NCBI RefSeq assembly: GCF_014904745.1
Contig: NZ_JACZCS010000055.1
Location: 1 to 51,339, forward strand
Direction of reading: 5' to 3'
DNA from: Oricola nitratireducens
GTDB lineage: Bacteria; Pseudomonadota; Alphaproteobacteria; Rhizobiales; Rhizobiaceae
DNA: 51,339 nucleotides
This document shows positions 1 through 51,339 of this stretch, one piece after another. The number at the start of each line of letters is the position of its first letter. Within the stretch, counting starts at the first letter, position 1. Below the pieces are notes generated by a model. The model was not told the origin of the DNA, searched no databases, and saw nothing but the letters and a program-made list of their open reading frames with translations. A program made the translations under genes and the position numbers.

Positions 1-91
1 CAGCCGTCAGCGACGTCTTGCCGTGGTCAACGTGACCAATCGTGCCGATGTTCACATGCGGCTTCGTGCGCTCAAACTTACCCTTCGCCAT
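1..91 (-). CDS. tuf: Elongation factor Tu, N-terminal fragment (cut by window edge)
   Basis: The minus strand from the ATG at 91 encodes [20 protein letters not shown] and then [10 protein letters not shown], the universal EF-Tu start with the G1 P-loop [10 protein letters not shown]-Tu is the GTPase that delivers aminoacyl-tRNA to the ribosome. Only about 30 codons are present; the rest lies beyond position 1. It follows tRNA-Gly(CCC) on the same strand, in the tRNA-Tyr/tRNA-Gly/tuf arrangement common in Alphaproteobacteria. The lysine-rich start and absence of any signal are as expected. Identification is secure despite the short fragment. Confidence 0.95.
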
Positions 92-225
92 ATACCTTTT
101 CCTGTCTGTTTGGGTGGCCGAACATGGGACCCCATGTTTGGCCGGGGGACATAAGGCTTTAAACCATCATTCGCAAGGCAAAATTGCCACCGCGCCGTTG
201 CCCGTCCGATGCGCCGAACATGCGG

Positions 226-299
226 TGGAGCGGGTGAAGGGAATCGAACCCTCGTCGTAAGCTTGGGAAGCTTCTGCTCTGCCATTGAGCTACACCCGC
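226..299 (-). tRNA. tRNA-Gly (anticodon CCC)
   Basis: The minus strand folds as a 74-nt cloverleaf with encoded CCA. The acceptor stem GCGGGTG pairs with CACCCGC, the T-loop is GGTTCGATTCC, and the anticodon loop TTCCCAA gives CCC at positions 34-36. The closing pair at the base of the anticodon stem is imperfect. It lies 134 nt before tuf and is probably co-transcribed with it. Confidence 0.93.
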
Positions 300-311
300 C
301 TGTGCCGCGTT

Positions 312-339
312 GATATCCGTCCCGCCGCCATGTTGACAA
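312..339 (-). promoter_or_regulatory. Candidate promoter for tRNA-Gly(CCC)-tuf
   Basis: On the minus strand TTGTCA (339-334) is followed after 16 nt by GATATC (317-312), just upstream of the mature tRNA 5' end at 299. The -35 is good and the -10 weak. Spacing and position suit a tRNA promoter, but this is inference from sequence alone. Confidence 0.3.
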
Positions 340-425
340 CAACAATTTTCGGCCGCGCCATGTCCGCCGCTCAAATTCAAGCATTGAAATATGTAAATTC
401 TTCGGGAAGGATACCTCCCTGCGCA

Positions 426-456
426 GCCGGTCGGGCTTTCAGCGCCCGATTCCGGC
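426..456 (+). promoter_or_regulatory. Leader hairpin just upstream of the yeeE ribosome-binding site
   Basis: GCCGGTCGGGC (426-436) pairs with GCCCGA (444-449) and CCGGC (452-456), making an 11-bp stem with a two-T bulge and a seven-base loop. It ends eight bases before the GGGAGGAG ribosome-binding site of the permease gene. It could stabilise or modulate the leader; there is no T-run after it and no known riboswitch family is recognised. Confidence 0.3.
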
Positions 457-477
457 TCGCATCTGGGAGGAGTGGCG

Positions 478-1572
478 ATGATTGAACAATGGCGGGAGGT
501 CGTGGTCGAATCCGCGGCGTTCTATGTTGGCTGGGGCGGACTGCTGATCGGCGTCCTGTTCGGCTACCTGGTCTACAAAACCAATTTCTGCACCATGGGG
601 TCCATCTCGGACATCATGTCTTTTGGCAGCTACAACCGGTTCCGGGCATGGCTGCTCGCTTGCGCCGTCGCGATACTCGGCGTGGCGGGCATCGAGGCGC
701 TCGGCGTCGCCGACATGGCGGATTCGATGTATCTGACGCCGAACCTGACTTGGCTCGCCAACATCGTCGGCGGGCTCATTTTCGGTTTCGGCATGGTATT
801 CGCGGGCGGATGCATCAGCCGCAATCTCGTGCGCGCCGGCGGCGGCGACCTGCGGTCCGTAGTGGTGCTGCTGATTACCGGCATTTTCGCCTTCATGACG
901 ATCGGTGGCCTGATCGGCCCGTTGCGTGTCGCCCTTTTCGATCCCGCTTCGGTGGATCTGAGCGCAAGCGGCATGGAAACGCAGCGCATCGGCGACCTGG
1001 TTTCGACGCTCACCGGAATGTCCGGCGATATTGCGAAGCTCCTGACCGTGTTCGTCATTGCCGGCGCGCTTTTGATCTATTGCTTCAAGGACCGCGGCTT
1101 CCGCGCCTCGCGGCGCGATATGGTCGCCGGCTTCGGGATCGGCCTGTGCATCGTGGCCGGATGGTTCCTGACCGGGCTTGCAGCCGATGATTTCGCCGAT
1201 GTGCCGGTGCAGCTGATCTCGCTGTCCTATGTCCGCCCGACGGGTGACACGCTCGACTACCTGATGCGCTACACCGCGCTCGGCCCGCCGGGCTTCGCCG
1301 TGACGACGACGGCGGGAGCGCTGCTCGGCGGCTTCCTCGGCGCGACGGTCTCGGGCCGGCTTGCACTGACAAGCTTCGCCGATGCAAAGGATTCGGTGCG
1401 CAACATGTTCGGCGCCGCCCTGATGGGCATCGGCGGCGTGCTTGCGCTCGGATGCACCGTCGGCCAGGCGCTGACCGGTTTTTCGACGCTGGCGATCGGG
1501 TCGGCCATCACCTTCGTGTCGATCGTCATCGGCGGAATGGTCGGCGTGAAGACGATCGAGCGATTCGCCTGA
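478..1572 (+). CDS. YeeE/YedE-family (TsuA-like) sulfur-compound permease
   Basis: Polytopic inner-membrane protein of 364 residues with alternating hydrophobic helices throughout. It carries three conserved cysteine motifs of the YeeE/YedE family: NFCTMGS near residue 37, FAGGCISRN near 111 and ALGCTVGQ near 324. In characterised members (TsuA) such cysteines relay thiosulfate across the membrane. Length fits full-length two-lobe members rather than the half-size pairs. Start: GTG at 472 is open in the same frame, but GGGAGGAG at 465-472 is spaced ideally for the ATG at 478. No TusA-like or rhodanese partner is adjacent, so the exact sulfur substrate is unknown. It sits on the opposite strand between two tRNA-Gly genes. 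Confidence 0.82.
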   Translation: MIEQWREVVVESAAFYVGWGGLLIGVLFGYLVYKTNFCTMGSISDIMSFGSYNRFRAWLLACAVAILGVAGIEALGVADMADSMYLTPNLTWLANIVGGLIFGFGMVFAGGCISRNLVRAGGGDLRSVVVLLITGIFAFMTIGGLIGPLRVALFDPASVDLSASGMETQRIGDLVSTLTGMSGDIAKLLTVFVIAGALLIYCFKDRGFRASRRDMVAGFGIGLCIVAGWFLTGLAADDFADVPVQLISLSYVRPTGDTLDYLMRYTALGPPGFAVTTTAGALLGGFLGATVSGRLALTSFADAKDSVRNMFGAALMGIGGVLALGCTVGQALTGFSTLAIGSAITFVSIVIGGMVGVKTIERFA

Positions 1573-1584
1573 CAAACGGAAATT

Positions 1585-1610
1585 CGGGACCGGCCGCGGA
1601 TCCGGTCCCG
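1585..1610 (+). terminator. Hairpin after yeeE
   Basis: CGGGACCGG (1585-1593) pairs perfectly with CCGGTCCCG (1602-1610) across an eight-base loop, 12 nt after the stop codon. There is no T-tract, so it may act as a Rho-linked 3' end or processing site rather than a classical intrinsic terminator. Confidence 0.45.
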
Positions 1611-1672
1611 CCGCAAGGTGCATTCCAGCCGTAAAATAGTTCGCGGCATCAAAGAAAGTGGGCGCTGAAATC

Positions 1673-1746
1673 TGGAGCGGGTAGCGGGAATCGAACCCGC
1701 ATATTCAGCTTGGAAGGCTGCTGCTCTACCATTGAGCTATACCCGC
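1673..1746 (-). tRNA. tRNA-Gly (anticodon TCC)
   Basis: The minus strand gives a 74-nt cloverleaf with GCGGGTA/TACCCGC acceptor stem, GGTTCGATTCC T-arm, anticodon loop CTTCCAA (TCC) and encoded CCA. It lies 24 nt after tRNA-Tyr and is surely processed from the same transcript. Confidence 0.95.
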
Positions 1747-1770
1747 CCGCGGATTCGTCTTCCGGCCCAG

Positions 1771-1855
1771 TGGTGGAGGAGGTTGGATTCGAACCAACGT
1801 AGCCATAGGCAACGGATTTACAGTCCGTCCGTTTTAACCACTCACGCACTCCTCC
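1771..1855 (-). tRNA. tRNA-Tyr (anticodon GTA)
   Basis: The minus strand gives an 85-nt class II tRNA with a long variable arm, GGAGGAG/CTCCTCC acceptor stem, GGTTCGAATCC T-arm and anticodon loop CTGTAAA (GTA), ending in encoded CCA. It is first in the tRNA-Tyr, tRNA-Gly(TCC) pair and divergent from rlmB, as in many Alphaproteobacteria. Confidence 0.95.
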
Positions 1856-2013
1856 AGAACTGGCGCCGGAGCACAACGGCCTTGTGACCGCGGTGCGCCT
1901 TATGGAGGGACGGGTATTACCTGTCAACACGCATATCCGGTTTTTCGCGTCATGCCCGCCAACATCGACATAAGATGATCGCTAAAGCGGTTCAAATCCG
2001 CTAAGGGGCGCTG

Positions 2014-2832
2014 ATGAGCGACAACAATCCCAAAAGCAGCGGCAAGGACAGCCACTATGCGCGCCTTCGCCGAGCGCACCGCGCAGCCAACCCGCCTTCG
2101 CCCGCCGACGACCATGTCGTCATCTACGGCCTGCACTCGGTCAAGGCGGCTGTGGAAAATCCGGACCGCCGGCCGATACGCCTGCTGGCGACACGCAATG
2201 CGTTCGCCCGGCTCGATCTTGCCGATGAAATCGCGGCGCGTTGCCCGGTCGAGATCGTCGAACCGAAGGCCATCGACCGCCTGACCGGCGATGGCGCCGT
2301 GCACCAGGGCGCGGCGCTGGAGACCAGACCGCTGAAACCGAAGCGGATCGAAGCGCTCGGCGACACCAGCCTCGTCCTTGTGCTCGATCAGGTTACCGAT
2401 CCGCACAATGTCGGCGCGATTCTGCGTTCCGCCGTTGCCTTCAATGCCGGTGCGCTCGTCACCACGGCGCGCCACAGCCCCGTCGAATCGGGCGTGCTCG
2501 CCAAGGCCGCCTCGGGCGCGCTGGAACACATCGACCATATCGAGGTTCGCAATCTCGCGGATGCCATCGAGACGCTTTCAAAAATCGGTTTCCAGACTAT
2601 CGGGCTCGATTCCGAGGGGCCCGGAATTCTCGAAAAGACGGTCTCCGGCTCGAAAGTCGCCCTCGTTCTGGGCGCCGAGGGCAAGGGCTTGCGCCAGAAG
2701 ACGCGCGAAACAGTGGACAATCTGGCCCGTCTCGACATGCCCGGAGCGATCAAGTCGCTCAACGTGTCGAACGCCGCCGCGCTGTCGCTATACGTGGCCT
2801 GCAATGCGATGGCGAAATCGGGGGATTCCTGA
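2014..2832 (+). CDS. rlmB: 23S rRNA (guanosine-2251-2'-O)-methyltransferase RlmB
   Basis: SPOUT-class methyltransferase that methylates G2251 in the ribosomal P-loop using S-adenosylmethionine. The 272-residue protein has a basic, variable leader of about 30 residues, the TrmH-type substrate-binding domain (about 35-105) and the knotted SPOUT domain. Family motifs are clear: LDQVTDPHNVGAILRSA near 127, VLGAEGKGL near 220 and IKSLNVSNAAALSLY near 246. The ATG at 2014 follows AAGGGG at 2003-2008. Its place divergent from tRNA-Tyr/tRNA-Gly is conserved in related genomes. The leader is longer than in E. coli RlmB, which is usual in rhizobia. Confidence 0.93.
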   Translation: MSDNNPKSSGKDSHYARLRRAHRAANPPSPADDHVVIYGLHSVKAAVENPDRRPIRLLATRNAFARLDLADEIAARCPVEIVEPKAIDRLTGDGAVHQGAALETRPLKPKRIEALGDTSLVLVLDQVTDPHNVGAILRSAVAFNAGALVTTARHSPVESGVLAKAASGALEHIDHIEVRNLADAIETLSKIGFQTIGLDSEGPGILEKTVSGSKVALVLGAEGKGLRQKTRETVDNLARLDMPGAIKSLNVSNAAALSLYVACNAMAKSGDS

Positions 2833-2923
2833 CCCAATTTGGCCTGAATTGTGACTTTAGGGTCGCGCGAATGGCTCACTGGGCCAATATTGATTTATCT
2901 GTTCCGAGGGAAAGGACCTTTTC

Positions 2924-3577
2924 ATGAAGAAGACAACAATCGCGGCAATGGCGGGGCTTCTCGTCTTCACGGCGGCATGCACGACCACCAATCCGTATAC
3001 CGGCCAGCAGCAGATTTCCAAAACGGCGGGCGGAGCGGCGATCGGCGCCGGTGTCGGCGCACTTGCCGGCCTCGCAGCTGGCGGCGACGACCGCCGCAAC
3101 GCCTTGATCGGGGCAGGCATCGGCGCTCTTGCCGGCGGCGCGATCGGCAACTTCATGGACCGCCAGGAAGCGGATCTGCGCGCCCAGCTCGCCTCCACCG
3201 GCGTCAGCGTCACCCGTGTCGGCAACAATATCATTCTCAACATGCCGTCGAACATCACCTTCGCGACCGACCAGGACCAGGTGATCCCGGCTTTCTACTC
3301 GACGCTCGATTCGGTTGCTATTGTGCTGCGTAAATACAACCAGACGCTGATCGACATCTACGGCCACACCGATTCGACGGGGTCGGACAGCTACAACCAA
3401 GCGCTCTCACAGCGCCGCGCCAATGCCGTTCTGAGCTATCTCACGACGCAGGGCGTCAACCAACAGCGCATGGTTGCGACCGGTTTCGGCGAAAGCCGCC
3501 CGATCGCCGACAATTCGACGGAGGCCGGCCGCGCCCAGAACCGTCGCGTGGAAATCCAGATCGTTCCGCTGAGCTGA
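2924..3577 (+). CDS. OmpA-family lipoprotein (YiaD-like) with glycine zipper
   Basis: A 217-residue outer-membrane lipoprotein. A short signal peptide ends in a lipobox with Cys19 (FTAAC). A glycine-zipper stretch follows (about 37-80, repeated GAGxGA motifs), then a C-terminal OmpA/MotB peptidoglycan-binding domain (about 105-217) with the signature GHTDSTGSDSYNQALSQRRA. Such proteins are anchored in the outer membrane and hold the peptidoglycan through a diaminopimelate-binding site. It is a single-gene unit: AAGGA lies before the ATG, and a strong hairpin follows the stop at 3601. The exact physiological role is not known. Confidence 0.88.
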   Translation: MKKTTIAAMAGLLVFTAACTTTNPYTGQQQISKTAGGAAIGAGVGALAGLAAGGDDRRNALIGAGIGALAGGAIGNFMDRQEADLRAQLASTGVSVTRVGNNIILNMPSNITFATDQDQVIPAFYSTLDSVAIVLRKYNQTLIDIYGHTDSTGSDSYNQALSQRRANAVLSYLTTQGVNQQRMVATGFGESRPIADNSTEAGRAQNRRVEIQIVPLS

Positions 3578-3600
3578 TCGGGGCGGGACGGGAAGACTGA

Positions 3601-3628
3601 AAGGGCGGCCACAAGGCCGCCCTTCTTA
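3601..3628. terminator. Bidirectional intrinsic terminator
   Basis: AAGGGCGGCC (3601-3610) pairs perfectly with GGCCGCCCTT (3615-3624) over an ACAA loop and is followed by CTTATTT. It separates the convergent OmpA-type gene and the small membrane protein gene and overlaps the stop of the latter. Confidence 0.8.
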
Positions 3629-3919
3629 TTTGGCGTCTTCGTCGTCCAGTTCGCCCGCTTCGCGCGCCCGCATTTCCTCGATGTCGTCCGCGATCAGGGC
3701 CAGATGCTGTTCGATCAGCGAAAGATTGGCGATCAACCCGCAGACCAGCGCCGCCACGATCAGCCCGGCGACCACGCCGAGGCCGGCGCCAAACGTCAGG
3801 TTCTCGTTTATGCCGTCGGCCCAGCGATAGCCGAGATAACCGCCGGCGGCGACGATGACCGCGGCCAGCCCCGGATTGACGGCTTCAAGAAGCTCGGCGA
3901 GGAAACGGGAAAACCACAT
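3626..3919 (-). CDS. Small membrane protein of unknown function
   Basis: A 97-residue protein with two predicted transmembrane helices (about 16-33 and 43-66, both rich in Gly/Ala/Val). A polar acidic C-terminus follows (DDIEEMRAREAGELDDEDAK) that may form a short coiled coil. The ATG at 3919 has GAGAGG a few bases upstream. It lies 21 bp downstream of the tetR gene on the same strand, so the two are likely one operon. No family was recognised; a membrane accessory under control of the TetR repressor is an inference from position. Confidence 0.65.
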   Translation of the reverse strand: MWFSRFLAELLEAVNPGLAAVIVAAGGYLGYRWADGINENLTFGAGLGVVAGLIVAALVCGLIANLSLIEQHLALIADDIEEMRAREAGELDDEDAK

Positions 3920-3940
3920 CGGGAAACCTCTCGTGTCGGA

Positions 3941-4558
3941 TCAGTTTTGCGTCGGCAGGAAAAGCAGTTTTACGTAGGAGCGGAACAACAGGATCTGCCG
4001 CGATAGCACCTTGGGATCGTTCACCGCCTTCGACATCACGATTCCGCCTTCCACCGTATTGGATACCATGTCCGCCAGATCCTCCATATCCACCTCTTCG
4101 CGCGGCGGATAGATCGCGACGATTTCCTCGAAAATTTGCAGGAACCTCTGACGCCATTGCAGCACCGCCTGCCGGTTGATCTCCCGGACATCCCGGTCGA
4201 ACAGCCTCTCATTGTAGCAATAGGTGGCGACAAGGCATCCGGGATGCCCGCTCGGCAAATCCGCCATCATCTCCGAGAACAGCTTCAGTCCGATCAGAAA
4301 AGCATGCAATGGATCGTCATGCAGTTCGCGCGTGCGGCCGAACAGGCCGTCGAGGATTTGCTCCTCGCTCGCGAGATAGCGCAGCAAAAGCGCGCGCGCC
4401 AACTCGTTCTTGTCCTTGAAGTGATAGAAAAAGCCGCTCTTGGTGATCTCGGCTTCCGCGATGATCTCCTCGATCGAGGTCGCGCCGAATCCCTTCGACA
4501 GGATCGCCGCTTCCGCGATGTCCATCAGCTTTTCACGTGTGGCACGTCCCTTGCGCAT
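3941..4558 (-). CDS. TetR/AcrR-family transcriptional regulator
   Basis: A 205-residue repressor-type protein. The N-terminal helix-turn-helix runs over about residues 4-50 with the hallmark KSGFFYHFKDKNELA recognition segment. The rest is the helical ligand-binding and dimerisation domain, with a TetR_C-like region near CLVATYCYNE. GTG at 4564 is in frame, but GGAGGTG at 4570-4564 is spaced correctly for the ATG at 4558. A perfect inverted repeat (4573-4591) sits immediately upstream, so autorepression is very likely. Ligand unknown. It is divergent from a homocysteine S-methyltransferase gene whose start is about 280 bp away and could be a second target. Confidence 0.88.
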   Translation of the reverse strand: MRKGRATREKLMDIAEAAILSKGFGATSIEEIIAEAEITKSGFFYHFKDKNELARALLLRYLASEEQILDGLFGRTRELHDDPLHAFLIGLKLFSEMMADLPSGHPGCLVATYCYNERLFDRDVREINRQAVLQWRQRFLQIFEEIVAIYPPREEVDMEDLADMVSNTVEGGIVMSKAVNDPKVLSRQILLFRSYVKLLFLPTQN

Positions 4559-4572
4559 CCTCACCTCCGCAG

Positions 4573-4591
4573 ACTGTACCCACGGTACAGT
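4573..4591. promoter_or_regulatory. Perfect TetR-type operator
   Basis: ACTGTACCCACGGTACAGT is an 8-bp perfect inverted repeat around a 3-bp centre. It lies 15 bp upstream of the tetR ATG and overlaps where the transcript and ribosome-binding site of tetR begin. Size and symmetry fit an autoregulatory TetR-family operator. Confidence 0.72.
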
Positions 4592-4836
4592 TTTTTCGGG
4601 CCTTCTCCGTTCCGACCGAACTGCTTTTCGTTAGAGCACTGAAAAGACAGAGACAATCCGATCCGCTTTTCCGCACCACGTTCTTTCTATCCCTGCGCGA
4701 CAGGAAAATCCAAGTTCCAGGCCACCGGGGACAGGCCTTTTTGACCGGCAAATCGCGTTGTGCGAGGGCAGACACTCGTCGCGCCGTCCGGTTACCGCGC
4801 GCCCCGTCCAATCTGGATTTACGAGGAAACAGGCAA
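4592..4836. other. Intergenic region between tetR and the homocysteine methyltransferase gene
   Basis: This 245-bp stretch has no convincing gene. An open frame runs through it in phase with the methyltransferase gene, but its residues are arginine-rich with no homology signal and there is a good ribosome-binding site only at 4822-4826. I looked for a SAM riboswitch, which would suit the downstream gene, and found none I could fold. Confidence 0.5.
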
Positions 4837-5784
4837 ATGACGAATGCATCATACCGAACCGCGCTACCGCAAATGAACGGCCGGACATTGCTCACCGATG
4901 GCGGCCTCGAGACCACGCTGGTCTTCCACGAGGGTATCGACCTGCCGTTTTTCGCCGCCTATGTACTGCTGGACAGCGACGAGGGGCGCAATAACCTGCG
5001 TGAATACTATGCACGCTATATCGACATCGCCAGGGACACCGGCTCGGGCTTCATGCTCGAAAGCCCGACCTGGCGCTGCTCGCGCGGCTGGGGCGAACAA
5101 CTTGGCCACGACGCCAACGCCATCGCCCGCTACAACCGCGACGCCATCGCGCTGATGGACGAATTGCGGCAAGGCGCCGGCATCGACGAACCGATCGTCA
5201 TTTCGGGCTGCATTGGTCCGCGCGGAGACGGCTATTCGCCGGAATCGCAGATGAGCGGCGACGAGGCCGAGGCCTATCACCGCCATCAGGTCGAAACCTT
5301 CGCCGGCACGAAAGCCGACATGATCACCGCGGTCACGATGACCCATGCCGGAGAAGCGATCGGCATCGCCCGCGCCGCAAGGTCTGCCGGCATGCCGGTC
5401 GCGATCTCGTTCACCGTCGAGACTGACGGCCGCCTGCCCTCCGGCCAGTCGCTCGGCGAGGCGATCCGCGAGACGGATTCCACGACCGGCAATGCGCCCG
5501 CCTACTACATGATCAATTGCGCCCATCCCGACCATTTCGCCGATGCGCTGGTCGATGACGGAACCGGCTGGACGTCGCGAATCCAGGGCCTGCGCGGCAA
5601 TGCCTCGCGCAAGAGCCACGCGGAACTCGACGCGTCTGAAACGCTCGATGATGGCAATCCCGACGAACTTGGCCGGGACTACGCCAACCTCTCGTCGGCG
5701 CTTCCGAACCTGCGCGTCTATGGCGGCTGCTGCGGTACCGACCATCGCCACGTCCGCGCCATCGCCTCCTGGTGCTGCAACTGA
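4837..5784 (+). CDS. Homocysteine S-methyltransferase family protein
   Basis: A 315-residue zinc-dependent TIM-barrel methyltransferase of the MmuM/BHMT family, which transfers a methyl group from a donor such as S-methylmethionine or betaine to a thiol (homocysteine). The start motif LLTDGGLETTLVF and the three zinc cysteines are visible: Cys in MINCAHPDHF and the adjacent pair in YGGCCGTDHRH. The reading frame is open further upstream, but GAGGAAA at 4823-4829 before the ATG at 4837, and the family N-terminus, fix the start. It is a single gene, divergent from tetR. Methyl donor cannot be told from sequence. Confidence 0.88.
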   Translation: MTNASYRTALPQMNGRTLLTDGGLETTLVFHEGIDLPFFAAYVLLDSDEGRNNLREYYARYIDIARDTGSGFMLESPTWRCSRGWGEQLGHDANAIARYNRDAIALMDELRQGAGIDEPIVISGCIGPRGDGYSPESQMSGDEAEAYHRHQVETFAGTKADMITAVTMTHAGEAIGIARAARSAGMPVAISFTVETDGRLPSGQSLGEAIRETDSTTGNAPAYYMINCAHPDHFADALVDDGTGWTSRIQGLRGNASRKSHAELDASETLDDGNPDELGRDYANLSSALPNLRVYGGCCGTDHRHVRAIASWCCN

Positions 5785-5839
5785 CGATCCGCGCCTGGGC
5801 CGCCGAGAGCCGGGGCGCCCTCGCCCGAAAGCTCTTCCG

Positions 5840-6106
5840 ATGACACCCGAATCCGAGTCCACCCGCGAGGTCCTGAACCGCTATGGCGGCATCGCAACGG
5901 CCTATGACCGGCTCCACGCCCGCTGGTTGCGCCATGCGGGCGGCGAAGCACAAAGCGCCTTCGAGGGCGCGGTGATCGCTTTGGTTCGTCCCAGCGTGCG
6001 TATCCTAGACGCCGATCGGGTCCGCCGGCTGCCTTGTCGTGGCCCGGCCGCCGTGATGATGATCGACAAGCCGGGCGACGTGCCCTCGGAAATCGTCCTC
6101 AGGTAA
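5840..6106 (+). pseudogene. Truncated class I SAM-dependent methyltransferase
   Basis: The frame from the ATG at 5840 (88 codons) starts like the N-terminus of a Rossmann methyltransferase: NRYGGIATAYDRLHARWLRH, later ALVRPSVRILDA. The next residues should be the glycine-rich SAM loop (GCGTG-like), but the frame continues as DRVRRLPCRGPAAV and stops at 6104-6106, three bases past the stop of the convergent gene. No methyltransferase core follows. This looks like a gene cut off at strand 1 by a deletion or rearrangement. It has no clear ribosome-binding site and is probably dead. Confidence 0.6.
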
Positions 6107-7154
6107 AGACCACGCCGTCCATCAGCTTGCGGGCCGTGCGCAGCACCCCCGCGGAAACCACTTCGCCAGTATCGTCCAGCGTGGCGACCACGGAAAATTC
6201 GCCGGTCGGGTGTTCGACCGACAGCGTCTTCGGATTGCCGTCCGGAATCATGGCGATACGGGCAGCCGGACCCGCCTTGAGCAGACACGCCGTGCCGACG
6301 CTGACCGCGCCAAGCACGCCGATCGCCTTGTGGCAGCGATGCGGAATGAAGGTCCGCGTCGAGATGCAACCGCCTTGCATGGCCGGGCTGACCATCGTCA
6401 TCTTCGGCACGGACTTCTCGGACACGTCGCCGAGGTTCATCATCGGACCCGCCTTCAGCCGGATGCTTTCGAGCTTGGCGCGCAAATCCGAATTGGCTTC
6501 CAGCTCTTCCGGTTTTTCCCGGCCGGTAATACCCATGTCCTCCGCCAACAGGACGACGCAGGGCATGCCGTTGTCGATCAGCGTCACCTCGACGCCGTCG
6601 ATCGTGTCGGTCTCGTTGCCCGTTGGCAAAAGCGCACCGCAAGACGATCCGGCGGTATCCTCGAAAATAATGGGCTGCGCCGCCGAGGTGCCCGGCACTC
6701 CGTCGATGCGCGCGTCGCCCGCGTAATCCACCTTGCAGTCAGGCGTATTGACAGTCGCAATGGCGAGTTGGCCCGTATTCTCCATGAAGATGCGCACATC
6801 GGTCGTGCCATCCTGCGCCGGCACAAGACCGCGCTCGATGGCGAACGGGCCGACGCCCGCAAGGATGTTGCCGCAGTTCTGCGAATCCGTGACGATCGGC
6901 TGGTCGACGAACACCTGCAGGAACAGGTAGTCGACATCGGCGCCCTCGCGCTCCGACTTCTTCACGACGGCAATCTTGGACGTCAGCGGATCGGAACCGC
7001 CCATGCCGTCGATCTGGCGCGGATCGGGCGACCCCATGACCCGCAGCAGGAAGACGTCGCGTTCTGCGGTGTCGGCGGGCAGGTCGGAAGCGAGGAAGTA
7101 GCCGCCCTTCGACGTCCCTCCCCGCATCCACATGCAGCGCACGCCCTCAGACAT
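6099..7154 (-). CDS. galD: 4-oxalomesaconate tautomerase (GalD-like, PrpF family)
   Basis: A 351-residue PrpF-fold isomerase. GalD converts the keto form of 4-oxalomesaconate to the enol/hydratable form in the gallate and protocatechuate meta-cleavage routes. Seen here: the N-terminal [14 protein letters not shown] motif, a [21 protein letters not shown] block, the conserved [20 protein letters not shown] segment and [11 protein letters not shown] near the C-terminus, all typical of the family. Length fits. The start overlaps the end of the aldolase gene by 8 bp, so translation is coupled. It is last in the rdhA operon. PrpF-type aconitate isomerases share the fold, but the GalB and GalC neighbours point to GalD. 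Confidence 0.88.
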
Positions 7155-7839
7155 ATTTGAGGCCTTTTTCGGCGAGCCGTTCGCGCATCTTGTATATGTC
7201 TAGACCCAGCTCTCCCGCCTCGAAACGGGCCCGCTTCTCGGCCTCGTTTGCCTCGCGCGCCCGCGCCCTTTCCAGCACCGAGGCCGCCTCTTCGCGGCGC
7301 ACCACGCAGACGCCGTCATCGTCGGCGACGATCACGTCGCCCGGATTGACCAGTTCGCCGGCGCAGACAACCGGCACGTTGACAGAGCCCAGCGTCTCCT
7401 TGACTGTGCCCTGCGCGAAGACCGCCTTGGACCAGACGGGAAATTCCATCTCGGTCAGGTCGCGCGTGTCGCGCACGCCGGCATCGATCACCAGGCCCTT
7501 GCAGCCGCGCACCTTGGCCGATGTCGCCAGCAGGTCGCCGAAATATCCCGCGTCGGACGGCGAGGTCGGCGCGAGGACGAGGATATCGCCCGCCTTGATC
7601 TGCTCGATAGCCACATGGATCATCCAGTTGTCGCAGGGCGGCGCGGAGATGGTCACCGCGGAAGCCGCAAGGCGCGCGCCGGAATAGATCGGCCGCATAT
7701 AGGCCGCGAGCAGGCCCTTGCGGCCCTGCGCCTCGTGGACGGTCGCCACGCCGCATTCGCCGAGACCGTCGATCACCGCCTGGTCGGCGCGCTCGATGTT
7801 CTGGACGACGACGCCCGCTTCTGTCGTCGATCCCGCCAT
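7147..7839 (-). CDS. galC: 4-carboxy-4-hydroxy-2-oxoadipate aldolase (GalC/LigK-like)
   Basis: A 230-residue RraA/MenG-fold class II aldolase that splits 4-carboxy-4-hydroxy-2-oxoadipate into pyruvate and oxaloacetate and usually also decarboxylates oxaloacetate. The metal and substrate motif [12 protein letters not shown] followed by [12 protein letters not shown] (with the R-D pair) is clear near residues 94-126, with a lysine/glutamate-rich C-terminal helix as in LigK. GTG at 7842 is in frame, but ATG at 7839 overlaps the previous stop (TGATG), the usual coupled start. It lies between the galB and galD homologues. Confidence in the reaction comes from family and context together. Confidence 0.9.
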
Positions 7840-8570
7840 CACAGTTCATCCACGGTGCGCGGGAAGACCGACTGGAAGCCTTCCGCATATTTGCAGTCTC
7901 GGCCGCCCGCCTGGCCGCCAGAGTTGCGCTTGAAGTGGTTGGCGCGGTTCTCGGCGACGTTTTCGTAAAAGTGCCAGAGATGCTCCTGGCCCTGCATGCA
8001 CTGGATCGCCGCCCATTTCTTGTCCCAGACCTCGGTGATGTCGAGGAAGACGTCAGGCTTCCATTCCATCTGCTCGGTCTGGTGCGGCTCGAACAGGTAG
8101 AGCTGCGGCGCGCCGAGCACCTTCTGGCCGGGATTGTGCCCCCAGGCCTGGGCAATCATCCGGCAGGTCAGCGCGAAGTCGGTCGTATACATGTGATCCG
8201 TGTTGTACGGATCCCATTTCGAATGGCTCATCATGAAGGCCGGCTGCACGGCGCGAATCACATCGACCATGCGGTCCTGCGTCTCGCGGCCGAGATTGAG
8301 CGGATAGTCGCCGACATCGAAGAACTGGATGTCGTGGACGTCAAGCGCCTTGGCCGCGTTCTCGGCTTCCTTGCGGCGCTCGGTCTTCACCGTTTCGAGC
8401 GTCATGCCTTCCTTCTTCCAGAGCTTGGCGCTTTCACCGCGCTCGCCATAGGACAGGCAGACGACCGTGACGTCGTAGCCGCGTTTCTGATGCAGTGCGA
8501 TCGCGCCGCCGCAGCGCCAGACGAAGTCGGCTGAGTGCGCGCTGATTACCAATGCGGTCTTGTTTGCCAT
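7839..8570 (-). CDS. galB: 4-oxalomesaconate hydratase (GalB-like, PIG-L/LmbE fold)
   Basis: A 243-residue zinc enzyme of the PIG-L deacetylase fold, the subclass represented by Pseudomonas GalB, which hydrates 4-oxalomesaconate to 4-carboxy-4-hydroxy-2-oxoadipate. Seen: [15 protein letters not shown] near residues 8-22 (His12 and Asp15 as metal ligands replacing the deacetylase HPDDE), and [20 protein letters not shown] with the third ligand His near 126. Length matches GalB. It overlaps the aldolase start by one base and follows the dioxygenase gene by 12 bp. It is not the amidohydrolase-type LigJ hydratase. Confidence 0.88.
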
Positions 8571-8582
8571 TCTTTTTGGCTC

Positions 8583-9551
8583 CTATGAGTTCGGTTTGCC
8601 GGGAACCGGCGGGGTACCGTGGGTATGGAAACTTTCGATCGTCTTGAGGCCCCAGGCCTGGCCCTTTTTACGTTCCGCCTCGGTCCAGACGACCGTCTCC
8701 CAGTCCGGCGCCAGGATCAGCCGTGCGCCGGCATTGGCCAGTTCGACGCGGTTGCCGGCTGGCTCCCACACGTAGAGAAAGAACGTGCCCTGGATCGCGT
8801 GCTTGTGCGGTCCGGTCTCGATATGCACACCGTTCTCCAGGAAGATGTCGGCGGCGCGCAGGATGTCCTCGCGCTGGTCGGTGGCATAGGTGACATGGTG
8901 AAACCGGCCCTGCCCGCCGCCATGTTCTTCCGTGCAGGCGAGATCGTAGGTCTTGTTGTTGACAGTGAACCAGCAACCGCCGATCCGGCCGTTATCCAAT
9001 TGGATCATCTCGGTCACGCGGCTGCCGAGGCAGGTCACCATGAACTCGCGGAAGACGGACACGTCCTCGGCGAGAAGGTTGAGGTGATCGAGCCGCCGCG
9101 GGCAGGCGCCCTGCGCATGGAATTTGCTCGCCAGGTTCTTCAGCGCCGGCGTGTCCTCCGGACCGGGTTCGTAACGTCTGGTGTCCCAGTAGATCTCGAA
9201 GACATGCTCGAACGGATCCTCGAAGCGATAGGCCTTGCCGTGACCAAGATCGCCGTCCACCCATCCGATGGATTTGAACCGACTTGCCTCGATCGCGTCG
9301 ACCCGGCGCATCAGAGCCGCTTCCGACGAGGCGCGATAGGCGATATGGCCAACGCCCGTCGTCTCCGAGCGCGTCAGCTTCAGTGTGTGGAACTCGTAAT
9401 CATCCCAAGCGCGCAGATAAACGGAATCGTCGTCGCGACCGCTTTCCTTCAGGCCGTAGACCCGGGTGAAGAAATCGAGGCTTTCCTCGAACTTGTTCGT
9501 CAGCACTTCCACATGCCCGAGATGGGCGATGTCAAAACAGGGTTCGGTCAT
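8583..9551 (-). CDS. Type I (VOC-fold) extradiol ring-cleavage dioxygenase
   Basis: A 322-residue two-domain vicinal-oxygen-chelate dioxygenase resembling catechol 2,3-dioxygenase. The N-terminal module starts at LGHVEV (His13). The catalytic module has iron ligands His156 (RRLDHLNL), His219 (RFHHVTY) and Glu270 (GNRVELANAG), with second-sphere His251 and Tyr260 where XylE has His246 and Tyr255. By my alignment from memory, the XylE/HPCD active-site His199/200 is Tyr202 here (NNKTYDLAC). It sits upstream of galB, galC and galD, where gallate or protocatechuate pathways normally use a type II (LigB-fold) enzyme. The ring substrate is therefore unknown; a trihydroxylated or carboxylated catechol made by the upstream dehalogenase is an inference. 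Confidence 0.85.
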   Translation of the reverse strand: MTEPCFDIAHLGHVEVLTNKFEESLDFFTRVYGLKESGRDDDSVYLRAWDDYEFHTLKLTRSETTGVGHIAYRASSEAALMRRVDAIEASRFKSIGWVDGDLGHGKAYRFEDPFEHVFEIYWDTRRYEPGPEDTPALKNLASKFHAQGACPRRLDHLNLLAEDVSVFREFMVTCLGSRVTEMIQLDNGRIGGCWFTVNNKTYDLACTEEHGGGQGRFHHVTYATDQREDILRAADIFLENGVHIETGPHKHAIQGTFFLYVWEPAGNRVELANAGARLILAPDWETVVWTEAERKKGQAWGLKTIESFHTHGTPPVPGKPNS

Positions 9552-9694
9552 ATCCCGCCGTTCATGTTGGTTTCACAGCTGCAATTTTCCGTGCGGCCCG
9601 AATGCGCCCGCGCGACCTCCTCCGTTGCTTTCGCGAACAGAATACAATGTTTAGCGCAGCGACATTGCGCCAGCCAATTCGAGCGTGGCTCCTT

Positions 9695-9713
9695 CTATAA
9701 GATTTCTCTATAG
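9695..9713. promoter_or_regulatory. Inverted repeat in the gap upstream of the dioxygenase gene
   Basis: CTATAAGATTTCTCTATAG is a near-perfect dyad (CTATAAGA and TCTATAG arms) in the 229-bp gap between the dehydrogenase and dioxygenase genes, about 145 bp before the dioxygenase start. The gap is the only sizeable one in the operon and may hold an internal promoter and operator. No regulator in the window can be assigned to it. Confidence 0.3.
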
Positions 9714-9780
9714 GCCGCCGCCGCGACAGAGATTTCACTGCCTTCAGTCAGCACGTATCGACCTCGAAAGTCGTTGTGGC

Positions 9781-10662
9781 TCAGCGGCTTGCCTTGCGCG
9801 CAGCCAAGACGGTGTCGGCGATGGCTCCGAGATCGTCATTCTCGCTGACCGCGCATCCGAGGTTTCCGACCTCGTCGTGCAAGCTCGCGATCGCGTCGGC
9901 CAATTCGCCACCATTGGCAAAACCCAGTTCACGCATGGAGTTGGCGGATTCGCGCATCTCGGCCGCGCGGCGCACGCCGTGCCGCATCATGCGCTCGAAC
10001 TGGTATTCGGCAAAATCCGGCCAGCCAAGCACCTTGTAGGAACCCGAGAGCGATGTGTAGACCTCGTCGAAACAGCCGGCCTGCCGCGCCGCCGCGATTG
10101 CCTGCACGGTGATTGCTTCAAGTCCCTTCACAAACAGGCTGCGGATCATCTTGATCGACGTCGCCGCGCCGACCTCGTCACCCACGACCGTGAAATCGAA
10201 CTCCAGACGCTGAAGCGCCTCGGCGATCTCGCCGCCATGATCGCCGGCGATCAACACCGGCGTCCTGTGCCCGCGCGGATGCACCGGCGCCATTACCGCC
10301 ATGTCGACGTAACGGGCGCCCCTGCCGCGCACCAGCGCCGCCGTCTCCTGTTTGCGTTTCGCGGAGACTGAGTTGATGTCGACATAGACCTGACCCTCCG
10401 TGAGCCCGTTTTCGATGGATCGCGCCGCCTCGAGACTGCTTGCTGCTGTCACGGCCGAGATGATCCAGTTCGCACCCTCGATAGCCGCGACCGGGCCGTC
10501 TCCCAACGCAACGCCGAGATCGGCGGACGCCTTCTCGATCTCGCTCGAACGGTCCGTGCCCTGCAGGATGTCGAAGGCGGTGAAGCGTCCGGTGCCGAGG
10601 GGTTTCAGGCTACTGACAAAAGCCCGCGCGGCTTCGCCAAATCCGATGAATCCGATGTGCAT
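9781..10662 (-). CDS. NAD(P)-dependent oxidoreductase, DUF1932 / 6-phosphogluconate dehydrogenase-like
   Basis: A 293-residue beta-hydroxyacid-dehydrogenase-fold protein. The N-terminal Rossmann domain begins MHIGFIGFGEAARAF (GxGxxA), an active-site strand VYVDINSVSAKRK lies near 95, and the C-terminal helical DUF1932 domain spans about 190-265. Members oxidise or reduce small hydroxy- or oxo-acids; the exact reaction is rarely known. It lies 12 bp after the rdhA stop and 229 bp before the dioxygenase gene, all on one strand. It could oxidise a ring-cleavage semialdehyde, the place LigC fills in protocatechuate 4,5-cleavage, but it is not a LigC homologue by eye. Family assignment firm, function open. 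Confidence 0.8.
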   Translation of the reverse strand: MHIGFIGFGEAARAFVSSLKPLGTGRFTAFDILQGTDRSSEIEKASADLGVALGDGPVAAIEGANWIISAVTAASSLEAARSIENGLTEGQVYVDINSVSAKRKQETAALVRGRGARYVDMAVMAPVHPRGHRTPVLIAGDHGGEIAEALQRLEFDFTVVGDEVGAATSIKMIRSLFVKGLEAITVQAIAAARQAGCFDEVYTSLSGSYKVLGWPDFAEYQFERMMRHGVRRAAEMRESANSMRELGFANGGELADAIASLHDEVGNLGCAVSENDDLGAIADTVLAARKASR

Positions 10663-10674
10663 GATGGTCTGTCC

Positions 10675-13600
10675 CTAGAGATCGATCGTGACGATACCGC
10701 CGTCTTCGGCCGCCCGCGACTGGCAGAGGATGATCGCATTCTCGCGCTGTTTTTTCGACAGTACGAAATCGCGATGCTCCACCGAGCCGGAAACCAGACC
10801 GCATTTGCAGACACCGCATATACCGTCGGAGCATTTGACGTCGATATGGATCCCGTTTTCCGCGAGCACGTCGGTTGCGGTCTTGTCGGCCGGTATCAGG
10901 AATTCCTTGCCAGACTTCGCCAGCCGCAAAGTGAACGGATGGTTCTCCCATTCCGGCAAGTCCGGCACCGAGAAATATTCCAGATGCCGCGCCTCCTCCG
11001 GAAAGCCCTGCCGCTCTGCCGCCTCGATCACGCCCTGCATGTAGCGGTCCGGTCCGCAGGTATAGACGTGCCAGCCTTGCTCGTAACCCGACAGCACCTT
11101 GTCGAGATCGGCCCGCGTCCCCTCCGCAGTTACGTGAACATAGACATGATCATGCCACGGCACATCGGCGAGATCGTCCAGATAGCCTGCCATGTCACGG
11201 GACCTGACCGAATAGTGCATCGCGAAATCCGCGCCGATGGCATGCAGCCGGTGCGCCATCGCGATCATCGGCGTGATCCCGATCCCTCCACCCATCAAAA
11301 AGATTTTCGTCGCCGTCTCGTCGAGCGGAAAATGGTTGATCGGCTTTGATATGAAAACCCTGCGGCCTTCGGCGAAGATGCGGTGCATCAGTTTCGAGCC
11401 GCCCCTGCCCTCGTCCTCGCGCAGCACGCCGATCTGGTATTTCGACCGATCGGCAGGATCGCCCGACATCGAGTATTGCCTGAGATATTCCGGTGCGACG
11501 ACGATATCGAGATGCGCGCCGGCCTCCCATTCCGGCAGGTCCGAGCCGTCGAGCGCGCGGAACTCGTACTTGGTGACGTCGTCCGTCATCTTCTCGGCCT
11601 TGGAAACGACGGCGCGCAGCACCGGGCTTTCCCCGGCAGCGGTGTAACGGTGGACGTGGCTTTCGTCGCCCTCGTCCAGTCGCGCCCTGTATTCGTCCGC
11701 CGTGATCAGCGCCTGATAGGCCTCGATGCCCTTCTCCCGGTCCATCGGGAACGGATAGGGCCACGGATGGGGCGCGAGATCGGCCGGATAGACGGCTAGC
11801 GTCTGGTCCTCGTATTTGAGGTCGAGATCGATCTGCAGGTCGCGCCGGTTGACCGGATGCCTGGTCGGCCGGTAACCGCCGTCCTCCTCGATCTCGAGAT
11901 CCCACCACCATTTCTTGATGTCGTTCAGGCCGCCATTGCCGACCGCGTCGTCCAGCTTCGCGAGCCAGGGCGCCGCGGACGGAATGTTGGACGCCATCCA
12001 GCGGAACGGCGCCTCCGCGAACAGGCCTTCCAGGTTCCACGGGCAGGTCTTCATGCAACGCCCGCACATCGCCCCGCCTTCCGTGGTGATACGGTAGGTC
12101 GCGCATTTCTGGCTGTCGGATTTCCAGATCTCGTAACCGTTGAACATCAGCTTCGGTCCGGCCGTGATCGCCCCCGACGGGCATTCGCGCGCGCATTTAT
12201 TGCAATTCTCGCAAAAGTTCTGCAGTCCGAAATCGATCGGCTTGTCATGCGCCAACGGCATGTCCGTCGTCACGACGCCGGATTTCAGCCGCGGGCCGAG
12301 ATAGGGATTGAGGATCACCTCGCCGATGCGGCTGACCTCGCCGAGGCCCGACAACAAAAGCAGCGGCGGCTGCAGCACCTCGCCGTCCAGAACGGTATGC
12401 GCCTTGGCCTTGTAGCCGAGATTGCGGATCTGCCTGGCGATGACGCCGCCGAGCAGCGAAAAGCGCAGATAGGCGCGCATCGACTGGGCGACCGAGATCC
12501 AGTCATCGCCCGACGCGCCTTCCATGGTCTCGTAGCCCTGGTCGACGATCATCGAAATTGCCTGGTCGTGCGGCGGATCGATCGGCTCACCGGTCGCGTC
12601 GTGCGAATACCAGGCCCAGTCCGGGCAACGCGACAGGCCCACCGCATCGACTCCGAGAAAGTAACTGGCCGCCTTGATGTTTTCGGCGTTGCGTCGTGCG
12701 TCCTTCGCCGTGGCCGGAATGTCCGCCGCCGGCTCGCCGTCCTGCAGCAGAACAAAGGCGCCGAGCACGCGGCGCTGTCCCATCGACGGCGCGGCCTTGC
12801 GCGCGTAATGCCCGCCCTTCGCGCCGTCCTGGCAGGCCCTGCCCATGTCGCCGAATTGCGCGCGGGCGAACATATCGGTGCGTTTCGGCACCCGGGCTAC
12901 CCGCTCTTCATCGATGAAGGTCGTCGGCTCGTCGATCCGCTTCAGCTTTTCGAACGGATGCGCCCCGTCGACGAAACGCCGGTTGGCGTATGGCTCGCGG
13001 TTGAAGGCGTTCTTCGCAATGCCTGCGCCGACCCACCAGGCCGGGCCCCTGGTCCGCCAGAACGGTTGCTCGGACAGTGCCGCCAGCGGGAGATCCGTTT
13101 CCATGGCGAAGGTCGTCGTCACCGCTGCGACGCCGAACCGGTCGCCGGCATAGGGATTGACCAGCCTGCCGCCCTCGGCGCGCGCCAGCCCCGCCGCGAC
13201 CGTCAGCCGGTTGAGATCGACATCCGAAGACGTGCCGGTGTGCGCCTTAGCATCGAAGCCGAGGAGCCGGATATAGTTGGCGATGACGACGGCGGTCTCG
13301 GAAGCCCGCAAACAGGCGCGTTCGGCCTGCGCGTCGATTATCCATTCCGCGCCCGGCTCGTCCGGCCTCGGATCGCGCGGATATTCGTAGAGAAACACGA
13401 TCGCGTGGCTGTGCCCGTCGATGGTCGACGGCGGTGCCTCCATCGATTCCTTGAGATCGGCCATGATCATGTCGATGCCCGACGCCAGCGTCTTGGTCTG
13501 ACGGGTCTTGAGATCATGCGCCAGCCGGTCGATGGCCGGATTGCGGATCGGTTCATCGAGCAACGCGGTTCCCGGCAGTGCGCAAATCCCGATCATGCTG

Positions 13601-13893
13601 GCGTCGGAAAAATAGCCGAAACCCTTGATGTGGTTGGCGCGCTCGACCGGGTCATCCGGGCAGCCGGCTTTCGCCTTGTTGACGAGGCCGTCGCGGATCG
13701 CGTCCAGCATCGCCTGGTATTCGCCCATGGCGTTGACCAGGCTTTCAGGCTTATCCGGCCGCTCGAATGTGAGCCCCGCCATCGCCGGCACATCGGCGAA
13801 ATCGGGCATGGCCGCCGCCCGGTCCAGCCGCTCCAGAGGATACGGTCCCATATGCACCGGCCGGTGCCGATCGGAAAAGAAACGAATGCCCAT
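10675..13893 (-). CDS. rdhA: Self-sufficient catabolic reductive dehalogenase (RdhA fused to flavin/[2Fe-2S] reductase)
   Basis: A 1072-residue cobalamin-dependent dehalogenase of the cytosolic, non-respiratory BhbA/NpRdhA class, which removes halogen from ortho-halophenols such as halo-4-hydroxybenzoates using NAD(P)H. Order: corrinoid-binding dehalogenase core (about 1-540); [4Fe-4S] motifs Cys561/564/567/571 and Cys597/610/613/617; linker; FNR-like flavin domain (RQYS at 805, NAD site GGGIGITPM at 868); plant-type [2Fe-2S] domain with Cys1021/1026/1029/1057. Tyr475 (SMRAY) and Lys537 (RLKS) are 62 apart, the spacing of catalytic Tyr426/Lys488 in NpRdhA. No Tat signal and no rdhB anchor. 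An upstream GTG at 13941 is in frame, but GGTGGAGG precedes the ATG at 13893 and MGIRFFSDRHRPVHMGPYPL is the family start. It heads the ring-cleavage operon. Confidence 0.93.
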   Translation of the reverse strand: MGIRFFSDRHRPVHMGPYPLERLDRAAAMPDFADVPAMAGLTFERPDKPESLVNAMGEYQAMLDAIRDGLVNKAKAGCPDDPVERANHIKGFGYFSDASMIGICALPGTALLDEPIRNPAIDRLAHDLKTRQTKTLASGIDMIMADLKESMEAPPSTIDGHSHAIVFLYEYPRDPRPDEPGAEWIIDAQAERACLRASETAVVIANYIRLLGFDAKAHTGTSSDVDLNRLTVAAGLARAEGGRLVNPYAGDRFGVAAVTTTFAMETDLPLAALSEQPFWRTRGPAWWVGAGIAKNAFNREPYANRRFVDGAHPFEKLKRIDEPTTFIDEERVARVPKRTDMFARAQFGDMGRACQDGAKGGHYARKAAPSMGQRRVLGAFVLLQDGEPAADIPATAKDARRNAENIKAASYFLGVDAVGLSRCPDWAWYSHDATGEPIDPPHDQAISMIVDQGYETMEGASGDDWISVAQSMRAYLRFSLLGGVIARQIRNLGYKAKAHTVLDGEVLQPPLLLLSGLGEVSRIGEVILNPYLGPRLKSGVVTTDMPLAHDKPIDFGLQNFCENCNKCARECPSGAITAGPKLMFNGYEIWKSDSQKCATYRITTEGGAMCGRCMKTCPWNLEGLFAEAPFRWMASNIPSAAPWLAKLDDAVGNGGLNDIKKWWWDLEIEEDGGYRPTRHPVNRRDLQIDLDLKYEDQTLAVYPADLAPHPWPYPFPMDREKGIEAYQALITADEYRARLDEGDESHVHRYTAAGESPVLRAVVSKAEKMTDDVTKYEFRALDGSDLPEWEAGAHLDIVVAPEYLRQYSMSGDPADRSKYQIGVLREDEGRGGSKLMHRIFAEGRRVFISKPINHFPLDETATKIFLMGGGIGITPMIAMAHRLHAIGADFAMHYSVRSRDMAGYLDDLADVPWHDHVYVHVTAEGTRADLDKVLSGYEQGWHVYTCGPDRYMQGVIEAAERQGFPEEARHLEYFSVPDLPEWENHPFTLRLAKSGKEFLIPADKTATDVLAENGIHIDVKCSDGICGVCKCGLVSGSVEHRDFVLSKKQRENAIILCQSRAAEDGGIVTIDL

Positions 13894-14058
13894 GCCTCCA
13901 CCCGTGAACATCCGCGCCGAAAACGGCGCATGATCGTTCACGTGTTAAGCTAATCGGGCGCAATGCGCTACCGGCGGACGCATATCCGATTGGCGCGGGA
14001 TGACTGTTGGAGAATACGCGCGCGGCCAGCCCGCCCATGGCAGGCGGCGCTCCACGGG

Positions 14059-14793
14059 TTACAGATATGGTTGGTGTTTGAGGCGATGCCCTGCCGCGCG
14101 CCGTATTTTCGTGTCGGGGAGCGACAGGGCGTATCGCGCCAGGGAATGACATTCCCGCAGCACTTCGTCGACCTCGTAGCGAAACCGTTTCCGGCGTCCC
14201 GGCGGATAACCGGGCCGCAGGACCGACAGACGGCGTGGGCGGTCGTCGGTTCTGGCCTCGGACCGAGCGCGCCAGCGAGCGAGGCGACGGGCCTGTCCGG
14301 GGAGATCGTCCAGCGCGCGCTTCAGCGCGTGCAGGCGGCAGCAGAGACGTTCCGCATTGACGGGATCGTCGGGCGACGGGAACCAGTCTTCCGGGATCGG
14401 GGCTGGTTCGGAAAGCCCAATGAAAGTGATGCGCGGAAACGACTTGGGACGACGTCGGGGCGGGACGAACGAAAAACGCTTGAGCGGATCGAGCAGCGGG
14501 AGGGCCGGTGTCGCGCCGACGGTATCGACCTTCGCGGATCGAGGCTTGGGGCCGGGCCCGGGAGTAACTCCGGGAATATTCCGCACCTCGACGACCACCC
14601 CGCGGGCCGCGATGACGATCAGACGACGGACAGCAGATTCAGCGGGGCGCAGGATGCGCAGCACGAGCGAACGCAGATGGCGCGGCAGCGTGGCTACGCT
14701 CCCGCCCTCACCCAGACCGACCAGGGCGAACAGCGCCATGACGATGCGCTCGAGTGCCTCGCGGTTGCGTTCTATCGCCAAGTCCCAGTTCAT
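14059..14793 (-). CDS. Conserved hypothetical protein
   Basis: A 244-residue protein without signal peptide or clear membrane span. It starts MNWDLAIERNREALERIV, continues with LPRHLRSLVLRILRPAESAVRRLIVIAARG (about 39-65), then a proline-rich middle (PGPGPKP, VPPRRRPKSFPRI) and an Arg-rich C-terminal part (PPGRRKRFRYEVDEVLREC). I recall similar proteins in other Rhizobiales genomes but no function. The strongly basic C-terminal half could bind nucleic acid; that is only a guess. The long open frame opposite is a compositional shadow. It is isolated between rdhA and the LysR gene. Confidence 0.6.
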   Translation of the reverse strand: MNWDLAIERNREALERIVMALFALVGLGEGGSVATLPRHLRSLVLRILRPAESAVRRLIVIAARGVVVEVRNIPGVTPGPGPKPRSAKVDTVGATPALPLLDPLKRFSFVPPRRRPKSFPRITFIGLSEPAPIPEDWFPSPDDPVNAERLCCRLHALKRALDDLPGQARRLARWRARSEARTDDRPRRLSVLRPGYPPGRRKRFRYEVDEVLRECHSLARYALSLPDTKIRRAAGHRLKHQPYL

Positions 14794-14940
14794 TCGGTTT
14801 CATCACTCTCCGTTTCGCGCCCCGGCACCCGCCCTCCTTGTCGGACAGAATGCATCCGGGGAGAGGGCATCAAGAGAATAGGAGAAGCTGGAGAGCGGTG
14901 GACAAGTTTTGTCCGGCGACCTCGTGTCGAGCCTTCCGTC

Positions 14941-15831
14941 TCACCTGTCGCGCACGAACCGCCCCGCTTCCGCCTTCACGATCTCGTTGAGAAACCCGGT
15001 CGCCGCCCTGATGCGCGCAAGCCCGCGCAGGCTCTCGTGATGAACGATCCAGTAGGCGCGTTGCGCCGAAAGTTCCGGCAGGACCGGCACCAGCTCCGGA
15101 TGGCCGGCGGCGAGATAATCGTGCAGAACGCCGATACCCGCGCCTGCACGCACGGCCTCAAGCTGACCGGTCGCGCTCGAAATCTCGATCCGCGACCGCC
15201 ACCCGGACCAGAAGGATGCCGCATAATTGAGCGACGCCGCATAGATCAGGTCTTCCACATAGCCGACGAGCCGGTGATCACGCAGGCCGTCGGTCGATAG
15301 CGGCAGGCCATGCGTTCCGGCGTATGCGCGCGAGGCGTAAAGGCCGAGCGTGTAATCCGTCAGCTTCTGTGCGATCAGGCGGCCCTGCTCCGGCCGGCCG
15401 ACCATCACCGCGATATCAGCCTCGCGCTTCGACAGCGAGAAGGCTTGCGGCACGGGCACGAGCTGAACGGTAAGCTTTGGGTGACGGTTGGAGAATTCCG
15501 CCAGCCGCGGCGCCAAAAAGGAAACACCGAACCCGTCCGGCGCACCGATGCGCACCGTGCCGGACACCTGCAGTTCCGCTTCGCTCAGGACCGACTGCGC
15601 CTGCATGAATTCCGCCTCGATGCGCTCCAGCGATGCGGCAAGCGCCTCGCCGTCTTCCGTCAGTTCGCAGCCATTGGCACGCCGGATCAAGAGATTCGCT
15701 CCGACCGATTTCTCCAGCGCTGCCATCCGCCGGCTGAGCGTCGCCTGGTTGATTCCGAGCGCCTTTGCGGCGCCTAGCATCTGCCCGGCCCGCGCAACCG
15801 CGAGAAACAGCCGTCCGTCTTCCCAGTTCAT
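14941..15831 (-). CDS. LysR-family transcriptional regulator
   Basis: A 296-residue LysR regulator. The winged helix-turn-helix occupies about residues 1-60 (MNWEDGRLFLAVARAGQMLG, then LGINQATLSRRMAALEK). The periplasmic-binding-type effector domain spans about 90-290 (VRIGAPDGFGVSFLAPRL). It is divergent from mmsA with a 16-bp perfect palindrome in the 101-bp shared promoter region, so mmsA is the likely target, probably with autoregulation. The effector is unknown; a valine or propanoyl metabolite would fit the target. Confidence 0.9.
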   Translation of the reverse strand: MNWEDGRLFLAVARAGQMLGAAKALGINQATLSRRMAALEKSVGANLLIRRANGCELTEDGEALAASLERIEAEFMQAQSVLSEAELQVSGTVRIGAPDGFGVSFLAPRLAEFSNRHPKLTVQLVPVPQAFSLSKREADIAVMVGRPEQGRLIAQKLTDYTLGLYASRAYAGTHGLPLSTDGLRDHRLVGYVEDLIYAASLNYAASFWSGWRSRIEISSATGQLEAVRAGAGIGVLHDYLAAGHPELVPVLPELSAQRAYWIVHHESLRGLARIRAATGFLNEIVKAEAGRFVRDR

Positions 15832-15841
15832 TCACGAAACC

Positions 15842-15857
15842 TATGCAAATTTGCATA
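15842..15857. promoter_or_regulatory. Perfect palindrome in the LysR-mmsA intergenic region
   Basis: TATGCAAATTTGCATA is a 16-bp perfect palindrome 10 bp from the LysR start codon and 76 bp before the mmsA start. Position and symmetry fit the recognition site of the divergent LysR protein. It is AT-rich against a GC-rich background, which makes chance less likely. Confidence 0.55.
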
Positions 15858-15932
15858 ACGAATTTGAGAACTATCGCATTGTTATGACAGAATTGCCATG
15901 GGATACGCCATCCACACCCAGGAGGATTTCCC

Positions 15933-17435
<1,503 letters not shown>

Positions 17436-17455
17436 CCTTGAGCTTCAATAAAATA

Positions 17456-17489
17456 CGGCCGCGCCGGGATGACCGGCGCGGCCGTTTTT
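17456..17489. terminator. Strong intrinsic terminator between mmsA and the convergent SDR gene
   Basis: CGGCCGCGCCGG (17456-17467) pairs perfectly with CCGGCGCGGCCG (17473-17484) over a GATGA loop and is followed by TTTTT. It ends mmsA transcription and probably limits read-through from the convergent operon too. Confidence 0.9.
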
Positions 17490-17510
17490 GCGTTCAAGTC
17501 GGTGCAAGGC

Positions 17511-18272
17511 TTATTTCGGCGCCATGCGGATCGCACCATCGAGGCGGACGACCTCGCCGTTGAGATACGTGTTCTCGACCATGAAGCGGGCCATTTCGGC
17601 GAATTCGGCCGGCTTGCCGAGGCGAGACGGGTACGGAATGGCCGCCGCGAGGCTCGACTGCACCTCTTCGGGCATTCCCTGCAGCAGCGGCGTCAGGAAG
17701 ATGCCCGGCGCGATCGTGTTGACGCGAATGCCGAAGCGGGCCAGTTCGCGCGCCGCCGGCAACGCCATCGACACGATCCCGCCCTTCGACGCCGAATAGG
17801 CCGCCTGGCCGATCTGGCCGTCGAAGGCCGCCACCGAGGCGGTGTTGATGATGACACCGCGCTCGTTGTCGTCCAGCGCATCCTGCGTGGACATCCGCGC
17901 CGCCGCGACGCGCAGCATGTTGAACGAGCCGATCAGATTGACCCGGATCACTTTCTCGAAATCGCCAAGCGGCATCGGCCCTTCCCGGCCAACGATACGC
18001 GACGCCGGGCCGATGCCGGCGCAATTGACGAGAATGCGCAGGTTTCCGAAGCTTTCCACCGCCGCGTCGACCGCGCGGTCGGCGTCGTCTTCCTTGGAGA
18101 CGTCGCCGGCAACGGCGACGCCGCCGATTTCCTGCGCCGCCTTGGCGGCCGCTTCGGCGTTGAGGTCGAAGACCACCACATTCGCGCCCGCCTTGGCGAA
18201 GAGATCCGCCACCGCCCGTCCGAGACCGGACGCGCCGCCCGTGACGATTGTGCCTGCACCTTCAAGTTTCAT
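17511..18272 (-). CDS. Short-chain dehydrogenase, 3-hydroxyacyl-CoA dehydrogenase type
   Basis: A 253-residue NAD-dependent SDR. Cofactor motif TGGASGLG is at residues 11-18, NCAGIG near 83-88, catalytic Ser in INTASVAAFDG and the pair YSASKGG near 158-164. The overall pattern is that of HSD10-like 3-hydroxyacyl-CoA dehydrogenases. Its start overlaps the stop of the CoA synthetase gene (ATGA), so it belongs to the hydroxycinnamate unit. The likely role is oxidation of 3-hydroxy-3-aryl-propanoyl-CoA to the 3-oxo thioester before side-chain cleavage, as I recall for the Agrobacterium hydroxycinnamate pathway. Family certain; substrate inferred. Confidence 0.85.
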   Translation of the reverse strand: MKLEGAGTIVTGGASGLGRAVADLFAKAGANVVVFDLNAEAAAKAAQEIGGVAVAGDVSKEDDADRAVDAAVESFGNLRILVNCAGIGPASRIVGREGPMPLGDFEKVIRVNLIGSFNMLRVAAARMSTQDALDDNERGVIINTASVAAFDGQIGQAAYSASKGGIVSMALPAARELARFGIRVNTIAPGIFLTPLLQGMPEEVQSSLAAAIPYPSRLGKPAEFAEMARFMVENTYLNGEVVRLDGAIRMAPK

Positions 18273-20131
18273 GCTTTTCCCCTTGGTTTTCGCGCGAGAA
18301 ATACGCGCCGGTCATGATTGTTGTAGAGCGATTCCGCGAGATCGTCGCGATTGCGCAGAACGGCGCGCTGATTGATCGATCCCTTGTCGGTAAGCTCGCC
18401 GGCGTCGAACGACAACTCGTCGCCCAGAAATATCGCCCGAACGACCCGGGTGGCCGATCCCGTCGACTGCCCCACATGCGCCTCCAGCAGTTCCGTTATC
18501 TTTTCGCGAACGGCGTCGTGCGCCAGCACGGACGCATCACTCAGGCCGTCCGCATCGCCGATCAGTTCGCGCAGTTTGGGATAGAACGGGATCAGGATCG
18601 CGCCGAGTTCGTCGCGGTTCTCTCCGACCAGAACGATATCGCGCACATACCCCTTGAACTGGTCGACAAGCCTGGCTCGCAACGCCCCGACCGCGACCCA
18701 GGTTCCGGTGCGCAGCTTGAAGTTTTCGGTGATGCGTCCGTCGAAAAAGAAGCCGCGCGCGGCGTCACCCGGCACCGCGAAGCGCAGCGCGTCGCCAAGC
18801 CTGTAAAAGCCTTCCTCGTCGAAGGCTTCGGCCGTCAGCCTCGGATTGCGCCAGTATCCCGGTGTAACCGATGGCCCCTTGATCCGCACTTCGAGCTTTT
18901 CGTCATGCGGAACCAGTTTCAGCGTCAGGCCCTGGGAGGGGACGCCGACATTGCCGGCAACGTCCTGTTCCTCCATGCACATCAGCGCGAACGGCGCGGT
19001 CTCCGTCGCGCCGAGCCCGGTGCCGAGGAAGATACGGTAACCGGTCGTCTGTACCGCCAGTTCGTTCAGCCGGTCCCAGGTATGCTGGCCCATCGACGCG
19101 GCCGCATACATCATCATCCGGAGCCGCCCGAAGAAGCTTTTCCTCAGGACATCGTCCTTCTCCATCGCGTCCACGAGCACCTCATAGCCGGCCGGCACGT
19201 TGAAATACCAGGTCGGCGATACCTCGCGCAGATTGCGAATGGTGATCTTCATGCCTTCCGGCGACGGCTTGCCGTGATCGATGTAGAACGTGCCACCGTT
19301 GAAGATGACCATGTTGAACACCTTGTTGCCGCTGGCCACATGGCTCCACGGCGCCCAGTCGACAACGACCGGCGGGTCCTCGCGCATGAAGGCGTAGCAG
19401 TCAGTCACCATTTCGATGTTCGAACACAGCATGCGGTGCGTCGTGATGACCGCCTTGGGCGAACCCGTCGTGCCGGAGGTGAACAGGAACTTGGCGACCG
19501 TGTCCGGTCCGACCTTTCGGTGCGCCGCATCGACCTCCGGTCCGGATTCGGTATCCAGAACATCCGCGAAGAGATGGCAATCGCGCCCGTCATGGATCGG
19601 CTCCCGCACCACGACCGCCGGAATGTCCGGGCCGAACACCATATCAATCGCCCGCTGGTAAGCCGAACCGTCTTGCGCAAACACCATGCCGGGCGTCAGT
19701 TGGCCCGCAATGTCGCGCAGCTTGGCGCAATCTTCGGAGATCAGCGAATAGGCGGTCGATACCGCGGCCGACGGAATGCCGACATGCTGTGCGCCAAGCG
19801 CCAGCAGCGCGTGTTCGATGGAATTGTGCGAAAGGATGAGGAGCGGGCGTTCCGGCGACAGGCGCTTTTCAAGCAGGAAGGCGGATATCGCGCGGACTTT
19901 GCCAAGCGCATCTCCGTAGGTGATCTCCCGCCACGCGCCCGAATCGTCGCGTTCGGCCATCCAAACCCGGTCCGGCGCGTTTTCTGCCCAATAGACCAGG
20001 CGGTCGGTGACCCTGTCCGGATAGGCACCGAGCGGGTCCTTCCTGGAGACGATCCAGGTTCCGTCCGGCCGTTTTTCGGTGACGATTTCGGGAGACCAGG
20101 TCTCGATCTCCCTTAATGGTGCGATGGACAT
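18269..20131 (-). CDS. fcs: Feruloyl-/p-coumaroyl-CoA synthetase
   Basis: A 620-residue ANL-superfamily acyl-CoA ligase. ATP-dependent activation of hydroxycinnamic acids is indicated by the P-loop FLFTSGTTGSPKAVITTHRM near residue 216, the A5 region GTGLGATETAPF, the A7 motif YRLGDALRF and the Fcs-type C-terminal segment ENFKLRTGTWVAVGALRARL. The family's catalytic lysine region follows near DKGSINQRAVL. Length of about 620 is typical of feruloyl-CoA synthases rather than short 4-coumarate ligases. GTG at 20134 is in frame, but GGGAGGA is spaced correctly for ATG at 20131. Divergent from the hydratase gene; co-directional and overlapping with the SDR gene. Ferulate versus p-coumarate preference cannot be read. 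Confidence 0.9.
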   Translation of the reverse strand: MSIAPLREIETWSPEIVTEKRPDGTWIVSRKDPLGAYPDRVTDRLVYWAENAPDRVWMAERDDSGAWREITYGDALGKVRAISAFLLEKRLSPERPLLILSHNSIEHALLALGAQHVGIPSAAVSTAYSLISEDCAKLRDIAGQLTPGMVFAQDGSAYQRAIDMVFGPDIPAVVVREPIHDGRDCHLFADVLDTESGPEVDAAHRKVGPDTVAKFLFTSGTTGSPKAVITTHRMLCSNIEMVTDCYAFMREDPPVVVDWAPWSHVASGNKVFNMVIFNGGTFYIDHGKPSPEGMKITIRNLREVSPTWYFNVPAGYEVLVDAMEKDDVLRKSFFGRLRMMMYAAASMGQHTWDRLNELAVQTTGYRIFLGTGLGATETAPFALMCMEEQDVAGNVGVPSQGLTLKLVPHDEKLEVRIKGPSVTPGYWRNPRLTAEAFDEEGFYRLGDALRFAVPGDAARGFFFDGRITENFKLRTGTWVAVGALRARLVDQFKGYVRDIVLVGENRDELGAILIPFYPKLRELIGDADGLSDASVLAHDAVREKITELLEAHVGQSTGSATRVVRAIFLGDELSFDAGELTDKGSINQRAVLRNRDDLAESLYNNHDRRVFLARKPRGKA

Positions 20132-20181
20132 CACTTCCTCCCGGATCCGTCCGTCTAGATGTTTGTGCCTTCCAACGTCTG

Positions 20182-20209
20182 TTGACGCAATGGCGCGAAT
20201 TCGTATAAT
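20182..20209 (+). promoter_or_regulatory. Sigma70-type promoter of the hydratase-marR-TRAP operon
   Basis: TTGACG (20182-20187) and TATAAT (20204-20209) are 16 bp apart, a near-consensus promoter directed towards the hydratase gene. The expected start point is about 20216, inside or beside the MarR-type dyad at 20217-20232. Confidence 0.7.
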
Positions 20210-20216
20210 TCAGAAA

Positions 20217-20232
20217 AGTATCCTAGTAAACT
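20217..20232. promoter_or_regulatory. MarR-type operator at the transcription start
   Basis: AGTATCCTAGTAAACT is an imperfect dyad (six of eight pairs match around a CTAG centre; symmetry extends into the flanking A/T runs). It covers the predicted start site of the operon encoding the CouR-like regulator. A repressor bound here would block initiation and could also act on the divergent fcs gene. Confidence 0.5.
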
Positions 20233-20286
20233 ATTTCGCCGGAATATATCTGGGCCGTAGCAGCGACAATCGAGCAGGGTGGAAAC

Positions 20287-21081
20287 ATGGACATGGCGGT
20301 GAACGAGAACTTCATCACCTACGAGCTGGACGGCGACGTCGCGCTCATCGGACTGAACAGGCCTGCCAAGCGCAACGCCATCAGCGACGCCTTCGTCGAA
20401 GCCATCGCCGCAGCCGTGCAACGCGCCGAAAGCGAAGCGAAAGCCGGCGTCATTTACGGCCATGGCGACCATTTCTGCGCCGGCCTTGACCTAGCGGAAC
20501 ATGTAAAGAAGTCGCCGGTCGAAGGAATTCGCGGATCGCGGCGCTGGCATGCGGTCTTCGCGATGATCGAGCATGGCACCATTCCGTGGATTGCGGCGCT
20601 GCACGGTGCCGTCGTCGGCGGCGGGCTGGAACTGGCCTCCTCGACGCATATCCGCGTCGCCGAAAGGAATGCCTTCTTCGCCCTTCCGGAAGGCCAGCGC
20701 GGAATATTCGTCGGTGGCGGCGGCTCTGTGCGCGCCGCCCGGCTGATGGGTGTCGCCCGGATGACCGACATGATGCTGACGGGACGCGTCGCCTCCGCCG
20801 AGGAAGCAGAGGCGTGGAACCTCGCGCAATATGTGGTCGAGCCGGGCGAAGCCAGGGCCAAGGCGATCGAGCTTGCGAAGAACGCGGCAAGCAACGCCGA
20901 ACTCTCCAACTTCGCCGTCATCCACGCCTTGCCGCGTATCCAGGACATGGCGAAGGAAGACGGCCTCTTCGTCGAATCGATGATGGCATCGTTCACCGCG
21001 ACCAGCCCCGAGGCCGAGGCGAGGCTGCAAGCCTTTCTGGACAAAAAGGCAAAGCGCCTGAACATACCGAAGAAGGACTGA
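20287..21081 (+). CDS. Enoyl-CoA hydratase/isomerase (crotonase) of hydroxycinnamate catabolism
   Basis: A 264-residue crotonase-fold protein. Oxyanion-hole segments are HFCAGLDLAEH (near 62-72) and HGAVVGGGLELASS (near 106-119). Glu115 (GGGLELA) and Glu135 (ALPEGQRG) are 20 residues apart, matching Glu144/Glu164 of true enoyl-CoA hydratase. Feruloyl-CoA hydratase-lyases, as I recall, have lost the first Glu, so a plain hydratase acting on feruloyl- or coumaroyl-CoA is favoured. The second in-frame ATG at 20293 is also possible. First gene of the operon with marR, amidohydrolase and TRAP genes, divergent from fcs. Confidence 0.88.
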   Translation: MDMAVNENFITYELDGDVALIGLNRPAKRNAISDAFVEAIAAAVQRAESEAKAGVIYGHGDHFCAGLDLAEHVKKSPVEGIRGSRRWHAVFAMIEHGTIPWIAALHGAVVGGGLELASSTHIRVAERNAFFALPEGQRGIFVGGGGSVRAARLMGVARMTDMMLTGRVASAEEAEAWNLAQYVVEPGEARAKAIELAKNAASNAELSNFAVIHALPRIQDMAKEDGLFVESMMASFTATSPEAEARLQAFLDKKAKRLNIPKKD

Positions 21082-21082
21082 G

Positions 21083-21562
21083 ATGCAGGATCTCGACGTC
21101 AAGGACACCGTCGCCGACGAAGTCGACATGCGCGACCTCGTCGATTCGCTTGGCTTCCTCACCCGGCTTGCCCAGGTACACACTTACGAATTGTTCTTCG
21201 AGGATCTCGGCGATGACGGCCCGCGTCCGGGCGAGTTCTCGACCCTGATTCTGCTCGAACGCAACCCGGGCATCCGGCAGGGCGTGCTGGCGCAGAAACT
21301 GCGCATCAAGCCGGCCCACATGACCAAGCTCGTCCGCGCCTTCGAGGATCGCGGCTTTGTCGAGCGCATCATCCCCGATCACGACCGCCGCTCGGTGGAA
21401 CTCGCCCTGACCGCGCTCGGCAGGAAGTACGTCGCCGAACACAGGCCGGCTTTCCTGGAACACGAAACCCGGAAACCGCCGACGCTCACAGCGTCCGAAA
21501 TCAGGACGCTGAAACATCTTTTACGCAAATATGTCGGCATGGCCGCGGAGGACCGATCATGA
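21083..21562 (+). CDS. MarR-family regulator (CouR/HcaR-like)
   Basis: A 159-residue MarR repressor. Winged helix-turn-helix spans about residues 60-110: GIRQGVLAQKLRIKPAHMTK is the recognition region and IPDHDRRSVELALT the wing with the usual DRRS motif. Flanking helices form the dimer interface. It starts two bases after the hydratase stop and overlaps the amidohydrolase start (ATGA). Embedded between hydroxycinnamate genes, it resembles CouR of Rhodopseudomonas and HcaR of Agrobacterium, which sense hydroxycinnamoyl-CoA thioesters. The dyad at 20217-20232 is the probable operator. Confidence 0.9.
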   Translation: MQDLDVKDTVADEVDMRDLVDSLGFLTRLAQVHTYELFFEDLGDDGPRPGEFSTLILLERNPGIRQGVLAQKLRIKPAHMTKLVRAFEDRGFVERIIPDHDRRSVELALTALGRKYVAEHRPAFLEHETRKPPTLTASEIRTLKHLLRKYVGMAAEDRS

Positions 21563-22434
21563 ATTTCGACGCACTGACAGCGTTCGACATCCACACCCAT
21601 GCCGAGGAGCCCTGCTGCGGCCCGCGAGACGACGGCTATGACGAGTTTCAGGCCGGCATGGCGGCCTATTTCAAGAATCCGGCCGGCGCGAAGGGCATGC
21701 TGCCCACGGTCCAGGACACGGCCACCTATTACCGCGAACGCAATATCGGCTGCGTGATCTTCCCGGTCGACGCGGAGCGCGAGACGGGGTTTCGCCGCTA
21801 TTCCAACGAGGAGGTCGCGCGTATCGCGGCCGAGAACTCCGACGTCATGATTCCCTTCGCCTCGATCGATCCGGCCAAGGGCAAGGCGGGCGCCCGCGAG
21901 GCGCGCCGCCTGGTGCGCGAGTTCGGCATACGCGGCTTCAAGTTCCATCCGACGATGCAGGGCTTTTATCCGAACGACCGTAACGCCTATGTCCTCTATG
22001 AGGCCATCGAGGAGGAAGGCGCGGTCACGCTGTTCCATACCGGCCAGACCGGCGTCGGTGCGGGCATGCATGGCGGCATGAGCATGCGGCTGAAATATTC
22101 CAATCCGATGTATCTCGATGATGTCGCCGTCGATTTTCCGGATCTGAAGATCATCCTCGCGCATCCGTCCTTCCCCTGGCAGGAGGAGGCGCTGTCGGTG
22201 GCGACCCACAAGCCCAATGTCTACATCGACATGTCCGGCTGGTCGCCGAAATATTTTCCGAAGATTCTGATCCAGTACGCCAACACGATCCTGAAGAAGA
22301 AGATGCTCTTCGGCTCGGACTGGCCGGCGATCACGCCGGACCGCTGGCTCAGCGACTTCGAAAAGATCGAGATCAGGGATGAGGTGCGCCCACTCATCCT
22401 GAAAGACAACGCACGAAGGCTGTTAGGTTTTTAA
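21559..22434 (+). CDS. Amidohydrolase-2 family hydrolase of the hydroxycinnamate cluster
   Basis: A 291-residue TIM-barrel metal hydrolase of the ACMSD-like amidohydrolase-2 family. Metal ligands seen: His12 and His14 (FDIHTH), His160 (TLFHTGQTG), His202 (LAHPSFPW) and Asp254 (FGSDWPAITP). It overlaps the marR stop by 4 bp. In the Agrobacterium hydroxycinnamate cluster, as I remember it, an amidohydrolase of this type hydrolyses 3-oxo-3-aryl-propanoyl-CoA to release the benzoate and an acetyl unit in place of a thiolase. The same job fits here, since no thiolase and no vanillin-type aldehyde dehydrogenase is present. Family certain; reaction inferred. Confidence 0.85.
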   Translation: MNFDALTAFDIHTHAEEPCCGPRDDGYDEFQAGMAAYFKNPAGAKGMLPTVQDTATYYRERNIGCVIFPVDAERETGFRRYSNEEVARIAAENSDVMIPFASIDPAKGKAGAREARRLVREFGIRGFKFHPTMQGFYPNDRNAYVLYEAIEEEGAVTLFHTGQTGVGAGMHGGMSMRLKYSNPMYLDDVAVDFPDLKIILAHPSFPWQEEALSVATHKPNVYIDMSGWSPKYFPKILIQYANTILKKKMLFGSDWPAITPDRWLSDFEKIEIRDEVRPLILKDNARRLLGF

Positions 22435-22460
22435 CCGGGCGATTATCGGGAGGAATATCG

Positions 22461-23558
22461 ATGAAATTCAAGTTGAAACTCGCGGGAGCGGCGCTGGCCG
22501 CGTCCCTTATGGCTCTCGCCAGCCATGCCGGTGCGCAAGACTTGCGCGCCGCCCCCGCCGCGCCGCCGGTCCACCCGGCGCACTACATGTACGAAAAATT
22601 CGCCAAATATCTCGCCGAGGAATCGGGAGGCAAGATGACGGCCACCATCTACGGCCCGGAAGTCATAGCGCTGCCGCAGATGAAGGACGCGCTGCAGACC
22701 GGGCTCGCCGATGTCGGCAACGCCTTGCCGCTCTATTTCGCCGCGGACTTCCCGCAGACGGGTGTCGCCGGCGACCTCGCCCTGATGGGCCGCAGCCCCT
22801 ACGCCATGGGCCTTGCAATGACGGAATTCGGCGTCAACTGCGCTGTTTGCCAGGAGGAGTTCAAGAAATTCGGCGGCGTGTTCCTCGGCTCCGGCTCCTC
22901 CGACGTCTATGTTCTGCTGACCACCAAGCCGGTTCGCTCGATTGACGACCTGAAGGGCCTTCGCCTGCGCTCGGGCGGTGCGCCCTATTCGCGCTGGGCC
23001 GAGCATTTCGGCGCCACTCCGGTAAACCTGCCGGTCGGCCAGACTTTCGAAGCTATGAGCCAGGGTACGATCGACGGCACCATGGCCTCGATTGTCGACA
23101 TGCTGTCCTATCGTCTTGTCGACGTGGCGAAATACGTGACCATGGTGCCATTGGGCACCTATCACGTGACCTCGAACTTCACCGTCGCGACCAGCACCTG
23201 GGCCAAGTTCGATATGGATCAGCGCAAGGCAGTCGTCGCCGCGGCCAACCGCGCCGATCCGCAGATGACCTCGCGCTGGGGCTTCCAGCTTCCGGCCGAC
23301 GCCATGGCAGCCGTGAAGGCCAACGATTCGATCGAGATCATCGAACCCGATGCGGCTTTCCTCAAGACCTCCAACGACTTCTCCATGTCCGACGTGGCAG
23401 AGCGCTCGGCGTCGAGCGAACTGTCCGCGCAGTTCGCCGAACTGGTGAAGAAATGGACGGCCATCGTCGATGAGGTTGGCGAGGATCCGGACGCGCTCGC
23501 GGCACGGGCGCAGGACGAGATCTGGTCGAAGGTCGATCTTTCCACCTACGGCCAGTAG
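22461..23558 (+). CDS. TRAP transporter substrate-binding protein (DctP family)
   Basis: A 365-residue periplasmic binding protein. A Sec signal peptide covers about residues 1-25 (positively charged MKFKLKLAG, hydrophobic core, cleavage after SHAGAQ). The mature part has the DctP fold with the conserved region VRSIDDLKGLRLRSGG (about 153-168), including the arginine that clamps the substrate carboxylate, followed by VNLPVGQTFEAMSQGTIDG. GGGAGGAATATCG precedes the ATG. It lies 26 bp after the amidohydrolase gene. An aromatic acid such as p-coumarate or ferulate is the likely ligand from context (compare TarP-type systems of Rhodopseudomonas). Confidence 0.9.
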   Translation: MKFKLKLAGAALAASLMALASHAGAQDLRAAPAAPPVHPAHYMYEKFAKYLAEESGGKMTATIYGPEVIALPQMKDALQTGLADVGNALPLYFAADFPQTGVAGDLALMGRSPYAMGLAMTEFGVNCAVCQEEFKKFGGVFLGSGSSDVYVLLTTKPVRSIDDLKGLRLRSGGAPYSRWAEHFGATPVNLPVGQTFEAMSQGTIDGTMASIVDMLSYRLVDVAKYVTMVPLGTYHVTSNFTVATSTWAKFDMDQRKAVVAAANRADPQMTSRWGFQLPADAMAAVKANDSIEIIEPDAAFLKTSNDFSMSDVAERSASSELSAQFAELVKKWTAIVDEVGEDPDALAARAQDEIWSKVDLSTYGQ

Positions 23559-23569
23559 TCACCCAACAA

Positions 23570-23594
23570 CCCGGCCCGCATGGCGCGGGCCGGG
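23570..23594 (+). promoter_or_regulatory. Intercistronic hairpin between dctP and dctQ
   Basis: CCCGGCCCGC (23570-23579) pairs perfectly with GCGGGCCGGG (23585-23594) over a five-base loop. There is no T-run. Such stems after binding-protein genes commonly stabilise the upstream message or cause partial termination, giving more binding protein than permease. An ATG in its loop (23580) is unlikely to be the dctQ start. Confidence 0.6.
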
Positions 23595-23615
23595 CATCTT
23601 ACCGGGAACCGGACC

Positions 23616-24134
23616 ATGCAGAGCCTCGTGAAACTGGCGACGGGCATTGCGCGTGTCATGGGTTATATCGGCGCTTTCGCCGTCGTGGCGATGATGCTGC
23701 ATATCTCCCTTGACGTCTTTCTGCGCAATGTCTTCCGCTATTCGATGAATACGGTGCCGGAAGTCGTCGCCCGGTACTACATGACCGCCCTCGCCTTCCT
23801 GCCTCTGGGCTGGCTCGAATTCAGGCGGCAGATGATCTCGGTCGAGCTGCTGGATTTCGCCCTTTCGCCGCTCATGCGCCGGATCTCCGATACGCTTGTG
23901 ATGGTTGTGGCGGCCACGGCCTATGGGTTGCTCGCCTGGACCAACTGGGACAAGGCGCTATCCGAGACGCGCTCGGGCACGCTGGTGGAAATCGCCACCT
24001 ACAAGATGGCAGTCTGGCATTCCTTTTACTTTGCGCCCGTGGGCTTTACCCTGGCCTGTCTGTGCTGCGTGATCCTCGCAGTCGGCCAGATCAGCCCAAG
24101 CCTCGGCGCCCGGATCGACGAGGCCGTTCAATGA
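23616..24134 (+). CDS. TRAP transporter small permease (DctQ family)
   Basis: A 172-residue inner-membrane protein with four predicted helices (about 18-40, 52-70, 90-108 and 133-153) and the family segment SLDVFLRNVFRYSMNTVPEVVARYYMTALAFLPL. The small subunit scaffolds the large permease DctM. The frame is open from ATG 23580, but that codon lies in the loop of a perfect hairpin; the ATG at 23616 gives the usual DctQ N-terminus. Its stop overlaps the dctM start (ATGA). Confidence 0.88.
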   Translation: MQSLVKLATGIARVMGYIGAFAVVAMMLHISLDVFLRNVFRYSMNTVPEVVARYYMTALAFLPLGWLEFRRQMISVELLDFALSPLMRRISDTLVMVVAATAYGLLAWTNWDKALSETRSGTLVEIATYKMAVWHSFYFAPVGFTLACLCCVILAVGQISPSLGARIDEAVQ

Positions 24135-25432
24135 GCGTTGAAATCGGCATTTACGGCGTCATCGTCCTGGCGCTGCTTCTGGTCCTGCGCCTGCCGGTGG
24201 CGCTGGCGCTGATCCTGGTCTCGTTCACCGGCATCTGGACGATGATTGGTCTGCGTCCGGCACTCGGCATTCTTGAAAACACGCCCTATTCCTTTGTTGC
24301 GTCCTGGACCATGAGCGCCGTGCCCATGTTCCTTCTCATGGGCTTTGTCGCGTTTCATACCGGCATGACAGCCGGACTGTTCGATGCCGCGAAGGTGGTG
24401 CTGGCGCGATTGCCCGGAGGACTTGCCATATCGTCGATCTTCGCATGTTCGGCCTTCGCCGCGATGTCGGGATCGTCCGTCGCCACGGCCGCCGCGATGG
24501 GGCGTATCGCGATCCCGGAAATGGTGAAGGCGGGCTATCGGCCGTCGATCGCCTCGGGCGCGATCGCCGCCGGGGGCACGATCGGCGCACTCATACCGCC
24601 GTCGATCCTCATGATCATTTATGGGATCATCGCCGAAACCTCTGTGACCCAGGTCTTTATCGGCGGGTTCTCGATCGGTATTACCACCGCGATTTCCTAT
24701 TCGCTCGTGATCCTCATCATCTCGTGGCTTCGTCCTGACATGATCCCGCCCCGCGTGTCGGTGGAGAAGGGCGAGGCAGGCCGTATCTTGTTCCAGCTCC
24801 TGCCGGTCTCGGTGCTGGTTTTTGTCGTTTTCGGCGGGCTCTTTTCCGGCTTGTTCACCGCCACCGAGGCAGGCGCTGTCGGCGCGCTTGGCACGATCAT
24901 CATCGCCGCCTTTACCGGCAGGCTCACCCGGGATGCCGTGTCACGCTCGCTTCTCGAGACGGTGACGACCACCGGCTCGCTGCTGATCATCGGCATCGGC
25001 GCAACTATGTTCACGCGATTTCTCGGGCTATCGGGATTGCAGAATTTCATCACCCAGTTCGTGAGCGGCGCCGACATCGGCTACGTGCAGCTGATGTTGG
25101 TCATCGTTGCCGTCTACCTGGTCCTCGGCACCTTCATGGAGCCTTTCGGCGCCATGCTGATCACGCTGCCGGTGCTGCTGAGCGTGCTTCAGGCGCAGCA
25201 TATCTCGCTGGTATGGTTCGGCGTGCTGGTGGTGAAGCTCCTGGAGATCGGCATGATCACGCCGCCGGTGGGACTGAACGTTTTCGTCATCCGCAACGTG
25301 GCGGCAGAACACGTGACCACGGTGCAGGTCTTCAAGGGTGTGATCCCGTTCCTGCTGGCCGATCTGGTCGTGGTGGCCATCGCCATCGCTTTTCCGGGTT
25401 TCGTCCTCTTCCTGCCGTCGCTGCTGAAATAG
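24131..25432 (+). CDS. TRAP transporter large permease (DctM family)
   Basis: A 433-residue polytopic membrane protein of the DctM/ion-transporter superfamily, which carries out Na+-coupled uptake of the substrate handed over by DctP. About twelve hydrophobic segments are visible. Typical motifs are SWTMSAVPMFLLMGFVAF, FACSAFAAMSGSSVATAAAMGRIAIPEM and AAGGTIGALIPPSILMIIYG, with ITPPVGLNVFVIRNVA near the end. The start ATG overlaps the dctQ stop. Last gene of the operon; a hairpin follows at 25453. Confidence 0.92.
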   Translation: MSVEIGIYGVIVLALLLVLRLPVALALILVSFTGIWTMIGLRPALGILENTPYSFVASWTMSAVPMFLLMGFVAFHTGMTAGLFDAAKVVLARLPGGLAISSIFACSAFAAMSGSSVATAAAMGRIAIPEMVKAGYRPSIASGAIAAGGTIGALIPPSILMIIYGIIAETSVTQVFIGGFSIGITTAISYSLVILIISWLRPDMIPPRVSVEKGEAGRILFQLLPVSVLVFVVFGGLFSGLFTATEAGAVGALGTIIIAAFTGRLTRDAVSRSLLETVTTTGSLLIIGIGATMFTRFLGLSGLQNFITQFVSGADIGYVQLMLVIVAVYLVLGTFMEPFGAMLITLPVLLSVLQAQHISLVWFGVLVVKLLEIGMITPPVGLNVFVIRNVAAEHVTTVQVFKGVIPFLLADLVVVAIAIAFPGFVLFLPSLLK

Positions 25433-25452
25433 CGGCGTGAAAGCGACAAAAA

Positions 25453-25480
25453 GGCCCGGACGCCTGCAGGTGTCCGGGCC
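25453..25480. terminator. Bidirectional terminator between dctM and pobA
   Basis: GGCCCGGAC (25453-25461) pairs with GTCCGGGCC (25472-25480) around a near-palindromic CCTGCAGG loop. On the minus strand the stem is followed by TTTTT, which suits termination of pobA; on the plus strand it is followed by ATTT after dctM. Confidence 0.8.
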
Positions 25481-25507
25481 ATTTCATCTTCGGCGCATGG
25501 GCCCCGC

Positions 25508-26719
<1,212 letters not shown>

Positions 26720-26767
26720 TCACCGCCATAAATGGACGCCCCGGGATTTCTCTTGTACAAATCGAAC

Positions 26768-27637
26768 ATGCAAGCCGCTCTCCCCGTCCTCAATTACAAC
26801 CTCTTCGGCGAAGCCGGAGACCTGCCCGACGTCGTTCATTGCGAGACGATCGAAATCCGTTCGCGGCTGCATGACTGGGAATTGGCACCGCATCGCCATG
26901 CCAGGTTGCATCAGATCCTGCTCATCGACCGCGGCGGCGGCCGGGCGGTTCTCGAAGACGAGACGACCGCGTTGCACCCGCGCACCATGGTGAATGTGCC
27001 GCTCGGATGCGTCCACGCCTTCTCGTTCACGCCGGGAACGCAAGGCTGGGTCGTCACCATCGCGTCGGAAATGATGGAGGAAGCGCTGGAACCGTCGCAG
27101 GGGCTGCGCCAGGTGCTCTCCCGTCCCGCCGTGCTCCCCGCATGCGAACCGACTCGCGCCATCATGGAGCAGATCTTCGAGGAACATGCCGGGCGCGGTT
27201 TTGCTCGCGCACAGATCCTGCGCGCCTTGACCGGTGTCCTGTTCGGCCATGTCGCGCGCGGACTGGCGCAAAGCGGCATTGCGGCCGGCAATCCCGGCGA
27301 CAGCGAGATTTTCCGGAAGTTCGAGGCGCTGATCGAGGACAATTTCCTCGATCGATGGCCAGTCGCCGACTATGCCAGCGCGCTGGGCGTCACGCCGACG
27401 CATCTGAGCCGTATCGCGCGCGCCGCGGTCGGACGGCCGGCGACGCGCGTGATCGAGGACCGCATGATCCGCGAGGCGCGCCGCAATCTCGTTTACACGA
27501 ACCTGCCGATATCGCGCATCGCCTATACGCTCGGCTACAACGACCCCGCCTATTTCAGCCGGGTGTTTAGCAACGCCACGGGCATGTCGCCGAGCGAGTT
27601 CCGGGAACGCATCAACGGCCACGGCGACTCTGCCTGA
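26768..27637 (+). CDS. pobR: AraC-family activator (PobR-like)
   Basis: A 289-residue AraC/XylS regulator. The N-terminal cupin effector domain (about 15-110) contains HDWELAPHRHARLHQIL, a typical aromatic-acid sensor segment. The C-terminal double helix-turn-helix (about 185-285) includes VADYASALGVTPTHLSRIAR and ISRIAYTLGYNDPAYFSRVF. Divergent from pobA, so activation by 4-hydroxybenzoate is the likely role. An in-frame ATG at 26732 would add 12 residues; neither start has a strong ribosome-binding site. I prefer 26768 because it leaves room for the divergent promoters. Confidence 0.88.
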   Translation: MQAALPVLNYNLFGEAGDLPDVVHCETIEIRSRLHDWELAPHRHARLHQILLIDRGGGRAVLEDETTALHPRTMVNVPLGCVHAFSFTPGTQGWVVTIASEMMEEALEPSQGLRQVLSRPAVLPACEPTRAIMEQIFEEHAGRGFARAQILRALTGVLFGHVARGLAQSGIAAGNPGDSEIFRKFEALIEDNFLDRWPVADYASALGVTPTHLSRIARAAVGRPATRVIEDRMIREARRNLVYTNLPISRIAYTLGYNDPAYFSRVFSNATGMSPSEFRERINGHGDSA

Positions 27638-27789
27638 AACGCATTCCGAATATGGCATTCCGCCCTCAGGGCCGATAAAACGAAAGTATTCCACATCTCA
27701 ATTGAGGCGTGACGGCTTTGCGACGGAGTATGGAAACAGCCAATCCATCCGCACTTGAAAAGCAATGCGCCACACTGGCGGCGCGATTG

Positions 27790-27804
27790 AGGGTCATTGA
27801 CCCT
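27790..27804. promoter_or_regulatory. Inverted repeat upstream of mprF
   Basis: AGGGTCATTGACCCT is a perfect 7-bp inverted repeat around one base, 69 bp before the mprF start in a 235-bp gap. A second short palindrome, CTCAATTGAG, lies at 27697-27706. They may be operators for mprF or 3' structure of pobR; no protein can be assigned. Confidence 0.35.
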
Positions 27805-27872
27805 GTGCCGCCGCGCGCCCCGTTCACGGGCTACACGGCATCAGCGCAACGCACAGGCTGGATATTGGCGCC

Positions 27873-30494
27873 GTGACCACGCAGATCGATCAAACCGGGA
27901 AACGCGCTGGCCGCGCCGGCGGGACCTTGCGGCGGCCGCTTGCGCCTTACCTGGCACCGCTGTTCGCGATCCTCTTCGTCGCTGTCGCGCTCGCCGTCGT
28001 TCACGAAATCACGGCCCATGTGCATCTGCGCGATATTCTCGCCGCCGCGCGCGGCACGCCGCCGCACCTGATCGCTCTGGCTGTTTCCTACACCGTGCTC
28101 AGTTACGTCGCCATGGCCGCCTACGACATCGTCTCCACGCGCGCCTTGCACATGACGCAGGTGCCGGTCCGTGTCGCCGCATTTGCCGGCGCCGTCAGCT
28201 ATGCCGTCGCCAATGTCGTTGGCTTCAACTTCATTTCCAGCGGAAGCGTCCGGTTCCGAGTTTATTCCCGTATCGGCCTGGAGGCCTCGGACTCGGCGCG
28301 CATCGTCGCCGTCTCCGCGTTCGGAATCTGGGTCGGCATGGCGGTGATGTTCGGCCTCGCGCTTGCGGCCGAACCGGTAAACATTCCGGGTGTTTTCGAA
28401 CTGCCGCCTTCCGTGTCGCGGTTTATCGGCCTGGCCATCCTTGCCGCCGGTGCGGCCCTGCTCGTTTGGCTGGCGGCCGGCAGGCGCCGCTTTCCGCTTT
28501 TCGGCTGGCACCTCGAACTGCCGCCGATGCGTTACGCGCTGGTCCAGATCGCAATCGCCCTGGTGGACTTCTCCACCGCCGCGGCGGTCCTCTACGTGCT
28601 TCTTCCGTCGGATATCGGCGTCAGTTTTCTCGCTTTCCTGCCGCTTTTCCTGATCGCTATCGTCGTCGGCACCGCCAGTCATGCACCCGGCGGTCTCGGC
28701 GTGCTGGAGGCGACGATCCTTTTCGGCCTCGGCGCGGGAAACCGCCCCGAGGTGATCGCTGCACTGCTGACCTTCCGCGTCGTCTATTACCTGCTGCCCT
28801 TCGCGGCCGCGTTGCTGGCGTTGCTTCCGTTCGAACTCCACCACATGGAGGTGAAGGCGTCGGTGACGGCCGGACGGCTGTTCCGCTTTTCGCGCCCGGT
28901 CGTCGCGCGCGTGCTCGCCGCGATCGTGTTCGCGGGCGGCTTGGTGCTGCTGCTGTCCGGCAGCAATCCCGACTACGACAGGCGCCTTCAGACGCTGAGC
29001 GAATTCACGCCCCTGCCCTTCGCCGAAGCCTCGCATATGCTCGCCAGCATCTCCGGGCTGTTCCTGATCGTTCTGGCGCGCGGCCTTTACATGCGCATGG
29101 CGCTGGCGCAGCGCGTGGCGATCGGATTCCTGCTCGCAGGTGCGGTATTCACCCTGGTCAAGGGATTGAACTACGAGGAAGCGGCTTTCCTGATCGCCAT
29201 CGCCGCCCTGCTTTTCGTCTACCGCAGCGCCTTTTACCGCCGCGGCGACTGGCGGCAATTCCGCCTCGGCCCGCAATGGCTGGCCCTCGTCATCATCACC
29301 ATTGCCTGCATCACCCTTGTCGGCTTTCTCGCCTACCGCCATGTCGAATACAGCGCCGATCTCTGGTGGCAATTCGCATGGAAAGGCGATGCGCCGCGCT
29401 TCCTGCGCACCACGCTGGCGCTAGCGATCGTCACCGGCGCCCTCACCCTCGACGCGCTCATCAACCGGCCTGCCGTGAAGGCGGCCGGCCAACGCAGCGT
29501 ACCCGGCGCCGTCCGGCGCATTCTGGCGGACTGCCCGGAGACGCAGCCGCAAGTCGCCTTGTTGGGCGACAAGAACTTCCTCCTCTCCGAAGAGGAGGAC
29601 GCGTTCTTGATGTATGGCGTTTCAGGCCGCAGCTGGGTGACGATGGGCGGCCCGGTCGGCAATCCCGACAAGGCGCAAACGCTCATATGGCACTATGCCG
29701 AAATGATCGACCGCGCCGGCGGGCGCGCCGTCTTCTACGGCCTGAAGCCGGACGCCATCGCCATGTATCTCGATTTCGGTTTTTCCATCCTGAAATTCGG
29801 CGAGGTCGCCCGTGTCGATCTCGACGTCTTCACGATGGAGGGACGGCAGCGAAAGGACCTGCGATACGCGCTCAGCCGGTCGAAACGCGACGGACTGGAG
29901 TTTTCCGTCATCCCGCGCGACCAGCTCGATACCGTGATGCCCCGACTGAGAAAAATCTCGAACGAATGGCTTGAGGGCAAACACGGATCGGAGAAGCGCT
30001 TCTCGCTCGGCCGGTTCGACGAGGCGTATCTGAGCGAGTTCGACATTGCCGTCATGCGCAAGGACGGCGAGATCGTCGCCTTTGCCAATATCTGGCGCGG
30101 CGCAGGCCGGCACGAAATCTCAGTCGACCTGATGCGCTATTCGCGTGACAGACCGAGCCTGTTGATGGAAGCCTTTTTCGTCCATTTGATCCTGTACGGC
30201 AAAGCGGACGGCTACAAATGGTTCAATCTCGGGGCCGCGCCGCTGGCCGGCCTGATCGACCATCCGCTTGCGTCGGCATGGAACCGGATCGGCGTGCTGA
30301 TCTACCGGCACGGCGAGGAGTTCTTCAACTTCGAGGGCCTGCGCGCATTCAAGGAGAAATTCGATCCCGTCTGGACGCCGCAATATATCGCTTGTCCGGG
30401 CGGGTTCGCCCTGCCGCAGATCCTGTTCGAGATATCGACGCTGATCTCCGGCAGCCCGGCCAAGATGGGGCGGTTTTTCGCATTTCTGCGCTAG
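27873..30494 (+). CDS. mprF: Bifunctional aminoacyl-phosphatidylglycerol synthetase/flippase MprF (LpiA-like)
   Basis: An 873-residue membrane protein. The N-terminal part (about 25-530) has some 14 hydrophobic helices with the flippase-domain signatures GFNFISSGSVRFRVYS and GTASHAPGGLGVLEATILFG. The C-terminal cytosolic DUF2156 domain (about 560-860) is GNAT-like, with FAFLMYGVSGRSWVTMGGPV-type and YKWFNLGAAPLAGL motifs, and transfers an amino acid (usually Lys) from tRNA to phosphatidylglycerol. The lipid is then flipped, lowering surface charge and raising resistance to cationic peptides and acid. Start is GTG at 27873 with no strong ribosome-binding site. In rhizobia lpiA is followed by acvB; that partner is missing here. 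Confidence 0.92.
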   Translation: MTTQIDQTGKRAGRAGGTLRRPLAPYLAPLFAILFVAVALAVVHEITAHVHLRDILAAARGTPPHLIALAVSYTVLSYVAMAAYDIVSTRALHMTQVPVRVAAFAGAVSYAVANVVGFNFISSGSVRFRVYSRIGLEASDSARIVAVSAFGIWVGMAVMFGLALAAEPVNIPGVFELPPSVSRFIGLAILAAGAALLVWLAAGRRRFPLFGWHLELPPMRYALVQIAIALVDFSTAAAVLYVLLPSDIGVSFLAFLPLFLIAIVVGTASHAPGGLGVLEATILFGLGAGNRPEVIAALLTFRVVYYLLPFAAALLALLPFELHHMEVKASVTAGRLFRFSRPVVARVLAAIVFAGGLVLLLSGSNPDYDRRLQTLSEFTPLPFAEASHMLASISGLFLIVLARGLYMRMALAQRVAIGFLLAGAVFTLVKGLNYEEAAFLIAIAALLFVYRSAFYRRGDWRQFRLGPQWLALVIITIACITLVGFLAYRHVEYSADLWWQFAWKGDAPRFLRTTLALAIVTGALTLDALINRPAVKAAGQRSVPGAVRRILADCPETQPQVALLGDKNFLLSEEEDAFLMYGVSGRSWVTMGGPVGNPDKAQTLIWHYAEMIDRAGGRAVFYGLKPDAIAMYLDFGFSILKFGEVARVDLDVFTMEGRQRKDLRYALSRSKRDGLEFSVIPRDQLDTVMPRLRKISNEWLEGKHGSEKRFSLGRFDEAYLSEFDIAVMRKDGEIVAFANIWRGAGRHEISVDLMRYSRDRPSLLMEAFFVHLILYGKADGYKWFNLGAAPLAGLIDHPLASAWNRIGVLIYRHGEEFFNFEGLRAFKEKFDPVWTPQYIACPGGFALPQILFEISTLISGSPAKMGRFFAFLR

Positions 30495-30544
30495 GAACGA
30501 CCGCGCTCGGACACGGCGTGACCTTACGGTAACATTATGTTTTG

Positions 30545-30560
30545 CATACAAATCTGTATG
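30545..30560. promoter_or_regulatory. Candidate response-regulator site upstream of the small exported protein gene
   Basis: CATACAAATCTGTATG is a perfect 6-bp inverted repeat with a 4-bp centre, 95 bp before the ATG at 30655. It matches 14 of 16 positions of CATACAAATCCGTAAG at 33242-33257, upstream of the nearby two-component operon. A second element, GTGACCTTACGGTA (30518-30531), lies just upstream. Confidence 0.55.
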
Positions 30561-30654
30561 TCTGCGGACAAATCTCCGCCCAAGCGTTTCTGTCTATTCC
30601 ACTGCATTCGGAAGCATCCATTGTCTTTCGGAAATGTTGAAGGAGAGAAATAAA

Positions 30655-31014
30655 ATGAAACGTCTCAACGCACTCGCAGCCGCAACCGCACTGTCCCTTC
30701 TGGCCATCTCCAGCGTCGCACAGGCGCGGGAATGGTCCGGCGAAAACGAGAGTGAGGTCAGTCGCGCGGTGGAAATGATCAAGAGCAAGAATTTCGAGGT
30801 CGTGCGCCTGGATTCGCTCGCTCCCGGCAACTACTACCACGACGAATATGTCGGCCACGCGGCCGCACATACCGCTGATATCCAGAAGCTCCAGACGACC
30901 ATCGCGGAAAACAAGAACCTGATGGACGAGCTGAAAGCCCAGAACGTCGAGATCGCCAATATTGTCGCGGTCGACGAAGCCGCCAATGGCAGCTTCACCT
31001 TCTATCTCCGCTGA
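30655..31014 (+). CDS. Small exported protein of unknown function
   Basis: A 119-residue protein with a clear Sec signal peptide (MKRLNALAAATALSLLAISS, cleavage after AQA). The mature part is about 93 residues, acidic, with a helix-rich centre (VSRAVEMIKSKNFEVVRLDSL, then DIQKLQTTIAENKNLMDELK, which could form a short coiled coil) and ends FTFYLR. No cysteines. AGGAGAG is well spaced before the ATG at 30655; an upstream in-frame ATG at 30634 is less likely. Its promoter carries the same motif as the two-component operon, so it may be a regulon member acting in envelope sensing. No family recognised. Confidence 0.75.
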   Translation: MKRLNALAAATALSLLAISSVAQAREWSGENESEVSRAVEMIKSKNFEVVRLDSLAPGNYYHDEYVGHAAAHTADIQKLQTTIAENKNLMDELKAQNVEIANIVAVDEAANGSFTFYLR

Positions 31015-31049
31015 CCACGCATCAGCAGACAATCCGGCAGTCGTCCCTG

Positions 31050-31086
31050 CCCCCGGAAGCCGCGAGGCTTTTCGGGGGCCTTTTTT
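31050..31086 (+). terminator. Intrinsic terminator
   Basis: CCCCCGGAAGCC pairs with GGCTTTTCGGGGG (with G-T pairs and one bulge) over a GCGA loop and runs into TTTTTT. It ends the small exported protein gene 36 bp downstream of its stop and abuts the convergent kinase gene. Confidence 0.85.
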
Positions 31087-31095
31087 GTATTCAGA

Positions 31096-32484
31096 TTACT
31101 CTTCCGTATGCGCGACGACAGCGTCGGCGCCCCGGGAAAACAGCAAGGTCGCCCTCAATCCCGGCCGGTTGTCTTCCAGCACTAGCCCGCCGCCATGCAG
31201 TTCGGCGATGGCGTTCACGAGGCTGAGGCCGAGACCGGAACCGGGCGTCGTCCTGCTCTTCTCCAGCCTGTAGAACCGTTCGCGCACCTTCTCGCGTTCG
31301 TCGGCGGGAATGCCGGGACCGTCATCGGCGACGATAACCGCGACACCGCCTTCGCGCGTATCGATGGAACAGTTGATATGCGAGCCCGGCGGACAATGAC
31401 GGATCGCATTCTCGATCAGGTTTGCCAGGGCCTGCGTCACCAGTTCGCGGTCGCCCTGCACCTCGACCGGCGCGTCGTCAGACGTGGCGTAGTCGAGAAC
31501 ATCGCCCGCATCTTCGGCAACATTCGTGTAAACTTCCGCAATATCGGACAGAATCGCCCTGAGATCGATCACGCCGAAACGCGCCTTGCGCGCGCCCGCC
31601 TCGATCTGCGCGATCGCGAGCAGAGCCGCGAAAGTCTCGTTGATATGATCCGATTCCGAAGCAGCCCTTTCGAGAAGTTCGGTGACGGGTTGGCCCTTCT
31701 CGTTGTGCAGGAGAGCGGTCTCGATCGTAATCCTCAGCCGGTTCAGCGGCGTCTTGAGATCATGCGCGATATCGTTGGAAACCTGACGCATGCCCTCGAC
31801 AAGATGCGATAGGCGGTCGAGCGCGGCATTGACGTTCCGCCAAAGCACATCGACATCGTCCTTCTGGTTCCTGATCGGCAGCCTCGCGCCGAGATGACCG
31901 AGCGAAATCTCGTCGAAAGTCCGTTGCATCTGGTCGAGCCGGCGTTGCGTTTTCGCCGCCAGATAGGCGCCGCCCGCCAGGCTGAGCAGGATCATGCCGG
32001 CCGCAGCCCAACCGAAACTTTTGAAGATCGTCTCGCGCACGATTTCGATATCGGCGTTGCTGGAGCCGACGGCCAGTTCGAAATCGCCGACACGGCTGTT
32101 GAGAATCCGGTAGGAGACATCGCGGTCGATGCCGAGACGGCGCGCCGGAACGTCCGAGAATCCCGGCGGAATGTCGAAACCGTTCACATTGGTGGCAAGT
32201 ACCCGGCCGTCGGGCGCGAGGAGCCGGAAGACGTTTTCCTTTCGGGCCGCCGCAAGAATATTGGCCTGGACCGAGTCCGCAAGAGAATCCTCGCCGCCCT
32301 CGACATAGGATTGCGCGATGGCATAATGCAGTTCGGATACGCCGCGTGTGTGCGCCGCATCAAGGTCTGTGCGCAAGATCGTATAGGCCAGCGCAGCGCT
32401 CGCCAGAAATGCGCCGATCGCCATCAACGTGATGATGACGGCGATCCGGAAGGGCGTGCTGTAGATAAGCCTAGCGAGGCGCAT
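31096..32484 (-). CDS. Two-component sensor histidine kinase
   Basis: A 462-residue membrane kinase. TM1 is at about 12-36, a periplasmic sensor loop follows to about 152, TM2 is at about 157-177, then HAMP (about 178-232), HisKA with phospho-acceptor His241 in VSNDIAHDLKTPLNRLR, and HATPase with N-box ALANLIENAIRH, G1 DDGPGIP and G2 GSGLGLSLVNAI. The HDLKTPL box is the form common in proteobacterial OmpR-type partners. ATG at 32484 overlaps the end of the response regulator gene by 14 bp; an upstream ATG at 32499 is also in frame. Signal unknown. Confidence 0.92.
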   Translation of the reverse strand: MRLARLIYSTPFRIAVIITLMAIGAFLASAALAYTILRTDLDAAHTRGVSELHYAIAQSYVEGGEDSLADSVQANILAAARKENVFRLLAPDGRVLATNVNGFDIPPGFSDVPARRLGIDRDVSYRILNSRVGDFELAVGSSNADIEIVRETIFKSFGWAAAGMILLSLAGGAYLAAKTQRRLDQMQRTFDEISLGHLGARLPIRNQKDDVDVLWRNVNAALDRLSHLVEGMRQVSNDIAHDLKTPLNRLRITIETALLHNEKGQPVTELLERAASESDHINETFAALLAIAQIEAGARKARFGVIDLRAILSDIAEVYTNVAEDAGDVLDYATSDDAPVEVQGDRELVTQALANLIENAIRHCPPGSHINCSIDTREGGVAVIVADDGPGIPADEREKVRERFYRLEKSRTTPGSGLGLSLVNAIAELHGGGLVLEDNRPGLRATLLFSRGADAVVAHTEE

Positions 32485-33148
32485 GCAGCGAATAGCCAAG
32501 ATTGCGCACGGTATGCAGAAGCGGCGCGTCGAACGGCTTGTCGATCTTGGAGCGCAACCGGCTGATATGCGTTTCGACGACGCTGGTCTTGGGATCGAAG
32601 TGGAAGTTCCAGACCCGCTCGAGCAGCATCGTCTTGGTCAGGACCCGCCCCTCGTGTTCCATGAGGGTTTCCAGCAGCGTGAATTCCTTCGGTTGCAGAT
32701 CGATGTCCTGTCCCGCCCGCGTCACCCGGCGGCGGATCAGGTCCATTTCGAGATCATGCACGCGCAGCCGGGATTTCTCGGCGATCGCGGCGGGACGGCG
32801 CAGCAGTGCGTTGACGCGCGCCAGCAGTTCCGAAAACGCGAACGGCTTGACGAGATAGTCGTCTCCGCCGGCTTCCAGCCCCTCGACCCGATCGTCTACC
32901 CCGCCGATAGAGGTCAGGAACAGCACCGGCGTCGATACGCCTGCGGCACGCAGGCTTTTTACGAGGGACAGGCCATCAAGCCCCGGCAACATCCGGTCGA
33001 CGACGGCGACGTCGAAATCCTCGTCCGCGGCGCGCAGCATGGCCTCGCGTCCGTCATCGACGACATCGCACGCAAGCCCGCTTTGCGAAAATCCGTTGCG
33101 GATATAGTCGGCGGTCTGATGGTCGTCTTCGACAAGAAGGATGCGCAT
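32471..33148 (-). CDS. OmpR/PhoB-family response regulator
   Basis: A 225-residue regulator. The receiver domain has acidic pocket EDD (7-9), phospho-acceptor Asp51 (VAVVDRMLPGLDG), Thr/Ser at LTS (78-80) and Lys101 (YLVKPF). The C-terminal winged-helix DNA-binding domain runs over about 130-222, with LQPKEFTLLETLMEHEGRVLTK and VETHISRLRSKID. The frame is open upstream, but MRILLVEDD at 33148 is the family start. It is first in the kinase operon. A site like that in front of the 30655 gene lies 94-111 bp upstream, so it may control itself and that gene. Confidence 0.93.
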   Translation of the reverse strand: MRILLVEDDHQTADYIRNGFSQSGLACDVVDDGREAMLRAADEDFDVAVVDRMLPGLDGLSLVKSLRAAGVSTPVLFLTSIGGVDDRVEGLEAGGDDYLVKPFAFSELLARVNALLRRPAAIAEKSRLRVHDLEMDLIRRRVTRAGQDIDLQPKEFTLLETLMEHEGRVLTKTMLLERVWNFHFDPKTSVVETHISRLRSKIDKPFDAPLLHTVRNLGYSLHAPR

Positions 33149-33240
33149 TGCAAACTCGCGCTCACGGCTCGAAGCCGGGCGCCAATCGCCCGACCTGTCC
33201 TGAGAATAGGATTTTATAGCGCGAATTTTTAGGCGCGCCG

Positions 33241-33259
33241 CCATACAAATCCGTAAGGC
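33241..33259. promoter_or_regulatory. Candidate autoregulatory site of the two-component operon
   Basis: Reading the plus strand, CATACAAATCCGTAAG (33242-33257) matches the dyad at 30545-30560 in 14 of 16 bases. On the minus strand it reads CTTACGGATTTGTATG and sits about 46 bp upstream of the start expected from a TATAAA-like -10 (33218-33213), a good position for an OmpR-type activator. Confidence 0.5.
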
Positions 33260-33279
33260 GCCGGCGCCGGGTCGAAACG

Positions 33280-34551
33280 TCAGTCCGCCTTGGCGGTCGC
33301 GCCGTCTTCCACCAGATGATCGGCGATGATCTCGACAATGCTTTCGAGACCGCCCTTCCAGCCGAGCGCAGCCTTGCTCTCGTCCATCGTCAGCCGGCAA
33401 TTGGCGCACGAGGAAACCAGGGCCGCCGCGCCTGTCTTTTCGACCTGGTCGATCTTGATCTTGAACACCTGGTGGCGCAATTCGGCCGCGCGGCCGATCG
33501 CCTGGACGCCACCGCCCCCGCCGCAGCACCAGTTCTGGTTGCCGGTCGGCGTCATTTCGCGGAAGTCGGTGGCAAATCCGTCCAGCAGATAGCGCGCGTC
33601 CTCGGTTGCCCCGCCGCGCCGCGAGATCTGGCAGGGATCGTGATAGGTGATCGAACCGTTATGCGGCTTGAGTTTCAGCCGACCCTCGCGCTTCAGCTTC
33701 GCCATGTATTCCGTAATGTGAAGAACCTCAAATGGCATTCGCTTGCCGAGGATGTTGGCGCCGCCCCAGCGCAGCACGCCATAGGCATGGCCGCATTCGG
33801 GAATGACGACGGTCTTCGCGCCGACCGCTTCCGCGGCTTCGGCGATCCGCGTGACCATGATCTTGGCGACATCCGCCTTGCCGGCCAGATAGCCGAAATT
33901 GGTCGCCTCGTATCCCTTGGTAGAGAACGTGTAATCGACGCCGGCATGGTTCATGATTTTCGCCATCGCGGAGATCGAAACCGGGTATTTCATCATCTCG
34001 ATCGAGGAGACCGTCAGCAGGACCTCGGCCTTGTCCTTGTCGAGCGGGATATCGATCTCGTTTTCGTCGGCGAGCCACTCGATGCGGTCTTCCAGCTTGC
34101 CCGGATCGAGCCCGAGCGGGCTGCCGTGATCGCGCGAGAAATCGGCGGCGGCGAGCAGGTCCTCCGGACCGAGCCCTGCGGCGACGAACGCCTGGCGCGC
34201 CTTGCCGACTATGGAGGCGATGTCGATACCCATCGGGCAGACCGTCGTGCAACGCCCGCACATCGTGCAGGTGTCGAACAGCAGTTCCTCCCACTCGGAG
34301 AGATCCTTTTCGGTGATCCGCGGGGCGAGGCCGAGCCAGCTCAGCGGCGATTTCTGCGACCGGTAGGCCTTGGCGATCGGAAACAGCTTGTAGGCCGGCG
34401 TGTGGCGCGGATCGCCGGAGGCCTCGTGGAAATGGCAGGCATCTGCGCACTGGCCGCAATGCAGGCACGCTTCCAGATAGGCGACAAGCGGTTCCTCGAC
34501 CTGTTTGAAGAAAACGTTTCTGGCCGCATCGACATTGACGGGAGCGTTCAT
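33280..34551 (-). CDS. isp2: Hydrogenase-associated Fe-S protein Isp2 (HdrD/GlpC-like)
   Basis: A 423-residue cytosolic electron-transfer subunit. Two ferredoxin-type [4Fe-4S] motifs are at the N-terminus (CLHCGQCADAC near 29 and CTMCGRCTTVCPMG near 94). The C-terminal half has CCG-type cysteine motifs: PECGHAYG, degenerate, and WCCGGGGG with SSCANCRLTM. This is the domain order of heterodisulfide-reductase-like Isp2 of Isp-type hydrogenases, which links the membrane cytochrome b (Isp1) to cytosolic redox partners. ATG at 34557 is in frame, but GGAGG is better spaced for 34551. It follows the large subunit gene by 25 bp. In Allochromatium and Thiocapsa isp2 precedes the large subunit; here the order is swapped. 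Confidence 0.85.
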   Translation of the reverse strand: MNAPVNVDAARNVFFKQVEEPLVAYLEACLHCGQCADACHFHEASGDPRHTPAYKLFPIAKAYRSQKSPLSWLGLAPRITEKDLSEWEELLFDTCTMCGRCTTVCPMGIDIASIVGKARQAFVAAGLGPEDLLAAADFSRDHGSPLGLDPGKLEDRIEWLADENEIDIPLDKDKAEVLLTVSSIEMMKYPVSISAMAKIMNHAGVDYTFSTKGYEATNFGYLAGKADVAKIMVTRIAEAAEAVGAKTVVIPECGHAYGVLRWGGANILGKRMPFEVLHITEYMAKLKREGRLKLKPHNGSITYHDPCQISRRGGATEDARYLLDGFATDFREMTPTGNQNWCCGGGGGVQAIGRAAELRHQVFKIKIDQVEKTGAAALVSSCANCRLTMDESKAALGWKGGLESIVEIIADHLVEDGATAKAD

Positions 34552-34576
34552 GGTCATTCCTCCGACGCGTTCGGGC

Positions 34577-36322
34577 TTATCGAACCTGTATCTTCATCAG
34601 TTCCTCGCCATCCGGATCGACGACATGCACGGCGCAGGCGATGCAGGGATCGAAGGAGTGGATGGTGCGCTGGATCTCCAGCGGCTGCTTCGGGTCGTAC
34701 AATGTGTGGCGGTCCATCAGCGCCGCCTCGTAGGGACCGGGCTGGCCCTGCGCGTCGCGCGGACCGGCATTCCAGGTCGAGGGCACGACCGCCTGGTAGT
34801 TGTCGATCTTGCCGTCCTTGATGACGACCCAGTGAGCGAGAGCGCCACGCGGCGCTTCCATGAAGCCGACGCCGCGCGCCTCTTTCGGCCAGGACGACGG
34901 CTCCCATTTGTCCTCATTGTGCACGGCCAGATCGCCACCGCGGATATTGGCGATCAGATTGTCGTACCAGGTCGACATCTGGTCGACGATGATCTTGCTT
35001 TCGAGCGTGCGCGCCGCCGTGCGGCCCATCGTCGAGAACATCGCCTCGAGCGGCAGATCCAGCTTCGACAGGGCCATGCCGGCGAGTTCCTTCGTCGGCT
35101 CGTGGCCCTTGGCGTAGAGCATCAGCACCCGCGCCAGCGGTCCGACCTCCATCACGTTGCCTTTCCAGCGCGGCGATTTCAGCCAGGAATAGCTTTGCTC
35201 GACATCGAGCTGCTCATAGGGCGGCTTCGGACCGGTATAATCCAGATTAGTTTCACCCTCATAGGGATGCAGTCCCCGATCCTTGCCGGCGGAATAGTCG
35301 TACCAGGAATGCGACACGAATTCCTGAATCTGTTCGGGGTCATTCAGGTCGACGGGATGGATGGTGTTCAGGTCGCGGCCAAGAATCGCGCCCGACGGAA
35401 TGAGCCAGCTCGACGGGTCGTCCATCCCCTTTTCCGGGAAATCGCCGAAGGTCAGAAAGTTACCGACGCCTTCGCCGCGCGCGAACCAGTCCTTATAGAA
35501 CGAGGCGATCGCCAGCGTGTCGGGCAGATAGACCTGCTCGACGAACGTCTTCATCGAATCGATCACCGTCTTAACCTGGCCAAGACCGGTCATGTTGACG
35601 GCCGTAGCCGAGACTCCGCTCGACGCCGTCGAGTCGACGCTGATCGGCGAAGGCGCGCCACCGACAAGAAAGTTCGGATGCGGATTCTTGCCGCCGAAGA
35701 TCGTGTGCAGCTTGACCACTTCACGCTGCCAAGCCAGCGCCTCGAGATAGTGCGCGACGGCCATAAGATTGGCCTCGGGTGGCAGCTTGAAACCCGGATT
35801 GCCCCAGAAGCCGTTGGCGAAAATGCCGAGTTGCCCCGACTCGACGAAATTCTTCAGCTTCTTCTGCGTGTCGGCGAAATAGCCGGGACTGGATTTCGGC
35901 CAGGACGAGATCGACTGCGCCAGCTGCGACGTGGCCGCGGGATCGGCCTTGAGCGCCGAGACGACGTCGACCCAGTCAAGCGCGTGCAGGTGATAGAAAT
36001 GCATGACGTGGTCATGCACATATTGCGCCGCGATCATCAGGTTGCGGATCAGCTGCGCGTTCGGCGGGATCTTGTAGTCGAGCGCGTTTTCAACGGCCCG
36101 CACCGACGCGATACCATGCACCAGGGTGCAAACACCGCAGATGCGCTGCGCGAAGGCCCATGCCTCGCGCGGGTCGCGCCCCTTGAGAATGAGTTCGATA
36201 CCGCGAACCATCGTGCCCGAACTGTAGGCGCCGGTAATCGACCCGTCGCTGCCCGTTTCGGCCTCGATGCGCAGATGGCCCTCGATCCGGGTGATGGGAT
36301 CGACAACGATGCGTTCGTTCAT
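34577..36322 (-). CDS. hynL: [NiFe]-hydrogenase large subunit (group 1, Isp type)
   Basis: A 581-residue catalytic subunit that splits or forms H2. The NiFe site ligands are in the L1 motif RICGVCTLVH (Cys62, Cys65, His69) and the L2 motif DPCIACAVH (Cys560, Cys563, His566). The 15 residues after His566 form the tail removed by the maturation protease encoded upstream in the same operon. Start MNERIVVDPITRIEGHL is the family N-terminus. It lies between isp1 and isp2 genes. No Tat signal of its own, so it should be exported with the small subunit. Confidence 0.95.
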   Translation of the reverse strand: MNERIVVDPITRIEGHLRIEAETGSDGSITGAYSSGTMVRGIELILKGRDPREAWAFAQRICGVCTLVHGIASVRAVENALDYKIPPNAQLIRNLMIAAQYVHDHVMHFYHLHALDWVDVVSALKADPAATSQLAQSISSWPKSSPGYFADTQKKLKNFVESGQLGIFANGFWGNPGFKLPPEANLMAVAHYLEALAWQREVVKLHTIFGGKNPHPNFLVGGAPSPISVDSTASSGVSATAVNMTGLGQVKTVIDSMKTFVEQVYLPDTLAIASFYKDWFARGEGVGNFLTFGDFPEKGMDDPSSWLIPSGAILGRDLNTIHPVDLNDPEQIQEFVSHSWYDYSAGKDRGLHPYEGETNLDYTGPKPPYEQLDVEQSYSWLKSPRWKGNVMEVGPLARVLMLYAKGHEPTKELAGMALSKLDLPLEAMFSTMGRTAARTLESKIIVDQMSTWYDNLIANIRGGDLAVHNEDKWEPSSWPKEARGVGFMEAPRGALAHWVVIKDGKIDNYQAVVPSTWNAGPRDAQGQPGPYEAALMDRHTLYDPKQPLEIQRTIHSFDPCIACAVHVVDPDGEELMKIQVR

Positions 36323-36352
36323 GGCGTCTACCTTCCCTGTGTAATTCCTTGA

Positions 36353-37012
36353 TCAGATTTGGACGCCGCGCCGCCCGTAGAAGGCGCCGGTCTGGCTTCT
36401 CGTCACGAAGACGAGGAAGGCATGGAAGAGCTTGCCGAACGGGAACCAGATCAGGAACACCGCGATGCTCAGGATATGGACCGCGAGCAGTGTCTCGTAC
36501 TTCGCGCCGAGATGGCTGACCGCGAGCAGGCCGGTGAGAACCGGCGCGGTCGTGACAAGCCAGCTCATGTAGTCGTTGAAGCCCGACAGCAACCGCAATA
36601 CCGGGCTCGTCAGCCGTCGCACCAGCGCCGCCGCAAGCGCCGCGAGCGTGACCACCGAGACGACGGAAATCACCCCGGACGGCAGGTTCGGCCAGGAAAG
36701 GCCGGTGAGGCCGTTGATGAACAGGATATGCGGACCGAAGCCAAAGACGATGATCGCAAGCCCGACGTGAAAGATGTAGCCGTTGACCAGGGCGAATACC
36801 GTCGACTGGCCGTAAGGCGGGCGCAGCCACATGTGGCGCACGAACCCCCGCGCGGCCGACACGGCCGCCGCCGGCGCGCCGGGCCGCGGGACCGAACGGT
36901 CCTTCGCGCGCGGCAGGAGGAACAGCGACGCAATCCGCCACAAAATGCCGAACAGGAAGATGGCGAATGCGTATTCGAGCGCGGGCCCGCGCGCAAAATC
37001 CAGAAGGCTCAT
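36353..37012 (-). CDS. isp1: Hydrogenase-associated cytochrome b subunit Isp1 (NarI-like)
   Basis: A 219-residue integral membrane protein with about five hydrophobic helices and conserved histidines in HMWLRPPYGQ, NGYIFHVGLAIIVFGFGPH, VSHLGAKYE and LLAVHILSIAVF, suited to bind two b hemes as in NarI. It carries electrons between the periplasmic small subunit and the membrane or Isp2. The frame is open upstream in phase, but ATG at 37012 overlaps the small-subunit stop (ATGA) and begins MSLLDFARGPALEYAFAI, matching the family. Confidence 0.88.
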   Translation of the reverse strand: MSLLDFARGPALEYAFAIFLFGILWRIASLFLLPRAKDRSVPRPGAPAAAVSAARGFVRHMWLRPPYGQSTVFALVNGYIFHVGLAIIVFGFGPHILFINGLTGLSWPNLPSGVISVVSVVTLAALAAALVRRLTSPVLRLLSGFNDYMSWLVTTAPVLTGLLAVSHLGAKYETLLAVHILSIAVFLIWFPFGKLFHAFLVFVTRSQTGAFYGRRGVQI

Positions 37013-38073
37013 GATCCCTTCTCCCCTGAAGCTGAAGCCTTGCGCCTGCGGGCAAGCAAGGCGCTGGCCGCGCCTACGACCGCCCCGGCGGCCGCCGCAC
37101 CGCCGATGATCGCAGCATTTCCGCCCGTCCACGAAGACAGGGGCTTGTAAAATCCGCCGCGGTCCCAGAAATCCGGTTCCGAACAGCCGAGACAACCATG
37201 ACCGGACTGGATCGGGAAGGACACGCCGCCGTTCCATTTCAGCGTCGCGCAGGCATTGTAGGTGACCGGTCCCTTGCAGCCGACCTCGTAGAGACACCAG
37301 CCGTTGCGCGCGCCCTCGTCGTCGAAACTCTTCGCGAACAAGCCCTTGTCGTAGAACGGCCGCCGGTAGCAGCGGTCATGGATCGTATCGCCGAAAAACG
37401 CCTTCGGCCGGCCGAGATGATCGAGTTCCGGGATCTTTCCGAAGGTGACCAGATAGGCGACGGTGCCGGCAATCGCCTCTGCGATCGGCGGGCAGCCGGG
37501 GATATTGATGATCGGTTTGTCGGTAATGATGTCGGAAACCGGAACCGCGCCTGTCGGATTGGGCTTGGCGTGCGGGATACCGCCGAACGCGGCGCAGGTG
37601 CCGACCGAGATCAGCGCCAGCGCATCCTTCGCCGTTTCCTGCAACGTCTCCAGATTGGTCTTGCCGGCATTGGCGGAATAGACGCCGCCATCCTTGGTCG
37701 AGACCGAACCGTCGACGACGACGACATATTTGCCCTTGTTCTCCTTCATCGCCTGCATCCGAGCTTCCTCGGCCGCATAGCCCGAAACCGCCTGCAACGT
37801 CTCGTGATAGTCGAGCGAAATGAGGTCGAAGATCATGTCCTCGATCGTCGGACTGAAGGACCGCGTCAGCGATTCCGTGCAACCCGTGCATTCCTGGAAG
37901 GAAAGCCAGATGACGGACTGGCGCCGCGCATTGGCGAGCGCCTGTGCCATCGCGGTCGATGAGGTCGGCGGCAGCGCCATAACGCTTGCCAGATAACCCG
38001 CATATTTCAGCAGCGCCCGCCTCGAAATCCCGCGCTTGACGAGAAGCTCCCCGATGGTTTCCTGCTCAGACAT
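37009..38073 (-). CDS. hynS: [NiFe]-hydrogenase small subunit with Tat signal
   Basis: A 354-residue Fe-S subunit. The twin-arginine signal ISRRALLKYAG is near residues 16-26 and cleavage is probably after AMAQA. Proximal-cluster cysteines are in ECTGCTES (Cys62, Cys65), further ligands in VGTCAAFGG and PGCPP, and distal/medial ligands in IHDRCYRR, WCLYEVGCKGP, CATLKWNGG and GHGCLGCSEPDFWD. A C-terminal helix (AAIIGGAAAAGAVVGAASALLARRRK) anchors it in the membrane. The proximal motif is CTGC, not the CTCC of O2-tolerant enzymes, so ordinary O2 sensitivity is expected. GGAGGAAAGCGCAC before ATG 38073 fixes the start; it overlaps the upstream gene by 8 bp. Confidence 0.94.
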   Translation of the reverse strand: MSEQETIGELLVKRGISRRALLKYAGYLASVMALPPTSSTAMAQALANARRQSVIWLSFQECTGCTESLTRSFSPTIEDMIFDLISLDYHETLQAVSGYAAEEARMQAMKENKGKYVVVVDGSVSTKDGGVYSANAGKTNLETLQETAKDALALISVGTCAAFGGIPHAKPNPTGAVPVSDIITDKPIINIPGCPPIAEAIAGTVAYLVTFGKIPELDHLGRPKAFFGDTIHDRCYRRPFYDKGLFAKSFDDEGARNGWCLYEVGCKGPVTYNACATLKWNGGVSFPIQSGHGCLGCSEPDFWDRGGFYKPLSSWTGGNAAIIGGAAAAGAVVGAASALLARRRKASASGEKGS

Positions 38074-38500
38074 GTGCGCTTTCCTCCTGCGGGATCGGTT
38101 CGTTTGCTTGCGCCAGTTCATCCGACAGACGCCGCGCCGCTGCCGCCATGTCGAGGCGATGGGCGCTCAGGATCTCCGGCACCGGGACGATTTCGATGCG
38201 TTCGGACGCGACCCGTTCGCCCTCGCCGAAATGACGGATCCACCAGACGCCGGAATATTGCGTCTCCCAGAGCCGGCTCGCGCCCGCGACATCGAGCGTC
38301 ACCTCGACTTCACCGCGTCCGAGCATGGCTTCAAGCTCGTCCCGGTCGCGTTTCGACATCGGGATACCAAGGAGATCGATGGCATGCGGCTCGCCTCCTT
38401 CCGCCAGGATGCCCAGCCGTTCCGCGATTTCCTGCATCAGGCTCATCGCCATGCCGGTCGAGATGTCGTACAGGGTGGGCGTCGCGCCGTCAGCGGTCAT
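38066..38500 (-). CDS. Hydrogenase expression/formation protein, HupH/HyaF C-terminal type
   Basis: A 144-residue protein consisting essentially of the HupH_C domain: RDELEAMLGRGEVEVTLDVAG followed by ASRLWETQYSGVWWIRHF. Full-length HupH/HyaF is about twice as long, so this is a short single-domain form. The domain is thought to help assemble the Fe-S clusters of the small subunit. ATG at 38500 has GGAGG upstream and overlaps the protease stop by 4 bp (ATGA). It precedes the small subunit gene. Confidence 0.82.
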   Translation of the reverse strand: MTADGATPTLYDISTGMAMSLMQEIAERLGILAEGGEPHAIDLLGIPMSKRDRDELEAMLGRGEVEVTLDVAGASRLWETQYSGVWWIRHFGEGERVASERIEIVPVPEILSAHRLDMAAAARRLSDELAQANEPIPQEESAHV

Positions 38501-38991
38501 TCCGTTCCTCCAGCCCATTCGTCCAGCAATGTGCGGATCGCCGCGCAGGCCTGCGGAATCGCGGCGCCGACCTCGGGCCCCGGCGCCATGCCCCACGACG
38601 TTGAACCGGGTTGAACGGCGACCAGCGCGCGCCGGCCGGGTTCGCAGCCCGACAGGCGCGCCGCCGACATCAGGTCCGCGAGAGCGACCTCGTGGGCCGT
38701 CTTCTTCTTGCCGCCAAGCTGGGAATCCATCTCGGGACCAACGAACAGGCGCAAAGCCCCCGGCCCTTCGCCCAGTTCCATCGCGTCGACCACGATCAGC
38801 GAACCGGAGTCTTCAATTTCCGTGAGAAGCGATAGGCCGATCGTCCCGCCGTCGCGGATCGAGACGTCACCACCCAGATCATCCGCCTCCTGCAGCGTCT
38901 GGATAACGTGCACACCGAACCCGTCATCCGTAAGCAGGACGTTGCCGAGCCCAAGAACAAGAGTTGAAGCGGAGGAACCGCTCATCGTCAT
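38497..38991 (-). CDS. Hydrogenase maturation protease (HyaD/HupD/HoxM family)
   Basis: A 164-residue nickel-dependent endopeptidase that removes the C-terminal tail of the large subunit once Ni is inserted. Family motifs: LGLGNVLLTDDGFGVH (about 11-26, acidic nickel ligand), LIVVDAMELG (second Asp) and KKTAHEVALADLM (His ligand). The frame stays open for 74 codons upstream with no homology; GGGAGGC before the ATG at 38991 and the family N-terminus fix the start. First gene of the hydrogenase operon, divergent from hypC. Confidence 0.9.
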   Translation of the reverse strand: MTMSGSSASTLVLGLGNVLLTDDGFGVHVIQTLQEADDLGGDVSIRDGGTIGLSLLTEIEDSGSLIVVDAMELGEGPGALRLFVGPEMDSQLGGKKKTAHEVALADLMSAARLSGCEPGRRALVAVQPGSTSWGMAPGPEVGAAIPQACAAIRTLLDEWAGGTE

Positions 38992-39075
38992 GCCAGCCTC
39001 CCTTTCGCCTCGCGGGGCAATCCGGCAATTTACGCAATCATGCGCGCATCTTTTCGCGTCGGCAACATCCCCGCA

Positions 39076-39089
39076 GTGACATATGTCAA
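39076..39089. promoter_or_regulatory. FNR/FixK-type box
   Basis: GTGACATATGTCAA matches the FNR/FixK consensus TTGAC-N4-GTCAA in nine of ten positions, inside a perfect 12-bp palindrome (39077-39088). Its centre is 41.5 bp from the start point expected from TTATAG at 39111-39116, the class II activator position for hypC. It may also serve the divergent hydrogenase operon. Confidence 0.68.
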
Positions 39090-39142
39090 TTTGGGCGGAT
39101 AAGTTATGAGTTATAGAACGATGATCGTCATTGGAGGCAGAC

Positions 39143-39397
39143 ATGTGTCTCGGAGTGCCCATGCGGGTCGTCGAATGCGACGGCTTCGCCGCCCGTTGCG
39201 AAGCGAAAGGCATCGAGCGCGAGGTCAGCCTTTTCCTGCTTCAGCACGAAACGATCGCCCCCGGCGACCACCTCATGGTTCACATCGGCCAGGCTATCCG
39301 CAAGATGACCGAGGCCGAGGCGAGAAGCACGTGGGAACTGTTTGACGAGGTATTTGCACGAGAAAGCCGACAAGGTGGGCTGCTACCTTCCGAATAA
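39143..39397 (+). CDS. hypC: Hydrogenase assembly chaperone HypC
   Basis: An 84-residue chaperone of the HypC/HybG/HupF family that carries the Fe(CN)2CO unit with HypD to the large subunit. The essential N-terminal cysteine is present when translation starts at ATG 39143 (MCLGVPMRVVE); the upstream ATG at 39131 would bury it, and GGAGG at 39134-39138 suits 39143. The remainder forms the OB-like fold with GDHLMVHIGQAIRKM. It is alone on the plus strand; hypA, hypB, hypD, hypE and hypF are not in this window. Confidence 0.92.
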   Translation: MCLGVPMRVVECDGFAARCEAKGIEREVSLFLLQHETIAPGDHLMVHIGQAIRKMTEAEARSTWELFDEVFARESRQGGLLPSE

Positions 39398-39696
39398 CCA
39401 ATAAGCATTAACTGACGCTAGCAGGTAGTTGATGTTATTGAGTTTAACTGAAAGACACACGAGGAAGACTGCCATTATCCTACCGATGAATTCAGATTAA
39501 ACGAAAAGAATATTGGCCTGTTTTTAATAGGTTTTCCGGCCTCAGAGCGGCATCCGCTATACCTGACCGACATCCCGCACGGTTAAGAACCGGTTGCATC
39601 GACAATTAAAAAATTCGCGCCCCCCTTAACTGCCCATCGAATGAGTGACCTTACGGTATCTTTCTGCAAATTCCCGCAAGCAAGAAAGACTCCGCC
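39398..39696. other. AT-rich intergenic region between hypC and the Gly-rich exported protein gene
   Basis: These 299 bases are clearly poorer in GC than their surroundings and hold no open frame worth calling. The only signal I can support is GTGACCTTACGGTA at 39645-39658, identical to 30518-30531. No convincing terminator for hypC was found. Confidence 0.6.
39645..39658 (+). promoter_or_regulatory. Shared 14-bp promoter element
   Basis: GTGACCTTACGGTA is identical to the element at 30518-30531 upstream of another exported-protein gene, and its core CCTTACGG also occurs upstream of the two-component operon (33258-33251, minus strand). It lies 38 bp before the ATG at 39697. Confidence 0.45.
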
Positions 39697-40899
39697 ATGA
39701 CGAAATCATATCGCATGACCACGATCGCTCTACTCTCCTGCTCCGCGTTCATGCTGACTGCGGTTGGAGATTTTTCGCAGTTTTCCGATCATGGCCCGAA
39801 TTTCGTCTCATCCGCCTATGCGAAAAACGGAAACGACGGCGGCAGCAGCAATGGCGGCGGGAATGGCAATGCCGGCGGCAACGGGAATGGCGGCGGCAAA
39901 GGCAGCGCGGGCGGAAATGGCAAGAGCGCCTCGGCAGGCAGCGACGGCAAGAGCAAGGGATTTGGATTCGCGTCCGCATCGACGCGCTCCGGCTCGAAAA
40001 CCGGCAACTCGAACAAGGGTATCAGGGGTTTCTTCAACGATGTTTTCGGCAAGGGTTCTAAAAAGACAGGGAGCGCGTCAGCCAGGTCCAAGGCGTCCTC
40101 GAAGCATATCCAATCCGCCAAGCTGAAGGACCTCGCTTCCCTGCCCGTTCCCTCGGCGCGCGCCAAGGCACTCGGCAAAAAGGAGGACAAGAATTTTCAC
40201 GCGAAACTGGCCGGTCTGAATTCGCTTAACCGAAACTTCCACGCCTATCTCAACGCGCAAGATCCGCGCATGGCAGCCATCCGCGATTATGTCATGGCGA
40301 ATGTTGCGTACGAGAACCTGGCAGAAGATCTGTCTGCGGCCCAAGCAGTCCTGGATGATGCGATCGCTGCATTTGCCACGGACCCAGAGGTGGCGGGCCT
40401 GCTTGGGACGATCGATCCCGTCGAACTCGGTGGGGTGGCATTCGATTACACGGGCATCAGCTATGCCGACCTGGCAGATCGCAGGGCCGCCCTGCAGGAG
40501 GCTTATGATGCAGCCGTCTCCGCGGGCGATGACGCGACCGCGGCCGCCATCGGTAGCGAACTCGGCGTTATCGACGCGGCGCTCGGCACGCAGGCGGGAA
40601 CGGACGTCACGACCGCCGAGGCTACGGTTGACCCGCTTCAGGGGCAACTCGACACGCTTGCCGGCCAGATCACCGACGAAGCGTTGACCGAAGCCCTTCT
40701 CGCCGCCGCGAACGACAATCGCGTCGCGGAATACGGTACGGAAGATTACGTTGACCAAGACATGCTCGACTGGGCGAAAAACCTTCTCGGCGTCGACGAG
40801 GCTTATGGCAAGATCGACGAGATCAGCGCCTATATGGACACGCAGACCGAGGCCGACACGACAACGACGCCTACGACCACCAATACGGACCCGAGCTGA
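39697..40899 (+). CDS. Exported Gly/Asn-rich protein of unknown function
   Basis: A 400-residue protein. A long N-terminal export signal ends near AYA (about residue 42). A Gly/Asn/Ser-rich low-complexity stretch (about 43-80, GGNGN-type repeats) and a basic Ser/Lys-rich part (about 80-145) follow. The acidic, Ala-rich C-terminal half (about 165-385) looks all-helical (LSAAQAVLDDAIAAFATDPE and DDATAAAIGSELGVIDAALG), and the end is a Thr/Pro tail. The swing from basic to acidic halves is striking. No family recognised; an extracellular matrix or surface-associated role near the giant adhesin is a guess. Its promoter shares an element with the 30655 gene. Confidence 0.72.
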   Translation: MTKSYRMTTIALLSCSAFMLTAVGDFSQFSDHGPNFVSSAYAKNGNDGGSSNGGGNGNAGGNGNGGGKGSAGGNGKSASAGSDGKSKGFGFASASTRSGSKTGNSNKGIRGFFNDVFGKGSKKTGSASARSKASSKHIQSAKLKDLASLPVPSARAKALGKKEDKNFHAKLAGLNSLNRNFHAYLNAQDPRMAAIRDYVMANVAYENLAEDLSAAQAVLDDAIAAFATDPEVAGLLGTIDPVELGGVAFDYTGISYADLADRRAALQEAYDAAVSAGDDATAAAIGSELGVIDAALGTQAGTDVTTAEATVDPLQGQLDTLAGQITDEALTEALLAAANDNRVAEYGTEDYVDQDMLDWAKNLLGVDEAYGKIDEISAYMDTQTEADTTTTPTTTNTDPS

Positions 40900-40933
40900 C
40901 TGTAGTAGGGCGACGGCCCGCGCCTCGCGCGGC

Positions 40934-42070
40934 CTAGAAGCCTTCCGGAGCCGCTTTAAGCGGCTTCAGCTGGCCGCCGTCGATGAAGTTCATCGCGAAA
41001 AGCCGTTCGGTTCTTCCGTCGGGCCGAAACCGGAACGAACCCGATGTCCCCCGGAATCCCGCATCGGTCACGAGTGTCTGCCGGTTCAGGGCTTCCGCTC
41101 CGCGCGATCGCACGATCCCTGCGGCAACAGCAACGAAATCATAGGCATAGAGCGCACTGGCGGGCGGTTCGGCGCCATATTTCTTGCTGTAGCGTCCGGC
41201 GATTACGCCGTGATTTCCCGTATCGGCGGACGGCACGAGCGCACCCTGCAATTCCGCGCTCGCAAACAGCGCGCCGGTCCAGTCGATGTTTCCGACAATG
41301 GCCGGCCCGTTGGCGGCCGGAAGATTGAGCGCCTTCACGATCTGGGCGATCTTCGCTTCGTTACCCGCAAACGCCACCACGCTGGTTTTCGCCAGATGGG
41401 GCCTCGCACGATCGGCGATTTGGGCGGAGGTCTGCGACGGCCGATAGGAAATGGGGGTGACTGTTCCAAAGGCGCCAATGCGCCGCTGCAGCGCCTTGAC
41501 TGCCGGCGCGGGCATATCCGCCGGGATGAAAAGCAGGACCGAGCCCGGTTTCGCCGTAAGCGCGAAACGGACGCCATAGACGAGGCTGTCGGATGCGGAA
41601 GGCAGGAAGGCGAAACTGCCTTGCGGACGGCGGACGTCGTCCGGAACCATGGCGATCGTGATGGCGCTCGCGGGCGCAAAGGCTGTCAGCGCCTGCGGTC
41701 CGGCCGCAACCGCGGCAATGGGAATGCCGGCGCTGTCGATCGCTTCCGAAGCGCCTTTCAGCCGCCCGGCCGAGCCGGCGCTGTCGTAGAAGGCAAGAGC
41801 AAGCTTGCCCGCGCCGAGGTCTTCGAGCGCCATTTCCGCACCCTGGCGTATGGCCTTGCCCGTTCCCGCCCCGCTGCCGCTGAGTGGCGCGGCGATCGCG
41901 ATCTTTACCGCGCCCTCGCCGACGATGTCGGCATCCACCGGCACCGCGGTCACGTTTTGCGCGCCGATATCGAGAACCTCACCCGTATTCGACGACTGGC
42001 AACCGCCAAGCGCCGCGAGAAGCGTCAGCGTAAGGCCGGACAAGGTGTATCGCAAAAGTCTAAAGGGCAT
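40934..42070 (-). CDS. Penicillin-binding-protein-activator-like lipoprotein (type I periplasmic-binding fold)
   Basis: A 378-residue lipoprotein with signal peptide and lipobox LGGC (Cys24). The mature part has the fold of branched-chain amino-acid binding proteins (KIAIAAPLSGSGAGTGKAIRQGAEMALEDL near 57, then FLPSASDSLVYGVRFAL and ALYAYDFVAVAAGIV). This architecture matches the alphaproteobacterial relatives of LpoA, the outer-membrane activators of PBP1a, rather than an ABC transporter component, since no permease genes are near. GTG at 42076 is in frame; ATG at 42070 is preferred. Convergent with the Gly-rich protein gene. Confidence 0.8.
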   Translation of the reverse strand: MPFRLLRYTLSGLTLTLLAALGGCQSSNTGEVLDIGAQNVTAVPVDADIVGEGAVKIAIAAPLSGSGAGTGKAIRQGAEMALEDLGAGKLALAFYDSAGSAGRLKGASEAIDSAGIPIAAVAAGPQALTAFAPASAITIAMVPDDVRRPQGSFAFLPSASDSLVYGVRFALTAKPGSVLLFIPADMPAPAVKALQRRIGAFGTVTPISYRPSQTSAQIADRARPHLAKTSVVAFAGNEAKIAQIVKALNLPAANGPAIVGNIDWTGALFASAELQGALVPSADTGNHGVIAGRYSKKYGAEPPASALYAYDFVAVAAGIVRSRGAEALNRQTLVTDAGFRGTSGSFRFRPDGRTERLFAMNFIDGGQLKPLKAAPEGF

Positions 42071-42169
42071 CCGCACTTTCGATCTTTAACGCGCCTCGGC
42101 CCGGAACCACCCTTCCGCGGGCGGTTACCGAGCCGGTCGGCGCATGAGACTCCGGTGGCGCTTGCGCGC

Positions 42170-42532
42170 TCAGTACATGTATTGCTGCATGCGCTTGTAG
42201 AAGCACTCGCACTTGTTCAGATAGTCGTCGTCGCGGTGGTTGTAGCGCAGATAGCCATAGGCCTTTCCGCAGGCAACTTTCGCTTCGGACGCCCATGTGA
42301 AGGCGTGACGCTGCGAGTCGATCCAGGCCGAGCTGTCGGCGACGTTGACGGCTTCCGTCATCATCCGCACGACCTCGTCGGTCAGCTGATCATTACTCTC
42401 GATGGTCAGCAGATGTGCGGGCTGCACCAGCCGGCACATTTCCGGTGAACTGAACAGGTCGGCGGCGCTGGCGGACGCCATCACCCCCGTTGCCATCGCC
42501 AGAGCCAACGATAACGCCTTCACGATCTTCAT
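42170..42532 (-). CDS. Small exported cysteine-containing protein
   Basis: A 120-residue protein with a Sec signal peptide (MKIVKALSLALAMATGVMAS, cleavage after ASA). The mature part of about 97 residues has four cysteines (EMCRLV, VACGKA and KCECF), enough for two disulfides, and a tyrosine-rich end (YGYLRYNH, YKRMQQYMY). GGAGATTGCAC precedes ATG 42532; a TTG at 42538 is also in frame. It lies 61 bp downstream of the giant adhesin gene on the same strand and could be an accessory factor. No family recognised. Confidence 0.75.
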   Translation of the reverse strand: MKIVKALSLALAMATGVMASASAADLFSSPEMCRLVQPAHLLTIESNDQLTDEVVRMMTEAVNVADSSAWIDSQRHAFTWASEAKVACGKAYGYLRYNHRDDDYLNKCECFYKRMQQYMY

Positions 42533-42593
42533 GTGCAATCTCCTTCCATCGGGAATTCAGCCCGTTTCGCCGACAATGGCAAATGAAATTTTC

Positions 42594-45500
42594 CTAGTGG
42601 ACATCTGTCGGCGTGTCCGAGTCGTCGAACAGGATCGAAATCGTCGTATGCACGCCGTGCAGGGTGGCGACGTCGACCATGGTCGTGCCGCTGCCCGTGC
42701 CGTCGGCATCGACCTGAACCGTGGTGTCGGTGCCGTTGTTGACGAGATTCACCACGGCCTCGGCCTCGCCTGCATCGGTCGGCGCATCCGTACCGAGCGA
42801 CTGGAGAAGTTCGCTGAGATCGATCGTGTCCTCGCCATCGGCATAGTCGGTGATGATGTCCTTGACATCCACATCCGTCAGGCTGTCGACGCCGATCACG
42901 AACGTGTCCGCGCCCTCCCCACCGGTCATCGTGTCCGACCCGAGCCCGCCGGCCAGGATGTCGTCGCCGTCGCCGCCGATCAGGATATCGTTGCCGTCGG
43001 TGCCGATCAGGACATCGTCACCGTCTGTCCCCTGGATCGCCAGGCCGGTCTGGACGTCCGCGACGGCCGAGCTGACACCGGTTCCGTCACTCGCGAGGAC
43101 ATAGCTGCCGTCGAGGTTTCCGCCGTCGCTGAAGGTGACCGTGTAGCTCGCGTCTTGCGGATCGACGATGCTGCCGTCGTCCGTCGCCAGCCCGATCGTC
43201 AGCGAACCGCCTTCGGCGACCGCTCCGTCGGGCAACGCGATCGTCAGGACCGTACCGTCATCGGACACACTCACCGCAGCGCCCGCGACTTCCTCGCCCG
43301 AGGAGTCGGTGATCACCACCTGGCCGGGTTCGATGGTCGCGGCCTGGGCCGAGATATCGATCTGGATCGAGGAGACGAACTCCGCCGCCAGAGCCGCCGC
43401 CACGAGGGTGAAGACGAACTGGTTGTTGCCGCTGGTCGTTTCGACCTGCCGCGTCTCCATGAGCGGGGCGTGGCGGACGACATTGGCCATCAGCATGTCC
43501 AGCACTTCCTTTGACGGGTCTACAGCGTCGATGTCCCACTTGTTGTTCCCGAAGAAATTGTCCTCTTCGAGAATGATCGTGGCCGTCGTGCCGTCCCAGT
43601 GAACGAGATCGCCGTCCTCGAAGCTGACGCCACCGATCGACCCGTTGCCGGATGTCGAGAAGATGATCTCGTTGTTGCCGAGAACGTGGACCGCATCGAT
43701 GTTTTCGTTACCGGAAAAGCCCGGGCTGGCACCCGCAAATCCGTCGTTTTCGTCGAAGAATTTCGTGAAGTTAGATCCGTCGAATTCGATGAGATCGCCA
43801 TCATCGAACGAACCAACCCCGGACGACATCGAGAACACGAGATTGCCGGTGTCGGGATTGACGCTGACGGCATCGATATTGGACGCACCAACATCGGATC
43901 CGTCGAAGAGCAGCACAGCACCGCCGGCACCGCTATTGGCGCTGACATCCCACAATACAATGTCCTCATTCTGGAAGTTAATCCAACCACTTCCAGCACT
44001 TGGTAGCCAGACACTACCGCTACTCGTGCTCAGAAGAATGTCGCCCGCGCTGTACGAAAGGGTGTTTGTACCGTTATTCCAGCCTTTGATGGACCCACTA
44101 TCAGTGAAAACATGGATTCCGTCGACATCTCCATTGCTGTTCCAGAAATTGGTTTCGCTGAAGAGCTTGGAAACACTGGAACCGTTGTACTGAACAATGT
44201 CGCCATCTTTGTAGAGCGTTCCATTTACGGTCTCATCATCGGTGAACGAGAACGTCAACGTCGGCTTAATCACTGCCGTATCGATGGCAACGTTGTCCGA
44301 ACCGCCGGAACCCGTATTGCCTGCCAGATCGGTATAGCTGCCGCCTCCCACGGTCACCGAACCGGTCCCATCGTAGTCGTCATCCGCAGTGAAGGTCGCC
44401 GTATAACTGTTGCCATCCACCTGGGTGAAGTTGGACAGAGTGCCATGGTCCGCGGTCACGTCGCCAGCCGTGAAGCCGGACACGTTCTCGCTGAACTCGA
44501 ACGTGACCTGCGAGGTCTTGTCGGCGCCATTCAGGTTCGCGTCGACGATGTTCACCGCGACGGTCGGATTGAGCGTGTCGATATCGACCGTATCGGAGCC
44601 CGACAAACCCGGATTGCCCGACGTGTCGGTGTAGCTGCCGTCACCAACCGACACCGAACCCGAGCCATCGAACCCGTCATTGGCCGTAAAGGTCGCGGTG
44701 TAGGTGTCACCGTCCACTTGCGTGAAATCGGACAGCGCGCCACCAGCAACGGACACGTCAGTTTCATCGAAGCCGTTAACGTCCTCGTTGAACTGGAAGG
44801 TAACCTGCGAAGCGTTGTCGCCATCGCTGAGGTTGGTGTCGACAATGTCCACGGTCACCGACGGCGGCACATCGACATGGATCGTCAGATCGCCCTGGAA
44901 ATTGTCTCCGTCGCCGTCGACCAGCACGTAGTTGAACGCGAGGTCGACGTCGGCCCCAAGGCTGTCGGGGGCGAAATAGTCCCAGTCGCCTGCATCATTG
45001 AGGCCGTTGTCGGCGAAGTTGAAGACCATCTTGCCGACGAAGCCAGGCACGTCACCGCTCTCGATGATCACCTGCGGACCGTCGGCAGCCGCCGTGAAGG
45101 TCTCGCCCATGATCGTGATCGACGCGATCGAACCGCCATCTGCGCCGTAGCCGCCGCCATTGTCGAAGATGTTGCCGCTCGGATTGCCCGGCAGGGTACC
45201 GGTCAGCAGGACTTCGAGTTCGGAGGCGTTGTTGATGATGACAGGCGCGTAATCGGCGTCACCCTCTGCCCAGGAAATCGGGGCGAGATTGCCGGTGCTG
45301 ACGCCGCTGCCCACGCCGATCGCGTAGGAAACATCGACCCCGTTGTCGTGAAGGAAGGCCTCCCATTCCTGGCGGCTGATATCGCTGTCGGAAGGATTGA
45401 TACCTTCCTCGCCAATACCATCGCTCGCCCCATAGGGCGATGCTGTCGGCTCGCCGTCGGAAATGAAGTAGGTCAGGGTCTGGTCGGCGCCTGCAGGCGT

Positions 45501-48500
45501 CGTACCCCAGTTATCCATGACTTCCTTCAGTGCGTCGTCGTAATCCGTGCTGCCGCCGCCATCGAGACCGTTGATGAACGAGATCGCGTCGGCCGTATCG
45601 GTCCACGCGGAACCTGCCTGCGTATTGTGGCTGGCGTCCGAATTGAACTCGACCACCATCACCTTGTTGAAGTCGACATCCGAGTTCTGCAACAGGTTGA
45701 TGGCCGCCTGCTTCGCCAGATACATGCTGGTTCCCGACGTGAAGCCGTCGCCCATGCTGCCTGACGTGTCGATGACGAGCACGACATTGACGCTCGGCTG
45801 GGTGCCTGCTGTCGCGTCTGCTTCGGTTGCCGGAACCGACGGCGTGTCGTCGTCGATCGTTACTGTCAACGTCCCTTGCGCCGTCTCGCCATCGCTGTCC
45901 TTGACCTGGTAGGTCAGGTCGATCGTGATGTCGTCCTCGGTTCCCGTGACCGGATGGTCGAGCGGCATCAGCTGGGTGTAGGTATACTCGCCGGTCGCGG
46001 TGTTGAGCTCCACCTTGAACGCCGCTGTCGCCTGAGCGTCGCCAAGCGACGAAGCGTCCTTCGACGCGTAGAGGACATCGCCCGCGCCATCCCAGTAGTA
46101 GGTGAGCGCGGTGCCGCCGGATTCGACCGCGGCAGAACCCGTGTCGACAACGGCCGTTCCGTCGAGCGGAGCGAAGTTGATCGGATCGGATGCCGCCGGT
46201 CCGTCGGTGTTGAAATCGTGAATCAGCGTGCCGGACTGGCTGAATGCCTCGCCGGCGACGTCGCCGGTCCCGACACCGTCACCGGCAAGGCCGAGCGGCG
46301 CGAGCCCGTCTTCGTCCACCGCGATCGACTGTTCGCCGGCACTGGGCACCGTGTTGGTCTGCACATTCGAAAGCGTGACCGTCGCGGTCGACGTATCGCC
46401 GTCGGCGTCCTCGATCGTGTAGGTGAAATCGGCCTCGCCGTTGAAGCCGTCGCCAGGGGTGAAGGTGAAGGTGCCGTCACCGTTATACACGACCGTTCCG
46501 CCCGTCCCGTTCGTGACCGTGACTTTATTCACCGTGTCCACACCATCTGCGCCGAACACGTCATTGCCAAGCAGACCGTTCAGAACCGTCTCCCCCGTGA
46601 TGAGGTCGGGGATGGTGTCGTTATTGGCGGTCGGCACATCGTCGACGATGTTGACCGTCAGCGTGTCGTTGGCGCTCTGGCTGTCCTGGTCGGTCAGCAC
46701 CACCGCGAAGTCCTCGTAAAGGCTGTTTTCGCCCGAACCGGCCGCATGCGTCTCGTTGTCGACAAGCGTGTAGCTGTAGCTCACCTCGCCCGTCGCCGCA
46801 TTGAAGCCGGTCACCGTCAGCGTGTTGCCCAGCGCCGTCGTGAACGCCCCGCCCGCAAACACCCCGTTCGTGATGAAGCTATGGCCGTCGATCGTCAGCG
46901 AGGCGATGCCGTCCGGGGAACTGATCGTGAAGCTGCCCGACTGCGTCGTGCTTTCCTTGCTCGTGTCCGAACCGTCAGCCTCCAAGGCGCCGCGCGCCGC
47001 CAGCAGGTCGTCCTCGTCCACCGTCACGTCGCCGCCATCGGCCTTCGGCGTCAGGTCGCTGATATGCGGCGTGGCGTTGCCGATGTCGATCGTCAGCGTC
47101 GCCGTGTCGGTATCGCCGTCGCCGTCACTCAGCGTATAGGTGAACACGTCCGACACACCGCCCGGCGTGCCCGCATCACGTGCATAGCTGTAGGAGCCGT
47201 CAGCGTTCAGCGTCAGCTTGCCGTAGTCGCCCTGCACCATGATGCCGACGCCCGCATCGTCCGTCACCGGCGTGCCCGTGTCGCCCGCCGCGACACCCGT
47301 CACCGCCGCGCCGTCGGCGCCGGGCGTGTCCGCCCCGCCATCGCCTTCCGCGTCCGTGATCACGTTGCCCGTCGCCGGACCGGACGTCCCCGACGCAATC
47401 GAATCCGTGTCGTTGTAGGCGGCCGGTACGTCGTCTGTCACCGAAACGGTGAAGCTGGACGAGGCGGAATCGCCGTCGGCGTCGGTCGCGACGAAGTCGA
47501 GGACCAGGTCGAGACTGTTCTCGCCGTCGCCCGACGGATGATCGACATTGTCGAACAGCGCAAAGGTGTAGCCACCATTGCCGTCACTGGACAGCCGGAC
47601 GTCGAACACCTTGGTGCCAGACGTCGCGTTGCCGTCGGCGTCCGCGCCGACGCCGCTGCCATTGTCCGCGATGGCGACAATGAACGTGTCGGAGACGCGC
47701 ACAAAATACACCGGATTGCCGTCCGAGGTCAGGGCCGTGGGAGTACCGCCACCGCTGGGCACGAACATCACCGGATCGCCGGTTGCGATCGTGTCGCCAA
47801 AGGCCACCGAGCGGTCGATCGGACCCGAACCGTCACCGTCGTAATTGTCCTGGCCCCAGACGACATAGAGACTGCCGTGCTGGACCACAGAGTCGTCGGT
47901 ATCCGGATTATTGGCATCATAATCCGTATTCGGCAGATCGTCCTCGTCGACATACTCGTGCTCCGGCGCACCGATAACGGGCACGTCGTCCTTCACCGAG
48001 ACGATGAAACTGGACGATGCGGAATCGCCGTCGGCATCGGTCGCGACGAAATCGAGGACCAGATCGAGACTGTTCTCGCCGCCGCCCGACGGATGATCGA
48101 CATTGTCGAACAGCGCAAAGGTGTAGCCGCCATTGCCGTCGCTGGACAGCCGGACGTCGAACACCTTGGTACCGGACGTCGCGTTGCCGTCGGCGTCCGC
48201 GCCGACACCGCTGCCATTGTCCGCGACGCCGACAACGAACGTGTCGGAAACGCGCACGAAATAAACCGGATTGCCGTTCGAGGTCAGCGCCGTGGGAGTA
48301 CCACCGCCGCTGGGCACGAACATCACCGGGTCGCCGGTTGCGATCGTGTCGCCGAACGCCACCGAGCGGTCGATCGGACCCGAGCCGTCACCGTCGTAGT
48401 TGTCCTGGCCCCAGACGACATAGAGACTGCCGTGCTGGACCACAGAGTCGTCGGCATCCGGATGATAAACATCATAATCCGTATGCGGCAGATCGTCTTC

Positions 48501-51339
48501 GTCGACATATTCATGCTCCGGTGCACCGATGAGCGGTGCATCGTCGTCGACGCTGACGACAAAGGTGCCACGCGCGCCAGCGTCGCCATCGGCGTCAATG
48601 GAGCGGAAACCGACGGTAAGATCGATATTGTCCTCGGTATCGGCGGTCGGATGATCGAGATTGCCGAGAAGATCGAACGAATAGCTGCCATTCGCCGTCG
48701 TCGGGTCGATCGTCACCTTGAAGACCTGGTCGGCGGTGTCGGCGTAATCGCCGCCACTCTTGTAGGCGATCAATTCGTAACCGCCGTTCCACGAGCCGCC
48801 GGTGCCGGCCGTTTGTACGATCTGGTAGGCCAGCGCCACGCCATCGGACGTGAGCACGGCGAGGCCGAGCTGGGCGGCCGTGACTGCGCCTGCACCAAGC
48901 GGCGTAGCGGATCCGCCCGGGCCGGTCGCGTTCACGAAGGCGACGGAGCGGCCCACAGTGTCGCCGGCGCTTTCGCCGAGCAGGTTATCATCCGCACCCC
49001 AGGAAATGCCGAGATTGCCGGAAGACGCCGTTGCGGAGCTGACAATGTCACCGTCATAACCGGTGTCGCCATTGCCATCAGGCAGGTTGCCCTCGTCGAC
49101 GCTGGAATTGTCGGCGCTGCCCTGAACCGGCGTGTCGTCATCGACATTGATCGTCAGCGCGCCGTCCTTGTGGTCACCATCGCCGTCTGTGACCCGATAG
49201 GTCAGGGTGAAGAGCTGGTTGTTCTCGTCGTTGCCGGGAGCATGCAGGAACGGCGCATTCTGCGTCACCTGATAGGCGCCCGTCGCCGTGTCGAGCGTCA
49301 CCGTAAGAACCGTCACCGGAACGCCGTCCTGAATCTGGGTGATCACCAGGTCGGATCCATCGGGATGAGACTCGATGCCCGTCGCTCCGCCGCTCGTCTG
49401 GATACCGGCGAGCCATTCCACGGAACCGCCGTCGGCGCCGAAATCGAGGTTCAGCATGCCATTGGCATGAACCGGCGCATTGTCATCGCCCGGGCCGTAT
49501 TCGATGCCGCCCGGAAGATCGTCGTCCTCGAGCACGACAGTCGAATTCGGGCCTACGCTCGGACCGTCGTCGTCGAAGCTGATCCGGTTGCCGATCTGGA
49601 CCGACTGTTCGACGATGTCGTGGTCGTAATCCTCGACATGCAATACCGCCGACACCTTGCCGGCGAGATCGATGCGGTCGTCCGGATTGTTGTCATTCGG
49701 ATGGTAGAGCGACAGGTACTGGGCCACGCTCACATGGCCATCGGGCGCGATGTGGATGGCAAAGGCCGCCTCGCCGTTCTGGTCGCCAACGCGGCCCACC
49801 ACGAAGCCGTCCTCCAGATAGAGGAAGATCGGGTCGCCATCTGTCGTCGACAGGCCGGAATCCGGGTCGTCGATGGCAAGCGTCAGCGTCACCTGCGCAT
49901 CGTCGTCCGTTCCGCCGCCAATCGACATGTCGATCACGTCATCCGTGGCGTAGATCACGTTCATGTCAGTGTCGGAGCCCGGATTGTCGACGCCGCCGAA
50001 CAGCTGTCCGAAAGCGAATTTGCCGATGAACGATGTCACATTGTCGTTCGCGCCGCCGCCGCTCTCGTCGATCCTGACGGCATTATCCGTCCAGATCGAG
50101 ATCTCGGGCACATCGTCGGTGACAGTAACGGAGAGTTGGCCGGACAGGCCGATCGTGTCGCCATCGCCATCGGTCGCTTCGATTACCGCGCCGAAGTCGA
50201 TCGCCGCGATCGATCCGCCGCCGGCGGTTGCGAGATCGGTGTTCTGGTCATTGCCGTCGACATGGTCCAACTGGTCGAACTGCCGGTAGGTGAACGCACC
50301 TGTCTCACTGTTAAGCGTCAGAGAGAAGACCGGGCGGTCGGCAAGCGAATCGAAGTCCGCGGTGCCGCCGCCATCGACATAAGCGTAAATCGTGTTCCCG
50401 GAGACGGCGTAGGACAGCGTGCCGCCCTTCGAGGTCAGGCCGAGCGCCGCCATTGTCGCGACCGCGTCGGACGAGAAGCCGAATCCGCCGCCTGCGGCCT
50501 GGCCGTCCGCGCCAAAATCCACCGCCGAGGCAAGCGAACCCGAAACGGTTGCGGCGTCGCCCAACCCGAAGACCGAGAAATCGGACGTCGAACCGTCGGT
50601 CGAACCGTCATTGGGGTGATTGCCCTGCGACAGCAGGTTGTGGATGTCGTCCTCGTCCGCCGTCACCGAAACCGGCGCGCCCGTCGTGACCGGCGAGTCG
50701 TCGACCACCCGCGCCGACAGGGTCACGTCGACATGATCGCCGTCACCATCGGTGGCACGAACCGTGAAATTGATCGACTGGGCCGCGCCGCGACCCGTGT
50801 CGCTGCCGTATTGGTGATCGATATTGCCGAGAAGATCGACGGTCCACCCTGTGTCAGCCGTGTCGAGCGTCGCGCGCAGCACAACCTCGCCGCTGCCGGC
50901 CGTATAGCCCTCGATCTGCTGGCCATCCGCCGACAGGCGGAAGAACACCGCATCGCCATCCGACGTCAGGCCGGAGTCGAGACCGGTCGCATCGCCGGCC
51001 GTCAGAACGCCGCCATTGGCATTCGGAACATTGAACGCACCCGAAAACGCGGTCGAGCCGAAACCGTCGGCGCCGAAGTCGACCTTGGTGATATCGCCGG
51101 TGATCGTGTGCGACTGCGCGCCGTCCGTACCGGCCGGCTGTACCGCATTTGCCGCGATATCGTCTTCGTCGACTACGACGTTGTGATTGCCGTCGCCAAT
51201 CACCACGGGTGCATCGTCGACGATACGCACCGACAGCGTCAGGTCAACGGAATCGCCGTCGCCGTCGGTCGCCGCAACCGTGAAGTTGATCGACTGGCCG
51301 GCGCCGCGACCCGTGTCGCTGCCGTATTCGTGGTCGATA
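42594..51339 (-). CDS. Giant type I-secreted RTX/VCBS-repeat adhesin (C-terminal part, continues past window)
   Basis: The frame is open to the window edge, so about 2,914 residues are seen and the N-terminus is missing. Order along the protein: many VCBS/DUF5801-like domains of about 185-220 residues (51339 to about 45850), each with acidic DDxP and ATDGDGD calcium-type motifs; a von Willebrand A domain with [14 protein letters not shown] (about 45803-45180); two bacterial Ig-like domains (about 44860-44280); a repeat region of the DGDxVxxxG type (about 44275-43480); RTX nonapeptides [11 protein letters not shown] (about 43031-42893); and a type I secretion C-terminal target region. Very acidic, almost no Cys. 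Expected to be exported by an ABC/MFP/TolC system not in this window and to mediate surface attachment or biofilm. Confidence 0.92.
42893..43031 (-). repeat. RTX calcium-binding nonapeptide array in the adhesin
   Basis: The translation contains consecutive GGxGxDxUx-type units ([49 protein letters not shown]). They fold as a calcium-filled beta-roll after secretion and mark type I export. Confidence 0.93.
47431..48540 (-). repeat. Two tandem 555-bp near-identical repeats in the adhesin
   Basis: 47431-47985 and 47986-48540 are two direct copies with an exact 555-bp (185-codon) period and only scattered base differences by eye, including shared runs such as [20 protein letters not shown]. Other domains of the protein are much more divergent, so this pair is a recent duplication and a likely site of copy-number change or mis-assembly. 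Confidence 0.88.

Follow-up and report, generated by a model that had tools for sequence, protein, structure and literature searches.

Few gene clusters are known for aerobic reductive dehalogenation in the service of carbon acquisition. The locus analysed here raises the question of whether one operon could join such a dehalogenation to meta-cleavage and the 4-oxalomesaconate route, as a sequence-only reading had proposed, and whether it could do so with its own six genes. The window (the whole stretch of DNA analysed, 51,339 nucleotides) carries an operon that appears to join aerobic reductive dehalogenation to a gallate/protocatechuate tail, and thereby bears on natural bromophenol cycling. 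We favor, with a probability of roughly 0.6, a halogen-removing front end that feeds a tail shared by protocatechuate and gallate, with the VOC dioxygenase as a second entrance. Gene identities, order, conservation, co-occurrence and key residues were read from sequence, and each reaction and substrate named below is a prediction made from them.

Organization and conservation of the six-gene block

All six genes of the block are real and intact; they occupy the minus strand and are arranged rdhA-DUF1932-VOC-galB-galC-galD, as had been described. The reductive dehalogenase gene rdhA (10675-13941) is followed by a DUF1932 dehydrogenase gene (9781-10662), the gene for a VOC (type I) extradiol dioxygenase (8583-9551), galB (7839-8570), galC (7147-7842) and galD (6099-7154). 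From rdhA to galD the junctions measure +12, +229, +12, -4 and -8 bp, which confirms that four of the five are tight (12 bp or less); the sole long one, at 9552-9780, separates the DUF1932 and VOC genes. The reading frame assigned to rdhA is likewise real, but its proposed start at 13893 is an internal ATG and the gene begins at 13941. Several homologues start aligning at that internal ATG. The operon genes are presumably co-transcribed. A scan of 5900-14950 returned no sigma-70-like promoter (shuffled sequences gave a mean of 1.7 sites), and no inverted repeats were found in the 229-bp gap.

The same order was seen again in three of the five other same-genus genomes, placing the full block in four of the six sampled species of the genus, window included. 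Another genome, G003, keeps rdhA-DUF1932-galBCD, has lost the VOC gene and carries LigB, LigC and LigI; the fifth yielded neither an RdhA nor a VOC match. Operon proteins share 76-99% amino-acid identity with their same-genus relatives, while third codon positions are 56-79% alike, and amino-acid identity exceeds third-position identity for every operon gene. Taken with the conserved order, this argues that the block is more than a chance arrangement. The expectation that it would be conserved beyond this genus did not hold: in a family sample of 394 genomes, 40 of which contain 41 RdhA places, the full block occurs at four places, all in one genus, which is probably Oricola and probably marine.

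A self-sufficient dehalogenase and its neighborhoods

Judged by its domains, RdhA is of the self-sufficient catabolic (BhbA/JtRdhA) type. It scores 201 bits against TIGR02486 (cut-off 160) and 549 and 546 bits against PDB 6zxu and 4ras, both of which we take to be NpRdhA. The corrinoid-containing dehalogenase core, including its N-terminal part, matches 6zxu over residues 8-123 and 176-756 and has two 4Fe-4S cysteine motifs (C577/580/583/587 and C613/626/629/633). The C-terminal part (771-1079), a phthalate dioxygenase reductase-like domain, aligns to 2pia and includes a 2Fe-2S Fer2 domain at 1009-1077. Three residues, Y491, K553 and R617, align with Y426, K488 and R552, presumably active-site positions of NpRdhA in both numbering and role. 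A constant offset of 27 fits the NpRdhA numbering to the 6zxu chain. RdhA is also 50.8% identical, over residues 19-1088, to BhbA of Comamonas sp. 7D-2, and is predicted to remove an ortho-halogen from phenols with NAD(P)H.

Two marine alphaproteobacterial RdhA enzymes act on ortho-brominated phenols: JtRdhA of Jhaorihella thermophila, which has the same fused reductase as the window RdhA (PMC10463259, excerpt), and the debrominase Ros_A3X954 of Roseobacter sp. (PMC13101508, excerpt). JtRdhA has no TAT signal, and its best substrate among those assayed is 3,5-dibromo-4-hydroxybenzoate, with NADPH; halogenated di- and trihydroxybenzoates are absent from the substrate list in the excerpt (PMC10463259), and they stay possible substrates of the window RdhA. 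In the favored two-entrance reading, RdhA would act on phenols of the 4-hydroxybenzoate type and put hydrogen in the place of an ortho-halogen, which is most likely bromine or iodine, drawing on NAD(P)H through the fused reductase domain; the identity with BhbA, the kept NpRdhA residues and the JtRdhA substrate support this. The resulting 4-hydroxybenzoate would be hydroxylated to protocatechuate by PobA (4-hydroxybenzoate 3-monooxygenase; 25508-26680, minus strand), encoded in the same window outside the operon. Near pobA lies a TRAP transporter (22461-25432, plus strand; DctP 22461-23558, DctM 24062-25432) with a possible role in aromatic acid uptake.

Two known plasmids offer the closest comparisons. 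On pBHB of Comamonas sp. 7D-2, BhbA, a 3,5-dibromo-4-hydroxybenzoate dehalogenase with the domain order of the window RdhA (51% identical), is encoded in a unidirectional ligA-ligB-bhbB-bhbA array, where bhbB is the name we assume for the gene between ligB and bhbA; just before bhbA lie ligAB and a PobA-like frame that, at 281 aa, falls short of PobA in length. Both pBHB and the window genome appear to couple dehalogenation to aerobic meta-cleavage. Ring cleavage on pBHB is by LigAB and, unlike in the window operon, no DUF1932, VOC or galBCD gene was found in the 33 kb examined. The pBHB cluster takes bromoxynil to 4-carboxy-2-hydroxymuconate-6-semialdehyde (PMC10463259, excerpt), and the claim that no described pathway has a comparable gene set is therefore not supported. 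On pOM-1 of Nitratireductor sp. OM-1, an rdhA that belongs to the BhbA-like branch and is 50-51% identical to that of the window accompanies DUF1932-ligC-ligB-ligA-pobA and galB-galC-galD-ligI; the plasmid shares with the window genome an rdhA beside DUF1932, pobA, galB and galC, but is organized in several divergent operons and has LigABC and LigI where the window operon has the VOC enzyme. The window combination resembles a known herbicide-degrading cluster, but its ring-opening enzyme is of a type not expected there, and it also has a conserved dehydrogenase.

The rdhA gene lies directly before pobA in three genomes (G088, G044 and G394) and beside DUF1932-ligCBA-pobA and galB-galC in two others (G297 and G341, where the stretches examined end at galC); with OM-1, these neighborhoods favor the two-entrance reading. 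It is weakened by the sparse company of RdhA in general, since 32 of the 41 RdhA places have no DUF1932, VOC, GalBCD, LigABC or PobA in the examined flanks and co-occurrence with galD is weak (8/13, p 0.03). Co-occurrence with LigB is likewise weak (7/13, p 0.0004), five of the seven coming from one genus; because the genomes are related, all such p-values serve only as a guide. The same bare flanks, together with a MarR-like gene near 12 of the 41 places, TRAP genes near several and a sulfatase near a few, would suit a passenger RdhA whose gene entered next to a gallate module in a single genus and which serves bromophenol detoxification or use independently of the gal genes. We consider this improbable, given that the arrangement with its 12-bp DUF1932 junction has lasted through deep within-genus divergence (rdhA third positions 60-68% alike) and that rdhA-pobA and rdhA-lig/gal neighborhoods exist independently elsewhere.

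A self-contained linear operon, in which RdhA would act on halogenated gallate or another trihydroxybenzoate, the VOC enzyme would yield 4-oxalomesaconate and GalD, GalB and GalC would finish the route, is unlikely. Gene order, tight junctions, retention of the block in four of six species and the likely dedication of the VOC-GalBCD module to gallate all speak for it. It is weakened by G003, which dropped the VOC gene and kept the rest, by the position of the longest gap, which splits rdhA-DUF1932 from VOC-galBCD, and by the RdhA places outside the genus in the family sample, four of 36 of which adjoin pobA or ligCBA and none of 36 VOC. The JtRdhA substrates in the excerpt of PMC10463259 include no halogenated gallate, and that list therefore does not count against the linear reading.

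A proposed shared tail, with upper-route genes on other contigs

GalB, GalC and GalD are assigned the roles that they (or LigU, LigJ and LigK) hold in the gallate and syringate pathways. GalC, the 4-carboxy-4-hydroxy-2-oxoadipate aldolase, scores 390 bits against TIGR02798 and GalD, the 4-oxalomesaconate tautomerase, 531 bits against NF033377, both above cut-off; the best PDB match of GalD is 6p3j, a (4E)-oxalomesaconate Delta-isomerase. GalB, a PIG-L-type 4-oxalomesaconate hydratase, matches best PDB 5cgz (311 bits), itself a 4-oxalomesaconate hydratase. These identities and the gene order support the proposed co-location of dehalogenation with the 4-oxalomesaconate route, and the operon galD is the sole copy found in the genome at E<=1e-60.

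The reported absence of LigAB and LigI stands for the window, where tblastn detected neither, but not for the genome. Contig C20 carries ligBA-ligI and ligC, with LigA above the NF009918 cut-off, LigI matching PDB 4d8l and LigC matching PmdC (PDB 9azo), and galBCD is absent from the 19.9 kb examined there; contig C35 carries a second ligAB. With the window galBCD, the genome therefore holds a complete protocatechuate 4,5-cleavage set (LigA, LigB, LigC and LigI), spread out rather than in one operon. The idea that the ring-cleavage and lactonase steps are missing altogether was rejected on this ground. A window Amidohydro_2 protein (21559-22434) was also rejected as a LigI candidate (best blastp E to LigI 0.12). 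In the two-entrance reading, LigAB would open protocatechuate, LigC would oxidize the product to 2-pyrone-4,6-dicarboxylate and LigI would hydrolyze this to 4-oxalomesaconate; from there the operon GalD, GalB and GalC would yield pyruvate and oxaloacetate for both branches. The C20 genes without galBCD, and G003, with LigB, LigC and LigI in place and VOC gone, support this scheme; the location of the proposed upper-route genes on contigs other than that of the operon weakens it.

The VOC dioxygenase and the DUF1932 dehydrogenase

The VOC protein matches Pfam Glyoxalase (PF00903) and not PF02900, and is thus not LigB-type by sequence; a type I extradiol dioxygenase fold is predicted from homology. 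Its score against TIGR03211 (catechol 2,3-dioxygenase) is 306.0 bits, below the cut-off of 320.2. It shares family, metal triad (H156, H219 and E270, a 2-His-1-carboxylate set) and equivalents of Trp192, His248 and Tyr257 with homoprotocatechuate 2,3- and catechol 2,3-dioxygenases. Two positions set it apart from homoprotocatechuate 2,3-dioxygenase, as does its genomic link to GalBCD: Tyr202 stands at the place of His200, which we take to be the acid-base residue of that enzyme, and Thr246 at the place of Arg243, presumably also functional. The triad and both replacements are present in 81 of the 81 VOC proteins among the matches listed, and His and Arg are both retained in an HpaD-like VOC encoded by the window genome. 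The closest solved relative is PDB 9WGJ; a literature search on that entry found none, nor did one on extradiol gallate cleavage in Agrobacterium/walnut.

To our knowledge, GalA, DesB, DesZ, LigAB and MgaAB are all LigB-type. These are the ring-cleavage enzymes named for the gallate and syringate pathways in an excerpt of PMC12314914, and an excerpt of PMC4250580 assigns gallate dioxygenases to the LigB superfamily. The window operon has a VOC-type enzyme in their place. VOC-GalBCD without RdhA is widespread. By ring-cleavage enzyme, the 34 galD genomes divide into 16 with VOC only, eight with LigB only, seven with both and three with neither. LigC is found in none of the 16 VOC-only genomes, and 11 of them lack a LigI match that reaches 47%. 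Before these co-occurrence counts, 15 genomes whose GalD matches were 40-52%, ten whose LigI-like matches were 33-43% and the 31% LigC-like match of G048 had been dropped. Partial matches (GalD of G016, 61% over residues 158-350; RdhA of G083, at a contig end) and matches with an in-frame stop (VOC of G032 and G091, LigI of G005, RdhA of G002 and G088) were kept; E limits were fixed at 1e-25 for DUF1932 and 1e-30 for LigB and LigC.

Because 16 of 34 galD genomes have VOC without LigB or LigC, the VOC enzyme appears to offer another means of ring cleavage, with gallate as its probable substrate, and probably feeds the 4-oxalomesaconate route in many bacteria, as had been suggested for this operon. 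As the second entrance it would most likely open gallate directly to 4-oxalomesaconate, so that neither LigC nor LigI would be needed. Besides the lack of LigC, support comes from a LigM-type demethylase near VOC at 27 of 80 loci (80 kept of at least 590 confirmed relatives), the copy at L023 having a vanillate/3-O-methylgallate O-demethylase as best PDB match, and from a tannase after galD on the Agrobacterium plasmid pAt. Weaker LigI-like matches in two of the 11 VOC-only genomes scored as without LigI (G038, 43%; G040, 34-37%) and the rarity of tannase, annotated in one of seven examined VOC plasmid regions and at none of the 80 loci kept, weaken the case for gallate.

The gene pobA is found near VOC at six of these 80 loci, directly adjoining it at L043 and L045. 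All six PobA proteins keep Tyr385, which we take to matter for product choice and, when kept, to favor protocatechuate over gallate; these copies were rejected as gallate makers, and their presence favors a protocatechuate-cleaving VOC. On such a view the VOC enzyme would act on protocatechuate as a type I 4,5-dioxygenase, and the DUF1932 protein would oxidize the semialdehyde directly to 4-carboxy-2-hydroxymuconate/4-oxalomesaconate, bypassing 2-pyrone-4,6-dicarboxylate, LigC and LigI. The absence of LigC from VOC-only genomes, the presence of DUF1932 in 24 of 25 VOC genomes and a LigM-type enzyme that could also supply protocatechuate from vanillate would fit. This bypass is nonetheless quite unlikely, as DUF1932 is equally present with LigAB and LigC (15 of 15 LigB genomes, 14 with LigC), would be redundant in the ligC cluster of OM-1, and lies more than 10 kb from galD, VOC and ligC at ten of 35 places. 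The same counts, and its place beside ligC on pOM-1, speak against the earlier suggestion that DUF1932 fills the ring-cleavage or lactonase gap, and it was rejected as a plain LigC replacement.

The DUF1932 protein (PF09130) is a relative of the 6-phosphogluconate/beta-hydroxyacid dehydrogenase fold with Lys171 at what we take, by the family position rule, to be the catalytic lysine. It tracks the 4-oxalomesaconate route almost perfectly, being present in 32 of 34 galD genomes (odds ratio 520) with either ring-cleavage enzyme; the control, an HpaD-like VOC, also tracks GalD (16/24, odds ratio 6.6, p 2e-4), far below DUF1932. In the two-entrance reading it is a putative enzyme, a core NAD(P)-dependent part common to the whole route. 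A literature search on DUF1932 found nothing related. This association is, with VOC gallate cleavage, a side result of broader reach. A further and rather doubtful proposal joins the two: VOC and DUF1932 would form a second feed to 4-oxalomesaconate in Alphaproteobacteria and Enterobacterales, to which RdhA was added in this genus, taking halogenated gallate or protocatechuate to pyruvate and oxaloacetate. The Tyr-for-His200 VOC would then open gallate (or protocatechuate), DUF1932 would perform a redox step common to both ring-cleavage types, and polyphenols of algae or of tannin-like type would be the source of the substrates. Use of the VOC enzyme for gallate ring cleavage seems to be common among rhizobia, agrobacteria, roseobacters and pantoeas. 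Such VOC proteins are annotated as 'catechol 2,3-dioxygenase' or 'VOC family protein'.

Operon structure and conservation within the genus

Six open frames lie in a row on the minus strand of the window, from 13941 to 6099, in the order rdhA, DUF1932, VOC (type I extradiol dioxygenase-like), galB, galC and galD. Family and structure searches bore out each identity assigned in the sequence-only reading, and the shared direction, gene order and junctions, four of the five tight (+12, +229, +12, −4 and −8 bp from rdhA to galD), were likewise confirmed. Three of the five other genomes of the genus (G002, G004 and G005) carry all six genes in the same order; G003 has an otherwise ordered operon without VOC, absent at its locus L103 between 12538 and 12790, and no match to RdhA or VOC was found in G001. 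Amino-acid identity to the congeners is 76–99%, whereas agreement at third codon positions is only 56–79% (VOC being skipped for G003, which lacks it), a pattern indicating purifying selection across the six genes. At three congeners' loci (L101, L102 and L104), compared with window 6099–13941, galB and galC are 95–99% identical but VOC and DUF1932 only 76–80%; this divergence, which extends to third positions (0.75–0.79 versus 0.56–0.66), hints at recombination within the operon.

RdhA and its neighbourhoods in other genomes

RdhA is 50.8% identical over residues 19–1088 to BhbA, the dehalogenase on plasmid pBHB of Comamonas sp. 7D-2. It also has a pair of 4Fe-4S motifs and a fused reductase domain, and it retains three NpRdhA active-site residues. 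A search of 394 genomes of the family (E≤1e-200) gave RdhA matches in 40 genomes at 41 places, and flanks were searched for all 41, the window included. The full block was found at four of these places, all in the one genus and counting the window, and the block minus VOC at one, again in the same genus. The neighbourhood rdhA-DUF1932-ligC-ligB-ligA-pobA-galB-galC occurs at two places (G297 and G341, where the fetched stretch stops at galC), and rdhA is directly followed by pobA at two others (G044 and G394); G044 also has LigC, LigB, DUF1932, GalD and LigI on rdhA's contig, about 21–28 kb away. An rdhA-pobA pair is also found outside the family (G088). The remaining 32 places had none of these partner genes in the fetched flanks, some of which are short contigs. 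It is improbable that RdhA is a passenger in the operon.

On pOM-1, a plasmid of Nitratireductor sp. OM-1, rdhA adjoins DUF1932-ligC-ligB-ligA-pobA, followed by galB-galC-galD-ligI (ligC and ligI are our names for genes annotated 'Gfo/Idh/MocA' and 'amidohydrolase'), placing 4-oxalomesaconate enzymes beside rdhA as in the window. On pBHB, ligA-ligB, a transporter-binding-protein gene and bhbA run in one direction, and a PobA-like frame immediately precedes ligA. Because of these plasmids and the other neighbourhoods, the coupling of a self-sufficient RdhA to protocatechuate meta-cleavage is already known, and the claim that no described pathway is comparable is not supported. The operon varies this bhb-type coupling, its less expected parts being the VOC branch and DUF1932. 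No paper with both 'reductive dehalogenase' and '4-oxalomesaconate' was found among the open-licence papers listed. As described in PMC10463259, the self-sufficient JtRdhA uses NADPH as donor and prefers 3,5-dibromo-4-hydroxybenzoate, with about half that rate on 3-bromo-4-hydroxybenzoate; the chlorinated compounds tried inhibit it, and every catabolic RdhA characterised to date is specific for ortho-halogenated phenols.

A sulfatase-like gene adjoins rdhA or lies a few kb from it in three genomes (L108 333–1976 and L109 11379–13055, both tested for PF00884, and L181 near 13017); speculatively, the source compound might be a sulfated algal bromophenol. Single in-frame stops in the rdhA matches of G002, G088, G394, G240, G423, G318, G224, G265 and G103 may reflect decay, sequencing error or the read-through mode of the match.

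A proposed model: two entrances to a common tail

LigAB-type ring cleavage and LigI, missing from the window in the sequence-only reading, are encoded elsewhere in the genome. Contig C20 carries ligB-ligA-ligI, a LysR gene (41% like the gal-linked LysR) and ligC, with no galBCD found in the 19.9 kb opened, and contig C35 a second ligAB. LigA of C20 exceeds the NF009918 cut-off; LigI, whose best solved relative is the 2-pyrone-4,6-dicarboxylate hydrolase 4d8l (363 bits), falls under the cut-off of its one matching NCBIfam model, and the best solved relative of LigC is PmdC (446 bits). pobA lies in the window at 25508–26680 (686 bits versus a cut-off of 539), near a TRAP transporter. The window's galD is the genome's only one at E≤1e-60, so protocatechuate 4,5-cleavage products should, judging from gene content, pass through the operon-encoded tail. 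We favour, with a probability of about 0.6, a model in which RdhA would supply 4-hydroxybenzoate to PobA, LigAB, LigC and LigI, VOC would form a second entrance for gallate, and GalD, GalB and GalC would serve both.

Against the catechol 2,3-dioxygenase model the VOC protein reaches 306 bits, short of the cut-off of 320. All 81 VOC sequences keep the metal triad and have Tyr and Thr at the His200 and Arg243 positions (homoprotocatechuate 2,3-dioxygenase numbering). A genome-contig scan confirmed at least 590 VOC relatives, and the best 80 were kept together with up to 10 kb of flanking sequence. Among these 80 loci, galB and galD are both present in 55, gal-type LysR in 50, DUF1932 in 35, a LigM-type demethylase in 27 (best solved relative of the L023 copy, vanillate/3-O-methylgallate O-demethylase), PobA in 6, LigI in 4, LigB in 2, RdhA in 1 (G004) and LigC in none. 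In a set of 101 relatives, 34 genomes have GalD (≥60% identity): 16 with VOC but not LigB, 8 with LigB but not VOC, 7 with both and 3 with neither. VOC and LigB thus tend to substitute for each other among galD genomes (exclusion p 0.03, or 0.011 once the own genus is left out; a guide only, the genomes being related). None of the 16 has LigC, and 11 have no LigI at ≥47%, two of these with weaker LigI-like matches. The LigB search also gave six matches (40–43%) in long frames (426–538 aa), probably DesB/GalA-like, so the search is unlikely to have overlooked many enzymes of this type.

Were gallate the VOC substrate, no dehydrogenase or lactonase would be needed. In favour of gallate, tannase directly follows galD on one Agrobacterium plasmid. 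Against it, tannase occurs in only one of seven opened plasmid regions and none of the best 80 VOC loci, and pobA adjoins VOC in two of the 80 loci, which suits protocatechuate better. That the operon encodes a self-contained halogenated-gallate pathway is unlikely. A protocatechuate bypass by VOC and DUF1932 is doubtful, DUF1932 being equally at home with LigB. No recognisable report of a VOC-type gallate dioxygenase was found among the open-licence papers listed, and none is described in the consulted parts of PMC4250580, PMC12311729 and PMC2784041, which pair both ideas; the first assigns gallate dioxygenases to the LigB superfamily. The enzymes named in the consulted part of the NGC7 syringate paper (PMC12314914) are LigAB, DesZ, DesB, GalA and MgaAB. 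On contig C17 (about 26.1–29.5 kb), an HpaD-like VOC adjoins two frames, one of the LigB superfamily and one aldehyde dehydrogenase-like; the cluster is probably of homoprotocatechuate type.

DUF1932 and other window features

DUF1932 is present in 32 of the 34 GalD genomes and two others (p 1e-21, odds ratio 520), compared with 16/24 and an odds ratio of 6.6 for the HpaD-like control, and at 25 of 35 places galD, VOC or ligC is found no more than 10 kb from it. The proposal that it fills a ring-cleavage or lactonase gap is not supported, given its occurrence in 15 of 15 LigB genomes as in 24 of 25 VOC genomes, a distribution that also speaks against a mere LigC substitute. The two open-licence papers found to name DUF1932 are unrelated.

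The region at 15933–27637 is hydroxycinnamate/4-hydroxybenzoate-like, with genes for an aldehyde dehydrogenase (MMSDH family), acyl-CoA synthetase-like protein, crotonase, MarR, Amidohydro_2, the TRAP transporter, PobA and an HpaA-like regulator. A 2878-aa open frame at 42594–51230 would encode a giant adhesin-like protein, perhaps secreted; its domains comprise DUF5801, bacterial Ig-like and VWA domains and RTX repeats. Genes of a NiFe hydrogenase at 34577–39213, for the large and the small subunit, HupH and a maturation protease, are accompanied by a two-component system at 31096–33529.
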